DNA from: Hydractinia symbiolongicarpus
Taxonomy: Eukaryota > Cnidaria > Hydrozoa > Anthoathecata > Hydractiniidae
DNA length: 64,000 bases
Assembly: GCF_029227915.1 (NCBI RefSeq)
Contig: NC_079877.1
Coordinates: forward strand, 20,111,851-20,175,850
Direction: 5' to 3'
The notes below the pieces were generated by a model. The model worked only from the letters and a program-made list of their open reading frames with translations, had not been told where the DNA came from and searched no databases. Positions 1 through 64,000 of this stretch are shown in pieces. The translations under genes were made by a program, and so were the position numbers. Numbering within the stretch: position 1 is the first letter of the stretch; the number at the start of each line of letters is the position of its first letter.

Positions 1-68
1 CGCTGCGTCTTGCCACAGCTTGTCGGTCCAGTAAAGATTGCTGTATGCAGGTCTTTGACAATGTCCAT
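1..68 (-). CDS. P-loop NTPase N-terminus, cut by window edge
   Basis: Reading leftwards from an ATG at 68, the frame gives a short leader followed by IFTGPTSCGKTQ, a Walker A motif (GxxxxGKT), and then leaves the window. Only about 22 residues are visible. The motif close to the start and its position next to a mobile element suggest a transposon- or virus-like ATPase, but no family can be fixed from so little. The stretch just upstream (68-240) has a second short frame (reading MDMEDGLKLTGYITG) that may be a neighbouring gene or chance. A PIF1-type helicase is an alternative. Confidence 0.3.
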   Translation of the reverse strand, partial: MDIVKDLHTAIFTGPTSCGKTQ

Positions 69-348
69 TTTATTCAAAGCCGGCTTTTTCGCAGTTATTT
101 CGGAGGCATTAGGGAACGTTTATACCACTTTTGTTTTATCGCGTAATCGTCGAATAATATCGCTCCTGTTATATATCCAGTGAGCTTTAAGCCGTCCTCC
201 ATGTCCATTTTGGCCCCCAAGAAAATACACAAAACATGAGGTCAGACTGAATGTTTAAGAAAAATCATGAGAATGTCAGGAAAGTTTAGCAAGTCAAGCG
301 GGTGCCACAAAATGTAGCACAGTATAGCATACAAAATATTGATAAAAT

Positions 349-977
349 TTAATGCAGAGATAATATGACAGCATCATGATCAGAATAATACAATGATACA
401 ACATTGGAAATGGGATTATCAAAATGATTGTTCAATACATATACATGGTCAATGATGCCACCTGATATATGAGTTGGTTCCTGTGCAAGTTGAGTGTACC
501 CAAATTGCTGAATTACATAACTAGATTAGAGATGGGAGTGTCTAAATAATTAATGTTAAAGTCACTAAGAATGATATGAGGTGACCTGGACTGAATCAAA
601 TAGGAGAGTAATTCAGTAAATTCATTCATGGAAGTTCTATGGCTTCTGTATACGAGTAGTATTGCTATTGTGTCAGAACAATATTTAACACAAACAAAAG
701 ATATAGCATCAAAATGTTGAACTGTACGCAGTGTGACATTATTGTCTATCATAGTAAGAATGCTTTTGAACTTAACTTGGTTATTGTTGAAGATTAGCTG
801 ATAATACGGAAACAACGTCTCAAGATCATGTGTGTCATAGCTAATAGGTAATTGAGTTTCAGTTAAACATATTATGTTAGATTGCCTTAAAAGTGAGTGA
901 TTTGCCAAATCAGTTGCATGTTTCACAAATGATCTGATATTTATTAGGGTTATGAAAGGAGGTAGAATCTGATTTTG
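349..977 (-). pseudogene. Helentron C-terminal EN (EEP endonuclease) domain
   Basis: Downstream of the helicase the same polyprotein continues into an apurinic-endonuclease-like fold: INIRSFVKHA, then LTETQL (catalytic Glu), ILSDFN (Asp/Asn), and, after a frameshift at about 510-520, GGIIDHVYV and YYSDHDAVILSL (His-containing motif), ending at a TAA at 349-351. All EEP signature blocks are present. The last two lie in a different frame from the first part. EN at the C-terminus separates Helentrons from canonical Helitrons, which lack it. Confidence 0.75.
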
Positions 978-3291
978 TACAACAGTAGCTCTCAATCTAT
1001 CATATTCTGAGGAAACATTCAAATTACATGTGATGGCTTCTGGAGTTACTTCACCAGATATGTAAAGATTTTCAATACTTCGTACCCGACTCAAATCTAC
1101 ATAAATTTGACCATGACTGAACTGTCGTTGTCTTTGGAGTTCGAAAGATATTACCGCATTAGGAATTGTCAGACCTTGCACTTTGTGAACTGTGCACGCC
1201 CAGGCTAACATTAATGGAAACTGCAATCGCGAGATTGATGGGGAAGATGTACTTTTACTTAGAGGTATACTGGCTTCAATCATTTTGATAGGAACAACTG
1301 AACTATCATATGCATATTTATCAGCTTTCGTGCCTTGATCCCGGCACCAGCATCAGAAAATTTAATGTAAATAGTTTTAGGTTGACAGTTTGTATCATAT
1401 TTTATGCTGAAAACAACACCTAATTGACCATTTATTAAACGATCTTCGATATCTATATTGACGGTCAACATCACTTTGGCATCTTTTTTAATAATCAAAG
1501 TTTTTGCAAGGCCACCTGTTTGGCTCTGGTTCAAGTCTGAAATACTATCTAATTTGTTTTGGGAGACACCTGCAGGACTTTTATCTAAAGCTTGAATTTT
1601 GATTAGTGGATGTGATAGTTGATTTAGTTTCGAAGTATTCAATTTATCTTTTAAAGCATTTTCTGCATAAATGAATACTGTGTCAATTGGAAGTTTATGT
1701 AAATCAGTATGTCGACTTTTTAAGTAAAACTAAATCATCTTCGGTAATTCTTCCAAGTCTAACATTGTTGAGCAACGTCACAAAACGATTGTCACCTTGT
1801 TGACGCATAGTTTCAGTCAATTCACAAAAGGAAAATTGTTTCCAAGGATGACAAAGGTTTAGCAAATCATTTTTAAAAGGACTGAATACAGTAGACTGAC
1901 GAATAGGTGGAAGCTGGTACAAATCGCCAACAACTATAATTGATAATCCTGCAAATAATTTGTAAAGTGCTACACCAAATATATCACACAAAAGTTTGTG
2001 AATATGATAGAGACGGTTATTGGAAACCATTGATATTTCATCAATAATAATGATAGATAGTTCTGAATATTTTTCCCTGAATTTACACCTCAACTTATCA
2101 CTGAGTCTTATTTATATCCGGAGATATGGCTTGAAAAGGAATTCCAAGTGCTGTATTAATGGTTGTTCCATCAATATTGATAGCAGCTATACTAGTTGGA
2201 GCAATTTTCAAAACCTTGATCTTGTCAGGTGATTTATTGTGGAAACTGAGACATTTCGAGAGAGATGTATAAATAGTATTGATCAAATACGACTTGCCAA
2301 CACCAGCACCACCAGTTATAAATAACCTTAATGGTTCAAGTGGCTGTTTGATTTTTTTGCAAATAGCAAATTTAATATAAGTGTTACCCCAGTCATATAC
2401 GTTTTCAAAAATTTGTCGTTGTTGGTTATTCAAAGAACAAACCATATTACTTATTTCAGCATCAGATTTAAACATCGGTGATGCTTGACTAACACTATCA
2501 AAAAGAACAGGTTGATGATCATCAGGTTCATCATTATCACTTTCTGGTTCAACATCAGATAAACAATTTTGTTCCGACATTATACTCAAACGAGCAAAGG
2601 CAGCATCCAACTTCTCAGCATGAGGTTCAAAGTTTAGCCGGTTTAAGGTTACAATATCCATCACCCCTTTCAATTGAAGCTTTGCACAATAACTGTTATC
2701 TGAAAGGAGATCAATTTCCTTACGAAATGGATAAGATAAAAATAGTAAATAGTGTGCATACTTTTCTGGATGCAACTCTTTCTTAGGTATATGATATCGC
2801 AAAACTTGTTGCACACGGCGACACTTCAATCTTTCAAATGAATTCATAAGTGGTAATGTCTTAGGATAACCGTGGGTATGATGGTTGATGGCACTTACAT
2901 CATCAGTTAGTAATTCTGGTGGTGAGTCATTATTGTCAACACAATAATTAACATAATAATATGAAGCGAATATTGCAAGACATATATTGTCAACAACAGC
3001 ATAACAGCCCTTCTTAAAATTTTGATTAGGTCGGTCTACATACCTATCAACAATATTACGTTTAAATATATCTGTGCTATCAGGATCAAGTTCTTCAATT
3101 TGTTCTAGTGACTTACACATCCGTACACGTTCTGAGGGTATATTAGTATTAATGTACATTACTTTAGGGAAACACTTGCGAAGCCATAGTTCTGGTAAGC
3201 TATAGTATACAGCTTCTTGTACAGACACCTGTCGAGATGTAGCAAACGCTGAAGCAACCTTATACATAGACTCTCTTGCTCCTAAATTCAT
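978..3291 (-). pseudogene. Helentron PIF1-type helicase
   Basis: A superfamily 1 helicase in three open segments (3291-2098, 2093-1704, 1642-978). Visible motifs in order: Walker A GGAGVGKS in RLFITGGAGVGKSYLINTIY (about 2270-2330); motif Ia APTSIAAINIDGTTI; Walker B IIIDEISMVS (about 2025-2055); motif III GDLYQLPPI; KVMLTVNIDIEDRLINGQ; and the C-terminal motif ACTVHKVQGLTIPNAVIS (about 1150-1200). The first part (3291-2500) is the usual PIF1-like upstream region. Frameshifts at about 2095 and 1650-1700, and an ATGA overlap at 1280-1283, break the chain. It would unwind DNA during rolling-circle transposition. Confidence 0.9.
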
Positions 3292-4217
3292 TGAATTGCA
3301 CTCTTTTGCAGCCTGTCTTAGAGCTTGTGATGATTCACTTTCTGACTTTTAGAAATATGCAGTCATGTAGCAGGCAGCTTTGTAATAATTGAATACTGGT
3401 TGAATATCCATGTTCGCTCTCCAAGCTTCAAGTATGACAGGGTTGTAATTATTGATAAAACACGAGTCAGGGTTTCTTTGATAATGTATTTCAAAATCAG
3501 AAGTAGCTGAAATTAGACAAAGCTTCATAGTACTCAGTAGAACTCAATTCAAGAAGTGTCAAGATATCAGAAATTGTTTTACCAGTCATATAGGTGGATT
3601 TACTGGGGTCTAAGTATTCGTCAATAAACAATTTTACTTTCGAAAGAATAGCATTTCTGTGTGTGATTATCTTGCTTTTTTCTTCAGGAGCAATATCATT
3701 TTCTAGTGGCTGTGCTATAATAGTTTTTTCGGTAAAAAAACGACCATAGTTATAACGACACTTGGTATTCCTATATTTTTGGCAAGAGCGGGTATGCTTG
3801 TGCAACTGGTAAGTTTTTACCAAATCATGCAAGGCTTTATTTTCACACTCAGCTGGAATTTGAGCCTTAATTACAGAGTCAATAAAAATTGTGTACTCTG
3901 GTATTGTTTCTTTAGTCAATTGTGGTGGATTCAAGGTCCAAATAAGGGAATGTGTATGTGCAACTCCGCGGAACTGAAACTCCACTCTTATTGCATAATT
4001 TGTTATCTTTCCAATAGTATCACAGCCTAATAGCACTTCAGCAAACAAATTTTCAACCCTATATTGAATATGTCTAGCTACTACTACTGGATTGCTGTTA
4101 AGTATTTCACACCTCCATGTATGACAAATTTTGAATTTCGTCCTCAGACAAAGATTTATTTTGTAACTGCTATAATAGCAACAAGCTCATCCCAATGAAG
4201 ATCGGCAGCTGAAAGAG
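3292..4217 (-). pseudogene. Helentron Rep (HUH/Y2) nuclease domain
   Basis: This segment carries the rolling-circle Rep. The metal-binding HUH motif is visible as FRGVAHTHSLIW (His-Thr-His) near 3945-3980. The two-tyrosine catalytic motif reads YYKAACYMTAYF, a stop codon at about 3349-3351, then K, at about 3345-3395. The stop replaces the residue, usually serine, before the conserved lysine. A second break lies at about 3495, where the open frame ends. Rep would nick donor and target strands through the paired tyrosines. The key residues survive but the copy is dead because of the stop and shifts. Confidence 0.8.
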
Positions 4218-5195
4218 TTAAAAAAATGTGGGGCATCCAAGTTGTCTTATCATAGCGAGTGCTTCTAATTGGAATCGCTTCCAATATGCTGGACTTCCCT
4301 TGATAGTATTCATAAACATAAACCCAGAATCAGAAGCAATCAACGACTTAACCGTCGAGCTACGACTAGCAGATAACATTCCTGCAGTCACATTACCGAG
4401 TGTTTTCTTTAAAGCAATATTTATCTGGCTTGACAAACTCAGCTGCTGTAAAACAAACTGGGCAAAAAATATATAATCTGAATTTGAGGCAAAATGTTGC
4501 TTGTAGTTGAGCAATCGTTGATTAAAATACTTTGATGGAGATAATTTTACTTGTCTTTCAACTTGGTAACCAAAGCAACCATTGGGTAACAGATTAGGAA
4601 AAGCTAATTCCTCACAAAACTTATCTAGTAAAATGCTTGTTAGGGTTTTACCTTCACCAGGTGCTAATTCAAGTAGATCACTATTCATTTCAGACGGCAT
4701 AACAAAAACTTCCGATGCACCTTGCCCTAAATTATTTACATGACTTTCAGATTCGGAATCGCTAGAGTCTTCTTCTGTTTCTAAATTAATAACGATTTCC
4801 TCTTCATGGTCAAGGTTTAATAACTCTAATGGGACATTGTCCAGGTTAATGCTAATATCTTTGTACAAGTTATTATTCAATTTTAAAAATAACAATGCAT
4901 GTTCAATATTTGCTGGGGAAACTGATTCAAAATAAACATGACCATTGAAAATCTTTTTCTTTTTCAACTTTACGAGGAGTAAACCAGAAGTGTCCGGCGG
5001 ACATGGCAATGAATTAAATGTCTCACTTACTGAAACGGGAATATTGCAAATTGCCCCTTTGCGCTTAGGCATTTGGCCTTTCGACATTATGACAACCTTT
5101 TTGAAAAGTAACCGCCTTGATATCAGGGCAGTCTCTAGTCTATTTAGTCTTGATATCTCAATAGGAATATCAAAAATGACAGTATAGTCATGCAT
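4218..5195 (-). pseudogene. Helentron N-terminal region (Helitron_like_N)
   Basis: A 325-residue open segment opens the Helentron polyprotein. Near residues 37-55 it has the KGQMPKRKGAICNIPV motif typical of the DUF6570-type domain that precedes Rep in many animal Helitrons. An acidic linker follows, then (about 175-325) a Helitron_like_N domain with FGYQVERQVKLSPSKYFNQR and KGSPAYWKRFQLEALAMIRQ. The frame breaks at the end in a run of T (about 4222-4230). In the next frame homology continues as LTLSAADLHWDELV, so this is a simple frameshift and not the real C-terminus. Identification rests on motif recognition. Confidence 0.8.
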
Positions 5196-5199
5196 ACTA

Positions 5200-5653
5200 T
5201 TTCGGACATGTAGAAAAGGAAGTTAAGATTGAGAGAGTCGCTATACTAGTACACGCTCGATCATCGTGTTTGGGGTTCACGATTTAAAACGTCCCCCACT
5301 TTTCTACCGCAAAATAAATGCGCAACAAAAGTAACCTCGGAGCCCGTATCGCAGGCGTAACATTCTTTGTACGTGCGTTTTACATCACACGCGTTACTTG
5401 ATTTACACGTGCGAATCATCGCACACCTACTCAAATATTCCTGAAAAAGACTGAGAGTCTGTCTCGTGACAGCAAAAACATTCTACACTTCAGAGGGCAT
5501 CCTCTCACATTTAGGAGTAGGAGCAACAAGGTTTCCAATATTATGTTCGTCTACGTCTTGAAAAGTCGGAACTAGCTCATCATTCGCTGTTCTTTCCGGC
5601 TCGAATTGAAATCCTAGAACCTGCGAATTATTTTCATTCATTGCTATCTTCAT
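5200..5653 (-). pseudogene. P2X7-like zinc-binding N-terminal region (tentative)
   Basis: Reading leftwards from an ATG at 5653 an open frame includes FQFEPERTANDELV and then PKCERMPSEV followed by a stop. In an adjacent frame the sequence continues VECFCCHETDSQSFSGIFE. The join Cys-x-x-Met-Pro-x-Glu-x(n)-CysCys-x-Glu resembles the cysteine cluster of the P2X7 intracellular zinc-binding domain that occurs in many invertebrate mobile-element genes. It lies immediately upstream of the Helentron frame in the same orientation and could be its 5' exon or a separate remnant. The remaining part is too shifted to assign. Confidence 0.35.
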
Positions 5654-6061
5654 GAAGAACTTTTTTAAACAAAGGAAAAAAATTATAAATAAACATTTAG
5701 TCGTTCGCCTAATAAGAAGCCAGGTAACTACGTCACAAGCAAAAATGTGCTGAATAATGAATTGACCCAGTCCTTTTGCCGCGTTCGAAAGTTCGTGAAG
5801 ATGGTAGGCTAGTGCAGCAAGATTAAAACAAACAAACGATGGTGCTAAGTATTGGATAAATCTTTGTTGTTTAAGAGTGCAATCTTCGTTATTTTTGATA
5901 CTTAATAAAACAAAAGAAAAGATATTGTTTTTTAATCGGACAGTACCTTTAAAAGATCAATTTCATTCTTGCAAATATTTTTTAGAAAGAATTAAATCAA
6001 GTGCAGGAAAAATTAAATTTTAATTTACCCAGCAAACCAGCTGTACAGCTACAATACCCAG
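5654..6061. other. No gene recognised
   Basis: AT-rich spacer between the Helentron-side remnant and the next minus-strand coding fragment. I see no coding frame, repeat or structured element here. Confidence 0.5.
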
Positions 6062-6553
6062 CTAAGATTTTACCACCTGGCATTCCACCATGGTCTTTTT
6101 CAATGATACACCAAACTTCATACTGTTTTGAATTAACTCTTGCGATGGTAGACACTTCGTTTTAATGATACAATATTTGCACTCTGGTTGCAGCATGTTG
6201 ATAAATATCTCACCAACAAACCCATTGGAATAATATCTGTAAGCCTTTTCTTCTTTGTATTCACACTCTAACCTTTGCCACAAATTATCTCGTGAAATGA
6301 CATTTAGGAAATACCTAGATATGTCCATGAAATATAACTTTGGCCAATAAGCTAATCCTTCATTTTCTCCCACCCAGCCCAGTTTTATTGTCAAGGGATC
6401 TTCCAAAGAGAGAGACTGAAACTTTTCTGTATACTCTTTCAGTAACAAACGTTCCCGATGTTCCACTTCAGAATTAACAGGGACACCTTCCTCGTAAGCA
6501 GAAAATGCCCTGAAAGACGAGAAATAAAAAGTGTAGTCATAAAAAGCTAGCAC
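6062..6553 (-). CDS. Fragment resembling the N-terminal part of a SWIM-finger/YqaJ protein
   Basis: A 163-residue frame with KLGWVGENEGLAYWPKLYFMDISRYFLN, EEKAYRYYSNGFVGEIFINML and YCIIKTKCLPSQ. The pattern of a Leu-x-x-Tyr-rich segment, KAY-(N)-YF-x-G-x-V, and then CIIKTKCLPSQ is what I associate with the region just before the SWIM zinc finger in invertebrate SWIM/YqaJ proteins, which are often spread with transposons. The SWIM finger itself (CxCx(n)CxH) is not seen downstream, so this is probably a lone exon or remnant. Family assignment is from memory and weak. Confidence 0.35.
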   Translation of the reverse strand: MLAFYDYTFYFSSFRAFSAYEEGVPVNSEVEHRERLLLKEYTEKFQSLSLEDPLTIKLGWVGENEGLAYWPKLYFMDISRYFLNVISRDNLWQRLECEYKEEKAYRYYSNGFVGEIFINMLQPECKYCIIKTKCLPSQELIQNSMKFGVSLKKTMVECQVVKS

Positions 6554-6949
6554 AAGAAAAGAAACGAGAATATAGCTAGCTAGCTTGTAAGTACCGCATA
6601 CCTTGCTACCAAAGTATCGAATGAACCATTTAAAGGTTTCTTTCTAATAGCCAAGTACTGTTTAAGTGCATTCGGACTATATCATTTAAAATCGTCCAAT
6701 GATTTGATCTCAAGCTCAAGTAAATTACTTTTTTTTGACATTTTAAACATTCACTTTCGTTTGTTAACATATAGCAATTTAAAGTTTTACTCGAAATTTT
6801 TTTCCCGGTATTTTTTGTGGTGTATTTTGCAGAACGATTTTTCATTTCGAAAAAGGTGTTATACACAATCAAAGAAATCAAAGAAATTTTATCCACTTTG
6901 CCTGTCACAGAGACACGGAACTGGCGTGCTATTATATAGACCATTCGAT

Positions 6950-7350
6950 AAGGCCCGTGGAAAAATCCACTTAGGCAGAAGGACAATGGAAAAGTAGGTT
7001 GTTTTAGATTTTTTGCTGACGTCAGCAGTGCAATTACAAAACTTTTGGCGAAATTTAGTTTATTCGTTGCCTGTACTGTGCAGAGGTTAAAACGCTGACT
7101 AAGAAAATGTATATCATCATGTCTTTTTGATAAGCGGCTAATGAGATATAAGGGTTTTAAAATTTTGCTGACGTCAGCAATGGCCAGCCAAACCCCCTAA
7201 AAATTTTTTTTAGAAATTTGTATACCTGCTGCCTTCATCGAATAGGTCTTGGAATACTGATCAAGAAAATGTAGAGGATCATATACTTTTGACAAACGGT
7301 TGCAGAGATATTAGGGTTTAAAGGTTTTTTGATGACGCCATTAACCTGTC
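6950..7350. repeat. Diverged tandem repeat, about 150-bp unit, with TGACGTCA
   Basis: Three diverged units follow each other. Each has a phrase like gctgacgtcagca (7013, 7166 and, decayed, near 7330) preceded by aagaaaatgta and gataagcggctaatgagatat-like text (about 7098-7145 and 7261-7312). The palindrome TGACGTCA (a CRE-like site) is perfect in the first two. The rest of 6554-7627 holds no recognised gene. Confidence 0.5.
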
Positions 7351-7627
7351 CATTCCAAAACGGTTTTAGGGACCCAGGTTTGGGAAAATTTCCAAATTGT
7401 TCCTAGGTGGTTCCTAGTTACCCACGCGGTGAGAAGTCATTGACGTCACCACCTCGTTTCCAAGTTATTTGGACTCAAAGTTTTAACTGCACTGTAACGG
7501 CTTCATTAATTTAATATAGGATATTGACGTTAAAGTAGTGCTATTGACGGCGCGCCGTAACGTCGGAAAATTTAAAATATTAGACATGCGTTTTTCGGTT
7601 ACTTCAAAGATAATTTAGGAGGTCTAA

Positions 7628-10332
7628 TCACGCCCTGGAATTGGACTGCTTAGAACCTCCTTGATCATTAAAAAAAGGTCTTTTTGGCTTTCCAATAAAT
7701 AAATTCTCCGACTTCTTGGAAGTGTAAATACAACCAAACCACTTTCCAACAATTTCTTCCTTATTTGTAAGGGTTTTCCAGCACGCTTCCATAGAAGGCA
7801 GACATGGATTTGGTTGTTGCGCCAATTCTTCTTCTTCTTCGTCTAAAGTAAAGTGGATAGAATAAATTTTTAACATCTTTGCGGCATATCATTCCCTTCA
7901 ACTATAAGTATTAAAGGTACCTTCTTCTTCCTCTTCTTCTTCCTCTTCTTCTTCTTCTTCCTCTTCTTCATCTTGAAATTCCTCTGAACCATAGTCAGGG
8001 ACAGTAGTCTCCTCCTCCTCCTTTTCTGCGACCTTTTTCTCCACCTTCTTTCTTCATCTCCTTCCCTTCGGTTTGCTTTCTTTTCCCCTCCGTTCTTGCT
8101 TTTTTCGCTCCATCTCCTCTAGAAATTCCTTTTGCGTAATCACCTAAATTGTTAAAAGTAAATGTTTTTACAAGGCCACGTCTTTCTTTTTTTAGATATA
8201 AAATATTAAGCAACGTAGGGAAGTAGAAGGTGAGTGACACCAAAGTAAAATAAAGCAACAACAAATTTAACTTTCCTCTGACGTCTAATTTTCGTCTTTT
8301 AGGTTGTTCTTTGTTTTTTGGTGGCTTTACCTTATCAAGGAACGCCTCTTGAAAACTTTTAACGCTGCTGGTTGGGGTTGTCATTACTTCAGCAAGAACA
8401 AGTTCCCATTTTGGTTTCCAAATAAACCCAGACGGCGCAGCAAACGGGTACGGTCCTATTTCAGTTATTAAATAATCATAATTTCCGTTAGTTTGATGCT
8501 GCAGCACAAGAGAAGAATAACCTGGCAACGTTGCCAGCTGTATTGGCGTTTGTTCTGCAGCTGCAGCATGAGATGATGTTGGTGTTTGTAATGGTGTTGA
8601 TGTTGATACTTGCACAGGTGTTAAGACGTTAGGGAATAATGCAGGTGTTGATGATGGTTCTGCCAACGTGTCTTGTGAATCTGGTTCCCTAAGGAGAACA
8701 TTTACAATAAAGAACTCCGATACATTACAGTAACAAAAAGATGAAAATGGACATACCCATTCACCAGTTTGCCCCAGTCCAAAGGTTCTCCAGACTGCTT
8801 CCAGACTTCGTATTTTCGCAGAAGACTCGGGTCTAAACGATCCTTTGGGTATTTTTCGGGATCGACAGGATAAACACCTAAGTGTATAACAATCAAAATA
8901 CAGTATTGAAGAAATGGAAGTTTTTTTTAAAGGCGAGATCTAAACCAGAGATTAAAGTAATGAAATTTGAAATATTGTAACCTGTTGTCGCAAAACCACT
9001 GATGGCATCAAATTTTATTTTGCATTCGGTTGAGTAAGAACTCTCGATATAACGAACTAAATTCTGCCCTTCTCCTTAAAAACTCTTACAAAACCCTTCG
9101 ATACTCGCCATTTTACGAGCCTCTTTGCCCTTTCCTTTAGGTTCGTGATATCGGGACAGAATGTAATACCATTGCATACCGTTTTCGGATTTCCCGTAGT
9201 ATGTATTTGGAAGGGCTTTATCTCCGAACCAAGATTGTTGCATGTTTTTGCCTTTGAATACAATCATTGGATCCAGGACGACTCCTGAAGCACTACACAC
9301 TGCGAGTACAGTGATATTTTTGCGACCGGCTCCGAAGCGAAGTTTTGTAGCTCGTTGATTCTAGAATTAATATATACAATTAATTATTTTTAAACAATAA
9401 AAAGTCGGAATTTGTTTTAAAAGAAGAGTCTATTATGTACTTTAACCGATACTACTTTTCCTTGTGATGGATCAGTAGGGAAACCGGACTCGTCGCAGTT
9501 CCAAATACGGCTAGCATCGAGATCTGGATGTGTTCTTAATATCTAATACGGAAAGGTAAGTAAGTATATAATACTGGAAACCCAAGGAGACGGCTTATAT
9601 ACAACGAAATTTCAAACCTGAAGCAATGTTAATAGGTTATGCGGCAGACGGTATATACCTCTTCAAGTTGACTGTAAAGGTCATAAATGGTGAAGGGGTT
9701 GGACGTGTTTGCCTTCCTTGCGCTGCCATTCATTTCCGCTTTTTCGTGGCTTAGGCTATTTTCCTTCATGAAGCTCTTCATCCAAACTAACCCTGGCCGT
9801 CTATCCTTGAACTGCGGACATTTTATATCGTTAGCAACAATGTAATCATGGACAACATCCTAAATACAACATTAGGTTGTTATTTATTTGGCAAAGCAAG
9901 ATTTGTATAAGCAACCTCAATAACGTTGCACTCACAATTACTTCGTGTAATGCGGGACTAAACCCTAAGTTGCAAATCACGGCGATGCACTCAGCTAATT
10001 GAGATTCTGTCTCCGTGTTGAAAACGCACCTACAAAATTTACGTCATGCTTTTCATTATTATCTTGTATTCCAAGACAATTAGCACTGCAAAAAGACATT
10101 GGTTGTACCTTCGACCACCTTTGCCCAAATCTTCGTTTGCTTTTTGTTTTCGTAAACGAAAGCAAAGCGTCGATTCCTCAAGGCCATATTGGGCAGCAAC
10201 AGCACGTATTGATTTTCCTGGAACAGAATCTAACTCGTGAAGAGCCTCTTCAATGTCTTGTTCTGTCCAAGTATTACGGACCTTAACTTTTACTTTCTTA
10301 AATTTTAGTGCTCCTTTGTTTACTTTTCCCAT
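7628..10332 (-). pseudogene. Jerky/pogo-like (DDE_1) transposase gene, multi-exon, core deleted
   Basis: Exons read leftwards from MGKVNKGALKFKK at 10332. A pipsqueak-type HTH (NTWTEQDIEEALHELD...IRAVAAQYGLEESTLCFRL) ends near 10200. Next is ESQLAECIAVICNLGFSPALHEVI (about 10022-9938, donor gtgagt), then a CENP-B-type HTH part VWMKSFMKENSLSHEKAEM...SARKANTSNPF (about 9859-9660), then WNCDESGFPTDPSQGKV (first Asp, about 9540-9445), and CSASGVVLDPMIVFKGKNMQQSWFGDKALPNTYYGKSENG (9300-9180). After that the expected core with the second and third Asp is missing. Later exons give VYPVDPEKYPKDRLDPSLLRKYEVW (about 8896-8770), a Pro/Thr-rich tail (8670-8280), a Lys/Glu-rich stretch (8139-7905) and EEIVGKWFGCIYTSKK (about 7770-7700). 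The C-terminal blocks in correct order support one gene that lost its catalytic core. I could not find TIRs. Confidence 0.65.
7905..7990. repeat. (CTT)n-rich microsatellite inside a coding exon
   Basis: Runs of cttcttcctcttc code on the minus strand for an unbroken Glu-rich tract within the transposase C-terminal region. Such acidic tails are common in this family, so the repeat is probably an expanded coding tract. Confidence 0.6.
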
Positions 10333-10580
10333 GACGTTTTTTTACCTTAAAATAATTAAAGTTGTAGGAAATATACGTAATCTAAAAATTCCGCGCTAAT
10401 CGTTCCGCACGCTATAAATACGCTCCGTTTAGAGATAATTTATTGGGCTAAATTGTTCTGAGTGGCCTGGGGTCGGTCCTGTTATTTAACACATTTACTT
10501 AAACAATAGCGAGTTCGTAGAGGGCATGATCGAAAAGTTACGCACCATAACAAGAAACTCAATATGGCGGATGGATCCCG
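10333..10580. other. Spacer, no gene recognised
   Basis: Lies between the transposase gene start and the TSD of the next element. I looked for terminal inverted repeats of the Jerky-like element here against 7360-7640 and found none that convince. Confidence 0.4.
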
Positions 10581-10610
10581 CATGAATACGATGGCACTGA
10601 AGGGTCAAAT

Positions 10611-10910
10611 TTCTATTCAATATTTCGGAACTCCTATTCAATATTTCGGAACTCCTATTCAATATTTCGGAACTCCTATTCAATATTTTGGAACTCCTAT
10701 TCAATATTTCGGAACTCCTATTCAATATTTCGGAACTCCTATTCAATATTTTGAAAGTTTTATTCAAAAAAATGTGAAACTTCTATGCATCCAAAAAAAT
10801 TGAAACTTCTATTCAAAAAATTTGAAACTTTTATTCAAAAAAAAATTGAAACTTCTATTCAAAAAATTGAAACTTCTATTCAAAAAATTTGAAACTTTTA
10901 TTCAAAAAAC
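10611..10910 (+). repeat. Subterminal tandem array, 21-bp unit
   Basis: About seven units of 21 bp (core ttcggaactcctattcaata) from 10611 to about 10757, then looser 20-25-bp units reading ttgaaacttctattcaaaaa to about 10910. The opposite end of the element (about 14640-14886) has related, more diverged units in inverted orientation, so these are probably transposase-binding sites. The frame open through them is a by-product of the 21-bp period. Confidence 0.8.
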
Positions 10911-11009
10911 ATAATAATAAATAATCAAATCTAACTAATATTTCTCTGTTAGAGAGCCAAATAGATGGACCTTGTTGGTCAAGCATCACGGGTCACCAGA
11001 TGCTAGAAA

Positions 11010-12182
11010 ATGGATGTACTCGTAGACTACCATAAACGTGGACTGTCATATAATGAGATCATCGAGATGCTTAAAATTCATCACAGTATCAACATCAGCT
11101 TATCAACGCTAAAAAGACGCTTGAGAAGTCACGGTATAAAGCGAAGAGCTATTGTCGGTGTCCGCAGTTCTGAAAGAGAAATCGAAGAAGCTGTACAAAA
11201 AGAATTAAATGGGAGTGGATCAAATATCGGGTATCGAAGATTGCGAGCATCTCTTTTCTCAAATTTCATAATTTGTCGACATGAAGACGTTAGAAAAATC
11301 GTGAAGAAATTAGACCCTGTTGGCGTAGATCTTCGGAGAAAGAGAAGACTCCATCGTAGGAAATATATCTCTAAGGGACCAAACCATGCGTGGCATATAG
11401 ATGGCCACGACAAACTGAAGCCTTTTGGGTTTTCAATTCATGGCTGCATAGACGGCTTTTCAAGGAGATTAATTTGGCTGGAGGTGGGGGCGTCAAACAA
11501 GTCACCGGAAATTATTGCAAATTTTTATCTTAACGCAGTGAGGGAAGCTAAAGGCGTTCCAAATTTAGTCAAGGCAGATGATGGAACAGAGCACTCGGTA
11601 ATCGAGCCAATTCATATTTACCTTCGCTCCTTGAACAACCATTCAGGGCTGCACTCTTTTAGCATAATTTCTTCCACTGAAAATCAAAGAATTGAGTCGT
11701 TTTGGTCCACTTTACAACGAGATCGAGTGGGATGGTGGAAACGTTTTTTCCAAGATTTAGTGGACCTAGGAATGTTCACAAATTCTGATCCGGTGTTAGT
11801 AGAATGCATACGATTTTGCTTTATGGGTTTGTTGCGAAAAGATTTAGCAAGCGTGAAGGACGACTGGAATGTACACATTATCTCTAAAAGCAGAAATAAT
11901 GGGCCAAGAGGGCGACCAGACGTAATGTACCAGCTACCACATTTATATGAAGTAGAAGATTGTCTTATCCCTGTCGATACCGAAGAAATTGACCAATTTT
12001 ATCCATGTGTCATTGGGAGCATTTTGAATGATGTATCGGCGGAGTTTAGTGAGTTTGCCGAAACAATTATGCAATCAATTGTTAGGTCAGAAAGCAGATA
12101 TAATAAAATAGCACTTTTGAATAAAACATATGTTTCCAGAACATATTTTAACAGAATAATACTTTTCACAAAAAACTACTGA
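11010..12182 (+). CDS. IS3EU-like transposase (rve-type DDE integrase)
   Basis: An intact 390-residue protein. The N-terminal part (about 1-60) is a helix-turn-helix region (YNEIIEMLKIHHSINISLSTLKRRLRSHGI). The core has the three acidic residues: AWHIDGHDKLKPFGFSIHGC (first Asp, about residue 131), LVKADDGTEHSVIEP (second Asp, about 194) and ENQRIESFWSTL (Glu, about 230). IDGFSRRLIWLEV between them is typical of this family. It would bind the TIRs and cut and paste the element. No frameshift is seen. The start at 11010 is the first Met before the HTH. It converges on the HECT gene, 137 bp between stops. Related integrase-like genes are widespread in invertebrate genomes, so domestication is possible, but the perfect TIRs argue for a live transposon. 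Confidence 0.88.
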   Translation: MDVLVDYHKRGLSYNEIIEMLKIHHSINISLSTLKRRLRSHGIKRRAIVGVRSSEREIEEAVQKELNGSGSNIGYRRLRASLFSNFIICRHEDVRKIVKKLDPVGVDLRRKRRLHRRKYISKGPNHAWHIDGHDKLKPFGFSIHGCIDGFSRRLIWLEVGASNKSPEIIANFYLNAVREAKGVPNLVKADDGTEHSVIEPIHIYLRSLNNHSGLHSFSIISSTENQRIESFWSTLQRDRVGWWKRFFQDLVDLGMFTNSDPVLVECIRFCFMGLLRKDLASVKDDWNVHIISKSRNNGPRGRPDVMYQLPHLYEVEDCLIPVDTEEIDQFYPCVIGSILNDVSAEFSEFAETIMQSIVRSESRYNKIALLNKTYVSRTYFNRIILFTKNY

Positions 12183-12319
12183 AAATGATAAACATAATAA
12201 AAAAAGATGCGTATTGCCAATATAAAATGTAAAAGCAATAAAAAAAACCCTGAAAAATATACATAAAATGTCAACACAATTAGTCAAAGCGTCTTTTTAC
12301 GACCACTACCACAATCAGA

Positions 12320-14600
12320 TTACATAATATCCATTTCCCATTCAGAGAGATTTAAAATGTTTCTAAATTCTTCACGTAATTCACAGTAGTTATTATATGT
12401 GGAAGGCAATTCCAAGCAAGGTGAACAAGTGTGAGCAATAGGTCTACGTTCAAAATTATTTTCTGGTTGAATAAAGCTGAGTTCAATGTATTCAACTGTT
12501 AAAAGGTCGGAACCAGTTAAAAATTTTAAAAGCTTTTTCGTTTGTGCCGGATCTAGTCCTCGGATATATCTTTTGAGGTAATTGAAAGCGTCAGTTTCTG
12601 CACTATTTGTTGGTAACACATTCGTAAACAAATTGATAATTTTTTTGGACGATGGTTCCATGTCCTTGTAAAACTGTGAGATCGCTTGTGACGATGAAAA
12701 TATTGACATTTCTTTCATGTTTTTAAAAGCATTTTGCCAACTAGATGCCATTAAGTGTGGTTTTTGCACAAGTTCTTGTCGTGCTATTTCAATTATAACA
12801 ATTTTAACATTCTCTTGTTTGACCAATGTTCGACAACTGAACTGCTCCATAAATTCCAAAAATTCATCAGATTTAATAGCAATGTTATCACCATCAATTA
12901 CAATGTTCATCAAGTTTCGTTCATCTTCAGATAGGTAGTTTGAAAAAGATTCCAAAAGGACTTCATTAGAGACTTCCCCAAATAAACAAAACTCAAGAAA
13001 GGCTTTGCTAATGAAGATTGGGAAATATTGGGTATCAACGTATCCCTTTAAGATTATTTTCCCAATTGCTTCCCATTCTGCCTTGTAAAGGTCATGTCTG
13101 ACGTATGGCACTCTTTCCTTTTCTCCAATGAATAAGGAATCACTCACATCCCTCCAAAAGGAAGAGTAGACATCTCTGGATACACCACTCCCACAGCCTT
13201 TTTCCTTATTCCCACGAGGATCTATCCATCCAAACGTAACTAAGTCTTGTTGATGGATCTACAAAAAACAAAATAACAAACACATTGTGTACATGCTTTT
13301 ATTATAATGCATACCCAATTATATACCAAAGACAGTCATTCACGATAATTAATTGCCATGTAAAATTTTTAAATCAATTTTTCTCTCTCGCAAAATAAAG
13401 AAAAAATGTTGGATACAAAATCACAACATTTCTTCCACTTAAATTACTTTACTGCTTAACAAACTGCATACTAATTTACTGCAGATTATGAGCACTGCAA
13501 GTTTGATCAATGAGAAATAGATTTTACTTAATTACTTACTTACTTTCACTGACAACCCATACTAAATATATAAAATTAACATTGTCATTATAAATGTGGT
13601 TACTTACCTCTTTGTTCTTGAAAATTTCAATTAGATCAGATCGTAGCGTCAAACGATGAATATCAAAATGATAGCACTTTTTTTCAAATGTTGTGTTGAT
13701 TGCTGCATCATTGAGGGGATTCTCTTCAGAAGTGTTATTGTTTTCCAAATTTCTCACTCTAATTTCTCTCAACATCTGAAGCGATGGAGCAGTGTACTGC
13801 TCTTCTTCTAACACAGGACTTAAAGGTGTGAAAAATTCAGAATAAAAAAGATCTTGAGATTTGGTTGTGTCTGCTGCGTTAGAAGCATTGAACTCTGAAT
13901 TCTGTAAACAAATCAGACATTCTGTTCCAGTGTATGTACACGCACACGTTGAACATATTCGTCTTTTAGATGCCTCCCCTGATGCCACACTTTCATTTGG
14001 CTTAACATTAAATGATGTTTCATGACATATATGTGGCTCATTTTCGTGTGGATTTGTGAATTCATCATAATCCATGAATTTAGTTGACAATATAAAAACA
14101 CATTTACTGAGGAATAAACCTTTTTTATCCAAATATGTCCAAATATCAAGGTCCTCTAACAATTCTTCACCATCAGGGCCACACAAAGCTAGATAACATT
14201 CTGATTCGTGCTCTGAAAAGCTATTTCTTCCATCCTTATCAAAGTATAGCTTGACTGCATCAGCCTTTAATGCTTCAACTGTTTTAGGTTGTCCTTCCTC
14301 AACCTTCAAGAACCTGTAGCCTCCACCATCTCCTGACTTAACAATCTGGAACTGTTCCTTAAATGCATCATATCTTGACCATTTTAGTTGAAACTTTTTT
14401 GTTTTTACCTTCTTTTTTGATGAGTTACTAACACTACCACTGCTCCTGATTTTCGACAGGAGATTGTTCAATCGACCTTCAGTTTTCTTTTTTGGTTGTA
14501 ATGTCACCGCTGCGGTTTTTGATGTTGACGGTTCCATAGCTTTTTTTAACTCCTCTTGCACAATACTCTTTATAACGTTGTCCATCATCAATGCAACCAA
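12320..14600 (-). CDS. HECT-like E3 ubiquitin ligase carried by a transposon (two exons)
   Basis: Exon 1 is 14600-13608 (331 codons, phase 0, donor GTAAGTA). Exon 2 is 13258-12320 (312 residues, acceptor TTTTTTGTAG), giving about 643 residues. The N-terminal half has a basic Ser/Lys tract, a segment KWSRYDAFKEQFQIVKSG, and a cysteine cluster RRICSTCACTYTGTECLIC that may bind zinc. Exon 2 matches a HECT domain: TFGWIDPRGNKEKGCGSGVSRDVYSSFW, VPYVRHDLYKAEWEAIGKII, and the C-terminal lobe AHTCSPCLELPSTYNNYCEL. The Cys of TC (near residue 609) sits where the catalytic thioester Cys of HECT ligases lies. The role is probably ubiquitin transfer, whether to host factors, the transposase or nothing. 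The gene lies inside the TIRs, facing the transposase. Confidence 0.8.
13259..13607 (-). other. Intron of the HECT-like gene
   Basis: A 349-bp intron with a strong donor (GAG|GTAAGTA) and acceptor (TTGTAG|ATC). Joining the flanks keeps phase 0 and restores continuous HECT homology. A spliceosomal intron in a cargo gene of a DNA transposon fits a gene taken from a host genome. Confidence 0.75.
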
Positions 14601-14639
14601 TATGAACTAATTCTGCCTCATGTGATCTGTCTGGACTTT

Positions 14640-14886
14640 TGCACGGTGCCGAAGTTTTTCGAAAGTAGTTGAATAGAAGTTCCGCATCTTGAATAGAAGT
14701 TTTCCGAAAGTGCTTGAATAGAAAGTTCCGATTCTTAAATAGAAGTTCCGAAATTGTTTGAATAGGAGTTTTCGGCTCATGAATAAAATCCCGATAAGGT
14801 TGGTCAGAAGTTCTAAAAATGTGAATAGATGTTTTGAAAAGATGAATAAAAGTTCCGAAAAGTTGAATAGAAGTTCCAAAATGTCG
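14640..14886 (-). repeat. Right subterminal repeats of the HECT-carrying transposon
   Basis: Read on the minus strand this region repeats phrases such as cttctattcaa and cggaacttttattc at irregular 20-30-bp spacing up to the right TIR. These mirror the left array. Minus-strand open frames here are artefacts of the repeat. Confidence 0.7.
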
Positions 14887-14922
14887 ATAGAAATTTGACC
14901 CTTCAGTGCCATCGTACATGAA

Positions 14923-16730
14923 CTTTGTGCACTGATTTTCTGCTGTTTTAACCGTTATTTTCTTTGAAATCCCTGGGAAAAAGGTGACAACACTTATATA
15001 TTTTCAAAACGTGTATAATACAACATGTGAAAAGCGTCCCAGCGAGGGAAAAACGCGATTTTATAAGTGCGGAAAAGTTACAAGTGCGGAATGATTACCT
15101 CATCCGACTACTTGCATGCTCAAAAATTAGTTTTTAGAGGGTTATGCAGCAAGAAAGTTTTCTCCTGCTGGTTCAAAAAGATATACAGAAGATGCTTGTG
15201 TTGTTTTGAAAGTTATGTTTATGCAGCAAGTTATTCTCCTCCCACTTAAAATAATGTAAAAAAAGCTTCAAGTGTTTTTTAAATGTTTTTACCGCAGTCT
15301 TAAAAGAAAATCTAGCTAAATAAATCTAAGTGCAAATTTTTTTTAAGGAATATAGTTGTTTAGAGACTAATATTTCAAGTCTTTCGCAGCATTAAAGTTA
15401 ATTAAAAATCATAACGAAGAAGGGTCTATTCTGCCTTGTTTTTATATCACATAAGTTAAATCGAAAGATTATACATTTTAACTAGCGTAATATAAATCGT
15501 TGCATTTATAGACAAAAGATATAGCATTTCTTTTGTGTGCAGAACAATAACAGTCGCATAAGCGTTTACAAAATCGGAGATACTTTAACAAATAAATTCA
15601 TGTGTGAATAAAAGATGTTCGTGTGCTAAAACAATAAGAGACATGAAGGGTAATTGACTTTTTAAACATTTTTTGTGTTAATCCCTTAGCAGCTGCGATA
15701 ATTATAAAATAATAAGCCACACGAAAATTGTTAAAGTTCTGACGCTACCGAAAGCTTGTGTAAAGGTGATAACTATCGTGCACATGTAACATTACATTCA
15801 GGCGGTAATGTAAACTATATATAGTCTGTGAAACTTTTTTGCACTTAAATATTAATTTTCTTATGAGACTGCGCAAAAACATTAAAAGAACACTTATAAC
15901 TTTATTATTAAAATAAATTTTGTGTTTTATTGTTTTAAATGGGAAAATAATAACTGGCTGTATAAATTTCGAAACAGCCTATGTAATATATACCTGCTGT
16001 ATATCTTTCAAAACAACGCAGGTATTTCTGAATAATTTTCGAAACAGCACAAGAATAATTCTTGATGTAGAGCTTTCAAAACAACACAAATACTTGCTGC
16101 ATAACTTTTGAAAACAAGTTTTTTAACATGCAAGCGTTTTTATCTTTTAACCTTAAGTACTAGTTACATTTTTTTAGTGAGACAAATTATTATTATTTTT
16201 CCTTCGCAACTAAAAAATATAAACTGCGTGCGTTATGCAAAAATGCATAGAAAAATATTCTTGTCGTAACCCCTCCTCTGTTCTTGTTTTTTTATTTTTT
16301 TGTTGTTCCGACCATTTATACATTCTCGATAAAATTATTTTTATTTCGCTGACCGGCAGACCGTAAACTACTATCTACTTCGCCCGTAGAACAAGTAATT
16401 AAGTTGGAGTCACCTTATTTCTAAAATCCAATTTCTAATAAAAATACAAGATACAAAAGAATTTTTGAATGTAAAAAAACAAAAACAAAGACACAAGATT
16501 AGCTATACACATCTTTTGTTTAATATTTTTAATGTTATTCACAATCCATCGTGACAATCACAATTAATAGTGACGATCGCGATAGCATCGTTATTTTTTA
16601 TACATTGCAACTACCGTGAAGCTCTTCGTTAACATTTTTTCTATCGTGATGGTCACGATAGGATCGCGGATCGTTCGTGTTGTGCATGATACCCGCTCAC
16701 GATGGTAGGTGTCCTGATTCCAGTACTGTA
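14923..16730. other. Non-coding, AT-rich, with dispersed repeats
   Basis: No gene recognised. About 15500-15815 is a dispersed repeat also present inverted near 37118-37416. Around 15968-16110 a loose duplication of about 69 bp repeats cgaaacagc and ctttcaaaacaac. The segment 16535-16730, rich in cgatcgtgac-like words and ending aggtgtcctgattcca, resembles 30290-30410. None has coding character. Confidence 0.5.
15500..15815 (+). repeat. Dispersed repeat copy 1
   Basis: Shared blocks with the inverted copy at 37118-37416 include gacaaaagat...catttcttttgtgtgcaga, gaaagcttgtgtaaa and gtgcacatgtaacattacat. A shorter piece (acattcaggcggtactgt) recurs at about 46410-46440. The family is not identified. 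Confidence 0.6.
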
Positions 16731-16967
16731 TCTCCATCTTCCATATCTATAATATTATTTCTCACACAATATCATCTGTACAGAAATGAAGCCTGCATTC
16801 CCAGCAAAGCAGTCTCAGAAAACATTCTGTTACCACCTTACTCTTTGCTGTTAGATGATAATTTAACAAAAATAACATCTAATGAAAATCTTAAGATTTT
16901 TGTGCTACATAAATTTAAAATATCTCACAGTAAGAAATGTGGTGGTATATTGCTATTGCTAGCAGGG
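16731..16967 (+). pseudogene. LINE N-terminal leader with start of 2A-like motif
   Basis: The frame gives PPYSLLLDDNLTKITSNENLKIF, then HKFKISHSKKCGGILLLLAG, which ends at the Copia insertion. A hydrophobic run followed by AG and, across the insertion, GDINPNPGP is the layout of 2A-like leaders in APE-type LINEs. The upstream Met (16677) lies in a different repeat, so the true start is unknown. Confidence 0.65.
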
Positions 16968-17107
16968 TGTTAACTTGAAATATAACACTTACAGTTAGTT
17001 TGATCCTTTCCAACTAGATTGATACTTTGGTGATACTTCTGTTGATATAAACTCAGCGTCCCATGCAGCTGTATTAGATAACTATTAATGAGAAGATACA
17101 ACTATCA
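16968..17107 (-). repeat. Copia 3' LTR
   Basis: Short LTR, TG...CA termini, similar to the one at 21870-22014 apart from small indels (the latter has an extra TTAG and one extra G). Confidence 0.9.
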
Positions 17108-17108
17108 A

Positions 17109-17124
17109 TCTCCCCTCTTTCTTT
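17109..17124 (-). other. Copia polypurine tract
   Basis: On the minus strand a purine run AAAGAAAGAGGGGAGA abuts the 3' LTR, in the expected place for plus-strand priming. Confidence 0.6.
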
Positions 17125-17400
17125 ATTTGTGTCAACTCCATTGGCTGGTCATCTTCTTCATCATCTGCAATTATTCACTTGCAGCATAAACTTGATATAA
17201 ACCATGGTCGAAGGAGAAATGTAACATTCTGGATCGAACCAATGAAATACTTTCTAGAACTGGACGTTTATCTATGTACAGTGGGGTCAGCAACATAATT
17301 ATCTCCTAATCTTTGTGAACAAAATAAAAATAAAAAACAGAAATCCAAAATGTTTGTCTATATACAGTAGGGTCAAAAGCACATCCCCTTCAAACTGGAA

Positions 17401-18380
17401 TGGTGTGTGGAAGCTGGCCATTCTCAATAGCTTGTTTCAGTAGCTTCCAAGATGCTCCACGTTTGGTGAGTGCATCACTGATTTGCATTGAACCTTCTAT
17501 CCATGTGACTTTAATGTCACCTTCTTCAACCATTTCTCTCAAGGCACAGATTTCTAGTCTCAGACGTTTGTCTGATGGTTGCTTTGTTGAACCAAGTGCT
17601 TCGTATAATGAGCGACTGTTGGTTACAGCATAGACTTAAAGCTGTTGATGTTCTAATAACAGATTACTGACCATGTTAGAAACGAAGAATGCCAATTCGC
17701 ACCCGTCACACATTGCTAATGTTTCAGCAGCCAATGCTGACCTTACAACACGTTTGAGTCGAGTAGAATTCCACGCTAGTGTGCAACATTGCTGGAACTT
17801 ATCACATAGAAGAACTATCTGGCCACCTTGACTTCCAGCATTTGGTAAACTATTGAAGCTGCCATCTGCATAGACTTGGATGTGAATTGAATTAAAATCA
17901 AGGCAGGGAAATGTCATGAATGATGGATTATTTTGGACTTTAGTGATGACTTTGTTAGCATCAATGACATCTGTGAATGTAGCTTCTTTGATTCTCCCAG
18001 ACAAGTAGGAGACTTCAAAACTGATTTCAGGTTTGGACATGCATGATAGCCAGTTCAATTGACCAATGATGGATCTCAGTTCTCCTCTAACATTTTCATT
18101 AACAGGTGTATGTTTGTCCATTTTTGGTGGTAGCTCGATCTTTTTAATTGAGGATGCAAAATTGTTTTGAGAGAGCGTTATAGAAAAGTCTTTATGTTGT
18201 TTCAGTTCAATTCCCAAATATTTAAATGCTGTGTGATGTTCAGTACTAAACTTCAATACTTGTCCCAATGGCTGGATAACCTGTATACGAAAGTGCCACT
18301 CCACATAATGTCATCTACATGAGAAACAAGGATTCCATGCAACGCATCACCAACACGCAATAGAACAATCCATTGGTAAA
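17401..18380 (-). pseudogene. Copia reverse transcriptase C-terminus and RNase H
   Basis: An HVDD active-site motif is seen in frame fragments at about 18300-18330 (VSHVDDIMWSGTF). The next segment, 18304-17636, carries FKYLGIELKQHKD, the RT connection and RNase H with IQVYADGSFNSL (first Asp) and SALAAETLAMCDG (Glu). The frame continues past a stop at 17636 with SRSLYEALGSTKQPSDKRLRLEI and DALTKRGASWKLL, the normal Copia C-terminus, to about 17401. At least one stop and one frameshift. Confidence 0.8.
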
Positions 18381-18406
18381 TGGACTAGGGGTAACACCTA
18401 ATTTGA

Positions 18407-18991
18407 TCAATTCTTGTCGGAGTCGCAGGTAAAACGGCGAGGAGCATCTGCAAGACCATAAACACACTTCATGAGTTTCCATAATTTATCAGTATTGGCT
18501 TCTTTAGGTGGTTTTATGAATACTGTACGTTCTATGGCATACCCTTGAAGAAAGGCTGTTTTTATGTCTAGAGAATGGAGTGACCATCTCATTGACGCTG
18601 TGATGGAAAGACAAAGTCGAACACTCTCTCTTGAGCAGGTGGGACTATCTGTCCGATAGTCTTGGGATTCTTGAAAGCCTTTGGCAACTAGTCTGGCTTT
18701 TGTTGATGATTTGTTGTCAATAACTTTAGGAGTGATTACCCAACGTACATTCATAAAATTTTGACCTTCATCTATGACTTCTTCATAGACTTTCTGAGAC
18801 TTCCACGACTGAAGCTCCCGTTGTTTGGCAAGTTCTATGTCAGTGTCAACTTGGGCAATGAGGATTTCTGATTGTAATACCTCTTGATCCTTATTGCTTT
18901 TGTTAGTATGATGCCATGTTGTTACGTCACTACTGAAATCAACTGATTGAAATTCACCTTCGGGTGACTTAACATTCCATGATACTTCCAT
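18407..18991 (-). pseudogene. Copia reverse transcriptase N-terminal part
   Basis: The sequence has MNVRWVITPKVIDNKSSTKARLVAKGFQ, DSPTCSRESVRLCLSI and WSLHSLDIKTAFLQGYAIERTVFIKPP, all RT fingers/palm blocks (Asp of DIKTAFLQG is one catalytic residue), and KCVYGLADAPR. It overlaps the integrase segment by a frame change at about 18922-18991. The palm VDD lies just beyond the break. Confidence 0.85.
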
Positions 18992-20553
18992 TTTCCTGTC
19001 GATTTTCCTGATCTGCTATGTAGGGTTCCCTTTTTGCATCTATCGTCATTTTTGAGTTGATACTCCATGGTGTCGTTTTTACGCAAAGAATCTAGATTAG
19101 GACATTTCTGGTTGTCAGGTGATGCTTGTTGGACATCAAGAGATTGTTGTTGTTCAAAATCTGTGTCTAATGTTCTTGTGTTTGTTGCTGCTGAAGACAT
19201 GTAGCGATGCGGTCTATGCGTGTTTCTGGATCTTGGAGCAGTTGCATGTGGTGTAGGAGGGGGTGTTGGTGCAATCGTTGGTGGAGTAATGGAAACATGA
19301 TGAGGTTGTTCATCAGAATCACTGTCGTCTTCGAGTGCTTGACTCTGTTTTTCTGGAGTACTTGGTGAACCAGATGTGACAGCATCTTTTTCTGATGATA
19401 TATGATTTGAATCATCTTGATCACAGATTGTAGAATCATTGTTTCGCACAGGGGAATTTCGAGCTGGTCGTATGCGGCAAGGGTGTACTCTGATGTAATA
19501 GCCACCATGTTTGAGCAATGTTTGCTGTCCATTTTTCCCTAAAACTGTAGCTGGTCCTCTCCATTTTGTTTCGTTGTTCCTCTTGTAGTAAACAATATCT
19601 CCAGTAAGAATAACAACATCACTGTAGGTACGAGTATTGCTTGAAAGGGCACAGCGAAGTTGTTCTGATCTTTCATGGTGCATAAAGGCCTCTCTAGCGG
19701 CATGTAGAGCATTTAAATTCTGGCAAAGTATATCACTCGTTGGTATATCTGCAGTCAATGCTGGCAATTCATTATTCATAGCACTAGGGAGGCGTGGATT
19801 GCCTCCAATTGCCAGTTGATATGGACTGAAACCATGGCAATTGGTAAGGGAATTCTTGGCATTGACACACCAAGATAAAGAGATATCGAAACCACAGTCG
19901 GTGTCTTCCAGAACTTTGTCCAGCATGGCGGATATAATTTGGTTGTGACGCTCAACAAGGCCATTGGACCAAGGAGATTCAGCTCCAGTTGTTCTCACTT
20001 TGATGTTCATTTGTTCACACATTTCCAGAAAGGATTCATTGATAAATTCACCACCATTATCAAATAGGAACGAAAGACGTGTAGCATGGTCGATCATATG
20101 TAGCAGTATCTTTTGACGATAGAATTTCAGATCTATGGCAACAGTGTCTAGAAATTTGTTGGCTGATGGTAAACCAACAACAGGTCTGAGTGCAGCTCTG
20201 CCATACTGTTGACATGTTTGGCAATTTTTCGCAACAGCATGCAGCTCTTGCTCCAGCTCTTTATCATGTGCCCAGGGGTCGCCAGCAGATTTTACCAACT
20301 TGAGGAGTTTGTGAACTGGTGCATGCACAAACTGACGGTGTATCTTCAGTGCTTGGTTATGCTTTGATGTTGCTTCCTGAACAGATAAGACAATGTTTGG
20401 TTTGCATTTTGTATCAACCATGGACAAGAGTTGTGTTTGCCTGGTGAGTGGGAATGTATAGTGACCACTCTTCGTCACATTGAGGTTCACAACAGTGTTA
20501 AATACTGAGGCAGTATCACCTTTGAAGTCAATGGACATGTTTGCTTTTTTCAT
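18922..20553 (-). pseudogene. Copia integrase with internal deletion
   Basis: An HHCC-like N-terminal domain is visible (HRQFVHAPVHKLLKL...CQTCQQYGR). The core has AIDLKFYRQ (first Asp), FLFDNGGEFINESF (second Asp) and SNGLVERHNQI (Glu). Between DHATRLS and FLFDNGGEF the usual 25-35 residues are absent although the frame stays open, so the integrase has an in-frame deletion and is probably inactive. A Pro/Ser/Thr-rich tail follows. Confidence 0.85.
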
Positions 20554-20757
20554 AGCTTCTTGAGAAAGGAGTAGTGGAATGTCTTTTTCAACAATGTCAG
20601 TGGAAATACCTATTTCACAGAGACCAAGAAAGGCAGGTATGGTGGCTGTCTGGGTAGATGTAACCTCATTTCCATCTCCAAAGAGATAAACGTTGGAAAC
20701 GGGTGATGTTTTAACCTTTTTAATGTCAGTTTCGGAAAGGCTTTCGATGAAAGTGTT

Positions 20758-21471
20758 TTACCAACTACGGCAACAAACTGTTTTCGTAGCACCACTGTCA
20801 AGAACAGCAGCATTCCAAGATTCTGCCACCAGTCCAGGAAGATGTTTTGGGTGGTCATAATCACTTTGAAATAATATAATCTTATGATAAGTGTCATGTT
20901 CCTCAACTTTATATAGGCTCGGATCATCTTCTTGCTCCTGGAAGTAAACATATCTGTGATGAAGAGGTTGATTTCGTGGACGCATGGAACGCTGATTATT
21001 GTTTTGGTGTTTTTTATCGGGGCAATCTGCAGCCCAATGATAAATTGATTCGCAAATTCTGCAACGACTGACTTGCCCAGTGCGTGATGGTGGATTTTTG
21101 GAACTTGCCACAGAAGAGTATCTTTTCATCGGTTGTTGGTTGGTTTGTGTTCGTCTGTGAGGACAGCGTTGATAATCTTCATTACTATGTCTGCCAGCAA
21201 AGTATGTTGAATAACATTCGTCATTGTCAATGTTTTCATAAGTGACTTCATTAATTTCATGGACTTGTAATGAATTAGAAGCTTGTGATAAGCTTTCTTT
21301 ATCTGGAAAAATTTTCTTAAGTTGGGCTTTCATGTTGGTCAATGTAAGCTCTGTAACGGTACCTTTGGCCAACTTTTCATCTTGCTTTGAGAGATTTGCT
21401 AATTTTAAGAGCTTGTAAGCAAGGAGATCTTCGGATATAGTGGTACCATGGCTCTGCAGTTTGAAATACAA
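20758..21471 (-). pseudogene. Copia Gag C-terminus (zinc knuckle) and protease
   Basis: Contains the CCHC knuckle CRICESIYHWAADC and, after a linker, the aspartic protease active site AAVLDSGATKTVC. The Gag N-terminal half is in the preceding segment (21810-21496), one frame away. Protease homology continues into 20750-20600 in another frame. Confidence 0.85.
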
Positions 21472-21495
21472 CTTTTCAAACTGGTGAATGTGTTC

Positions 21496-21810
21496 TTAAA
21501 TGGAAGTTTCAGATGTCCGCTTGTAAGTGTCAAACTTATCCAGAGCTTCGAACTTTTCTAATGTTGTGTCTTTCAAATAAAGTTTATCTAACTTTTCTAA
21601 AACCTTTTCCAATCCATCATCGCTATTAATGATTTCTAATTCAAGTTCAAGTACGGCTTCTTCAGCCGACCCATCTAAAGTCAATAATATGGCTGCTCCA
21701 TGCTTCTTTTTCTCGAGTGTGGTGAATGAGGACCAGATATTCACTTTCTTTTTCCAATCAGTGTATAATGAACTTGTAGACAGCAAGGGAGGATTTTTGT
21801 TTGACGACAT
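21496..21810 (-). pseudogene. Copia Gag N-terminal part
   Basis: Starts MSSNKNPPLLSTSSLYTDWKKKVNIW and continues GAAILLTLDGSAEEAVLEL, a layout like other animal Copia Gags (Trp-rich start, then AILLSL-x-G-x-A). A stop at 21496 and a frameshift separate it from the zinc-knuckle part. Confidence 0.75.
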
Positions 21811-21859
21811 TTTGCATCCAAAAACCGTGTAACATCCAGAGTCGGGGATCTTGTTCTAG

Positions 21860-21868
21860 CTGCTACCA
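21860..21868 (-). other. Copia primer-binding site (initiator tRNA-Met)
   Basis: One base inside the 5' LTR the minus strand reads TGGTAGCAG, complementary to the 3' end (CTGCTACCA) of animal initiator tRNA-Met. Confidence 0.65.
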
Positions 21869-21869
21869 C

Positions 21870-22014
21870 TGTTAAATTGAAATATAACACTTACAGTTAG
21901 TTTGATCCTGTCCAACTAGGTTGATACTTTGGGTGATACTTCTGTTGATATAAACTCAGCGTCCCATGCAGCTGTATTAGTTAGATAACTATTTATGAGA
22001 AGATACAACTATCA
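21870..22014 (-). repeat. Copia 5' LTR
   Basis: Mate of the LTR at 16968-17107. Its outer end is followed by the CAGGG duplication and the resumed LINE frame. Confidence 0.9.
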
Positions 22015-23644
22015 CAGGGGACATAAATCCTAACCCGGGACCTCAATCACAACGTAATGCCAACACATGCCCTGCCTGTTTCAGAACGGTAGCAAAAAAC
22101 CACAGAGCAGTTGAATGTGACCAATGTAAAAAATGGTTACATATTAAGTGTGACAATATATCTGTAAAATCGTACAATTCCATGTTGACTGCATCTGATG
22201 ACGACACTTTAAACTTCTTTTGAGGATGGCTATTTTGATAACTCATTTCCAAACGATGACGTAGAACCAGATATATCTTCCTTTGAACCAAACTTTGATT
22301 TTGACCTTGGTTCAACTAAAAAAAAAAGTTTCAAAATGGGTCATTTGAATGTGAATGGGTTAAGAAGCAAGCTTGATTACATAAAAGTCTTCCTTCATGA
22401 ACATAAACTTGACATTCTAGCTCTAAATGAGACTAAAATTGACAGCCATGTCACCAATGCAGATATTACCATCCCTGGTTACAATATTTTTCATTGTGAC
22501 TGGAACAAACATGGTGGTGGAGTCTTAATTTATGCTATTGATACATTACCCACTAAAAAGCTTAGCCATTTGAGTAAATATAATATTGAGAGTATATGGA
22601 TTGAGGTCAAACTAAAAAAGTCCTCCCCAATATTTTTATCTTCTATATATAGACCACCTGCAAAGGGAAAAGATCTTGTCATGGTGGAACGACTGTCTCG
22701 ATATATCAAGGACTGCTTAAAAAACCTTCCAAATATCCAGAAGTTTTCATCTTAGGTGATTTAAACTGTAATTTTAATAAACCTAATAACTTGACCAGAA
22801 TTCTAAAAGATTGTCTCGTCTCCTGTAACTTGAAGCAGTTTATTGATAAGGATACTCGCACAACTATTTCTTCATCTACTTTAATTGATCTCTTTATTTC
22901 CAACAGTGAGCATATGTCACTCCTCTGTCATTGATATGGGTCTGAGTGACCACTCTTTTATATATGCCATTCGTGAATGGAAAAGGGTTAAAATTTCTGC
23001 AAAAGTTATTAAATCAAGATCTTTTAAGAACTTTAACGAAGAAAACTTTTTGTATGACTTGCATTCTATAAACTGGGATGAAATTTTAAATAAAGACAAT
23101 CTTGACACAGCTTGTAATATCTTTAATAAATTTGTTACTAATATAATTGATCAACATGCTCCTATTAAATCTAGCCGTGTCAAAGGAAATTGCCCTCAAT
23201 GGCTAAATGATGACCTTATTCATGCTATAAAAGAGAGGGATTTCTTAAAGAAAAAAGCCTCAAAAACTAAATTAATTGCTGACTGGGACAAATTCAAATT
23301 CAAAAGAAATCAAGTCAATAAAATGAAAGAAAGGTTGAAAGGTCATCATTATGGCAATAAAATAAATGAGGATGCATCGGATCCTAAACGCCTATGGAAA
23401 ACTCTTAAGGAACTTGTTCCTGATAAAGAGAACAAGAATGTTCCATCTTCTATCTCTAAGAACGGCATGGAAATAAATGACCCTAAAGGTATTTCGAACT
23501 CTTTCAACTCCTTTGCTACCATCGGTAGTACCCTTGCTCAAAAATTTACTTCTGACAAGTCTGATGTCAACATAGAATGTAATGATAAAAACTTTATATT
23601 TAAGGAAGTGGATGAAAATACCGTTACCAAAATAATAACTGGTC
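22015..23644 (+). pseudogene. LINE: 2A-like motif, PHD-like finger, EN, start of RT
   Basis: From 22017 the frame reads GDINPNPGP, then CPACFRTVAKNHRAVECDQC and WLHIKC, a PHD-like zinc motif. After a frameshift near 22220, FKMGHLNVNGLRSKLDYI opens the EEP endonuclease (22336), with LALNETKID (Glu), IYRPP, and, across a shift at about 22750, GDLNCNFN. A linker with WLNDDLIHAIKERDFL and LWKTLKELVPDK precedes RT. The frame is cut at 23644 by the second IS3EU-like insertion just before KNNKATGTDKI. Confidence 0.85.
22017..22043 (+). other. 2A-like ribosome-skipping motif
   Basis: Encodes G-D-I-N-P-N-P-G-P after a hydrophobic leader (LLLLA, on the other side of the Copia insertion). The 2A consensus is D-[VI]-E-x-N-P-G-P. 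Here Glu is replaced by Asn. APE-type LINEs of other animals are known to encode such motifs. Confidence 0.6.
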
Positions 23645-23965
23645 TATGGTGGCCCATTGATATCAACGTAAAAAAAGCAATAAAATGAATAAATGTTGAA
23701 AAAAATCGTTCTTAAAAGTTCTTTTTTTCTTTAATTATTATTTTAATTTTATTATTTTTTTAATTATTATTTATTTAAAGAAAAAAAATATATAAAGTAA
23801 AAACAAAATTGTTGTATTGTTTCTCTTTCTTTTCTTTTTCTTTAAAATGAAAACCGTCGACGTGGCCCATGAGTATCAAAATCAAGATCACCGGGAAGTT
23901 CCCCTTCACACCGCTGGTCTGCTTTATACGCGTAACTTATGCAGGGCTTGTTTAAATGAGACAAC

Positions 23966-25179
23966 ATGGCTGATTGGCGCAAAGATATTTCTTTGCATGA
24001 GGAACTGAAATGTTACGTGGAACAGAATATGAAACGGTCAGAAATAGTTGACTTTGTTCGAAAGAAGTATCCACAATACTGCTGGAGTGTTCCAACCTTA
24101 GCCAGGCGATTGAAATTTTTTCAAATAAAGTATGTCGACAATGCAACGCCTTTATCAACTGTTAAGGAAGCCGTTCAGTGTGAGTTGCAAGGTCCTGGCA
24201 AATTACTAGGATATCGCGCCATGAATCATAAACTCAGAACGGAACACCATATTTGTGTACCTAGGAATCTTGTAGCAGATGTGTTATTCGATTTAGATCC
24301 TGATGGAATGGGGTCTAGAAATGTGAAAAAAAAAAAAAAACCTCTCAAAAGACCGTTTATTTCTGATGGGCCAGGATGAACTTTTTCTCTTGATGGCCAT
24401 GACAAAATGATGGGATATCAGAATTCCATATTTCCTCTCGCCGTGTATGGTTGTCTAGACACGTTTTCCAGAAAAATAATTTTTCTTAAAGTATGGACGT
24501 CGAACTCTGACCCAAAATTGATTGGAAAATTCTACACTGAGTATCTTCTAGAAACAAAGAAATTGCCTGTATTTACGCATGGATCGTGGAAGCGAGACTC
24601 GAGTGATGGCAACGATACATGCATACTTAGTTGACAAATTCTGTGATCTGGAGGACAGCACTAAGTGTATTGAGTATGGGAAATCAACCTCTAACAAAAT
24701 AGAAAGATGGTGGAAGGATTTGCATGAACGGTTCGAAAAATACTTAAAGGAGCAGTGTATGGTCTACTATTATCCCATTTATATGACCCGAGTTGCACAT
24801 TCGATAGTAAAATGCTATCCTATATTTTCATTCCTGTAGTTCAAAGAGAATGCGATACATTTTGTCGTATGTGGAACTCTCATCGCATAAGGCATCAATC
24901 AGGATTAGAATTACCAACTGGAATACCTAATCACATGTTTTCATTCCCAGAAAAATTAACGCTGAGGACAAACATATCAACATAACTGAGGAGTCTTTGG
25001 AGGAAGTAAGTGAATTGGCACATTTGGACAGTCTACCAAATCACTATCTCACTGAAGAAGAAGTTGAAACTTTTACTGATGTACTTCCTGATCCGCTAGG
25101 TTTAAAGTGTAATGAATTAGTCACAGCTTTTAAGTTTTTGAAATCACAGCTTTCAATATCGCAAGGTGGAACTGCTTAA
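23966..25179 (+). pseudogene. IS3EU-like transposase (rve-type integrase), broken
   Basis: MADWRKDISLHEELKCYVEQNM opens an HTH region (SVPTLARRLKFFQIKY). After a stop at 24377-24379 (a Trp position, TGA) the core reads TFSLDGHDKMMGYQNSIFPLAVYGCLDTFSRKIIFLKV (first Asp). A frameshift near 24590 leads to MDRGSETRVMATIHAYL (second Asp), then TSNKIERWWKDLHERFE (Glu). Another shift near 24770 leads to RECDTFCRMWNSHRIRHQSGLELPTGIPNHMF and a tail to 25179. The order and spacing match the intact transposase at 11010-12182, but sequence similarity is low, so these are distinct lineages. Confidence 0.8.
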
Positions 25180-25473
25180 TTTTTAGTAACTGGACACATA
25201 TATCAAATTATATCATTCTTTGTAACATAATATATAACAAAATAACATACAAAAAGCTAATCCACTTCAGACTGGACTATTTGAACAAATTTGAAAATAT
25301 AATAGGAACATAACGATGCAGTGCCTTTTTTAAAAAATATATTCAACGAAAAGCACTTTAAAGAACAAAATGTCTCCCTACAACAAAAACATGCCACAAT
25401 ATATTGTATTGTATTTTTATAACAAAATAAGAACAAAAATGTCCACCTAATAGCATATGTAGTTTTAAAATGT

Positions 25474-26792
25474 TCAGTCTTTGTCCTCCTCTGATTCCAT
25501 TTCTATTTCTGTTAACGACAGAAGTTTGCAATACAGGTTGCATTTGTGCTGGCTAAAGAAATTATCAATCGCCATTTCATTCAAATTACCAGAGCAAAAA
25601 TATCTTTCATTATCCATTTCTAGGTCATTAGACGTAGCAATCTCAGGATCATATAGTGTATAATCACTCCCTTGTAAATCAACTAGAAGTAGCCTCTTGA
25701 TATGAGAAGTGACCACACATTCAGCCTTAGCATACAAATCCTTTTCAAGGGGTACTTTATTTTGTACTGGCACCCCATCATTATTTATATACTTTTTAAA
25801 GTTCCCAGGCACAAAGGGTTCAACTGTTACAGGTTCATTCGCAAGATTTGCAAAATAAACATTATTGTAAATAAAAATTATTCAAAACTCGCCAAAGATT
25901 TTGTCCGCTTTTTCAAACGGTTTGTTATTGCTTGAGCAGCCATGTGCATCTGGATCTGTTTTCGGGTGTGTTCCTCTAAACTCATACCATATGAGTGTGC
26001 TACATTTTTCCAGGTTGAAGATTTAAATTTTTTAATAACATACTGTTTATTCACTTAATTTTCCATTGTATAAGCCTTAAATGCATAACGAAATGCTCCT
26101 TCTGCAAAATGTTCCTTTTCGACATGGAAAAGTTTACTATCGCTCTTAAACCATTTTTTCTCGTTTATTTCAAATGATTCCAACACTATATCCGTTGTGT
26201 ATTCCTCTTTTGGTTTAACAAGTTTCCCAGCTTTAATTACATCAGCTATGGATACTGACTTTGGAAACACACTCTTATTAATGCTTGAACATACAATTCT
26301 CTTCCTTCGTTTGATGGAACTTGTTGAGTCTGAATACGCATTCCTCGATTTATTATAAATAGAAGACAAGTTCCTTTTGTGTAGGTCAGAACATTTTTGG
26401 CTGTTGATATAATCTGTCAAAACTTTTGCTGTTGCTAAAAATCGAACAAGCAAAACTTTTTTGCCTATTATCTGATCATCCTCAAATCATGATGGTCCTC
26501 TCTCACTATACAAGACATCGCACGATCCTTCAGGTTCGCCATAATACTTCTCGCATGCTCTTTTGACATTGTCCAGAGATAAACTTGAATATTCTGAAAA
26601 GTCTACAAAGTCCCTAGCTCTTTCTGGTTCGTATTTCTTCAACTTACCAGTTGCCACTGGATTCATTTTTTGAACCATGATGGAATGTACCTTCTTCCCC
26701 TTCTTATCCTTGTCTTCACTTCTATTCCTTTTTTCACTAATTTTTTTCTGGAAGTTCTTAAATTTTTCATTCCTCGCATTTGCTTCCGCCAT
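25474..26792 (-). pseudogene. Alpha-kinase gene carried by a transposon, broken
   Basis: Reads leftwards from MAEANARNEKFKNFQKK at 26792 through a basic, Lys-rich N-terminus and KYEPERARDFVDFSEYSSLSLDNVKRAC. One in-frame TGA interrupts it (about 26484-26486). Then come the alpha-kinase N-lobe block FHVEKEHFAEGAFRYAFKA, a stop at 26055, and QYVIKKF (catalytic Lys region). After a frameshift near 25885 the C-lobe follows: VEPFVPGNFKKYINNDG, LLLVDLQGSDYTLYDPEIATS and CSGNLNEMAIDNFFSQHKCNLYC (zinc-module His, Cys, Cys). These are the diagnostic atypical alpha-kinase (MHCK/eEF2K-type) blocks in the right order. It would phosphorylate proteins if intact. It lies wholly inside the TIRs, converging on the transposase. 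Confidence 0.85.
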
Positions 26793-26885
26793 GTTTTTCA
26801 CCTTATTGAATAAATAAACACAACGAAAGAGCGTGCTTAGTTGCACGGTGAATAAAACCATGACCAATTGCAGGGCTTGTGACAC

Positions 26886-27090
26886 TTATAGCACTGGGCC
26901 ACACCATGTATTTTTGTTTTTTTTTAAAAAGAATCTTTTCTTATATAAGATTTTTTTTCTTAATAAATTGTTTATCATTATAAAACATTTTTTTTATTCT
27001 AATTATTTGAATTTTTAATATTACTTTTTATTGATTTAATTTTTTATCTTTTTTTCTTTTTTTTCTTTTTAGTTTGACATATCCATCATA
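26886..27090. other. AT-rich subterminal region of the second IS3EU-like element
   Basis: Long T-runs between the alpha-kinase start and the right TIR. The mirror-image left side (23676-23860) is similarly rich in T and A. Ordered subterminal repeats like those of the other element are not seen. Confidence 0.4.
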
Positions 27091-27127
27091 TTTTTTACGT
27101 TGATACCGATGGGCCACCATACTGGTC

Positions 27128-28577
27128 TAAAAAACAATAAGGCCACAGGTACAGATAAGATAGGAGTGAGAGTGTTGAAAGCTGGCCTCCAAGTTTTTTC
27201 ACCTGTTCTCACGAAATTGTTTAACAAATCATTAACTACTGGTTATGTTTCATCATGTTGGAAAAATAAAAGAGTATCTCCTCTTTTCAAATTTGGAGAT
27301 CCTAGTGATGTAAACAACTACAGACCGATTTCTATCCTTCCAGTTGTCATGAAAGTGTTTGAAAAAATTGTCCATGAGCAAATGGTTGAGTTTCTATTGG
27401 AGAATAATTTATTAAATTGCAAACAATCTGGTTTTTTGAAAGCTCCATTCCACTTCTACTGCTGCGATTGATGTGTCAGGTTATATTTTAAATGACATTT
27501 CAAAGGCAAATATGTTGGTGCAGTTTTGATAGATTATAAAAAGGCTTTTGATACAGTGGACCACAAAATTCTTTTAAAAAATTTATACTGTTATGGTTTT
27601 CGAGATGGTTCTTTTTATTGGTTGGAGTATTACCTTTCTAATAGACACCAAGTCACCTTGGTGAAAAACACTATGTTAGATGTGATACCAGAGGAGTCCT
27701 ATGGAGTCCCTCAAGGATCAGTCCTTGGACCGTTATTGTTTCTTGTTTATATTAATGATTTGAAATCTGAAATTCACAACTCTTACTTCCATCTGTATGC
27801 AGATGACACAATAATTATTCAAAGCTGTAATTCTCCTATTGAACTTAAATCTGCACTTGAAATTGAGTTAAATAATGTCAAGCAATGGATCCACATTAAT
27901 AAAGTCACCATAAATACTGATAAAATTAAGTGATCTTTTTTGGAAATAAAGCAAAACTTAAAGCATGCACAGACATCATTATATCATACGATGGCATTGA
28001 ATTAACTTCAAGAAAGAAGGTGAAGTACCTGGGGTTATCTTTGATAGTAACCTGAGTTGGAAAAGTCACATCAAAAGCGTTGTTAGTAAATCATATTATA
28101 AATTCAATAAAATAAGATACATCAGTTCATACTTGAACGATGAAACAAAACAATTACTCATGAATGCTCTTGTCATGCCATATTTATATTAATATTATTG
28201 TTCACCAACATGGTGTAATGCTAATAACTCATCTTTAAAAAAGGTGAATAAATTATTTTCTAACATAAACAATTTTTTGGGTAGAGATGCTTCAGACCTG
28301 AACTCTCTATTTAATTTCAACTCAAGTATTCAATCTTTAAAGCTGTCCATGAGATTGCACCTGCATATTTGAGCAATAAGCTAACATTAATTGTCACAGC
28401 ACCAGATCATCTACAAGTAATATGTTAGTTTCTCATCCAAGTGGTGCAAGGTGTTTTAATAGAACATTTTTATATTCATCTCCAAAGCTTTGGAATAGTT
28501 TGCCAGATGATATCAGAAAATTAAATAGTCTCCTGCAATTCAAGGTTGCAGTTGGCAAATATTATAACTTTAAATAA
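27128..28577 (+). pseudogene. LINE reverse transcriptase (YADD) and C-terminal region
   Basis: Resumes the LINE after the transposon: KNNKATGTDKIGVRVLKAGL, NNYRPISILPVVMKVFEKIVHEQ, then after a frameshift at about 27470, VLIDYKKAFDTVDHKILL (catalytic Asp), YGVPQGSVLGPLLFLVYINDL and [13 protein letters not shown] stop at 27931 and further shifts follow, with LNDETKQLLMNALVMPYL and SPKLWNSLPDDIRKLNSLLQFKV near the end. All RT blocks are recognisable. Confidence 0.88.
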
Positions 28578-28748
28578 TAATTTAAAGTTCTTACATTCTC
28601 AATAAAATATTTTAACCTTTTTCTTTTCTTTTAACACAATTAAATAATTCTGATGTATAATAATTCTCAAAAGTGGCCCCCAGTGGAAGAAATTTGAAAG
28701 CTGTCTAAAAGCTGAAAGATTATTCTGGGCACTGCCACTATAAATATA

Positions 28749-28749
<1 letters not shown>

Positions 28750-28795
<46 letters not shown>

Positions 28796-28840
28796 GTATT
28801 AGTATTAGTATTAGTATTAGTATTAGTATTATTAGTTTGT
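28750..28840 (+). repeat. (TTA)n then (TATTAG)n microsatellite, LINE 3' tail
   Basis: About 45 bp of tta/att repeats and then tattag repeats follow the LINE 3' region directly. CR1/L2-type LINEs commonly end in a short microsatellite. Confidence 0.7.
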
Positions 28841-30508
28841 CGGATCAACTGTTCTTACGACCATTAATAAAGAGTTTTGGCATTGTTTTACAGCTGGATG
28901 CCCTTCCTAGCGCCAACCGTTCACAGACCGGACTGGGTGTTTTTTAAAGTGACACCATCATTATGTGGCATTTCATGGGACTTCCACAATCGCCCCTTTA
29001 AACTAAGGTATGGTGGAGGACGTTCAACTCCTCTCTTGTCTTTTATAGAGACCCTTCACCTATAATGAGGAAATACAATAACTCTTGTTAGGATTACCGT
29101 TAGAACTTGAAACTTACAACACAATTTTGTTTCATCAAGAAGAATTATTTTGCTTGTTTTGGACACGTGATTAATCCGATTTCCCGATTTTTTTGGATTT
29201 TACCTGAAAATTGGAAAAAACGGATTTCCAGGCAATTTTTGGCTTGGTATTATGCAATCTGTGTAAAAACTTCAAACAGAATGTAAAAATTCGCTCTAGA
29301 ACTGAAGTAATGGAATTTTAAGCAGATAGGGGCATTTTGGACAAATTTCAGGCTTTTGATGACGTCACAGAAAATGTGCTGACGCAAGCACAAATTTATT
29401 GCTGCCATTTTGTTTCTTTTGTGACGTATTATAAGTTTGCTAAGTTTGATTCAATTTGGACAAGCCTATGAAAAGTTAATGAGGCGGGGCGGATTCCACC
29501 CCCCCCGCCCTGGTCATAAGATGTTCGGAAAACCCCCGACCGAATAGGGTTAAACCATTGATACTGACAAGAACGATTTAGGTTTTTAATTTTCGTTTTT
29601 GGAAAAGTAAAGATTTTGGGGGTTGGCACAGAAAGTCTCCATCAATATGCGGAAGAGCTTTTTCTGGAACAGTAAGTGGTTTAGCTGAAGTTTCAAAAGA
29701 CTAGCGCGTTGCAGATTTAGTTGGTTTCAAATGAAGTAGATGCCTTTTTGTTAACTTTGTTAACTAACGAGAATAAATCTGTTATTTTTCGATTCGCCAT
29801 CTTCACGTAGTAATTAGAACTACTAGTCGATGGCCTGTGGATAAATCCAAGGGTTTGTCCGTCCTTTATTTACTGTATTTTGTGTGTCTCGCTACTGCGG
29901 TTACCATTTTGCGTGAGAGACAAACGTATATATGCAGGTATTATACTGTAATATAGATACACTAACACCAGCACGAAAATATTTCCCTACCTTTTTCTCA
30001 AAACATTTTCGATCGTGTAACAGAATCGAAAATCATGTGCACTGCATTTATTATGATGTTGTAGTTACACTCCACATAACACTATCTCTAGGCACTCATG
30101 CATGCTATATTGTTATAACAGTTTTTTACGTTAAAAGAAAAAATAAAAAATAAAAATGAGGGGGCATGGCGTGGGCCCTGCGATGACGAGAACATTCTTG
30201 ATTTAAAACAAAAACAAAAAAACAATTATTTATATTTAATGGCGTTATTCTCTCATGACATAAATTAAGGGATTATTATAATGTCTAAAGATGTATCATT
30301 ACGGTCGCAATGTGGATTGCGAAAATCACAATGCATCGTGAAAGTCGACCCCATAATGGATCGCGAACGCTGTCTATGATGTTAGGTGTCCTGATTCCAA
30401 TACTATAACTAAATACAAATTTTTTTTGGGTGAAGTGAGTCCTTATGCAAGGAGTTGTCTGGTAGAGCAGGGACTTTGTTGAGTCTGCATAGACACAATG
30501 AGGGTCTA
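28841..30508. other. Non-coding with repeat remnants
   Basis: 28890-29060 (ctggatgcccttcctagcgccaacc..., ending near ctataatgag) looks like a piece of a widespread invertebrate repeat. 29490-29555 has a C-rich stretch and accgaatagggttaaacc, of a style common in DNA transposon ends. 30290-30410 resembles 16535-16730. No gene recognised. Confidence 0.4.
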
Positions 30509-30518
30509 GGACTCTCCA

Positions 30519-30567
<49 letters not shown>

Positions 30568-30572
30568 ATGTC

Positions 30573-30662
<90 letters not shown>
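30509..30662 (+). repeat. (CTGT)n microsatellite
   Basis: About 150 bp of ctgt repeats with a few interruptions (for example ctgtatgtctctg near 30564). It ends about 95 bp before the Rab6-like start codon. The open frame across it is only a translation of the repeat. Confidence 0.95.
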
Positions 30663-30666
<4 letters not shown>

Positions 30667-30679
30667 AGCATTTTTAAGT

Positions 30680-30756
30680 TTAACTTGATTTTTTTATAAT
30701 CTGTACCTTACAGGGTATATATTTAAAGCACTAATAAATGCATTTATCAACAAAAC
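30680..30756 (+). promoter_or_regulatory. Possible 5' splice acceptor / 5' UTR of the Rab6-like gene
   Basis: A T-rich tract followed by ttacag|ggtata lies about 45 bp upstream of the start codon. It could be the acceptor of a 5' UTR intron or a trans-splice acceptor, as used by hydrozoans. Nothing in the window decides. Confidence 0.25.
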
Positions 30757-32859
<2,103 letters not shown>

Positions 32860-34160
32860 TGATTGCGTTGATGAATTGTGGAAACTATTGAAATGTGGTG
32901 ACGGCGATATTGAGAGAGGTTGCTCGTGAGGACTCCTTGAATGCCGCCATCCCTAACATTTGATTTTCCTGTTTGTTTGTTCGTTTGTTTTTTCTACAAT
33001 ACAATACAGAGTTACGTTTTTTATTTTGACCTTTTTGTTTAAACGTGTTCTTTTTTAAACTTATAGACAGGAAATATGATGTATTAGTTGTTGTTTTTTT
33101 AAAAAACGTAAATTAATTGTCTTACATATATCTTAGGATATAGTTTTTTATTCCAAATAATATTGTATATATTTATGGTACATATAAATTTTATTTTATT
33201 TTTTACGCTTTAGTCATTCTAATTTTTTTTAAAGTGTGGCTCAAAAGCTTCGTGTAGCATATAGTGTTTATTGAAAGTGTTTTAAAAAAACTTTTTATTG
33301 CATGCTAGAATTGAGGTGTAATTATCTGATTCTTTATAAGTTTTGACTTTTTATAACTTATTGTTTACAAGATAGGGTTTTATTTCAACGAATAAAAAAA
33401 TACACGAAGATGTATATGCATCAACATGTTAATAACTGATTTATGCAAAACATCAGGTAGAACATGAAAGTCTGTTACAGGTTCATCACACAGCAAAGGC
33501 ATTACCCTGAACAGGTTAATAAACATTTTCTACTTTTTATGTGTGTTCGATAACCTGTAAAATTGTGAAGTGCTAAGGAACAGAATTCTGCGTAAAGAAT
33601 GTAGAAACATAAATTAATAAAAAGATATCAAAGTACAACTTGTTTTTTCTTTTCCAGCATCAGTTAGATCAAAGATTTGTACTGTTCTATTTTATTTTAT
33701 TTTACACGGAATCCGCAATCTTTGTGTTTGTGTTATGACACTTTTCAAACTCTCAATTATTCGCACCCCCTTCCCTCCTAAGTATAAAACAATCCATTAT
33801 ACGGTTTCATTAACAGAATTTTACCAACATCTTTTGATGTCATAGGCGAGCAAATGATCTATAAAGCCGTCAGTATGGTATGAGGTGCAGGTCGTCCTTC
33901 ACAGCTAGATGAAGAACGAGGTCGACAAATTTAAAGTATTTTCAAATACAACAAAGAAAATACAAGTATAAGTATTCTGAGAAAAATTCTGAGAAAGCTG
34001 CTTAACGCCATCATCACATCTAATAAATAAATTGGAAATTAAAAAGTTAAAAGAAGTTTGGAAAACTGGTTATTTAAGGTCTTTTTGGCAATAATGTCAT
34101 CAGTTGGCTTTATTCTCGACTACCTTTAGCAAAAATTGCGGGTCTTTCTTTATCTTTCGG
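32860..34160. other. Rab6-like 3' UTR and spacer
   Basis: AT-rich, with several aataaa/attaaa-like signals (for example gaataaaaaaatac near 33390) that could end the transcript. No other gene seen. Confidence 0.4.
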
Positions 34161-34735
34161 TAAAAAAAAGTCAGCAGAAAGTGACTAAATTTTGGCTAGG
34201 TGACTAATATTTTTTGCCGACTAAAATTTTTGCCGACTTTTTTATTATTGACCAAACTTTTTTTCCGACATTTTTTTCCCGATTTTTCTTCCTTGTTATT
34301 CTTTATTAGTGACTAAATTCAAAAACTTACTCTACAAAAAGTGACTAAATTCAAAAATTTAGTGGACAAAAAGTGACTAAATTTTGTCCAAGTGACTAAT
34401 TTTTTGCCGACTTTTTATTTTTTCCGACTAATTTTTTTCCCGGCTTTTTTTACCGATAAGGTATTCCTTTTGCAAGGAAATTGGTTTGGAAATTTTGGAG
34501 CCGCAGCAGTTTGTCGTTGAGTACGCGCTAGCAGTTTTTTTCTCTTTCGGACAATCTCCGTCCGAGATATTGTCAGCAAGAGAAAAAATACCCTGGGGAC
34601 GAGGTTGCCTCGATAGAAGATCGTGCGTGTTCGTCGTGCCTAATCGGTAAAAAAAAGTCCGCAAAAAATATAAAGTCGGCAAAAATATTAGTCACTTGGA
34701 CAAAATTTAGTCACTTTTTGCCGACTTTTTTTTTA
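34161..34735. mobile_element. Foldback MITE
   Basis: Left arm (34161-34224, taaaaaaaagtcagc..gtgactaaat..) and right arm (about 34668-34735) are inverted copies of about 65 bp with scattered differences. Further inner repeats of gtgactaaat and ttgccgac lie in both halves. No coding capacity. Target duplication not certain. Confidence 0.75.
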
Positions 34736-34861
34736 CAAGGTAGCATTAGCTATGTTTGCAATACTACAAAAACAAAGTAACCAACTGGCTAAATGAGGGA
34801 GGGTGGGGTAAAGTACGCTTGTATTTTTGACCGTGAGCCGAAGAGAATCTTTTATGAAAAA

Positions 34862-35008
34862 GGACATGGCGGACGGAGAGGCACTAAAATTGCCAAAGCC
34901 ACTTCCTGGAAGTGATTTTCTTACTTTTCAGGCTGACAGAAGATGGGATCTATTGGGATTTGTTAAATCTGATGAGATAGAGGAAATAAGATCGTGTAAT
35001 GTTGGTCA
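34862..35008 (+). CDS. Possible first exon of an unidentified gene
   Basis: MADGEALKLPKPLPGSDFLTF...WDLLGFVKSDEIEEIRSCNVGQ is a 49-residue frame followed by an intron donor (CAG|gtaggc at 35009). An upstream in-frame ATG exists at 34827. A candidate next exon starts after an acceptor at about 35165 (VIHIDNPLSTFSTASSFGFG), but it runs into the DNA element at 35234. If real, the gene is interrupted or the exon is shorter than that. I do not recognise the family. Confidence 0.3.
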
Positions 35009-35233
35009 GGTAGGCTTGTTTTGCTCTGATTTTCTTATTTCAGAGCTTTTTAAGGGGACCCTTCTTTCATGCAAAAACAAATGAATGTGAATAAGCTCAT
35101 ATTAGAAAATGATAAAAGGAAATATATTTCATTTTACCTACTTCTTAAAATTTTTATTGTGTCAGGTCATACATATAGATAATCCATTGTCTACATTTTC
35201 AACAGCAAGCTCTTTCGGCTTTGGCATTTGCTT

Positions 35234-36859
35234 AAGGGTGCCGGCTTGCCGGAATCGCTGCAAAATCCATGGGGGCTGTCAGATAACTTCCAGTGTTTAA
35301 AACAATTTTCGCCCAGAGAAACCCAAATTAACCCAAAGGAACATTTCTTTTAAACATTTATTATAGTGAGGGAGGGTAATTTTTACGCCATATCACGAAA
35401 CTTTGTTTTTCTGCCCAGCGCAATCGACTTAAATTTCCTTTGTTGTGATTTTGTAAAGGCTATTGTACCATTTTTAAAATTAAAAATAATTTTTAGTTCC
35501 TTACTGCCTCATTCCGCATTTTTTCGCAAAGTATTGAGCGTAACAATTAGCCACAAAATTTATTAATTATTACGCCTTTGAGGGAAATTATTACGCTGTA
35601 AAATTACGCTATATACCAACAACTGCAGCGTACGTGAATAATACAACTAAGCTCTGAAAAGGAAACAATAACTTTCTTATAAACAATTTACATCTATAAC
35701 AACGGGTACTGAAGGGTAGGTTAGGGCATCATTAGGTTGTATATCGCAGAAGTCGCCGATAACATGCTTCGGAAATGCTTGTCACAGGCACAGTTTAACA
35801 TGAAGCAAAAATTTACAAGATTCTCAATTGTTAGAGTCTTCACAGAACCTCTCTCCTCACAAAACCGAGGGCAGAGCTGACTTATTGCCTGATGTGTCGT
35901 GTGGGAGAAAGAACTTTTTTAATACGATAAACAATTTTTTCAATTATTATTACGAATCAAACGGCACCACAGTATTTCTATAGCCTGAATGATTTTTGTT
36001 AGTGATTGGCTGTAGTTTAAAAGAACACAAGTATTTGAAGATGTTATCTACTTATTGTTTACATCTAAAAAGTAAAAAACGTGTTTTCCATAAAGTACAC
36101 TGAAATAAGTTTAACCATACAACTTGGCCTAATTAAATTGTCTAGGTCACTTGGTAACTTGAATTAAACCTTGACATCGGAGCGTAAAAAATTTCCCGCC
36201 ATGTTATTGTATCTATTACGTTGCTATTTGTAAAATATACATAAGTACCCAATCAAAACAAATGACCGACTCTAAAAGCTATAATGTTAAAGAACAAAAT
36301 GTGTCAACAATAAGCGAGAAGGGTATTTCCATCGGGATAAAAGCGAAAGTTACTCAGGCACGATAGGAAATTGTTATCAGCGGAAAAAATGTAATGATAA
36401 TTTGGAGCATTATTTACAGTTATCAGTTGAATACTTGAGTTTGTATTATGTATTTAATTAACAATTATAGGGGTATAAATGTGCTTAGGGCTAGCTGCAG
36501 CTGAATTCTACTTCCATTTTTTGTAAATTAAGGGCGTAATAGTTAACCTGCCAACCCTCCGGCGTAATAATTACCCTCCCTCACTATACCAAGTATAATT
36601 CATTCTTTTAATGTTGAGCAGTGGTAGTGGAAGAGGTCTGAAAAGAGGTCTCACAAATAATAAACTGAGATTACAACGACAAAATAGCATATTCCTTCTT
36701 TCGACAAAATTTAAATAAGAACAATGAGCTTGCGCGCGTTGCATTTCGGGTGGTTTTGGCCATGCCCAGGCTGTTCCAGGTGGTTACAGACGAAAGCTTT
36801 AAAAAAAAAGCCTGTGTGGGCCCTCATATATACGGTGCTTTAGGCGAGACGGCACCCTT
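35234..36859. mobile_element. Non-autonomous DNA element with AAGGGTGCCG termini
   Basis: Inverted ends AAGGGTGCCGGCTTGCC (35234-) and, on the other strand, AAGGGTGCCGTCTCGCC (ending 36859) match at 15 of 17 positions. A clear target duplication is not visible. It holds a second element (35364-36586), so its own body is only about 400 bp. Confidence 0.55.
35364..36586. mobile_element. Nested non-autonomous element, TIR about 26 bp, TA duplication
   Basis: Ends read TAGTGAGGGAGGGTAATT (left) and the same on the other strand at the right, continuing tTACGCC with one mismatch. TA dinucleotides flank it (35362-35363 and 36587-36588), fitting a Tc1/mariner-like target. The 1.2-kb interior has no transposase. 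Confidence 0.65.
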
Positions 36860-38455
36860 GTATTTGTAGGTAAAGCAAAGTAATTATTAGTCCATTTCTT
36901 CACATAAAGGCATTCTTAGGACTTTCAGTGAATTCAAATAAATCAGAAGGCATCGTCCTACCCTCGATAATAGTTTATAGCCCCAACGATGTTCCCGGTA
37001 AAAGAAATTCACGTAAAAGACCTTTTTCACAAATTCTAGCATCTTTTTTCCTGCCAAGCAAATGCCAGAGCCAAGGAACTTACCGCTGAACTGTAAGCAA
37101 AGGACTTCTCGCTGAAATTCATCTACAGTACCGCCTGAATGTAATGTTACATGTGCACGATAGTCACTTTTACACAAGCTTTCAGTAGCATCAAAACTTT
37201 CGTTTTTATTATATATCCATTGTTAAATACATGATCTATTTTTTCATGTCAAAAACAATAGAGTTCATGTCCCATATGTAAAATTTAACGATCACATGAG
37301 ATTTTCGTGTTGCTTATTGTTTTTTATAACGCGTATGCGTGTAAACTCGTATGCAAATGTTATTTTTCTGCACACAAAAGAAATGTTGTATCTTTTGTCT
37401 ATACATGCAACAAAGTTATAAAGAATCTTCAGTCTTCTCATTTTAATGTGTTCGTTTGCACATGCATGCCTCTGCACACTTCTAAAACCGAATTAGGCTC
37501 TTGCAAATTTAATTTCTTCACATGATTTACAGCAAAAATAAATAATCTCACTAGCTAGATAGTGAGATTATTTTTTGGTAAAATAGTTATACTTTCGTTA
37601 TCATTGTATATTTGTTTTGGTGAAAATGTGATAGCTAAAATGATCGTGTTTTAAAAATTCAGAACGAAGAACGGCGATAGAAAAGCTTTTTTAGATCAAA
37701 TCGCAAAAACAAAATGTCCTCACAATGAGTGTTTTGATCTATCATGAAAGTTAAAAGTTATATTTTTAGTTTCTTTCTTTCTTCGGTTTTAAAATTTAAT
37801 TTATTTTCGAAATCTTATCATGAAGGGAAAAGTCCCGAATGTAGGGTTTTTTCCGTTTGCGTTGTTAAACATTGCTTTTTATAAGAAGAACTTTCAAAAG
37901 TTTTGCATGTTAAAAAATATGTTTCGATGATAAAGAAATATTACTAAAAGTTTTAAAAAGTGGCAGCATTAGTTTTTTTAAATATTTAGACAATTGGATT
38001 TGTTGTACGCTTGCATCTGGACTGGACTATGGAATTCCAAAATTCAAAAGTCACAACATCGAAATTCCAAAATTTTAAAAATCATCTAATTCGGAAAATG
38101 TAGAAAGAGAAAAGTTTTTTGCGTTTTTTTAATCGCTGATTTTTTGTTACCTGTTGTGTTCTAGTAGAAGACACTTCTGTTTAATTCTGATAAAGGATAC
38201 ATTTGGCAGAATTTTCGCGAGTCTTTAATTTCGTTAAAGCTTTTCGTGTTTTTAAGAATTTTAGATTGTTAATTAGTACAGTTTTTTTAAACAAAATAGG
38301 GAGCAAAAGGCATACAAAATGTTGTTAAAAAGAAGGATTTTTTTGCGGTTTTTATTTTTGCAAAACTGCTAAAAAATCACAAAATCGCGAAAACTCTTGC
38401 CTTTAGGGTATATTTAGTATTTAAGTCATATTTTTTTCGAAGTCTGTTAGAAAGA
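36860..38455. other. Non-coding with dispersed repeat and a hairpin
   Basis: Contains the inverted dispersed repeat copy (37118-37416) and a perfect 13-bp stem (37541-37553 with 37560-37572). A 96-residue minus-strand frame (37177-36887) passes from the repeat into unrelated sequence and is not recognised. Confidence 0.4.
37118..37416 (-). repeat. Dispersed repeat copy 2 (inverted relative to copy 1)
   Basis: Matches 15500-15815 on the opposite strand in at least three blocks in the same order, with indels between them. Confidence 0.6.
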
Positions 38456-38708
38456 GGCCTTGTCGAGTTTGCAGGAAAGGGGTTGGTAGTAACTCAATTT
38501 TTCGTCAGACTTGCAAGCATTGGGTACATAAAAAGTGCAGTAGTATTGGTGGAAGGTTAAGAGCTGACATTCAGTTTGTATGCCAGCGTTGCAAAGGTCA
38601 GATTATAGAGAATGAAGTATTTCCAGCTTTAATGATGTACAACAGTGGCTCATTAGAGATAGTTGAGAACTTCTGTTACTTAGGTGATATGTTGGGCAGT
38701 GAAGGGGG
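38456..38708 (+). pseudogene. RTE-like LINE fragment, zinc-finger region
   Basis: About 250 bp matching 40580-40831 with some 14 differences by eye. It covers the CysxxCysRKG...CKHWVHKKCS zinc motif and the block ENFCYLGDMLGSEGG, and stops abruptly at both ends. Confidence 0.8.
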
Positions 38709-40034
38709 AATTTTTTTAAGAAGAATTAATAGAATATAGTTAAAATTTAATTCCAGTTCCTCTTGAATCTTATGCTACCCAAAAAATCTTTAATCTTCAT
38801 TAATAACCATATTGTGCTGTGCGAGTCCTGCTTTTTTACCTACACAAAAGTGCATGCTTGCCCATTGTTCTCAAAATAAAATCAAAACAACTACGTTACA
38901 CAAAAAGTTGTTTTACAACTGAAAAACTGCAGGCATGAATTTTTTATATATTATGCTTTAAAAGTCTACTTAAAGGGATTCCTGCCTCCAAAATGATTTT
39001 TTGATACGATGTGGAGAATAAAAAGTTGTTGATGAAGCCCGTTGGAATTTTTTTTAAATCTTTTTTGTCTCAAATTATTCAAGATTTTATATGTTTAAAA
39101 TCTGGGATCTTATGATGTCACAAGTAAGTAAAAACAAGTAAAAAATGCTGACATCACATTTCTACATATAATTAAAGATGAGGCCATTCTTAAACTATAA
39201 AACTTTGCACATGCCAAGATATCATCAAGAGCATAAGTCCACACTGCTTAAAAGTTTTGATATTAAAGGCGTGAGTATACAAAAGGTGTGATATTTTAAA
39301 ATGCTTTTAATTCACCAAAACTTTATTTTGATATATTAATGTATATATTTTTCGAAAGCCTATATGATTACCTATATAATGGCATAAAAATTATTAAGAA
39401 ATATAAAATTTGAAGGTTTAAAAGACACAAAAAATGACTCCTCTCCTACAAATGCGATCTCTTTTACAAAACTACTAATTTCTCAAGTTTGCTGTTTGCT
39501 TTTTTGTGATCACAAGACAATGATCTAAAAACGCTTTTTTAATTATTTCTTAATGTTTTTTACTTTTGGAGTTATTTAGTATTAAAATTTTTTCCACAAT
39601 TTTTAACCTCTAATTGTCAGAAAACTCATCATAAGTCGCGTTTGACTCATTCTCAAGAAATAAATAAAAAAGCGTTTTTAGATCAAACATTCCTCTCCAC
39701 GCTAAGCGTGCTCTCCACCCCACATCCTTTATAGTTTTGTAAAAGAGATTTGTAAGTGATACTCTCTTAAAAATTTAACACTGTGAAAAAGAGCTAAGTT
39801 TCTTACAGAAATCTTATACTTCTGCATAATAATTGATCACTAAAGTGACGACTATTTGTTAACAGGTTTTTTTCACATCTTCTGTTTATGCTGCACGTGT
39901 TCGCTCATATTCGCAACACATTTGAGTATGGGTAAAACAAAAACAAACTCTAGAAACAAAAATCTTTTCGACTAGTGCTAGCTTGGCGAACGGCAGTAGA
40001 AACCTTTTGCTTTAATCTTCTTTTGCTGTAAGAC
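38709..40034. other. No gene recognised
   Basis: AT-rich spacer between two pieces of the same LINE family. Possibly an insertion or a rearrangement, but no TIRs or duplications are evident. Confidence 0.4.
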
Positions 40035-41400
40035 AGTAAATCATATTCAACTTCCAGGGCGTGGCACTACAGATGCAACATTTTTACTCAGACAGCTTCA
40101 GGAAAAGTATTTAGGAAAGAGAAAGAATCTCTATTTTGCCTTTGTAGATTTAGAGAAAGCTTTTGATAGAGTGCCACGTAAAGTTATTTGGTGGGCTATG
40201 AGAAAATTAGGTGTGGATGAGTGGCTAGTTACGATGGTACAGTCTATGTACAGCAATGCTAAAAGTCGTGTCAGGATTAACGATTCACTTAGTGATGAAT
40301 TTAGTGTAAATGTTGGTGTACATCAGGGTTCTGTACTTAGTCCTTTGTTGTTTGTTCTAGTCTTAGAAGCGCTGTCGATGGAGTTCAGAACAGGTTGTCC
40401 ATGGGAGTTATTGTATGCAGATGATTTGGTTCTTATAGCAGAGTCGATGGAAGAATTAGTTGAAAAGTTTGAAAAGTGGAAGAAAGGACTAGCAGAGAAA
40501 GGGCTAAGGGTAAACACAGCAAAGTCTAAAGTCATGATTAGCAGCATTGCAGCCAAGTGTGACCTTGTGGTTGGAAAGTGGCCTTGTGGAGTTTGCAGGA
40601 AAGGGGTTGGTAGTAACTCAATTTTTTGTCAGACTTGCAAGCATTGGGTACATAAGAAGTGCAGTAGTATTGTGGAAGGTTAAGAACTGACATTCAGTTT
40701 GTGCGCAAGTGTTGCAAAGGTGAGATTATAGAGAATGAAGTATTTCCAGCTTTAATGATGCACAACAGTGGCTCATTAGAGATAGTTGAGAACTTCTGTT
40801 ACTTAGGTGATATGTTGGGCAGTGAAGGGGGTGTTTGAAGAAGTGTTACTTGCAGGATAGGTTCTGCTTGGAAAAAGTTCAGAGAGTTGCTTCCTTTGTT
40901 GACTAGCAGGGTCTTGTCAATTGAGGTAAAAGGTGGGTTGTATGAGGCCTGTGTAAGAAGTGTTATGTTGTACGGTAGTGAGACATGGGCGGTGAAGTAG
41001 GAAGATCTTGACCGTTTAGAAAGGAATGATATGAGAATGGTTAGGTGGATGTGTAACGTCAGTCTGAGAGACAGAAAGAGTTCAGATGAGCTAAGAAGCA
41101 GGCTAAGTATCCGTAGAATTAAAGATGTTATCCAGATAAGAAGATTGAATTGGCTGGGGCACTTGGAAAGAATGGAGGAAGATAATTGGGTAAGAAAGTG
41201 TAGAGACTTGATAGTTCCTGGGGCAAAGCCCAGAGGCAGACCGAGAAAGACTTGGCAGAAGGTTATAGGACAGACTTGATACAGAGGAAGATGAGTTTAG
41301 ACCAACACAGTCTAGATCAGATTGGAAGAGGGTCATTAAGATACCCCGTCCAACCCATGCTAGCATGGAAAACGGACGTTAAGCCGAGAATGATGAATGT
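40035..41400 (+). pseudogene. RTE-like LINE, RT and C-terminal region
   Basis: Reads TTDAT-like text, then FAFVDLEKAFDRVPRKVIWWAMRKLGV (catalytic Asp), VGVHQGSVLSPLLFVLVLEAL, WELLYADDLVLIAES (YADD), LRVNTAKSKVM, and after it a zinc motif CGVCRKGVG...CQTCKHWVHKKC. Following stops at 40681 and 40838 come LPLLTSRVLSIEVKGGLYEACVRSVMLYGSETWAV and LNWLGHLERMEEDNWVRKC...GRPRKTW, and finally the usual PVQPMLAWKTDVKPRMM end. It is 5' truncated at about 40035 and carries stops. This family is abundant in marine invertebrates. RTE placement is from memory. Confidence 0.85.
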
Positions 41401-42544
41401 CACTGTATTAATTTTTCAGGCTTTACCTAAAAAACTTCAGTCGTTGTCTTTTACATCTGGTGCCACATGGCCTCCCTTGCCTTACAATAGTTCTTTGAAA
41501 AATCGCATTTTTGTAGCGTTAAACAAACGGGGTAGGTGGAGACGTGTCTATGCACATCCATTAATAAGGACTGCATCAATACAGTAGGTGCAATCGTTGG
41601 CACGTATCATCAACCAAAAGCAAATCTCTGGCCACGTTGCTATTGCGACTATTCCTCGTCATTAGTGACCCTGTCATTTCAGGCTATTAATCGCTGCCTT
41701 CTGGCTTCTCGAAACTTAGGAGATCGTTTAAATTTTTTGTCGAAGAGCTATGTACCAGCTATGTAATTAACTTTGTTGTCTACCTCGACGATCCAACTAT
41801 ATCTTTACAATCACGGCGCTTCTTAGGCTTAAATTTTTTTGTACACGCTTATAACCTCAATCGCTCACTAAACACGCAAAGGGGATTACCCGAATTTAAC
41901 TTTATCAGCATGATCTTTTAGCATGTTTTCAGATAGGTCTCGCTTGTCCTTAGTTTATTCCAGTTTGTTCTTAGATTGTTCTAGCTTGTTCTAGGTAGTT
42001 CTTAGGTTGTTCCAGATTGTTCTAGCTTGTTCTAGGGTGTTACCCTTTTTAGTATGTACGATTTCAGTAGTGCTCACAAATTAATGACTTTTACTCGCTA
42101 TTATTAATGACTTTCATAGCCAAAAACAATTAATACTGTCGCAACAAAGTTAAAAAAATTCAACGTACTTTCCACATCAATCTCTGTACTAATGATTGTT
42201 TTTTTTAAAAAAAAAAATTCAACAAATATACTAGCCGTCTAAGCAATACACCATTCTCCGATTTCAACGCGATCATAATTTTAAAATGACGTAATCTAAT
42301 AATGGCGGATTTCGTATGTAAACAAACCCTTAACGTGATCGAACACAGTAAGCGTTACTATTTCTTATGGTAAACAATTAATTAAATAGACCTTTAAATT
42401 ATTTTAAAATAGTTTTTTAGTAACATATTAACTTTATTTATATGAAAAGATGCAATATGTGTTTAACGAGTCAAGTTGATGTGCTAAATGCCATCAATTT
42501 CTCAGCGTCATTTTTGTAAAAATAGTTTTACTACGCTTCTTAAT
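41401..42544. other. Non-coding, degenerate simple repeat
   Basis: 41940-42050 repeats gttctagcttgttctag-like words. Two short frames at 41400-41766 lie after acceptor-like tttcag sites, but neither resembles a known protein. Otherwise nothing seen. Confidence 0.4.
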
Positions 42545-43860
42545 ATCAATATAGAAAAGGTTGCGGAGAGGTTGCCAAGGCAAAGGCATTAAGCACGGCA
42601 ATGAAACAGGAATGAGAATCAGCAAGGCAGGGGTAGGCAAGGCATTGGAGGCACAGGCAAGGGCATAGTAGTAGGCAGGCACGATAAAAGGCATAGGAAG
42701 GGTAGGCAGGGGCAGGAACCTCAACAGAAACTCTCCCCCTACAACTCAAAAATTACGTATAATAATGTACAATACAACAATATAGAAAGGATTGCAGAGT
42801 GTGGGACTGGCCCCCCTAGGTTTTCAAGCAAAAATATTTAGTGGTCCTTATTTTGAAAAGATTCCTTGGCAGGACAAACATGTATAATTGCCTTTTCTAA
42901 ACATGACATTTTTGTGATATGTAAATGAAAGTGGTTATTGTTGCCCTGTCCAGGATTTGAACCTGGATCTCTCATTTTCATGAGTGTCTTAGCCATTAGA
43001 CCAACAGGGCATATATATGAAAAACTTTACTGGTGCATATGCTTATGGATTTACAGCACATATAGCCATTTAATTCTTCTTGTGGATAATAAAATTCAAT
43101 TTTTTCTACTAAATAGATGGGGGGACCTGGTGTTGAAAAGTTTGGATAAGGAACTGTATTACCCAATATTAAACATCTGGTGGAGCGATTAATAGGAAAC
43201 TGTGCCATCATTCATGTGGAGCGCTTTAGTAGAAGCATGCAGTATATCATAAATCGGGTGAAGCACACACACAGCATTAGGGAGTTTTAGGTTAATATAT
43301 TTTTCCAAAAATAACTTTCCTGCAAAAATACAGTTTACATGTCGTGTCCATCATAGCAAATTTTCTCAAAATGTTTGCGGAAAAACTTAAAATATGAATT
43401 GTAATCCACGGTGAGCGCTTAGTACAGGTAAACAATGTCGCACATCCATATATATATTTTCATATATTTCATTTTATTTCGTACAACAAGTTTTCATGAC
43501 AGTAGGATTAAAAAGCTCTTATTCCAAACTGAACAGAAACCTCAAAAGTATAGCAATAAACTAGGCTAGCTTGGTACTTAAATAGAGCCGGGCTTAAAAG
43601 GATTCCTGAATTGAAAATGTTATTTTGTATGTTATAGAGGATAAAAAATGTTAAAAATCTTCCTTCGTTCTCAAGTTTATGTCAGCAAAATTGTAGTTTT
43701 ATCACAGCTAAGTAGTTAATTTTATGCTAGCTTTGTATAGCTAGTTTTATGCCAGTTTTACGCTACCTATATATTTACATACTTGCTCTATTTTATGCCA
43801 GCTAAAAGCCTTAAAAGTGTTTTTTTACTGTTGGAAAAGTGAATAATCTTAAAAAACGTA
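42545..43860 (-). repeat. 3-kb repeat family, copy A (truncated)
   Basis: Starts atcaatatagaaaagg|TTGCGGAGAGG, followed by a GGCAA-rich minisatellite (42560-42720), the tRNA-like unit (42943-43010) and a right part matching copies B and C (for example gtggagcgctttagta, ttattccaaactgaaca). It is rearranged or truncated near 43860. Around 43705-43730 it contains an empty site for the pogo insertion in copy C. Confidence 0.8.
42943..43010 (-). tRNA. tRNA-like sequence in repeat copy A (probably pseudo)
   Basis: On the minus strand 68 nt fold as a tRNA: acceptor GCCCTGT/ACAGGGC (7 bp), D stem GTCT/AGAC and T arm CCAGG-TTCAAAT-CCTGG are perfect. The anticodon arm is short (CTCAT-GAAA-ATGAG, 14 nt not 17), so no normal anticodon can be read. 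A box TGGTCTAATGG and B box GGTTCAAATCC are good matches to pol III promoters. Best seen as a tRNA-derived pol III unit within a repeat, resembling tRNA-Glu in its D-arm. Confidence 0.5.
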
Positions 43861-44570
43861 ATAAAACAGTACAGCTATCCGCCATCAAACTGTTCAAACT
43901 TCTTTAAAAAAGGCAGCAAGTTAGCGTTATATTTCTCACCAGAACGGTGGTTCACACGAACACATTCCTAAAACACGAGTTGTGGAACATGTGTGTGAGC
44001 TCCTCCATCTTTCTAGTGCATAATCTTCATTCCCACATACAGAAAAAGCACAACGTCTAGCCATGTTTTATATTCGAAGACTGTACGTCGACTGTTGAAC
44101 ACGCTTTGTTTACATACGAAAATGTAGATTAGTGCCGAGGCCCCACGCGGTAAATATGTATTTTACAGAACAAGCTGAAATCGGAGAATGGTGTATAAAA
44201 CAAAAAAATAATATATTAGCAGCAGGTGTGCGCCTGCATGATTTCTTTTATTTTAAGGTTACTGTAAAGGAAAAAACTCACTTGATGAGTAGTCTCAGAA
44301 AAACCCTTATAATTTATCAATACTTTTACTTTTTTTTTAAATTTTTTTTTGTTTCTGAATGTTTGATGAAAGACTTTTTTGATGGTGTTATTTTCGTGAG
44401 ATGTTAATTTTCCAAAAAGAAAATATAATGAATTAAACACACACCATTTTTTTCACCGTACGTTTTAAAATGACTTCTTTTTCCGAACGCGTGGTCGCAG
44501 ACGTCTCGTTTTTGCACTATTACATCAAGCATTAATTAAATTCGTTCCTCTGATTTTTTGATTTAGGTAA
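43861..44570. other. No gene recognised
   Basis: AT-rich. Short frames at 44132-44440 on both strands lack any recognisable feature. Confidence 0.4.
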
Positions 44571-45090
44571 AATGTCATTTTAGGCCAAAATTGGTCCAAA
44601 AATTAAAACTACTTTATTTTCCACAATATTTGGCACAGTTAACAAAAAAAGTATGCTGAACATGATGGTGACATCAAAATTTCTATTTTTGGCCACTTTA
44701 AATGTCATTTTAGGCCAAAATTGGTCCAAAAATTAAAACTACTTTATTTTCCACAAAATTTGGCACAGTTAAGAAAAAAAGTATGCTGAACATGATGGTG
44801 ACATCAAAATTTCTATTTTTGGCCACTTTAAATGTCATTTTAGGCCAAAATTGGTCCAAAAATTAAAACTATATTATTTTTGACAAAATTTCGCACAGAA
44901 CACAAAAAGAATATGCTGATCATTATGGTGACATCAAAATTTTGATTTTTTGCCACCTGAAATGTCATTTTAGGCCAAAATTGGTCCAAAAATTTTAACT
45001 ACTTTATTTTCGACAAAATTTGGCACAGTTAATAAAAAAAGTATGCTGAACATGATGGTGGCATCAAAATTTTGTTTTTTTGTCAACTAA
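44571..45090 (+). repeat. Tandem array, four 130-bp units
   Basis: Units start at 44571, 44701, 44831 and 44961, each with aatgtcattttaggccaaaa, and are exactly 130 bp apart. The first two are nearly identical. The third and fourth are more diverged. Confidence 0.95.
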
Positions 45091-48000
45091 ATGCCGTTTA
45101 AGACCATAAACGTTTCAATCGGAAGACTTTCAACCATGAATGATAGGCTATAATTTTTGTTCGCAATTTCTTTTAAAGTGTGAGTTTAATATGACACGTT
45201 TTGTTTTGTTTGCGTTTGTTGTAAGATGTAATGTCACTTGTGTGTTTTATCTTCAGAGCTTCAAGCACGATAACACAACGAATTAGCAGGTTGTCATCAA
45301 ATATCTTGGTAGCGAGCGGAAATTCTTAGAGCCCCCAGGGCTTCTTGTTTCTTATAATTTCCTATATTTTAGGCCACCTTTAAGAAATTGTTCGCTTGCC
45401 GTAACCAACTCGAATAAAATAACTCAAGTCGAGCGGTCAGGGTAATTATTTTTTTGGTCCTCTTTCCAGACAATAAAATTTCCTAAAAACCCCCATCAAA
45501 GCAAAAATTTGTCCAATACGTGATGTAATACAGCGACTAACAGTTTTTCTGAGTTGTTCATGTTCCTCAAACCTTCTCGAAACCACTGTTCTAAGATAAC
45601 AAAGTAGAGTAGTACGCACTCTATTGGTGTTGCACAAGACGTGTAAACGAATAAAGATATTTCGTGTGAGTATACCTTAAGCATAACGACAGCAAAAAAA
45701 ATAGTTCAGTCGACGTGGTCTAAAAAAATGAATTTTCATGTCCCCCTGACCCAAAAAATTTTCAGTCAGCGCCATTTTCAGACTATCGGTCGGGTTACGG
45801 CAACCAAAGAATTTTTCATGGATGGCCTTATAGCTATAATATGTATAATTTCATCATCTAGCATGTGCATCATAACCTCATAATTTGCTGCATAGCTATA
45901 ATATTTGAATAAAATCAAAGTCTGGTTTCAGAAAGATTATAACTGTATTATAGAATATATTTAATGATATTATACAAGTGTATCCTGGCCTTAAACAAAA
46001 CTTTTTTTAGCGCGATAAAAAAACAAATATTTTTGAGAAAAATTAAAACTTTTTGGCGCGATAAGAAAAACACTTGCAAGAAAAACCAAAACTTTTTTTA
46101 GTCCGATGAGAAAAATGTGTATATGGTTATAAATATCTAAACTTTTGAGCGCAGTGAAAGAGTGTTAATATTATTCCTGAAGAGGTAATATTATTCCTGA
46201 ATATTATAGTTGATATTTTGTGATTGTTACCCCATTTAAACAATAACATGCATGTCTTAAATTCGAACAAAAAGTTTTTCGTATATATTTTTGTTAACAC
46301 ACGCAATTATAGATAATAAAGAAACATGCAAAATACATGCGATAACAACAGACACATTAAGTGTTTTTATGTAAACATGACTTCATTATGCGACATCGTG
46401 AAATGCATGTACATGTAAAATTACATTCAGGCGGTACTGTATAATAAGAGAACAACACAGACTCGTACTCAATACTCAATCTGGTCTGTAAAGTTTCTGG
46501 TCTAGGCATACAGGGCTAACCGCAAATTAGGCTATCACGCCAAATTAGGATAGTAGCTTAGTTAGGAGATTTTCCATAGAGTATTTATGCGAGTATCTCC
46601 TATTTTAGCAATTTGTTATCTTCTTTCTCAAATATAACGGCAACCACGTATAATCACGCCATGTTTTTTAACTATTTACTTAGCTTCTCAAGCTTAAGCA
46701 AAATTTGTTTAATTTGCTTCAGGAACTAAAAATTATAGGCCAAAAGTAGACTAATAGGCCATGCTAGACTATTTGGGCTATGCTTACCAGAAGGTTATTT
46801 CGCGCCAATATAAGGTTTCCTGCACCAGTGCAACTTTCTTTTTTGTTCAACGAAGCTAAAACATGGCCAACGCTGAATGCTGAAAGCAGGATGTAGGTAG
46901 ATATGTATATACTGCAAAATTTTGTACTCGCCAAGATTGGTATATGGAAGAAAATGGAGTATTTCACTTTCAAGGATTTCACTTTTTTTAAGTGAGGCCT
47001 CTTGTTGGCATGGAAATGCCAATGATGCTAGTATGAGAGCCTTCTAACGCATATGATACAAATGCTATCAAAGTTGTTGTGCCTCTTAATCTTAATCCAC
47101 AAATCTTAGACATTGGTAAGGCAGCGCACAGGGAATACAGTCAGAAGCATAGCTGGACGCACGGTTGGAAGAGTTTCACAAGTGGTTGCGGGTATATAGC
47201 AAATCGTATTGATTCCGGACAAATTCGCAGGGCACATGTTTTTTTTACAGGTATAGCATGCAGCATGGGGATCCCCCAACACTGGAAAGGGGCCCTAATC
47301 CAAAAGTGCATATACTGTTTTATGCTAACACTCAAATTACAGTACGAGATGTCATCTTGATTTACAGGACAGACAACATTGTAATTTTTATTTTGATATA
47401 TATGTATTGTTTTATTATATTTACTATTTGCATAAGAAATAATTAATAAATATGAATATAAATAATAAATATTATATAAATATGAATTTTTTTATCAAAA
47501 CTTATATCTTATTATATGTAACATTAAAAAAGACTAACAAAATTAAAGTTTGTCAGCCTTGAAGCAGTCCAATTAAAAAAAGATGTTGTGGAAAGAAATG
47601 TATTCAAATTTCAGCTGCCAGAAGCGACTGTCACTAAAAAAGAAGGAATGGATTTTTCAATAGTCTTTCTTTACTAAAACTGTGCACAGGAGATGATGAC
47701 CATGATTAAATTCCTGCATCGCAGTACAAAAGAGAAAAACGTTTTTAGCACATGTCAAGGGATGCTTCTTGAGCAGTACATAAATAAAAATGTTGGCACT
47801 TGCAATGGCCCAATGAGCTTCACTGCTCTCTAGGGTCATATAACAACACCACCATTGTCAGAAGAACAGAGCATGTTGGCATTACACTCCTCAAATCCAC
47901 ATCGCACCCTGCAAAATTTAGGTCTGCATTCAATGCATTGACACCCTCTGCACCAATTGAAACAACATCAACAGATAGTAGCCATATCAACATTTCCTTT

Positions 48001-48218
48001 AGAAACCTTTTTTTTTGATGCTTGATTTTTTGCTCCATTAAAAAATCAAGGCAGAGAGTACATTTTAAACATTTGTACTAAAGCTTTTTTATATTTATTA
48101 CTTATTATACTGTAAATATTTCTTAAAAAAAGATATATAAATATAGTATTTTATATTGAAAGATTGTTATTTTCTGTTTTACATTTTTTCTGTTTTTTTT
48201 ATTTGTTTGTTTTAGTTC
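45091..48218. other. No gene recognised
   Basis: A piece of the dispersed repeat lies at about 46405-46440. A 93-residue frame at 47079-47360 (start PLNLNPQILDIGKAAHREY) is not recognised and could be a remnant. An 18-bp stem-like aaaaaatcaag repeat is near 48020-48050. Otherwise AT-rich. Confidence 0.4.
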
Positions 48219-48262
48219 ATTCCCTTATTTATATATTTGTATAAATATATAAATAAGGGAAT
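48219..48262. repeat. Perfect 20-bp inverted repeat
   Basis: attcccttatttatatattt (48219-48238), loop gtat, then its exact complement (48243-48262). It sits at the 5' junction of the LINE fragment that follows. Confidence 0.85.
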
Positions 48263-48269
48263 TCGTCAG

Positions 48270-49215
48270 TTTTTAGTATTTATTTATCAAGTCTTTTCAA
48301 CAAATCTTTATTTACTGGTTATGTACCTAATTGTTGGAAGACTAAAAGGGTCTCGCCTATTTTTAAAACTGGCAATAAAACAGATCCTACTAATTATCGG
48401 CCTATCTCCATTTTGCTAATTCCTGTGAAATTTTTTTGAAAAATTAGTGCATGAGCAAATTTCTCATTTTATCTCTGAGCACAACTTCATAAATGACAGA
48501 CAGTCCAGATTTCGAAAACTCTTTTCCACAGAAACTGCAGTAGTCGATGTCTCTGATTTTATTCTTACTGAGCTCGACCAACAAAACGTCGTTGTGCTGT
48601 GCTCATTGATTTTTAAAAAAAGCTTTTGACACTGTTGATGATAAAATTTTGTTAAAAAAGCTGTGGTGTTTTGGCATCAAAGATGCTGCCTTTGACTGGT
48701 TCGAGTCCTACTTAACGGGCTGAATGCAGCTGACTCTTGTAAATGACACAAGATCAGATCTGCTTCATGAAGACGCTTTTGGGGTGCCGCAGGGAACTCT
48801 GTTGGGCCCCCTGCTTTTTCTTTTGTATATTGATGACTTAAAATCTGTCATCAATTCAAACTATCACCATCTATATGCAGATGATACAATAATTATTTCA
48901 TCCCATAAAAACTTGAATAACCTTGTCTTGCAGATCGAAATAGAACTTTCACAAGTCTTAGCTCTGGCTGAGTAATAACAAAATGAGTATTAATACAGAC
49001 AATCTTAAAACAATCTTTTTCACCAATACAGCCAGTTAAAAAAATTTGAGAAAAAACTATCAACTATATGGGTATTCCTTTGAAGAGGAGCGAAAAAAGT
49101 TAAATATCTTGGGGTAACATTTGATCAAAAAATGTAATGGGAAGAGCACATTAATGACATAAATGGAAAATTAGAACCATTGCATCTTGTTTACCACCTC
49201 ACACAAAAAACCTTT
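48270..49215 (+). pseudogene. CR1/L2-like LINE RT fragment
   Basis: Shifted frames give [72 protein letters not shown] and [13 protein letters not shown]. The blocks closely resemble the LINE RT at 27128-28577, so this is the same or a sister family, 5' truncated. Stops at 48438 and 48975 and several shifts make it a pseudogene. Confidence 0.85.
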
Positions 49216-49930
49216 TAATTAAAAAATATTGTTATTATTTTGTTGTATAGTCAGCTAGCTGTAGGAAGGTATAGCTAGCTAGTCTGTATTGTTTTACACT
49301 TTATTATTTTTGCATGGAAGGATCCCTTTTAGTACAATTTATACTAACAAAGGAAAGAACGGTTGTTGTTGTCCACTGTCGTTGTTGCCCACTTTCTTAA
49401 TAGTGACAGTTGACAACAATGTCTTGATGTCTGTTTACCTGAAGTCTACCTGAATGAAACATATTTTCGATAAATAGGAATGATGAATCTTCATTTCTGC
49501 AGTGAGCACAATGTCAGCAAAGGAAAATCTCTCTGTTATTAAGTTATTATTTTTGTTAATAAAATTATAAAAAAAAATTCTCTTCTAAGCATCTTTTTTT
49601 CTGATTTGGTGCAGTCAGTTTCTTTGCTTATAAATTGTACAAGTAAAGTGCAAATAGGACAAGTTGGATTTTGTACTACCAAAAGGGCCTGGACATGAAT
49701 TTATTTACCACTACACATAGGACATAGACAATGCAGTGTCTTGCTAGCCGCCACTTCTTATCTGCCATATTTGTTTACGTATTTTCGTGTAGTCTTACAC
49801 GCCGACGGTGCTCAGTTTTTAATCTAAGAGTTTGGTCAAAGGATGCTTATAAATGTCATGCTTTTAAAAAACAAACATGTATATACCAACTCCGTGAACC
49901 AAGAGGCAGTTCTGTTCCCAGTATAGGATA
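49216..49930. other. No gene recognised
   Basis: Spacer between the LINE fragment and repeat copy B. Nothing coding seen. Confidence 0.4.
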
Positions 49931-50709
49931 ATCAATATAGAAAGTGTTGCGGAGAGGTTGCCAAGGCAAAGGCATTAAACACGGCAAGGAAAGGGCACGG
50001 CAAAGGCAGGCAAGGAAACAGGAAGAGGAATCAGCAAGGCAGGGGTAGGCAAGATAAAGCAAGGCATGGGAGGCAAGGGCATAGTAGGCAGGCACCAGAA
50101 AAGGCATAGGAAGTGTAGGCAAAGGAACGGTCAGCGATGGCAAGGCCAGGGAACGGCAGGGGCAGGCACTTCAATAGAAAATCTCTCCCCTAGAACTGAA
50201 AGATTATGTATACCAGGAGTATAGAACATATTGAGGTGCAAATATTTCAAATTAAATAGCTCATAAAAAAGGTCTCAAATTTAAATCAGGTCAATATAAA
50301 GTGAATCATATTAGCAGAATTATGTGCCAATACAAGTATTTAAACAATCGGTCATAACGCCGAAAAAACTATCATTCTTTGATCAATCTGGGATTAAAAA
50401 TTAACTTGGTTCCATGACAACAACATTAAAAAGTCAAGAATGAGAAATAATCAGAGTAGTCCACGAGAAAGGCAAAAAAGTTTAGTAAAAAACGCCTTTT
50501 TTGGTTTCTTGTGCCTGGAAGGTTTATCAACACAAAACGCTTTACAATAAAGTTATAGATCTATTATAAAAACAAAGCATTTTTGAACTCTATAAATGAA
50601 AGTAATGAATGTACACAATTTACCCATCTACAACTCAAAGATTGCCTATTATACTCAATATTAGCTAATACCTGCTTGTTGTAGATGCGAGATAATTACA
50701 TTTTTCCTA

Positions 50710-50773
50710 GCCCTGTCCAGGATTTGAACCTCTCTCATTTGCATGAGTGTCATAGCCATTAGACCAACAGGGC
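50710..50773 (-). tRNA. tRNA-like sequence in repeat copy B (pseudo)
   Basis: As in copy A, but four bases (ggat in plus-strand sense) are missing next to the T stem, which breaks the T-stem pairing. A and B box cores remain. Confidence 0.45.
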
Positions 50774-52920
50774 ATGAATGAAAAACTTTACATGTGCATC
50801 TTATATATGCTCACATAGCCTTTTTACTAACTAGACAGGGGGACCTGGCGTTGAAATGTCTGGGTAAGTCACAAGTAATCGAACACCCGGCGTTAAACGT
50901 CTGATGTAGAGCGATTTATACGTTTTGTAAACTGTGCCACACATTCATGTGGAGCGCTTCAGTACAAGTATGCAGTATTTTAGAAATTAGGTGAAGCACA
51001 CAACAGTAAGATGTTTCAGGTGTAATATATTTTTCAAATAATAACTTTTCTTCAAAAATACAGTTTGTTGTGCCCATCTTAGCGAATTTCTCAAAATGTT
51101 TCTCGCAAAACTTAAAAAGTGAATTTCAATCCAGGGTGAGCGCTTAGTATAGGTAAACAATGTCACACATCCATATAGGTTTAATACCATTTCAAACAAA
51201 AAATTAGCGCAACTTCTGTTAAATAGAAACACAGGTAACAGCTTTTTGTTATACTGTTTCGCACATACGTTTCGGCATAATACCCATTTCCAAAAAACTA
51301 TCCTAACTTCGGTTCAAACAAACAGACAGTTAACAACCTGTTGTTATCCTATGCACCTAAAACAATTTTACTTTGTGGAAAATTTTGTAACATGTAAAAA
51401 TAAAAACACACTTTATAACCTGTTTTACCCTCTTAACGCAAAAAGAATCCTGCAACATTTTATGGATAAAGTTCCCGTGAAAGATCAAAAATTAATCGTG
51501 ACATCACATAGGGGTAACACATTTTCCATAAAAACAGCAGTATATATATATGTTTATTTTCATGACAGTAGCATAAAAAGCTCTTATTCCAAAATAAACA
51601 AAAACTTTAAAATAATAAAAATTAATTAGGCTAGAAATTATTAGGTAGCAAACCTAGTTAGAGCTGGACTGTGATATCCCGCATTGGTGAAAGTTCATGT
51701 CAAGCTACAGAAACAGAAATTCTCGTGACATTTGTATACATATCGGGAAATTAAATAACAAATATATAATGAATATATTTAAATTTTTTCAATACATGTT
51801 GACAATTACATGAGAATTTAAAATGCCTCAGCAATAACAAATTTTGATGTTGAAAAATTTTCCTGGTATTTATAGCTATATAGCTACATATTAAAATAAT
51901 TTCACTTTGTGTAACTTTAGCCCCGACGGTGTATGCTAACCGGTATGGTAAAAAAAGTTTATTTCCTGACGTGCGTACAATATAGCTACAATCGTCCATA
52001 AAAATATGGCTCTCCATTCCCCCTCAATGTTAAAAAGTGCCCTTTGTGGCTGAGCAGAGTAAACAATTACACTTGACCACATTAACCTTTATATAAACAT
52101 TGATCATGAGTGGGGACGGAATGTACTATCTGCAAAATATATGGCTAGCTATATGTTTTTTTGCTGACTTTGCTAAACTTTTTGGTTCTTGGTTTTTTGC
52201 CAGAGGCAAATTTTGTGGACGATTGTAGCTAGAACAAGCTTTATGAGAGGGCATTCCTACAGAATACAGAAAAGAATTATCTCATTCACTGTGTAGTATA
52301 TGTATATAGCTAGCTAGCTAGCTAGTTTGTTAGAAATAGCTGTCCAAAAGAATTTTTCTATGTAGCTGATTTTATGCTGATTTTAAGCTAGCTAGATTAA
52401 AATAGTGATGTATATGTTAGCTAGGTTTAGGTGGGAGTCAGGCTAGAACGGGGTTCATTACATGTAAAAAAATAGTGATATAGTAGCTAGATTAACATAC
52501 CCTTTCTTTCTTCGTTTTTTTATCATAACAACAAGCCCTTCCGTCACTTGCGATATAGCTTATATTAACGAAAGTTTGAGTCTGAGGCGGTATGTGTAAG
52601 AGAAAAGGTCATGTGATATTAGTAAAATTGATTTATGTATCACGTGACTAAAATGTGTAGTCTCAACTGGAAACGGCACCATTTACGCTTGATACCATCT
52701 TTAAAAACTCCATCGCTGTGTCAAACATGGTTTTCTCGCTTAATCAAATATTCAAGAGAAAAAGACCAGATTAAACTACTGGCCCGTCGCGTCGAAAGTT
52801 GACGAAATTTGAAAAATTTTGATGTATAGTGGGGTCGAGGTGCGGAAATCCTATATACTCTCCACCGTACTTCCTTTTCATGTTATATTTATACTATTTA
52901 TTTGAGGAAATGGGCTCCGC
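50774..52920. other. Body of repeat copy B, no gene
   Basis: Matches copy C over 53789-58760 once the pogo insertion is removed. Open frames here are short and not conserved between copies, so I call none. Confidence 0.6.
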
Positions 52921-53720
52921 TACTCTCCGCAAATCAAAATAGAAAGTGTTGCGGAGAGGTTGCCAAGGCAAAGGCATTAAGCACGGCAAGGAAAGGGCAA
53001 AGGCAGGCAAGGAAATAGGAAGAGGAATCAGGAAGGCAGGGGTAGGCAAGGCATGGGAAGCACAGGCAAGGACATAGTAGGCAGGCACCAGAAAAAGGGA
53101 TAGGAAAGGTAGGCAAAGAAAGGCACGGTCAGTGCTGACAAGGCAATGGAACGGCAAGGCAGGGGTGCATGACTTTAATAGAAAATCTCCACCTTACAAC
53201 TCAAAGATTGTGTATACTCAAAATATCTAAGTTAAGTATCATATTAGTCCAGGAGTATAGAAAATATTGAGGTGCAAATATTTCAAATTCAATATCTCAA
53301 AAAAAGTCTCAAATTTATCTTAGGTCAATATACAGTAAATCATGTTAGCAGAATTATGTGCCATTACAAGTATTTAAACAATCGGTCATAACGACATATC
53401 ATTTTTTGATAAATCTGAGATTAACTTGGTTCCAATGACAACAACATTAAAAAGCCAAGATATAGAAATAATCAGAGAAGTCATCGAGAAATGCCAAAAA
53501 ATTATTAAAAAACGCCTTTTTTTGGTTTCTTGTGCCTACCAGGTATATCAACACAAAACTTTTTACCATAAATTGATAGATCTATTACAAAAAACAAAGC
53601 ACTTTTAGGCTCTACAAATGAAAGTGATAAACGCATGCAACTCCCCCCTCCACGACTCAAAGATTACCTATTATATGAAAACCTGGTTGTTGTAGGTGCA
53701 AGATAATTATGTTTTTCCTA

Positions 53721-53788
53721 GCCCTGTCCAGGATTTGAACCTGGATCTCTCATTTGCATGAGTGTCATAGCCATTAGACCAGCAGGGC
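53721..53788 (-). tRNA. tRNA-like sequence in repeat copy C (probably pseudo)
   Basis: 68 nt as in copy A, with acceptor GCCCTGC/ACAGGGC (one mismatch at the inner pair). D stem reads GTCT/TGAC (outer pair lost), T arm perfect. The anticodon region reads CTCATGCAAATGAG. A and B boxes retained. Confidence 0.5.
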
Positions 53789-55650
53789 ATAAATATAAAT
53801 ATATATACAAAACTTTACAGGTGAATATTATATACACTTTTACGCTGGTTAAGCCACAAGTAACTGTGTTACCTGGCGTAAAACGCTTGATGGAACAATT
53901 AATACAAATTTTAAACTGTACCACACATTCAGGTGGAGCGCCTTAGTACAGGTGTGCATTATATCGTAAATCGAGTGAAACACACAACATTTAAGGTGTT
54001 TCGGGTGTATAATTATATTTTTCAGATTCACAAAATATATATTTCCTTCAACTTTAGCTTGAATAAAAACACAATTTATATATTGTGCCATGTCATAGCG
54101 AAAACTGTCAGCAAACCTTTTTTATTTTTCACAAAATGTTCCCGGTAAAACTTAAAATATATATGTACTTTAATCTGTGGTGCGCCATTAGTATAGGTAA
54201 ACAAACCCTTTCAAAAAAACTTTAGCACAACTTCGGTTAAATAGAAACACAGGCAATAGCTTGTCGTTAACACTAGCCTGAGTGATTAGTACAAAAATAC
54301 TGTGGCGCACATCCGAAAAACTATCCTAACTTTGGTTCAAATAAACAGACAGTAAACACCCTGTTGTTATCCTACACAGCTAAAACAATCATTCAGCAAT
54401 TTTATACACTGTTTAAAACCTGTTTTTACGCTCCTAAAGAATCCTGCAATATTTTATGGGAAAAGTTTCTGTGCAAGATCAAGAATTAATCGTAAAATCG
54501 GACAGCCGTAATACATTTTTAAAAAAACCTTTACTGCAACTTCGGTTTAAAAAATCACAGCGGAAACAGCCCGTTGTTAGCATGTGCAGCTAAAAAATCA
54601 AATAGCAGTATATATTTTGTTTGCAAACAAGTTTTCATGAGAGTAGGATAAAAATCTCTTATTCCAGACTGAACAAAAACATCATTAGAGCCAAATGTGT
54701 AATGATTGGGTCAAGTTAAGAAAACAGAAATTATTGGGACATTATTTGTATACATATCGTGAAATTAGGTAATAAATAATGAATACACTTGGAGATTTTC
54801 AATGTTGACGATTGAACGAGAACCGCTATTCAGAATTTAAAAAGCCTCAGTAATAAATGTTGATTTTGTAAAAATTTCCCGTTATATAGATATATATATA
54901 GAAATAATTTTCGCTTCTGTAACTTCAGCCGCACTGGTGTATGCTCAGCGGCAGGGTTAAAAAAGTTTATTTCCTGACGTGTGTACAATATATATAGCTG
55001 GCTACAATCGTCCACGAAAATATGGCTCTCTATTCCCCCTTAATTTTAAGAACTGCCCTTTTGTGGCTAAGCAGCGTAAACAATTACACGTGACATACCT
55101 GTATATAAACATTGATCACGAGTGAGAACAGAACGTACTATCTGAAAAATATCTAGCTGGCTATGTTCTTTTGCTGACTTTTCTAAACTTTTTTGTTCCA
55201 AGTTTTTGGTATAAAATTGCCGGAGACAACACATTTTGTAACAATTGTAGCTAGAACAAGCTGTATGATGGGTCATTCCTACAGAGTGGAATTATCTCAC
55301 TTACTGCGTAGTATATATGTATAATAGCTAGCTAGCTAGAGGATAGGTAGAAAATCTGTCCAAAAGAATTTTTCTATTATGCTAGCTATGTTTCTGATTT
55401 TTTTATACCACCAAAAAATAGCAATTTATTGCTAGCTACATGGGTTGTTTTATCCCAGCTAAGTACCGTAAATGCTCGATTTAGCGCCCACTCTCGAATA
55501 AGCGCCCATCTCGAATAAGCGCCCACCCTAAAAGTTGAATTTTTAAATAAACGCCCCTCTCAAATAAGCGCCCATGGGCGTTTATTCGAATATAATTTTA
55601 GAGCCAAAGGGGCGCTTATTTGAATATTTAGGAAATAGGAAAAAGACGTT

Positions 55651-56130
55651 TTACTCAAAAATAGCTTTCTTTTTAAAATCATTTACAGCGTTAAATTTCA
55701 TAGCAAAGTGTTCGTATCTATTTTTTCTTTTCAATAGTTCATCATTTAGAATAGTTATCAGTTCTTTACGTGTTGTCATAGCACTGTACTTTGCCGGGAT
55801 GACAAGCCCAACTTCTCTTTTTCTCTTTCCAATCACGGTTGCTGTCACGACGTTATAATGGTCTGCGTTTAGAAATTGTTTTATGAGTTTTGATAACTCC
55901 AATGGAAGATGACCAACAAGCCCATCTACTGTTCCTTCTTTGCCCCATAAATAAACGCCGATTGCATTTTCATCGTATTCTGTAGCTTCATTTCTTGTAT
56001 CAACTGCACATTTCAGTTTTAAGTTTATTTCAGGCGTCCATTTTGACTGGTAAACATGATGACCACGGATAGCAGTTTCAAAATCCAAAGTGTAAAATAT
56101 ATTGCAGAAAGAAGAGTTTGTTCTTGCCAT
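55651..56130 (-). CDS. HIRAN-domain protein carried by the pogo transposon
   Basis: About 159 residues from MARTNSSFCNIFYTLDFETA (56130). The frame is open upstream to 56226. The HIRAN signature spans residues about 20-115: IRGHHVYQSKW, EATEYDENAIGVYLWGKEG (E-x-YDxNAI), VGHLPLELSKLIKQFL, VTATVIGKRKREVGLVIPAKY. HIRAN domains (HLTF, Rad5) bind 3' ends of single-stranded DNA or occur alone. Here it is a stand-alone domain with a short Lys-rich tail. It may sense DNA ends during transposition or be an accessory protein. It is intact and transcribed away from the transposase, with about 320 bp between starts. A small upstream frame (56372-56190) might be a 5' exon. Confidence 0.8.
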   Translation of the reverse strand: MARTNSSFCNIFYTLDFETAIRGHHVYQSKWTPEINLKLKCAVDTRNEATEYDENAIGVYLWGKEGTVDGLVGHLPLELSKLIKQFLNADHYNVVTATVIGKRKREVGLVIPAKYSAMTTRKELITILNDELLKRKNRYEHFAMKFNAVNDFKKKAIFE

Positions 56131-56451
56131 AACTTTTATGTTAGCTATCTTTATGACTAGTAGTGAAATATAGTAAATTGGCACTTTAATTAGATGTGAC
56201 TGCAGCTGTGATAACAAGAGAAACAAAAAACACCATTTGGAACAACTATTAAGTTGTCACCTTTGTCTTTTGATCTTTGTGAACATCGATGAAAACACTC
56301 CATCTTATTGGCTTTACACAATGTTAGATAGTTGAGGAGCTTGCAGAAATTGTCTTCTGTGGTGAAGGACATTTAAAAAAGATCTGCGAAGTGAAATAAA
56401 GATAGCTTTGGAAATAAAGAAAAATTTCAAGGTCAAGTGTGGTACGAAAAT
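56131..56451. promoter_or_regulatory. Divergent intergenic region of the pogo element
   Basis: The two genes of the element start at its two sides, so a shared promoter is likely. On the minus strand a frame from 56372 (MSFTTEDNFCKLLNYLTL) ends in a CFSCYHSC cysteine cluster and could be a first exon of the HIRAN gene. Confidence 0.4.
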
Positions 56452-57900
56452 ATGGCGGATGGAAACGAAACTAACGAAGTCGCTGTTTCTCATAAGGGTA
56501 AAAAAGTATCTAGTTATAGCTTAAAGTTTAAGCTTGACGCAGTAGCTTACGCCGAACTCGATAGCATAAGTTCAGCAAGCAGAAAATTCAACGTTGATAG
56601 AAAGAGAATAAGAGAATGGTCAAAGTGTAAAGAAGAATTACAATCTTTAAAAAAGAAAGATCACGGTTCAATAAGGAAACGATTAGACGGTGCTGGACGC
56701 AAACCTCTCGATCAGCAGATGGAAGAAGTGCTTGTTGAATGGATTTACGATAGACGAGATAAAGGACTTCGAGTTTCCAGAAAACTGATCATGAAAAAAG
56801 CCCTTTTTGTGTATAATGAGAAAGCGAAAGAAAGTGATTCAGAAAATAGCATCACATTTGTAGCAAGTACAGGGTGGTTGCAGAAGTTTATGCTTCGAAA
56901 TGGGCTATCTCTGAGACGAAAACTTCTGTCGCTCAAAAAGATCCTTCTAAGTTGATCGATAAACTTGTGTCTTACATACTTACACTCGACGTTATGCTTC
57001 TAAGTATCATTATTCACCTTCAAACATCATAGCAATGGATGAAACACCCGTTTGGTCAGATATGGTATCTGATACAACAGTACATAAAAAAGGTGACAAG
57101 ACTGTTACAATGAAAACTACTGGCCATGAAAAATCACGAGTATCTGTCTGCTTAACAGCAAAAGCGGATGGAACAAGATTGAAACCGTATATCGTATTTA
57201 AAGGCGCAAAACGTGAGTCAAAAACACTAAACGACGAATTCAAAACACGCTGTATAATAGCTTCTTCATCAAATGGCTGGATGAATACTGAATTGACTCT
57301 TGACTATACTAAGAAGGTTTTGGGAAGTTTCTCTTTCGGTAAGCGATTTTTAGCGTGGGACTCCTACGAGTGTCATATGTTGCAGCAGCATTAAAGTCTT
57401 CAAACATTGATCAGGTTATTATTCCCGGAGGATGCACGAAGTACATTCAAGCACCAGATGTGTCATGGAATAAACCATTTAAGGCGATGTGTACAGAAAG
57501 ATACGATCAATGGCTTGCAGATGAGGGAATACACAACGAAACCGTTGATGGCAATCTTAAGGCACCACCTCGTAAACGTATTGTTGAATGGATTCTAGAA
57601 TCGTGGTCATCCTTATCAGCTGATACCATTAAACAATCATTTAAGTCATGCGCACTAAATATAAAAGTTGATGGTTCTGAAGATGACGATATTCATTGTT
57701 TCAAAGAATCACAACCTTGTGCAGCAGGCAAAACAATGCTTAAAACACAAATGCAGGTATTACGGGATGCCGAGGATGAAACAAACCCTTTTTCATCACA
57801 TAGCGTAACTGATTCCGATGTAGAAGAGGTGGCAAACGAAGTTTTTTTATTGGACGATGACGAAATCGAAGACGATGATATTGACATAGAGAATATTTAG
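56452..57900 (+). pseudogene. Pogo-like transposase (DDE_1), two frameshifts
   Basis: Segment 1 (from MADGNETNEVAVSH) has a Brinker/pipsqueak-like HTH (YSLKFKLDAVAYAELDSISSASRKFNVDRKRIREW) and CENP-B-type HTH (GRKPLDQQMEEVLVEWIYDRRDKGLRVSRKLI...STGWLQKFMLRNGLSLRRK). A one-base shift at about 56920 leads to segment 2 with IIAMDETPVWSDM (first Asp), VSVCLTAKADGTRLKPYIVFKG and FLAWDSYECHM (second Asp). A second shift near 57380 leads to segment 3 with IDQVIIPGGCTKYIQAPDVSWNKPFK (third Asp). The catalytic triad is therefore DDD and complete, but the chain is broken. An acidic tail ends at 57900. Confidence 0.9.
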
Positions 57901-58770
57901 TTTTTAAGAACATTAACAACGTTATTTTTAGAGCATGTCTTCTGTTTTATTCTATTATTTTATCACTTACTAATACTGTCTTAGTTGCTAAAAAATTTTT
58001 GATTTGACACAACTTGAGTTTTTTTTTAAGCGCCCCTCTCGTTTTAGCGCCCCTCTCGAATAAGCGCCCACCCCAAAAGTTGAATTTTTAAATAAGCGCC
58101 CAGGGCGCTAAATCGAGCATTTACGGTAGTTAATTTTATGCTAGCCTTGTAGCTAGTTTGATGCTAGCTATATTGCATTGTTTGTTTGTTTTTATGCTAG
58201 CTAACCCTAACAGTGTAGCTAGCTAGCTAAATGCTATCTAATTTCTATTATTATTCTATCTAAATCGGCAGTTTTAAGCTAGCTAGCTTTAGGTGTGAGT
58301 GAGAATAAGAATGGGTTCACAACATGCAAAAAATAGTGATATACTAACGAGCTAAACATACCCTTTTTTCGTTTTCTTGAACAAGCCCTTCCTCTATCAG
58401 GTGCGATATAGCTTAGATAAACGAAAGTTTGAGTTTAAGGCGCTATGTTATCCGAGAAAAAGTCACGTGATATTAGTACAAATGACCCACGGATCACCTA
58501 AAACTGTACACTGAGTTGCTCTCAACCGGACTCACTGCTAGACCATCTTTAAAAAACAACAAAAACTTCATCGCCGCGCTAAAAACACATTGTCTCGCTC
58601 AATCAGAGGTTTGCGCAAAAAATGACCAGATTAAACTACTGGGCAACCCTGTCAAAAATTTACCAATATTAAAAAAATTTGATGTATAGGTGCGGAAATC
58701 CTATACACTCTCCTCCGTCCCTTTTATTTGGCTTATTTAATGAGGAAATGGGATCCGCTCCTCTCCGCAA

Positions 58771-59323
58771 AAACTGCGCAAAACTATGCCAATAAAATTT
58801 AACGCTGTTAAAGTAGTCATAAAGATACAAAAAAATTCGGAACGCAGAATTGTAGAAATATCTCTAATGTAGATGTTATTTTGCGTTCGTATAACAGGTA
58901 AAATAAGTGTAAAATAGGTGCACCAAAATTGATGGGTAAAAAAGGCAACAATCAGTATTATGAACTATTCTTGGTAACTGCTGTTTCAACCACAAAAAAC
59001 TGTCCCCTAGTATTATAATTTTCAAGAAACTGCTTTACTGAAAACGGCCTGGATATGCTTTCCAGTGATAGATCCAGTGATAGATATTTCTAAAACCAAC
59101 TAAATATCCTCCCATTGATTAGGCGCAAGTTAATGCTGGACTTGCGCCTCATCAATTGGTCTTTGACATGTCATGCCATAATCTTTATTTGTTTATAACT
59201 CGACGGAAGTCGTATGAAACTGACATTTTGAACATAATTTCAGTAATGCTTTCTAGTTATTAAGAAAAAACAACTCTTTGTTTTGATTTTACTTCAACTG
59301 ATTCATCTATTTATTATGTACAG
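58771..59323. other. Spacer before the chromodomain exon
   Basis: No gene seen. A short imperfect inverted repeat (gattaggcgcaagttaatgc / ctggacttgcgcctcatcaat) lies at 59117-59158. Confidence 0.4.
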
Positions 59324-60653
59324 GATGGCCATAGATACTACTTGATACATTGGAAAGATTCATGGAAGCCTGAAAGTTCTTTAATATACTGTGAAAAGTT
59401 ATTACAAGATTTCTGGTCCAAAAAATCTTTGATATCGCAAGAGAAAGACACACAGGCAAAGCATCACGATAAAAATAAAATTCGAATATCCACGCTAACC
59501 AGCCCTGCAGAAGCGAACCAGAACGACACATCGAGTCAAAATAATACCACTGTTGCAACAGGTTCTCATTTGATTGGTAACGAACCAGAAGGGGTATAAC
59601 TTCATGTTTATTTGATTTCATATGGCGTTGAAATAAAACGTTTCTTAAATAACAATTTTTTTAAAGCATAGTCTTGAATATTTCAATTGATATTTATGCT
59701 TAGGTTAGTGGCAAACAAAAGCAAAGTGTTGATAACAAACTCGATGATTCCGATATCGAAGAAGATGTCAACTTTATAATGCAAGGAGAGGAACGCGAAG
59801 CATTTGCAAATGATAAAGATTCTCCCAACACTTTCATTGCATCAACAGAAGCAACGAATGAAAAGGAAGCTGAAACCGAACCCAATGCTGCTACTGCCGT
59901 CACGCAAGAAGTCGTCAAAGCAGTAGTACCAGAGGACGACCCAGACATTGTTGTAGAAGGCTCAATGAAAAAAAATGTGAGTGTCGAACATTCTGTTGAT
60001 TCTCCTTCAAAAAAAGGTGCACCAAAACGCAAAGCTAGGCCTCCACGACAGAGTGTGCACTCCTTTGAAGTCAAGTCAACTCTTGTGAGAAAAAAAGACA
60101 AAATCAAAAAAGCAAAAGAGAAGTTAAGGAAGATAAAGGAAAAGGGAAAAGGTGTTTAAATTTATTAATTTTTAAATCTTTTCAAAAACTAAACTACGGA
60201 AGATAGGTTATCCGTTTTTTTATTTTAAATCTCTGTTTTAGAGCCGAAAATTTCGAAAATCATATCGACTGTTATCGATCCCGACATCGTAGCTCCTGCA
60301 GAGATCGTGCAAGAAGGTACTGTCAACAACGAGGATATTGCAGATAAAATAAATGGAAATTCCAGCAATTTAAAATGTATGGTGTGCGACAAACTTCTGT
60401 CGTCCGAACAAAACTTGATGAAGCATCTGTTGACGCACAACAACAACCACACTTGCACAATCTGCATGACCACCTTTAAAAGCACCCACTTCTTGAAGCA
60501 CCACATGGACAAACATAATTCGTCATACCAATACTCGTGTCCCGTTTGCGACAAGAAGTTCAAGTTCAAAAATAACATGCGCGGCCATCTGCGCAAACAC
60601 AACATGGAGAAAAAGTTCGAGTGTGAAATATGCCAAAAGAAATTTATAGGAAG
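59324..60653 (+). CDS. Chromodomain plus C2H2 zinc-finger gene, partial
   Basis: Three exons in compatible phase: 59324-59593 (acceptor tgtacag, donor gtataa), 59704-60151 (donor gtgttt) and 60242-60653 (acceptor ttttag, donor gtaaaa). The first starts DGHRYYLIHWKDSWKPESSLIYCEKLLQDFW, a chromodomain C-terminal half. A long acidic, Ser/Glu-rich linker with Lys-rich KARPPRQSVHSFEVKSTLV follows. The last exon has C2H2 fingers: CMVC...HLLTH, CTIC...HHMDKH, CPVC...HLRKH, and the first half of a fourth (CEICQKKF) cut by the donor at 60654. It begins and ends with spliced exons, so the gene extends beyond what I recognise. It is probably nuclear and chromatin- or DNA-binding. Family not recognised. 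Confidence 0.65.
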
Positions 60654-62239
60654 GTAAAAACGTCGATTTTTTTAGTAACTGAGTAGGAGAACAGAAAAAC
60701 CTTTGTGTACTTGTACCCGCGTGTACAAACCTTTTATATACTTCTTCTTTTATAAGCATATTCTAGCAAGTATACAATCAAGTATACCAAGGCAGGGTAA
60801 TACTAAAAAATAATCATGATAAAGCATCATGATAAAGCAAGCAGAAATTTAGGTACTAAGGAATTTCGGCCTAAAACCTCTGGAAATGTTGAGGGGAAAG
60901 TATATACTTTAATTTTCGCGGGTATTAATTTTTGCGTTATCGTCCTATTATACTTTGAACTTAAGTGTATCGAGAACCAGAGCTCATATATGCATCAAAC
61001 TTGTTATTTGTCTTTAATTGTCAGAAGCTTTAGCATATTCTTTGTTGATCAATAAGTGAATTCTTTCTAAACTTATTTTCATGAAAACTATTTACATGGT
61101 TATGATTTTTACTGCGAATTTAAACAGATATTGGAAAGGGAGGAATGTCAGGAGAAGTCGGAAAAAGACGGTAATATTAAGTGTAAGATTTACGATTCTT
61201 GTACAAGTAAATTAATTTTTGCGACAAATTTTGAAAAAAAATTAACTTTTTAAGAACTCATTTACGCGAAGTTTGCAAGTCTTAATATTACGCGAAAAAA
61301 GAATATGATGACATTTTTTTTCTCAATTTATACCGTTTTTCAAGGACGTTTATGCAGGAGACATGAAATAAAGACTGCTAAAGTTAAAATAGACCTATTT
61401 CCATATCCATTTGGTTTCGCAAAATATGCATACTCAATATGCAGAATAACATGAAAACGAGATTAGTTATGAACAAAATTTTAGTTTGCAGCGAAGTAGT
61501 GCAGATATCGTTTGTTTACTTGCAATATTTGCAAAATAATTTGTCATACAGATTGTTATTAACATTTGGTGATGATATAGGATAATAGCATGTATCATTG
61601 GGTCGTTCTAATGCTTTTGTTTATTATTCTTCGTGGTAAATAAGCTAGGTATTAGCTAGTTTTGAATATGATATGAGTAGCTAACTATTTGGCTGACTGA
61701 CTTGTTCCAAACAACCGTGAATTTTAAGCTGTTTACCAAAATTGGTGATGTTGCTGGTATATGTCCTGTGTCGCCAGTTACCTTATTTTTAAACAACATA
61801 TCTGAAATTAACATTAGCCAGGCTTACTGACTGTGGTTTTGAATTGTGTTTTTTTTTCCAAGTGAGGGTAGTTTTGGAAGTATTTATAACTCACATTTTA
61901 CACATTTGTGATCTCAGAATTAGGATACTAATTTGACTTGGTGGGAAAAGTTGGACTTTAAACCTTTCTCTAAATGTTCTTGCGTTAAATTTTAAGCCTC
62001 TATCAAAGATTGAATTTGGTTAAAAAAATCTAAAATTTCAAAATATAAAGTTGACTAAAAGGATGATATCCTAATTCTTAAATTTTGTATTCAGAGAGTT
62101 ACCATCTTGGTATTTTTTCAGGCAAATGAAATTGTCCAGTATTCATATATATTTCATCTTTGAAATTAACACCCATTCGGGTACATATTACAAACAATAA
62201 AGGAAAGGAATAAAAGAATAAAAATAAAATATATATTAT
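60654..62239. other. No gene recognised
   Basis: The exon completing the fourth zinc finger is not visible here. Candidate acceptors (for example aaacag at 61126) give no continuing finger (no His pair). Otherwise AT-rich. Confidence 0.4.
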
Positions 62240-63285
62240 CGTCAGATGTTGGCCTCTAAAATCGATCTGAAACGCAGTCTGTGTTCGGGATATACCAATT
62301 CTCAATAATCATTCTCAGTTCGTCTATCAGCACAGGTGTATTATTTGAAAGTAGCAAATCCAGCACATCAATATGCTGTTGTCTGCATATCTGTATGACG
62401 TCACCAAGGAAAGACCCAGCTCGGAGATCTGTAGACAGTTGTGTGACAAGTATTTTACGTGTTACTTCATTATGAAGAAATCGACGGAATAAATTGAGTT
62501 TTTTTTTTATATTAAACAGATTGTATCTAATTCAAATAGTTCATGCAAAATGTTTTTACTAAATCGAGATACGTTAAATAAATATTTCAGTGCGGATCGT
62601 GCCTGAATCTCGAGCTTACGTTGTGAAGACGCTGGAAGTGAAGATAACTCGAGCCCATATGTGAGTTTTGGGATGATGATAGATTTGTAAAGTGTTTTAT
62701 GATGCTAAAGGGGTGACAGAAACGAATACCAGCGTTTACAAGTGTGCCACATTTCACAGAGTCTATGATTTTTTTGCGATTGACTCAGCTCAAGGTGTGA
62801 TTTATGCATAGTTCATACAAAACCAAGATGTTTAAGAGAGTCAGTAGGATATATTGGGTTACCATGGAGGATTATAAAAGGATTTTTTAATGGAGGTTTT
62901 CCAGACATAACGAATTCCGTCTTTTTAGTATTGAATTTAATTAAATGATTATAGCCATACTTTACACAGCGGTCTATCATTTTCTGCAATCCAGAGAGAG
63001 TAGCGCTCATCAGAATAATATCATCTGCATAGAACACAATGCCAGTGAATTCGCCGTACAGCTTTGTCCCTATATTTAACGATTGAATTTCACGTAGAAG
63101 TTGTTCTGCATAAATATTATATAAATAAGGTGACAATAGCGACCCTTCACGTACTCCTTGGGATAGCTTAAAAATTTGAGAAGTCTCACCTTGATAAGTC
63201 ACAAAAGCGGTTCCATTTGAGTATAAATTATCCAAAACTTTCACAACATAAGGAGGTAGACGACTATGCCATGCAAAAAAAATAA
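62240..63285 (-). pseudogene. LINE reverse transcriptase fragment
   Basis: Open segment 63244-62813 has YQGETSQIFKLSQGVREGSLLSPYLYNIYAEQLL, VFYADDIILMSATLSGLQKMID (YADD) and HLIKFNTKKTEFVMSG. Homology continues below 62813 in shifted frames (HKTLYKSIIIPKLTYGLEL, LEIQARSALKYLFN) to about 62240. The upstream side (WHSRLPPYVV) ends near 63285. 5' truncated. The RT differs from both other LINE families in this window. Confidence 0.8.
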
Positions 63286-64000
63286 TCTAAAAACAAAAAA
63301 ATAAATCAACTTTTTTAAAAAACAAATGAAATGAAACGAAATGAAATCAACTTTGCTTCAAATCAAAATGAAATGAAATGAAATGAATTTGTTTTTATAA
63401 ATCTAAAAGTAATTTCTCAAATCAACGATTTTTTTGAAAAATACAAAATATTTTCCGCGGGAATGATGAATTGTGATGTTTTGGCTTATAAAAAACTGTT
63501 AATTGTCAAAAATGTGGTTACGACGTATAGCTATTGACTCCAAAATTCACGAACCAAATGTAATACTCTCAAACTTTAAATTTGGACTAAGACAAAATGG
63601 TGGCGAATAAAGGATGCAGACAAGTGGAAGCACTTCGCATGTACAATGAAAAATAAAAGAACTAAAAAGCCTGTCAATGGAAAAAAGGAAAAGTGAAGAA
63701 GCCGGGGCTACAGTTGGAGGTAACATTCTGGCGAAAAAGAAATGATTGTTCAGCGTTGTGCCAGTAAAACAACAGGTAGCTAGTTTTATGATATGAAGTA
63801 TCCAAAGATTGGTCCTCTTGAGTTTGTACCTTATCCTTTCGAAGAAATAACATTTGATAATGTCAAAATTACAGGCTGTGCAATAGAAATATGGAGTGTG
63901 ATATTTTAAAATCAGTATAAATGGACCATCTTGTGTTAGAATAGATCAAATTAAATCATTTAATTTAATTCATGTTAGATTTTTTCAAAACAATTCAAGA
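63286..64000. other. No gene recognised; short (AAATG)n repeat
   Basis: 63325-63390 repeats gaaatgaaatgaaat. The rest is AT-rich with no recognisable coding region up to the window edge. Confidence 0.4.

Follow-up and report, generated by a model that had tools for sequence, protein, structure and literature searches.

Two IS3EU/GingerRoot-type transposons of Hydractinia symbiolongicarpus with a HECT-type or an alpha-kinase gene facing the transposase

Two DNA transposons lie in the window, the whole stretch of 64,000 nucleotides of Hydractinia symbiolongicarpus DNA that was analysed. It is likely that they represent two old lineages of two-gene IS3EU/GingerRoot transposons, one carrying a HECT E3 ligase and the other an alpha-kinase, each with a stable partner. 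We observed the anatomy of the elements, a single partition of the partners on the tree of the loci read, the co-divergence of HECT gene and transposase, and the retention of the active-site Cys and Lys. The earlier note on this DNA had proposed a modular cargo, swappable and repeatedly acquired at the same place. The shared plan with different second genes stands, while swapping and repeated gain are not supported by the transposase tree, which needs a single change between HECT and kinase, or by the co-divergence.

Anatomy of the two elements

Both elements have TAY..RTA terminal inverted repeats (TIRs), a 6-bp target site duplication (TSD), a DDE transposase on the left and a convergent second gene on the right (Table 1), as the earlier note had described. 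Positions 9500-28500 were scanned for TA..TA ends whose 8-bp tips match and whose 6-bp flanks are identical. This returned only two pairs, which are elements 1 and 2 (28/28 and 26/28 TIR bases), and no pair with at least 25 matching TIR bases was found in 20 shuffles of this interval in two-base blocks.

Table 1. Coordinates of the two transposons and of the frame interrupted by element 2 (positions in the window).
Feature	Position	Strand	Details
Element 1, IS3EU-type DNA transposon, two convergent genes	10587..14916	.	4330 bp; TIRs and TSD
Element 1 left TSD CATGAA	10581..10586	.	
Element 1 right TSD CATGAA	14917..14922	.	
Element 1 left TIR TACGATGGCACTGAAGGGTCAAATTTCTAT	10587..10616	+	30 bp, 100% complementary to right TIR
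Element 1 right TIR	14887..14916	-	30 bp, perfect pair with left
Element 1 left subterminal array, 21-22 bp repeats	10607..10909	+	
Element 1 right subterminal array, about 20-21 bp repeats, some longer periods	14651..14892	-	inverted relative to left array
Element 1 transposase, 390 aa, intact	11010..12182	+	rva_4 integrase core, E 1.9e-30
HECT gene exon 1: lysine-rich leader, N-terminal region, Cys-rich motif CSTCACTYTGTECLIC	13608..14588	-	GT donor
HECT gene intron, GT..AG	13259..13607	-	inferred from reading frame and homologues
HECT gene exon 2: HECT domain with TC..LELP active-site motif	12320..13258	-	Pfam HECT
Element 2, IS3EU-type DNA transposon, both genes decayed	23645..27121	.	3477 bp
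Element 2 left TSD CTGGTC	23639..23644	.	
Element 2 right TSD CTGGTC	27122..27127	.	
Element 2 left TIR TATGGTGGCCCATTGATATCAACG...	23645..23675	+	31 bp
Element 2 right TIR TATGGTGGCCCATCGGTATCAACG...	27091..27121	-	31 bp
Element 2 transposase remnant, motifs SLDGHDK and NKIERWW	23966..25179	+	in-frame stop, frameshifts
Element 2 alpha-kinase gene remnant	25474..26792	-	two stops, one frameshift
Reverse-transcriptase-type frame, left part, split by element 2	22885..23638	+	continues at 27128-27471

The likely DDE residues of the element 1 transposase are D131, D190 and E229, of which the two aspartates are invariant and the glutamate nearly so in an alignment of 17 rows. Its second gene matches Pfam HECT at E 2.3e-10 (41 bits, cut-off 23.9) and, correcting the first reading, is spliced, with two exons and an intact frame of 639 aa. 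The N-terminal region encoded by exon 1 corresponds to no known family, and the features of this exon are similar in homologues P0122-P0127. A near relative of element 1, L002, measures 4614 bp, has a transposase 98% identical and is flanked by its own TSD, CATTTA.

The first reading is also amended for element 2, as stops and frameshifts are present in both of its genes and an LTR-flanked element sits between elements 1 and 2. The TIR pair is 94% complementary. The transposase piece matches rva_4 at E 8.9e-4, below the cut-off, and a profile built on 17 element 1-type transposases at E 1.3e-42. For the second gene, the window pieces match Pfam Alpha_kinase at E 1.8e-17 (64.5 bits), and this same kinase copy, read in L040, matches a profile of 91 homologues, from which it was excluded, at E 1e-52. 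The catalytic domains of the two second genes thus belong to different families, as had been claimed. Relatives of element 2 are L042 (4065 bp, TSD CATAAG) and L062 (3471 bp, TSD with one mismatch). Removal of element 2 with one TSD copy joins the split frame into an uninterrupted 367-aa frame, and the element borders therefore look exact. The right part of this frame has a weak RVT_1 match (E 0.0012, below cut-off), and the left part belongs to no clear family.

The assumption that both elements belong to one superfamily was borne out, as the element 2 transposase, used as query, finds that of element 1 at E 8.1e-28 and 33% identity. TIR pairs were located on 13 elements, with 11 exact TSDs and two with one mismatch; the scanner scored 6-bp duplications with at most one mismatch and no other length. 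An IS3/IS481-like transposase is indicated by rva_4, the DDE columns and NCBIfam matches of the element 1 protein to IS3 (E 3.2e-10) and IS481 (E 4.4e-7), both below the curated cut-offs.

Second genes across the genome

The survey covered 53 transposase loci of this one genome, a non-random set made up of the 30 best of 118 matches, the 10 best of 143 matches and 13 hand-picked loci. All were searched for HECT and kinase, and other frames were inspected in about half of them. A convergent HECT gene lies downstream at 35 loci, a convergent alpha-kinase gene at 9 and neither at 9, which makes 44 of 53 with a second gene in convergent orientation. Neither outcome that the earlier note had held against its own proposal, a majority of elements without a second gene or two elements of different superfamilies, was encountered. 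HECT or kinase was matched at 45 loci, and at 44 of these the orientation is convergent; at the exception, L034, a HECT fragment lies upstream of the transposase and in the same orientation, and this locus was excluded from the HECT label. No third repeated partner appeared in the half or so of the loci checked for other frames. A count that started from the kinase found a kinase-lineage transposase match no more than 6 kb away at 16 of the 40 alpha-kinase loci in the genome, and all 16 are convergent. A pattern search with one kinase-lineage TIR located 14 ends. Related transposases with no HECT or kinase match are present on three contigs filed under a sponge symbiont, and scans of viral contigs returned no relatives.

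Of the nine loci that lack a second gene, six appear decayed and not one-gene by origin. L029, L032 and L036 retain, by eye, the N-terminal part of a HECT-type gene (L032 compared with L035), and L047 is almost a copy of L053, which has the kinase. At L014 a downstream frame has a weak reverse-transcriptase match. At L028 the right TIR follows closely on the transposase, and a PHD-finger frame further downstream (Pfam PHD, 25.6 bits) was rejected as cargo, lying beyond that TIR. L032 and L036 combine an open transposase frame, good TIRs and TSDs and a truncated HECT gene, and HECT may therefore not be needed in cis. Their N-terminal part was considered as a third cargo and rejected: the HECT gene is complete in L035, which is nearly a copy of L032, and both L032 and L036 were therefore taken as deletions.

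The tree of the 53 transposases separates 11 rows (9 kinase, 2 without second gene) from 42 rows (35 HECT, 7 without) by a branch with 100/100 support, although the tree program warned of long branches at this split; among the 44 labelled elements this amounts to one change of partner. Bacterial IS3/IS481 rows used as outgroup did not fix the root: they did not group together, and the L060 row seems frame-misread. When the 35 HECT loci are condensed into 14 families, which give 91 pairs, HECT and transposase distances correlate with Spearman 0.64 and Pearson 0.89, and 0 of 5000 permutations were as high. The 9 kinase loci, reduced to 5 families, give Spearman 0.69, with 167 of 5000 permutations as high. 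Given the single partition and the co-divergence of HECT and transposase, the second gene looks old and stable, with a single switch instead of repeated gains. Between recent copies (14 pairs) dN/dS ranges from 0.33 to 1.09 for the transposase and from 0.53 to 2.14 for HECT, exceeding 1 in one transposase pair and four HECT pairs. This weak signal would be expected of dead copies and is no proof of selection.

Among 29 HECT homologues the catalytic Cys is present in 27 of 27 readable rows, and the C-lobe profile matches the HERC6, HUWE1 and TOM1 structures (E 8e-4 to 2e-3); a HECT domain with its C-lobe catalytic Cys predicts an E3 ligase. The HECT identity of divergent members appears weaker. 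L033 and L037 were missed by HECT profiles not containing them, and L031, L038 and L050 match such profiles mainly in the N-terminal and Cys-rich part. Against Pfam HECT (cut-off 23.9), L038 scores 37.2 bits, L033 31.5, L037 23.0 and L050 19.6, and two L031 pieces give no match. Alpha-kinases are recognised by an ATP-site Lys and a DxQG motif. The Lys is found in 59 of 59 homologues, the D in 57 and the Q in 56, and the kinase profile matches TRP-related, MHCK-A and eEF2K chains at E 3e-20 or better; the family thus has the alpha-kinase domain, while the window copy itself is broken.

Competing explanations and possible function

The view of the earlier note, that unrelated second genes were captured again and again at one site by this superfamily and exchanged between families, is unlikely. 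Two different catalytic domains in the same place and orientation would suit it, as would the fungal IS3EU families with a TET/JBP gene between transposase and alpha-kinase described in PMC12730594; against it are the one partner change, the co-divergence of HECT and transposase and the lack of a third repeated partner among the frames inspected. An exchange of the catalytic half alone, on a common N-terminal module, is quite unlikely. In both proteins the enzyme domain is preceded by a lysine-rich leader and by an N-terminal region that is conserved, and a shared module seemed plausible by eye, but hhalign gave the two regions a profile-profile probability of 0.1-1.1%, neither matches Pfam, and whole-protein HECT and kinase profiles match solved structures in the enzyme domains only.

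It is very improbable that the second genes do not belong to the transposon and are copies of host genes or neighbours by chance. HECT and alpha-kinase do occur as host domain families, and no transposase is listed within 6 kb of 24 of the 40 alpha-kinase loci, but several independent insertions have the second gene enclosed by TIRs and TSDs, and second genes keep the convergent orientation everywhere except at L034 and co-diverge with the transposase. We give equally little credence to two different superfamilies made alike by convergence. The transposases are distant (about 30-35% identity), and kinase-lineage genes appear, from a match gap in L047 and L053, to have introns within the catalytic core; the direct protein match, an rva_4 match in L047 (31.7 bits, cut-off 26), the similar TAY-type tips and the shared TSD length speak for a single superfamily.

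Two old lineages with stable partners remain our preferred reading. The left gene encodes the DDE transposase that mobilises the element, presumably by cut-and-paste movement, as the ends, TSDs and transposase type suggest. Being convergent, the right gene is probably driven from the right end, and it would supply a protein-modifying enzyme from which the element would benefit. This enzyme most likely acts in trans, either on the activity or turnover of the transposase or on host silencing factors. HECT and alpha-kinase would be alternative solutions to the same need, where one enzyme replaced the other, or each was gained, once and long ago.

Tentatively, and with somewhat less than even confidence, we suggest that IS3EU of animals consists of two components, of which the second is as a rule an enzyme that modifies proteins. 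In one great lineage this would be an ancient HECT ligase that co-diversifies, in the other an alpha-kinase, as has also been reported for fungi. Control of the transposase or of host silencing could then be exerted interchangeably by ubiquitylation or by phosphorylation, and some of the genes annotated as HECT or alpha-kinase in cnidarians, molluscs and fish could be transposon-borne. In databases, three relatives of the transposon kinase are named after host genes (TRPM6-like for two, vwkA-like for one; P0213, P0220, P0221), and such names may inflate family counts. A lineage that has retained a ubiquitin ligase of its own over deep divergence, next to relatives that have a kinase, would be a natural experiment on accessory enzymes of eukaryotic DNA transposons.

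Relation to known systems

The catalytic core of the element 1 transposase is related to that of the IS3 and IS481 insertion sequences, which, unlike the window elements, are prokaryotic; we know of no HECT or kinase partner in them. In RAG1-RAG2 and ProtoRAG, as in the window elements, a DDE transposase faces a convergent accessory gene within one TIR pair. Their transposase is unrelated, their TSD length differs, and their second gene encodes a PHD/Kelch protein, not an enzyme of the HECT or kinase kind.

Elements 1 and 2 carry the features of a known superfamily, IS3EU/GingerRoot, in Repbase since 2013 and described, in the accessible part of the source, by TA..TA termini, 6-bp TSDs and an IS3/IS481-like DDE transposase (PMC10045372). 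That part of the account mentions no second gene, whereas each window element has one. The earlier note knew of no description of such an arrangement. This holds for IS3EU with HECT, for which our literature search found no paper and the word HECT is absent from the accessible text of PMC12730594 on fungal IS3EU. It does not hold for the alpha-kinase architecture, which is already published for fungal IS3EU: the TET+ elements have TAYGG..CCRTA ends, a 6-bp TSD and oppositely oriented transposase and alpha-kinase genes (Kojima 2025, PMC12730594), the same plan as in element 2. They differ in the TET/JBP dioxygenase gene between the two, for which element 2 has no room, judging from an intergenic gap of only about 290 bp and no frame above 81 aa across it. 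For cargo gain within the IS3EU superfamily, these fungal elements are the better evidence (PMC12730594).

The two transposons and their genes

A scan for TIR/TSD pairs between 9500 and 28500 returned only the pairs bounding element 1 (transposase and HECT gene) and element 2 (transposase and alpha-kinase gene), and the same scan found no such pair in 20 shuffles of this interval (0/20). Removing element 2 with one TSD copy makes the frame it interrupts continuous over 367 aa; the right part of this frame gives a weak RVT_1 match (E 0.0012, below cut-off), and by eye the frame resembles a non-LTR retroelement. Given the TIRs, the TSDs, the scan with its shuffles and the restored frame, both are real, sharply bounded transposons, as the earlier note had proposed.

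Features of the window, in window positions
Feature	Position	Repeats	TSD
Element 1	10587-14916	TIRs 30 bp, perfect	CATGAA
Element 2	23645-27121	TIRs 31 bp, 94%	CTGGTC
Repeated 9-mer arrays of element 1	10607-10909, 14651-14892		
Direct repeats between the transposons	16968-17107, 21870-22014	near-identical, about 4.9 kb apart	
Inverted-repeat pair	35362-36588	28 bp, 96%	
Inverted-repeat pair	55460-58132	30 bp, 97%	

The elements have a two-gene anatomy. Element 1 encodes an intact transposase of 390 aa (rva_4, E 1.9e-30) and a convergent second gene of two exons and 639 aa, of which exon 2 is a HECT domain (E 2.3e-10) bearing the TC..LELP active-site motif. In element 2, the transposase and the convergent alpha-kinase gene (E 1.8e-17) are both broken. 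Active sites are retained among second-gene homologues: all 27 readable rows (29 aligned) keep the HECT catalytic Cys, and all 59 kinase rows keep the ATP-site Lys. Against structures, the HECT profile matched the C-lobe in HERC6, HUWE1 and TOM1 (E 8e-4 to 2e-3), and the kinase profile matched TRP-related, MHCK-A-type and eEF2K-type alpha-kinases (E 7e-31 to 3e-20). Profile comparison gives no support for an N-terminal module common to the HECT and kinase proteins. Relatives of the transposon alpha-kinase in octocorals (database proteins P0213, P0220 and P0221) are named TRPM6-like and vwkA-like genes.

Between the direct repeats lie minus-strand frames with weak matches to rve, zinc knuckle and RVT_2, all below cut-off; judged from its sequence, the stretch looks like an LTR retroelement. 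The two other inverted-repeat pairs are transposon-like and gave no match to IS3EU, HECT or kinase profiles.

Second genes and ends across the genome

We read 53 transposase loci of this genome, both window elements counted in: the best 30 of 118 matches to the element 1 transposase, the best 10 of 143 to that of element 2, and 13 chosen by hand. The flank read at the first 30 was 1.5 kb, hence the HECT gene is partly visible there. When HECT and kinase genes were sought in all loci, 35 of 53 had a convergent downstream HECT gene, nine a convergent downstream alpha-kinase and nine neither (L014, L028, L029, L032, L034, L036, L041, L047 and L052); no third recurrent partner was seen in the approximately half of the loci where other frames were inspected. 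Within these nine, the N-terminal part of a HECT-type gene remains, by eye, at L029, L032 and L036, with no family found by Pfam search for the L029 and L036 remnants. At L028 the right TIR follows shortly after the transposase, at L014 a downstream frame weakly matches reverse transcriptase, and at L034 an upstream, same-strand HECT fragment (Pfam, 42.5 bits) was not counted towards the HECT label. L053, of which L047 is a near copy, does carry the kinase gene; L052 is broken and L041 ambiguous.

Starting from the kinases, a Pfam alpha-kinase search of the genome gave 42 matches, merged into 40 loci. These were compared with 45 of the 143 matches to the element 2 transposase, those considered kinase-lineage; the other 98 rows, set aside, were for the most part HECT-lineage matches and overlapping pieces. 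Sixteen of the 40 lie within 6 kb of such a match, all 16 convergent.

Kinase labels hold in 9/9 cases with a profile omitting element 2. HECT profiles built from element 1 and database proteins only detect L031, L035, L038, L039 and L050, the match at L031, L038 and L050 sitting in the N-terminal and Cys-rich part, and did not find L033 or L037 at E 0.1. Pfam HECT is above cut-off in L033, L035 and L038, below the cut-off of 23.9 in L037 (23.0 bits) and L050 (19.6 bits), and was not found in two L031 pieces; of all the labels, that of L037 is least secure. Clustering at 12% transposase difference groups the 35 HECT loci into 14 families, and the nine kinase loci form five. A C-terminal TC or AC motif followed by an LP, MP or FP stretch is readable in 13 of the 14 HECT family representatives; an X (a stop) follows the motif directly in L019, and this end is absent from L039.

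For 13 elements both ends were located together with a TSD, using a scanner set to 6-bp duplications and tolerating one mismatch at most. The TSD is exact in the two window elements, L002, L005, L029, L031, L032, L033, L035, L036 and L042, and has one mismatch in L037 and L062. The scanner gave no end pair at L038, L039, L050, L051 and L053. It gave none either at L041, L043, L045, L046, L047 and L049, whose loci measure 3.7-3.8 kb and might be too short to contain both ends; the weak, A/T-rich pairs of L034 and L052 were not accepted. HECT-lineage ends are mostly TACGATGG, with divergent ones reading TACGGTGG, TACGGAGC or TATGGAAG, and the kinase-lineage ends seen read TATGGTGG. Another observation is that 9-mers present at least three times in the outermost 450 bp at each end occur in 10/10 HECT-lineage and 0/3 kinase-lineage elements examined, the right-end 9-mer of L033 being a simple repeat; these subterminal arrays are possible transposase binding arrays.

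Joint inheritance of transposase and second gene

In a maximum-likelihood phylogeny of all 53 transposases, a 100/100 branch parts nine kinase and two unlabelled rows from 35 HECT and seven unlabelled rows, and the 44 labelled rows need one partner change; the tree program warned that long branches meet at this split. Kinase rows still fall on one side of a branch (98/99) in a 30-row tree with bacterial IS3/IS481 rows, a poor outgroup that does not fix the root. Transposase and HECT distances are correlated across the 14 families (Spearman 0.64, Pearson 0.89; 0/5000 permutations as high), as are transposase and kinase distances across the five (Spearman 0.69; 167/5000 as high). The single change and the distance correlation fit joint inheritance and would not be expected under frequent swapping. 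The idea that second genes are swappable and repeatedly acquired is therefore not borne out; in the loci read, transposase and second gene were inherited jointly.

Three results count against our reading. Among 14 pairs of recent copies, dN/dS spans 0.33-1.09 for the transposase, where one pair exceeds 1, and 0.53-2.14 for HECT, where four pairs do; synonymous differences are absent from three of the pairs for the transposase and from one for HECT. A deletion inside L010 probably skews the HECT values of its comparisons with L011 and L012. L032 and L036 combine an open transposase frame and good ends and TSDs with a truncated HECT gene. Three short contigs filed in the Cycloclasticus symbiont genome of a sponge (L055-L057) carry related, IS3EU-like transposases, and neither HECT nor kinase was matched on them; the contigs may be sponge sequence that was binned as bacterial, and L056 also has, by eye, retroelement-like frames.

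Expression of the right-hand gene is probably driven by the right end, and the enzyme may act in trans, with the transposase or host silencing proteins as its targets. Kinase and ligase would then be alternatives to each other, one having replaced the other, in either direction, or each having been gained a single time. At L045 and L046 (contig C6 of this genome, about 16.9 Mb and 32.57 Mb; the two copies are 98.9% identical across 3.5 kb), a kinase-type element apparently lies inside a HECT-type element, with a HECT first-exon frame beside it and a HECT-type transposase match 2-3 kb off; such nesting is a possible way for one lineage to acquire the other's gene.

Relation to known IS3EU elements

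The two transposases match directly (E 8.1e-28, 33% identity), and this match, together with the shared ends, TSD length and IS3/IS481-like core, upholds the placing of both elements in one superfamily. Their TAY..RTA ends, 6-bp TSDs and IS3/IS481-like transposase core are all features given for IS3EU/GingerRoot in two papers (PMC10045372; PMC12730594). A direct literature search found no paper combining IS3EU with HECT (Repbase, outside that search, may have entries), and among the matches listed from the wider literature no title or abstract start describes such an element. Among 40 proteins listed after scoring the 8000 best candidates, the named HECT relatives come from Hydractinia, Exaiptasia, Stylophora, Mytilus, Holothuria and four fishes; one named HECT-lineage protein (P0121) shows 97% identity across 69% of the query. 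An alpha-kinase convergent with the transposase is already published for fungal IS3EU (PMC12730594), and element 2 follows the same convergent plan.
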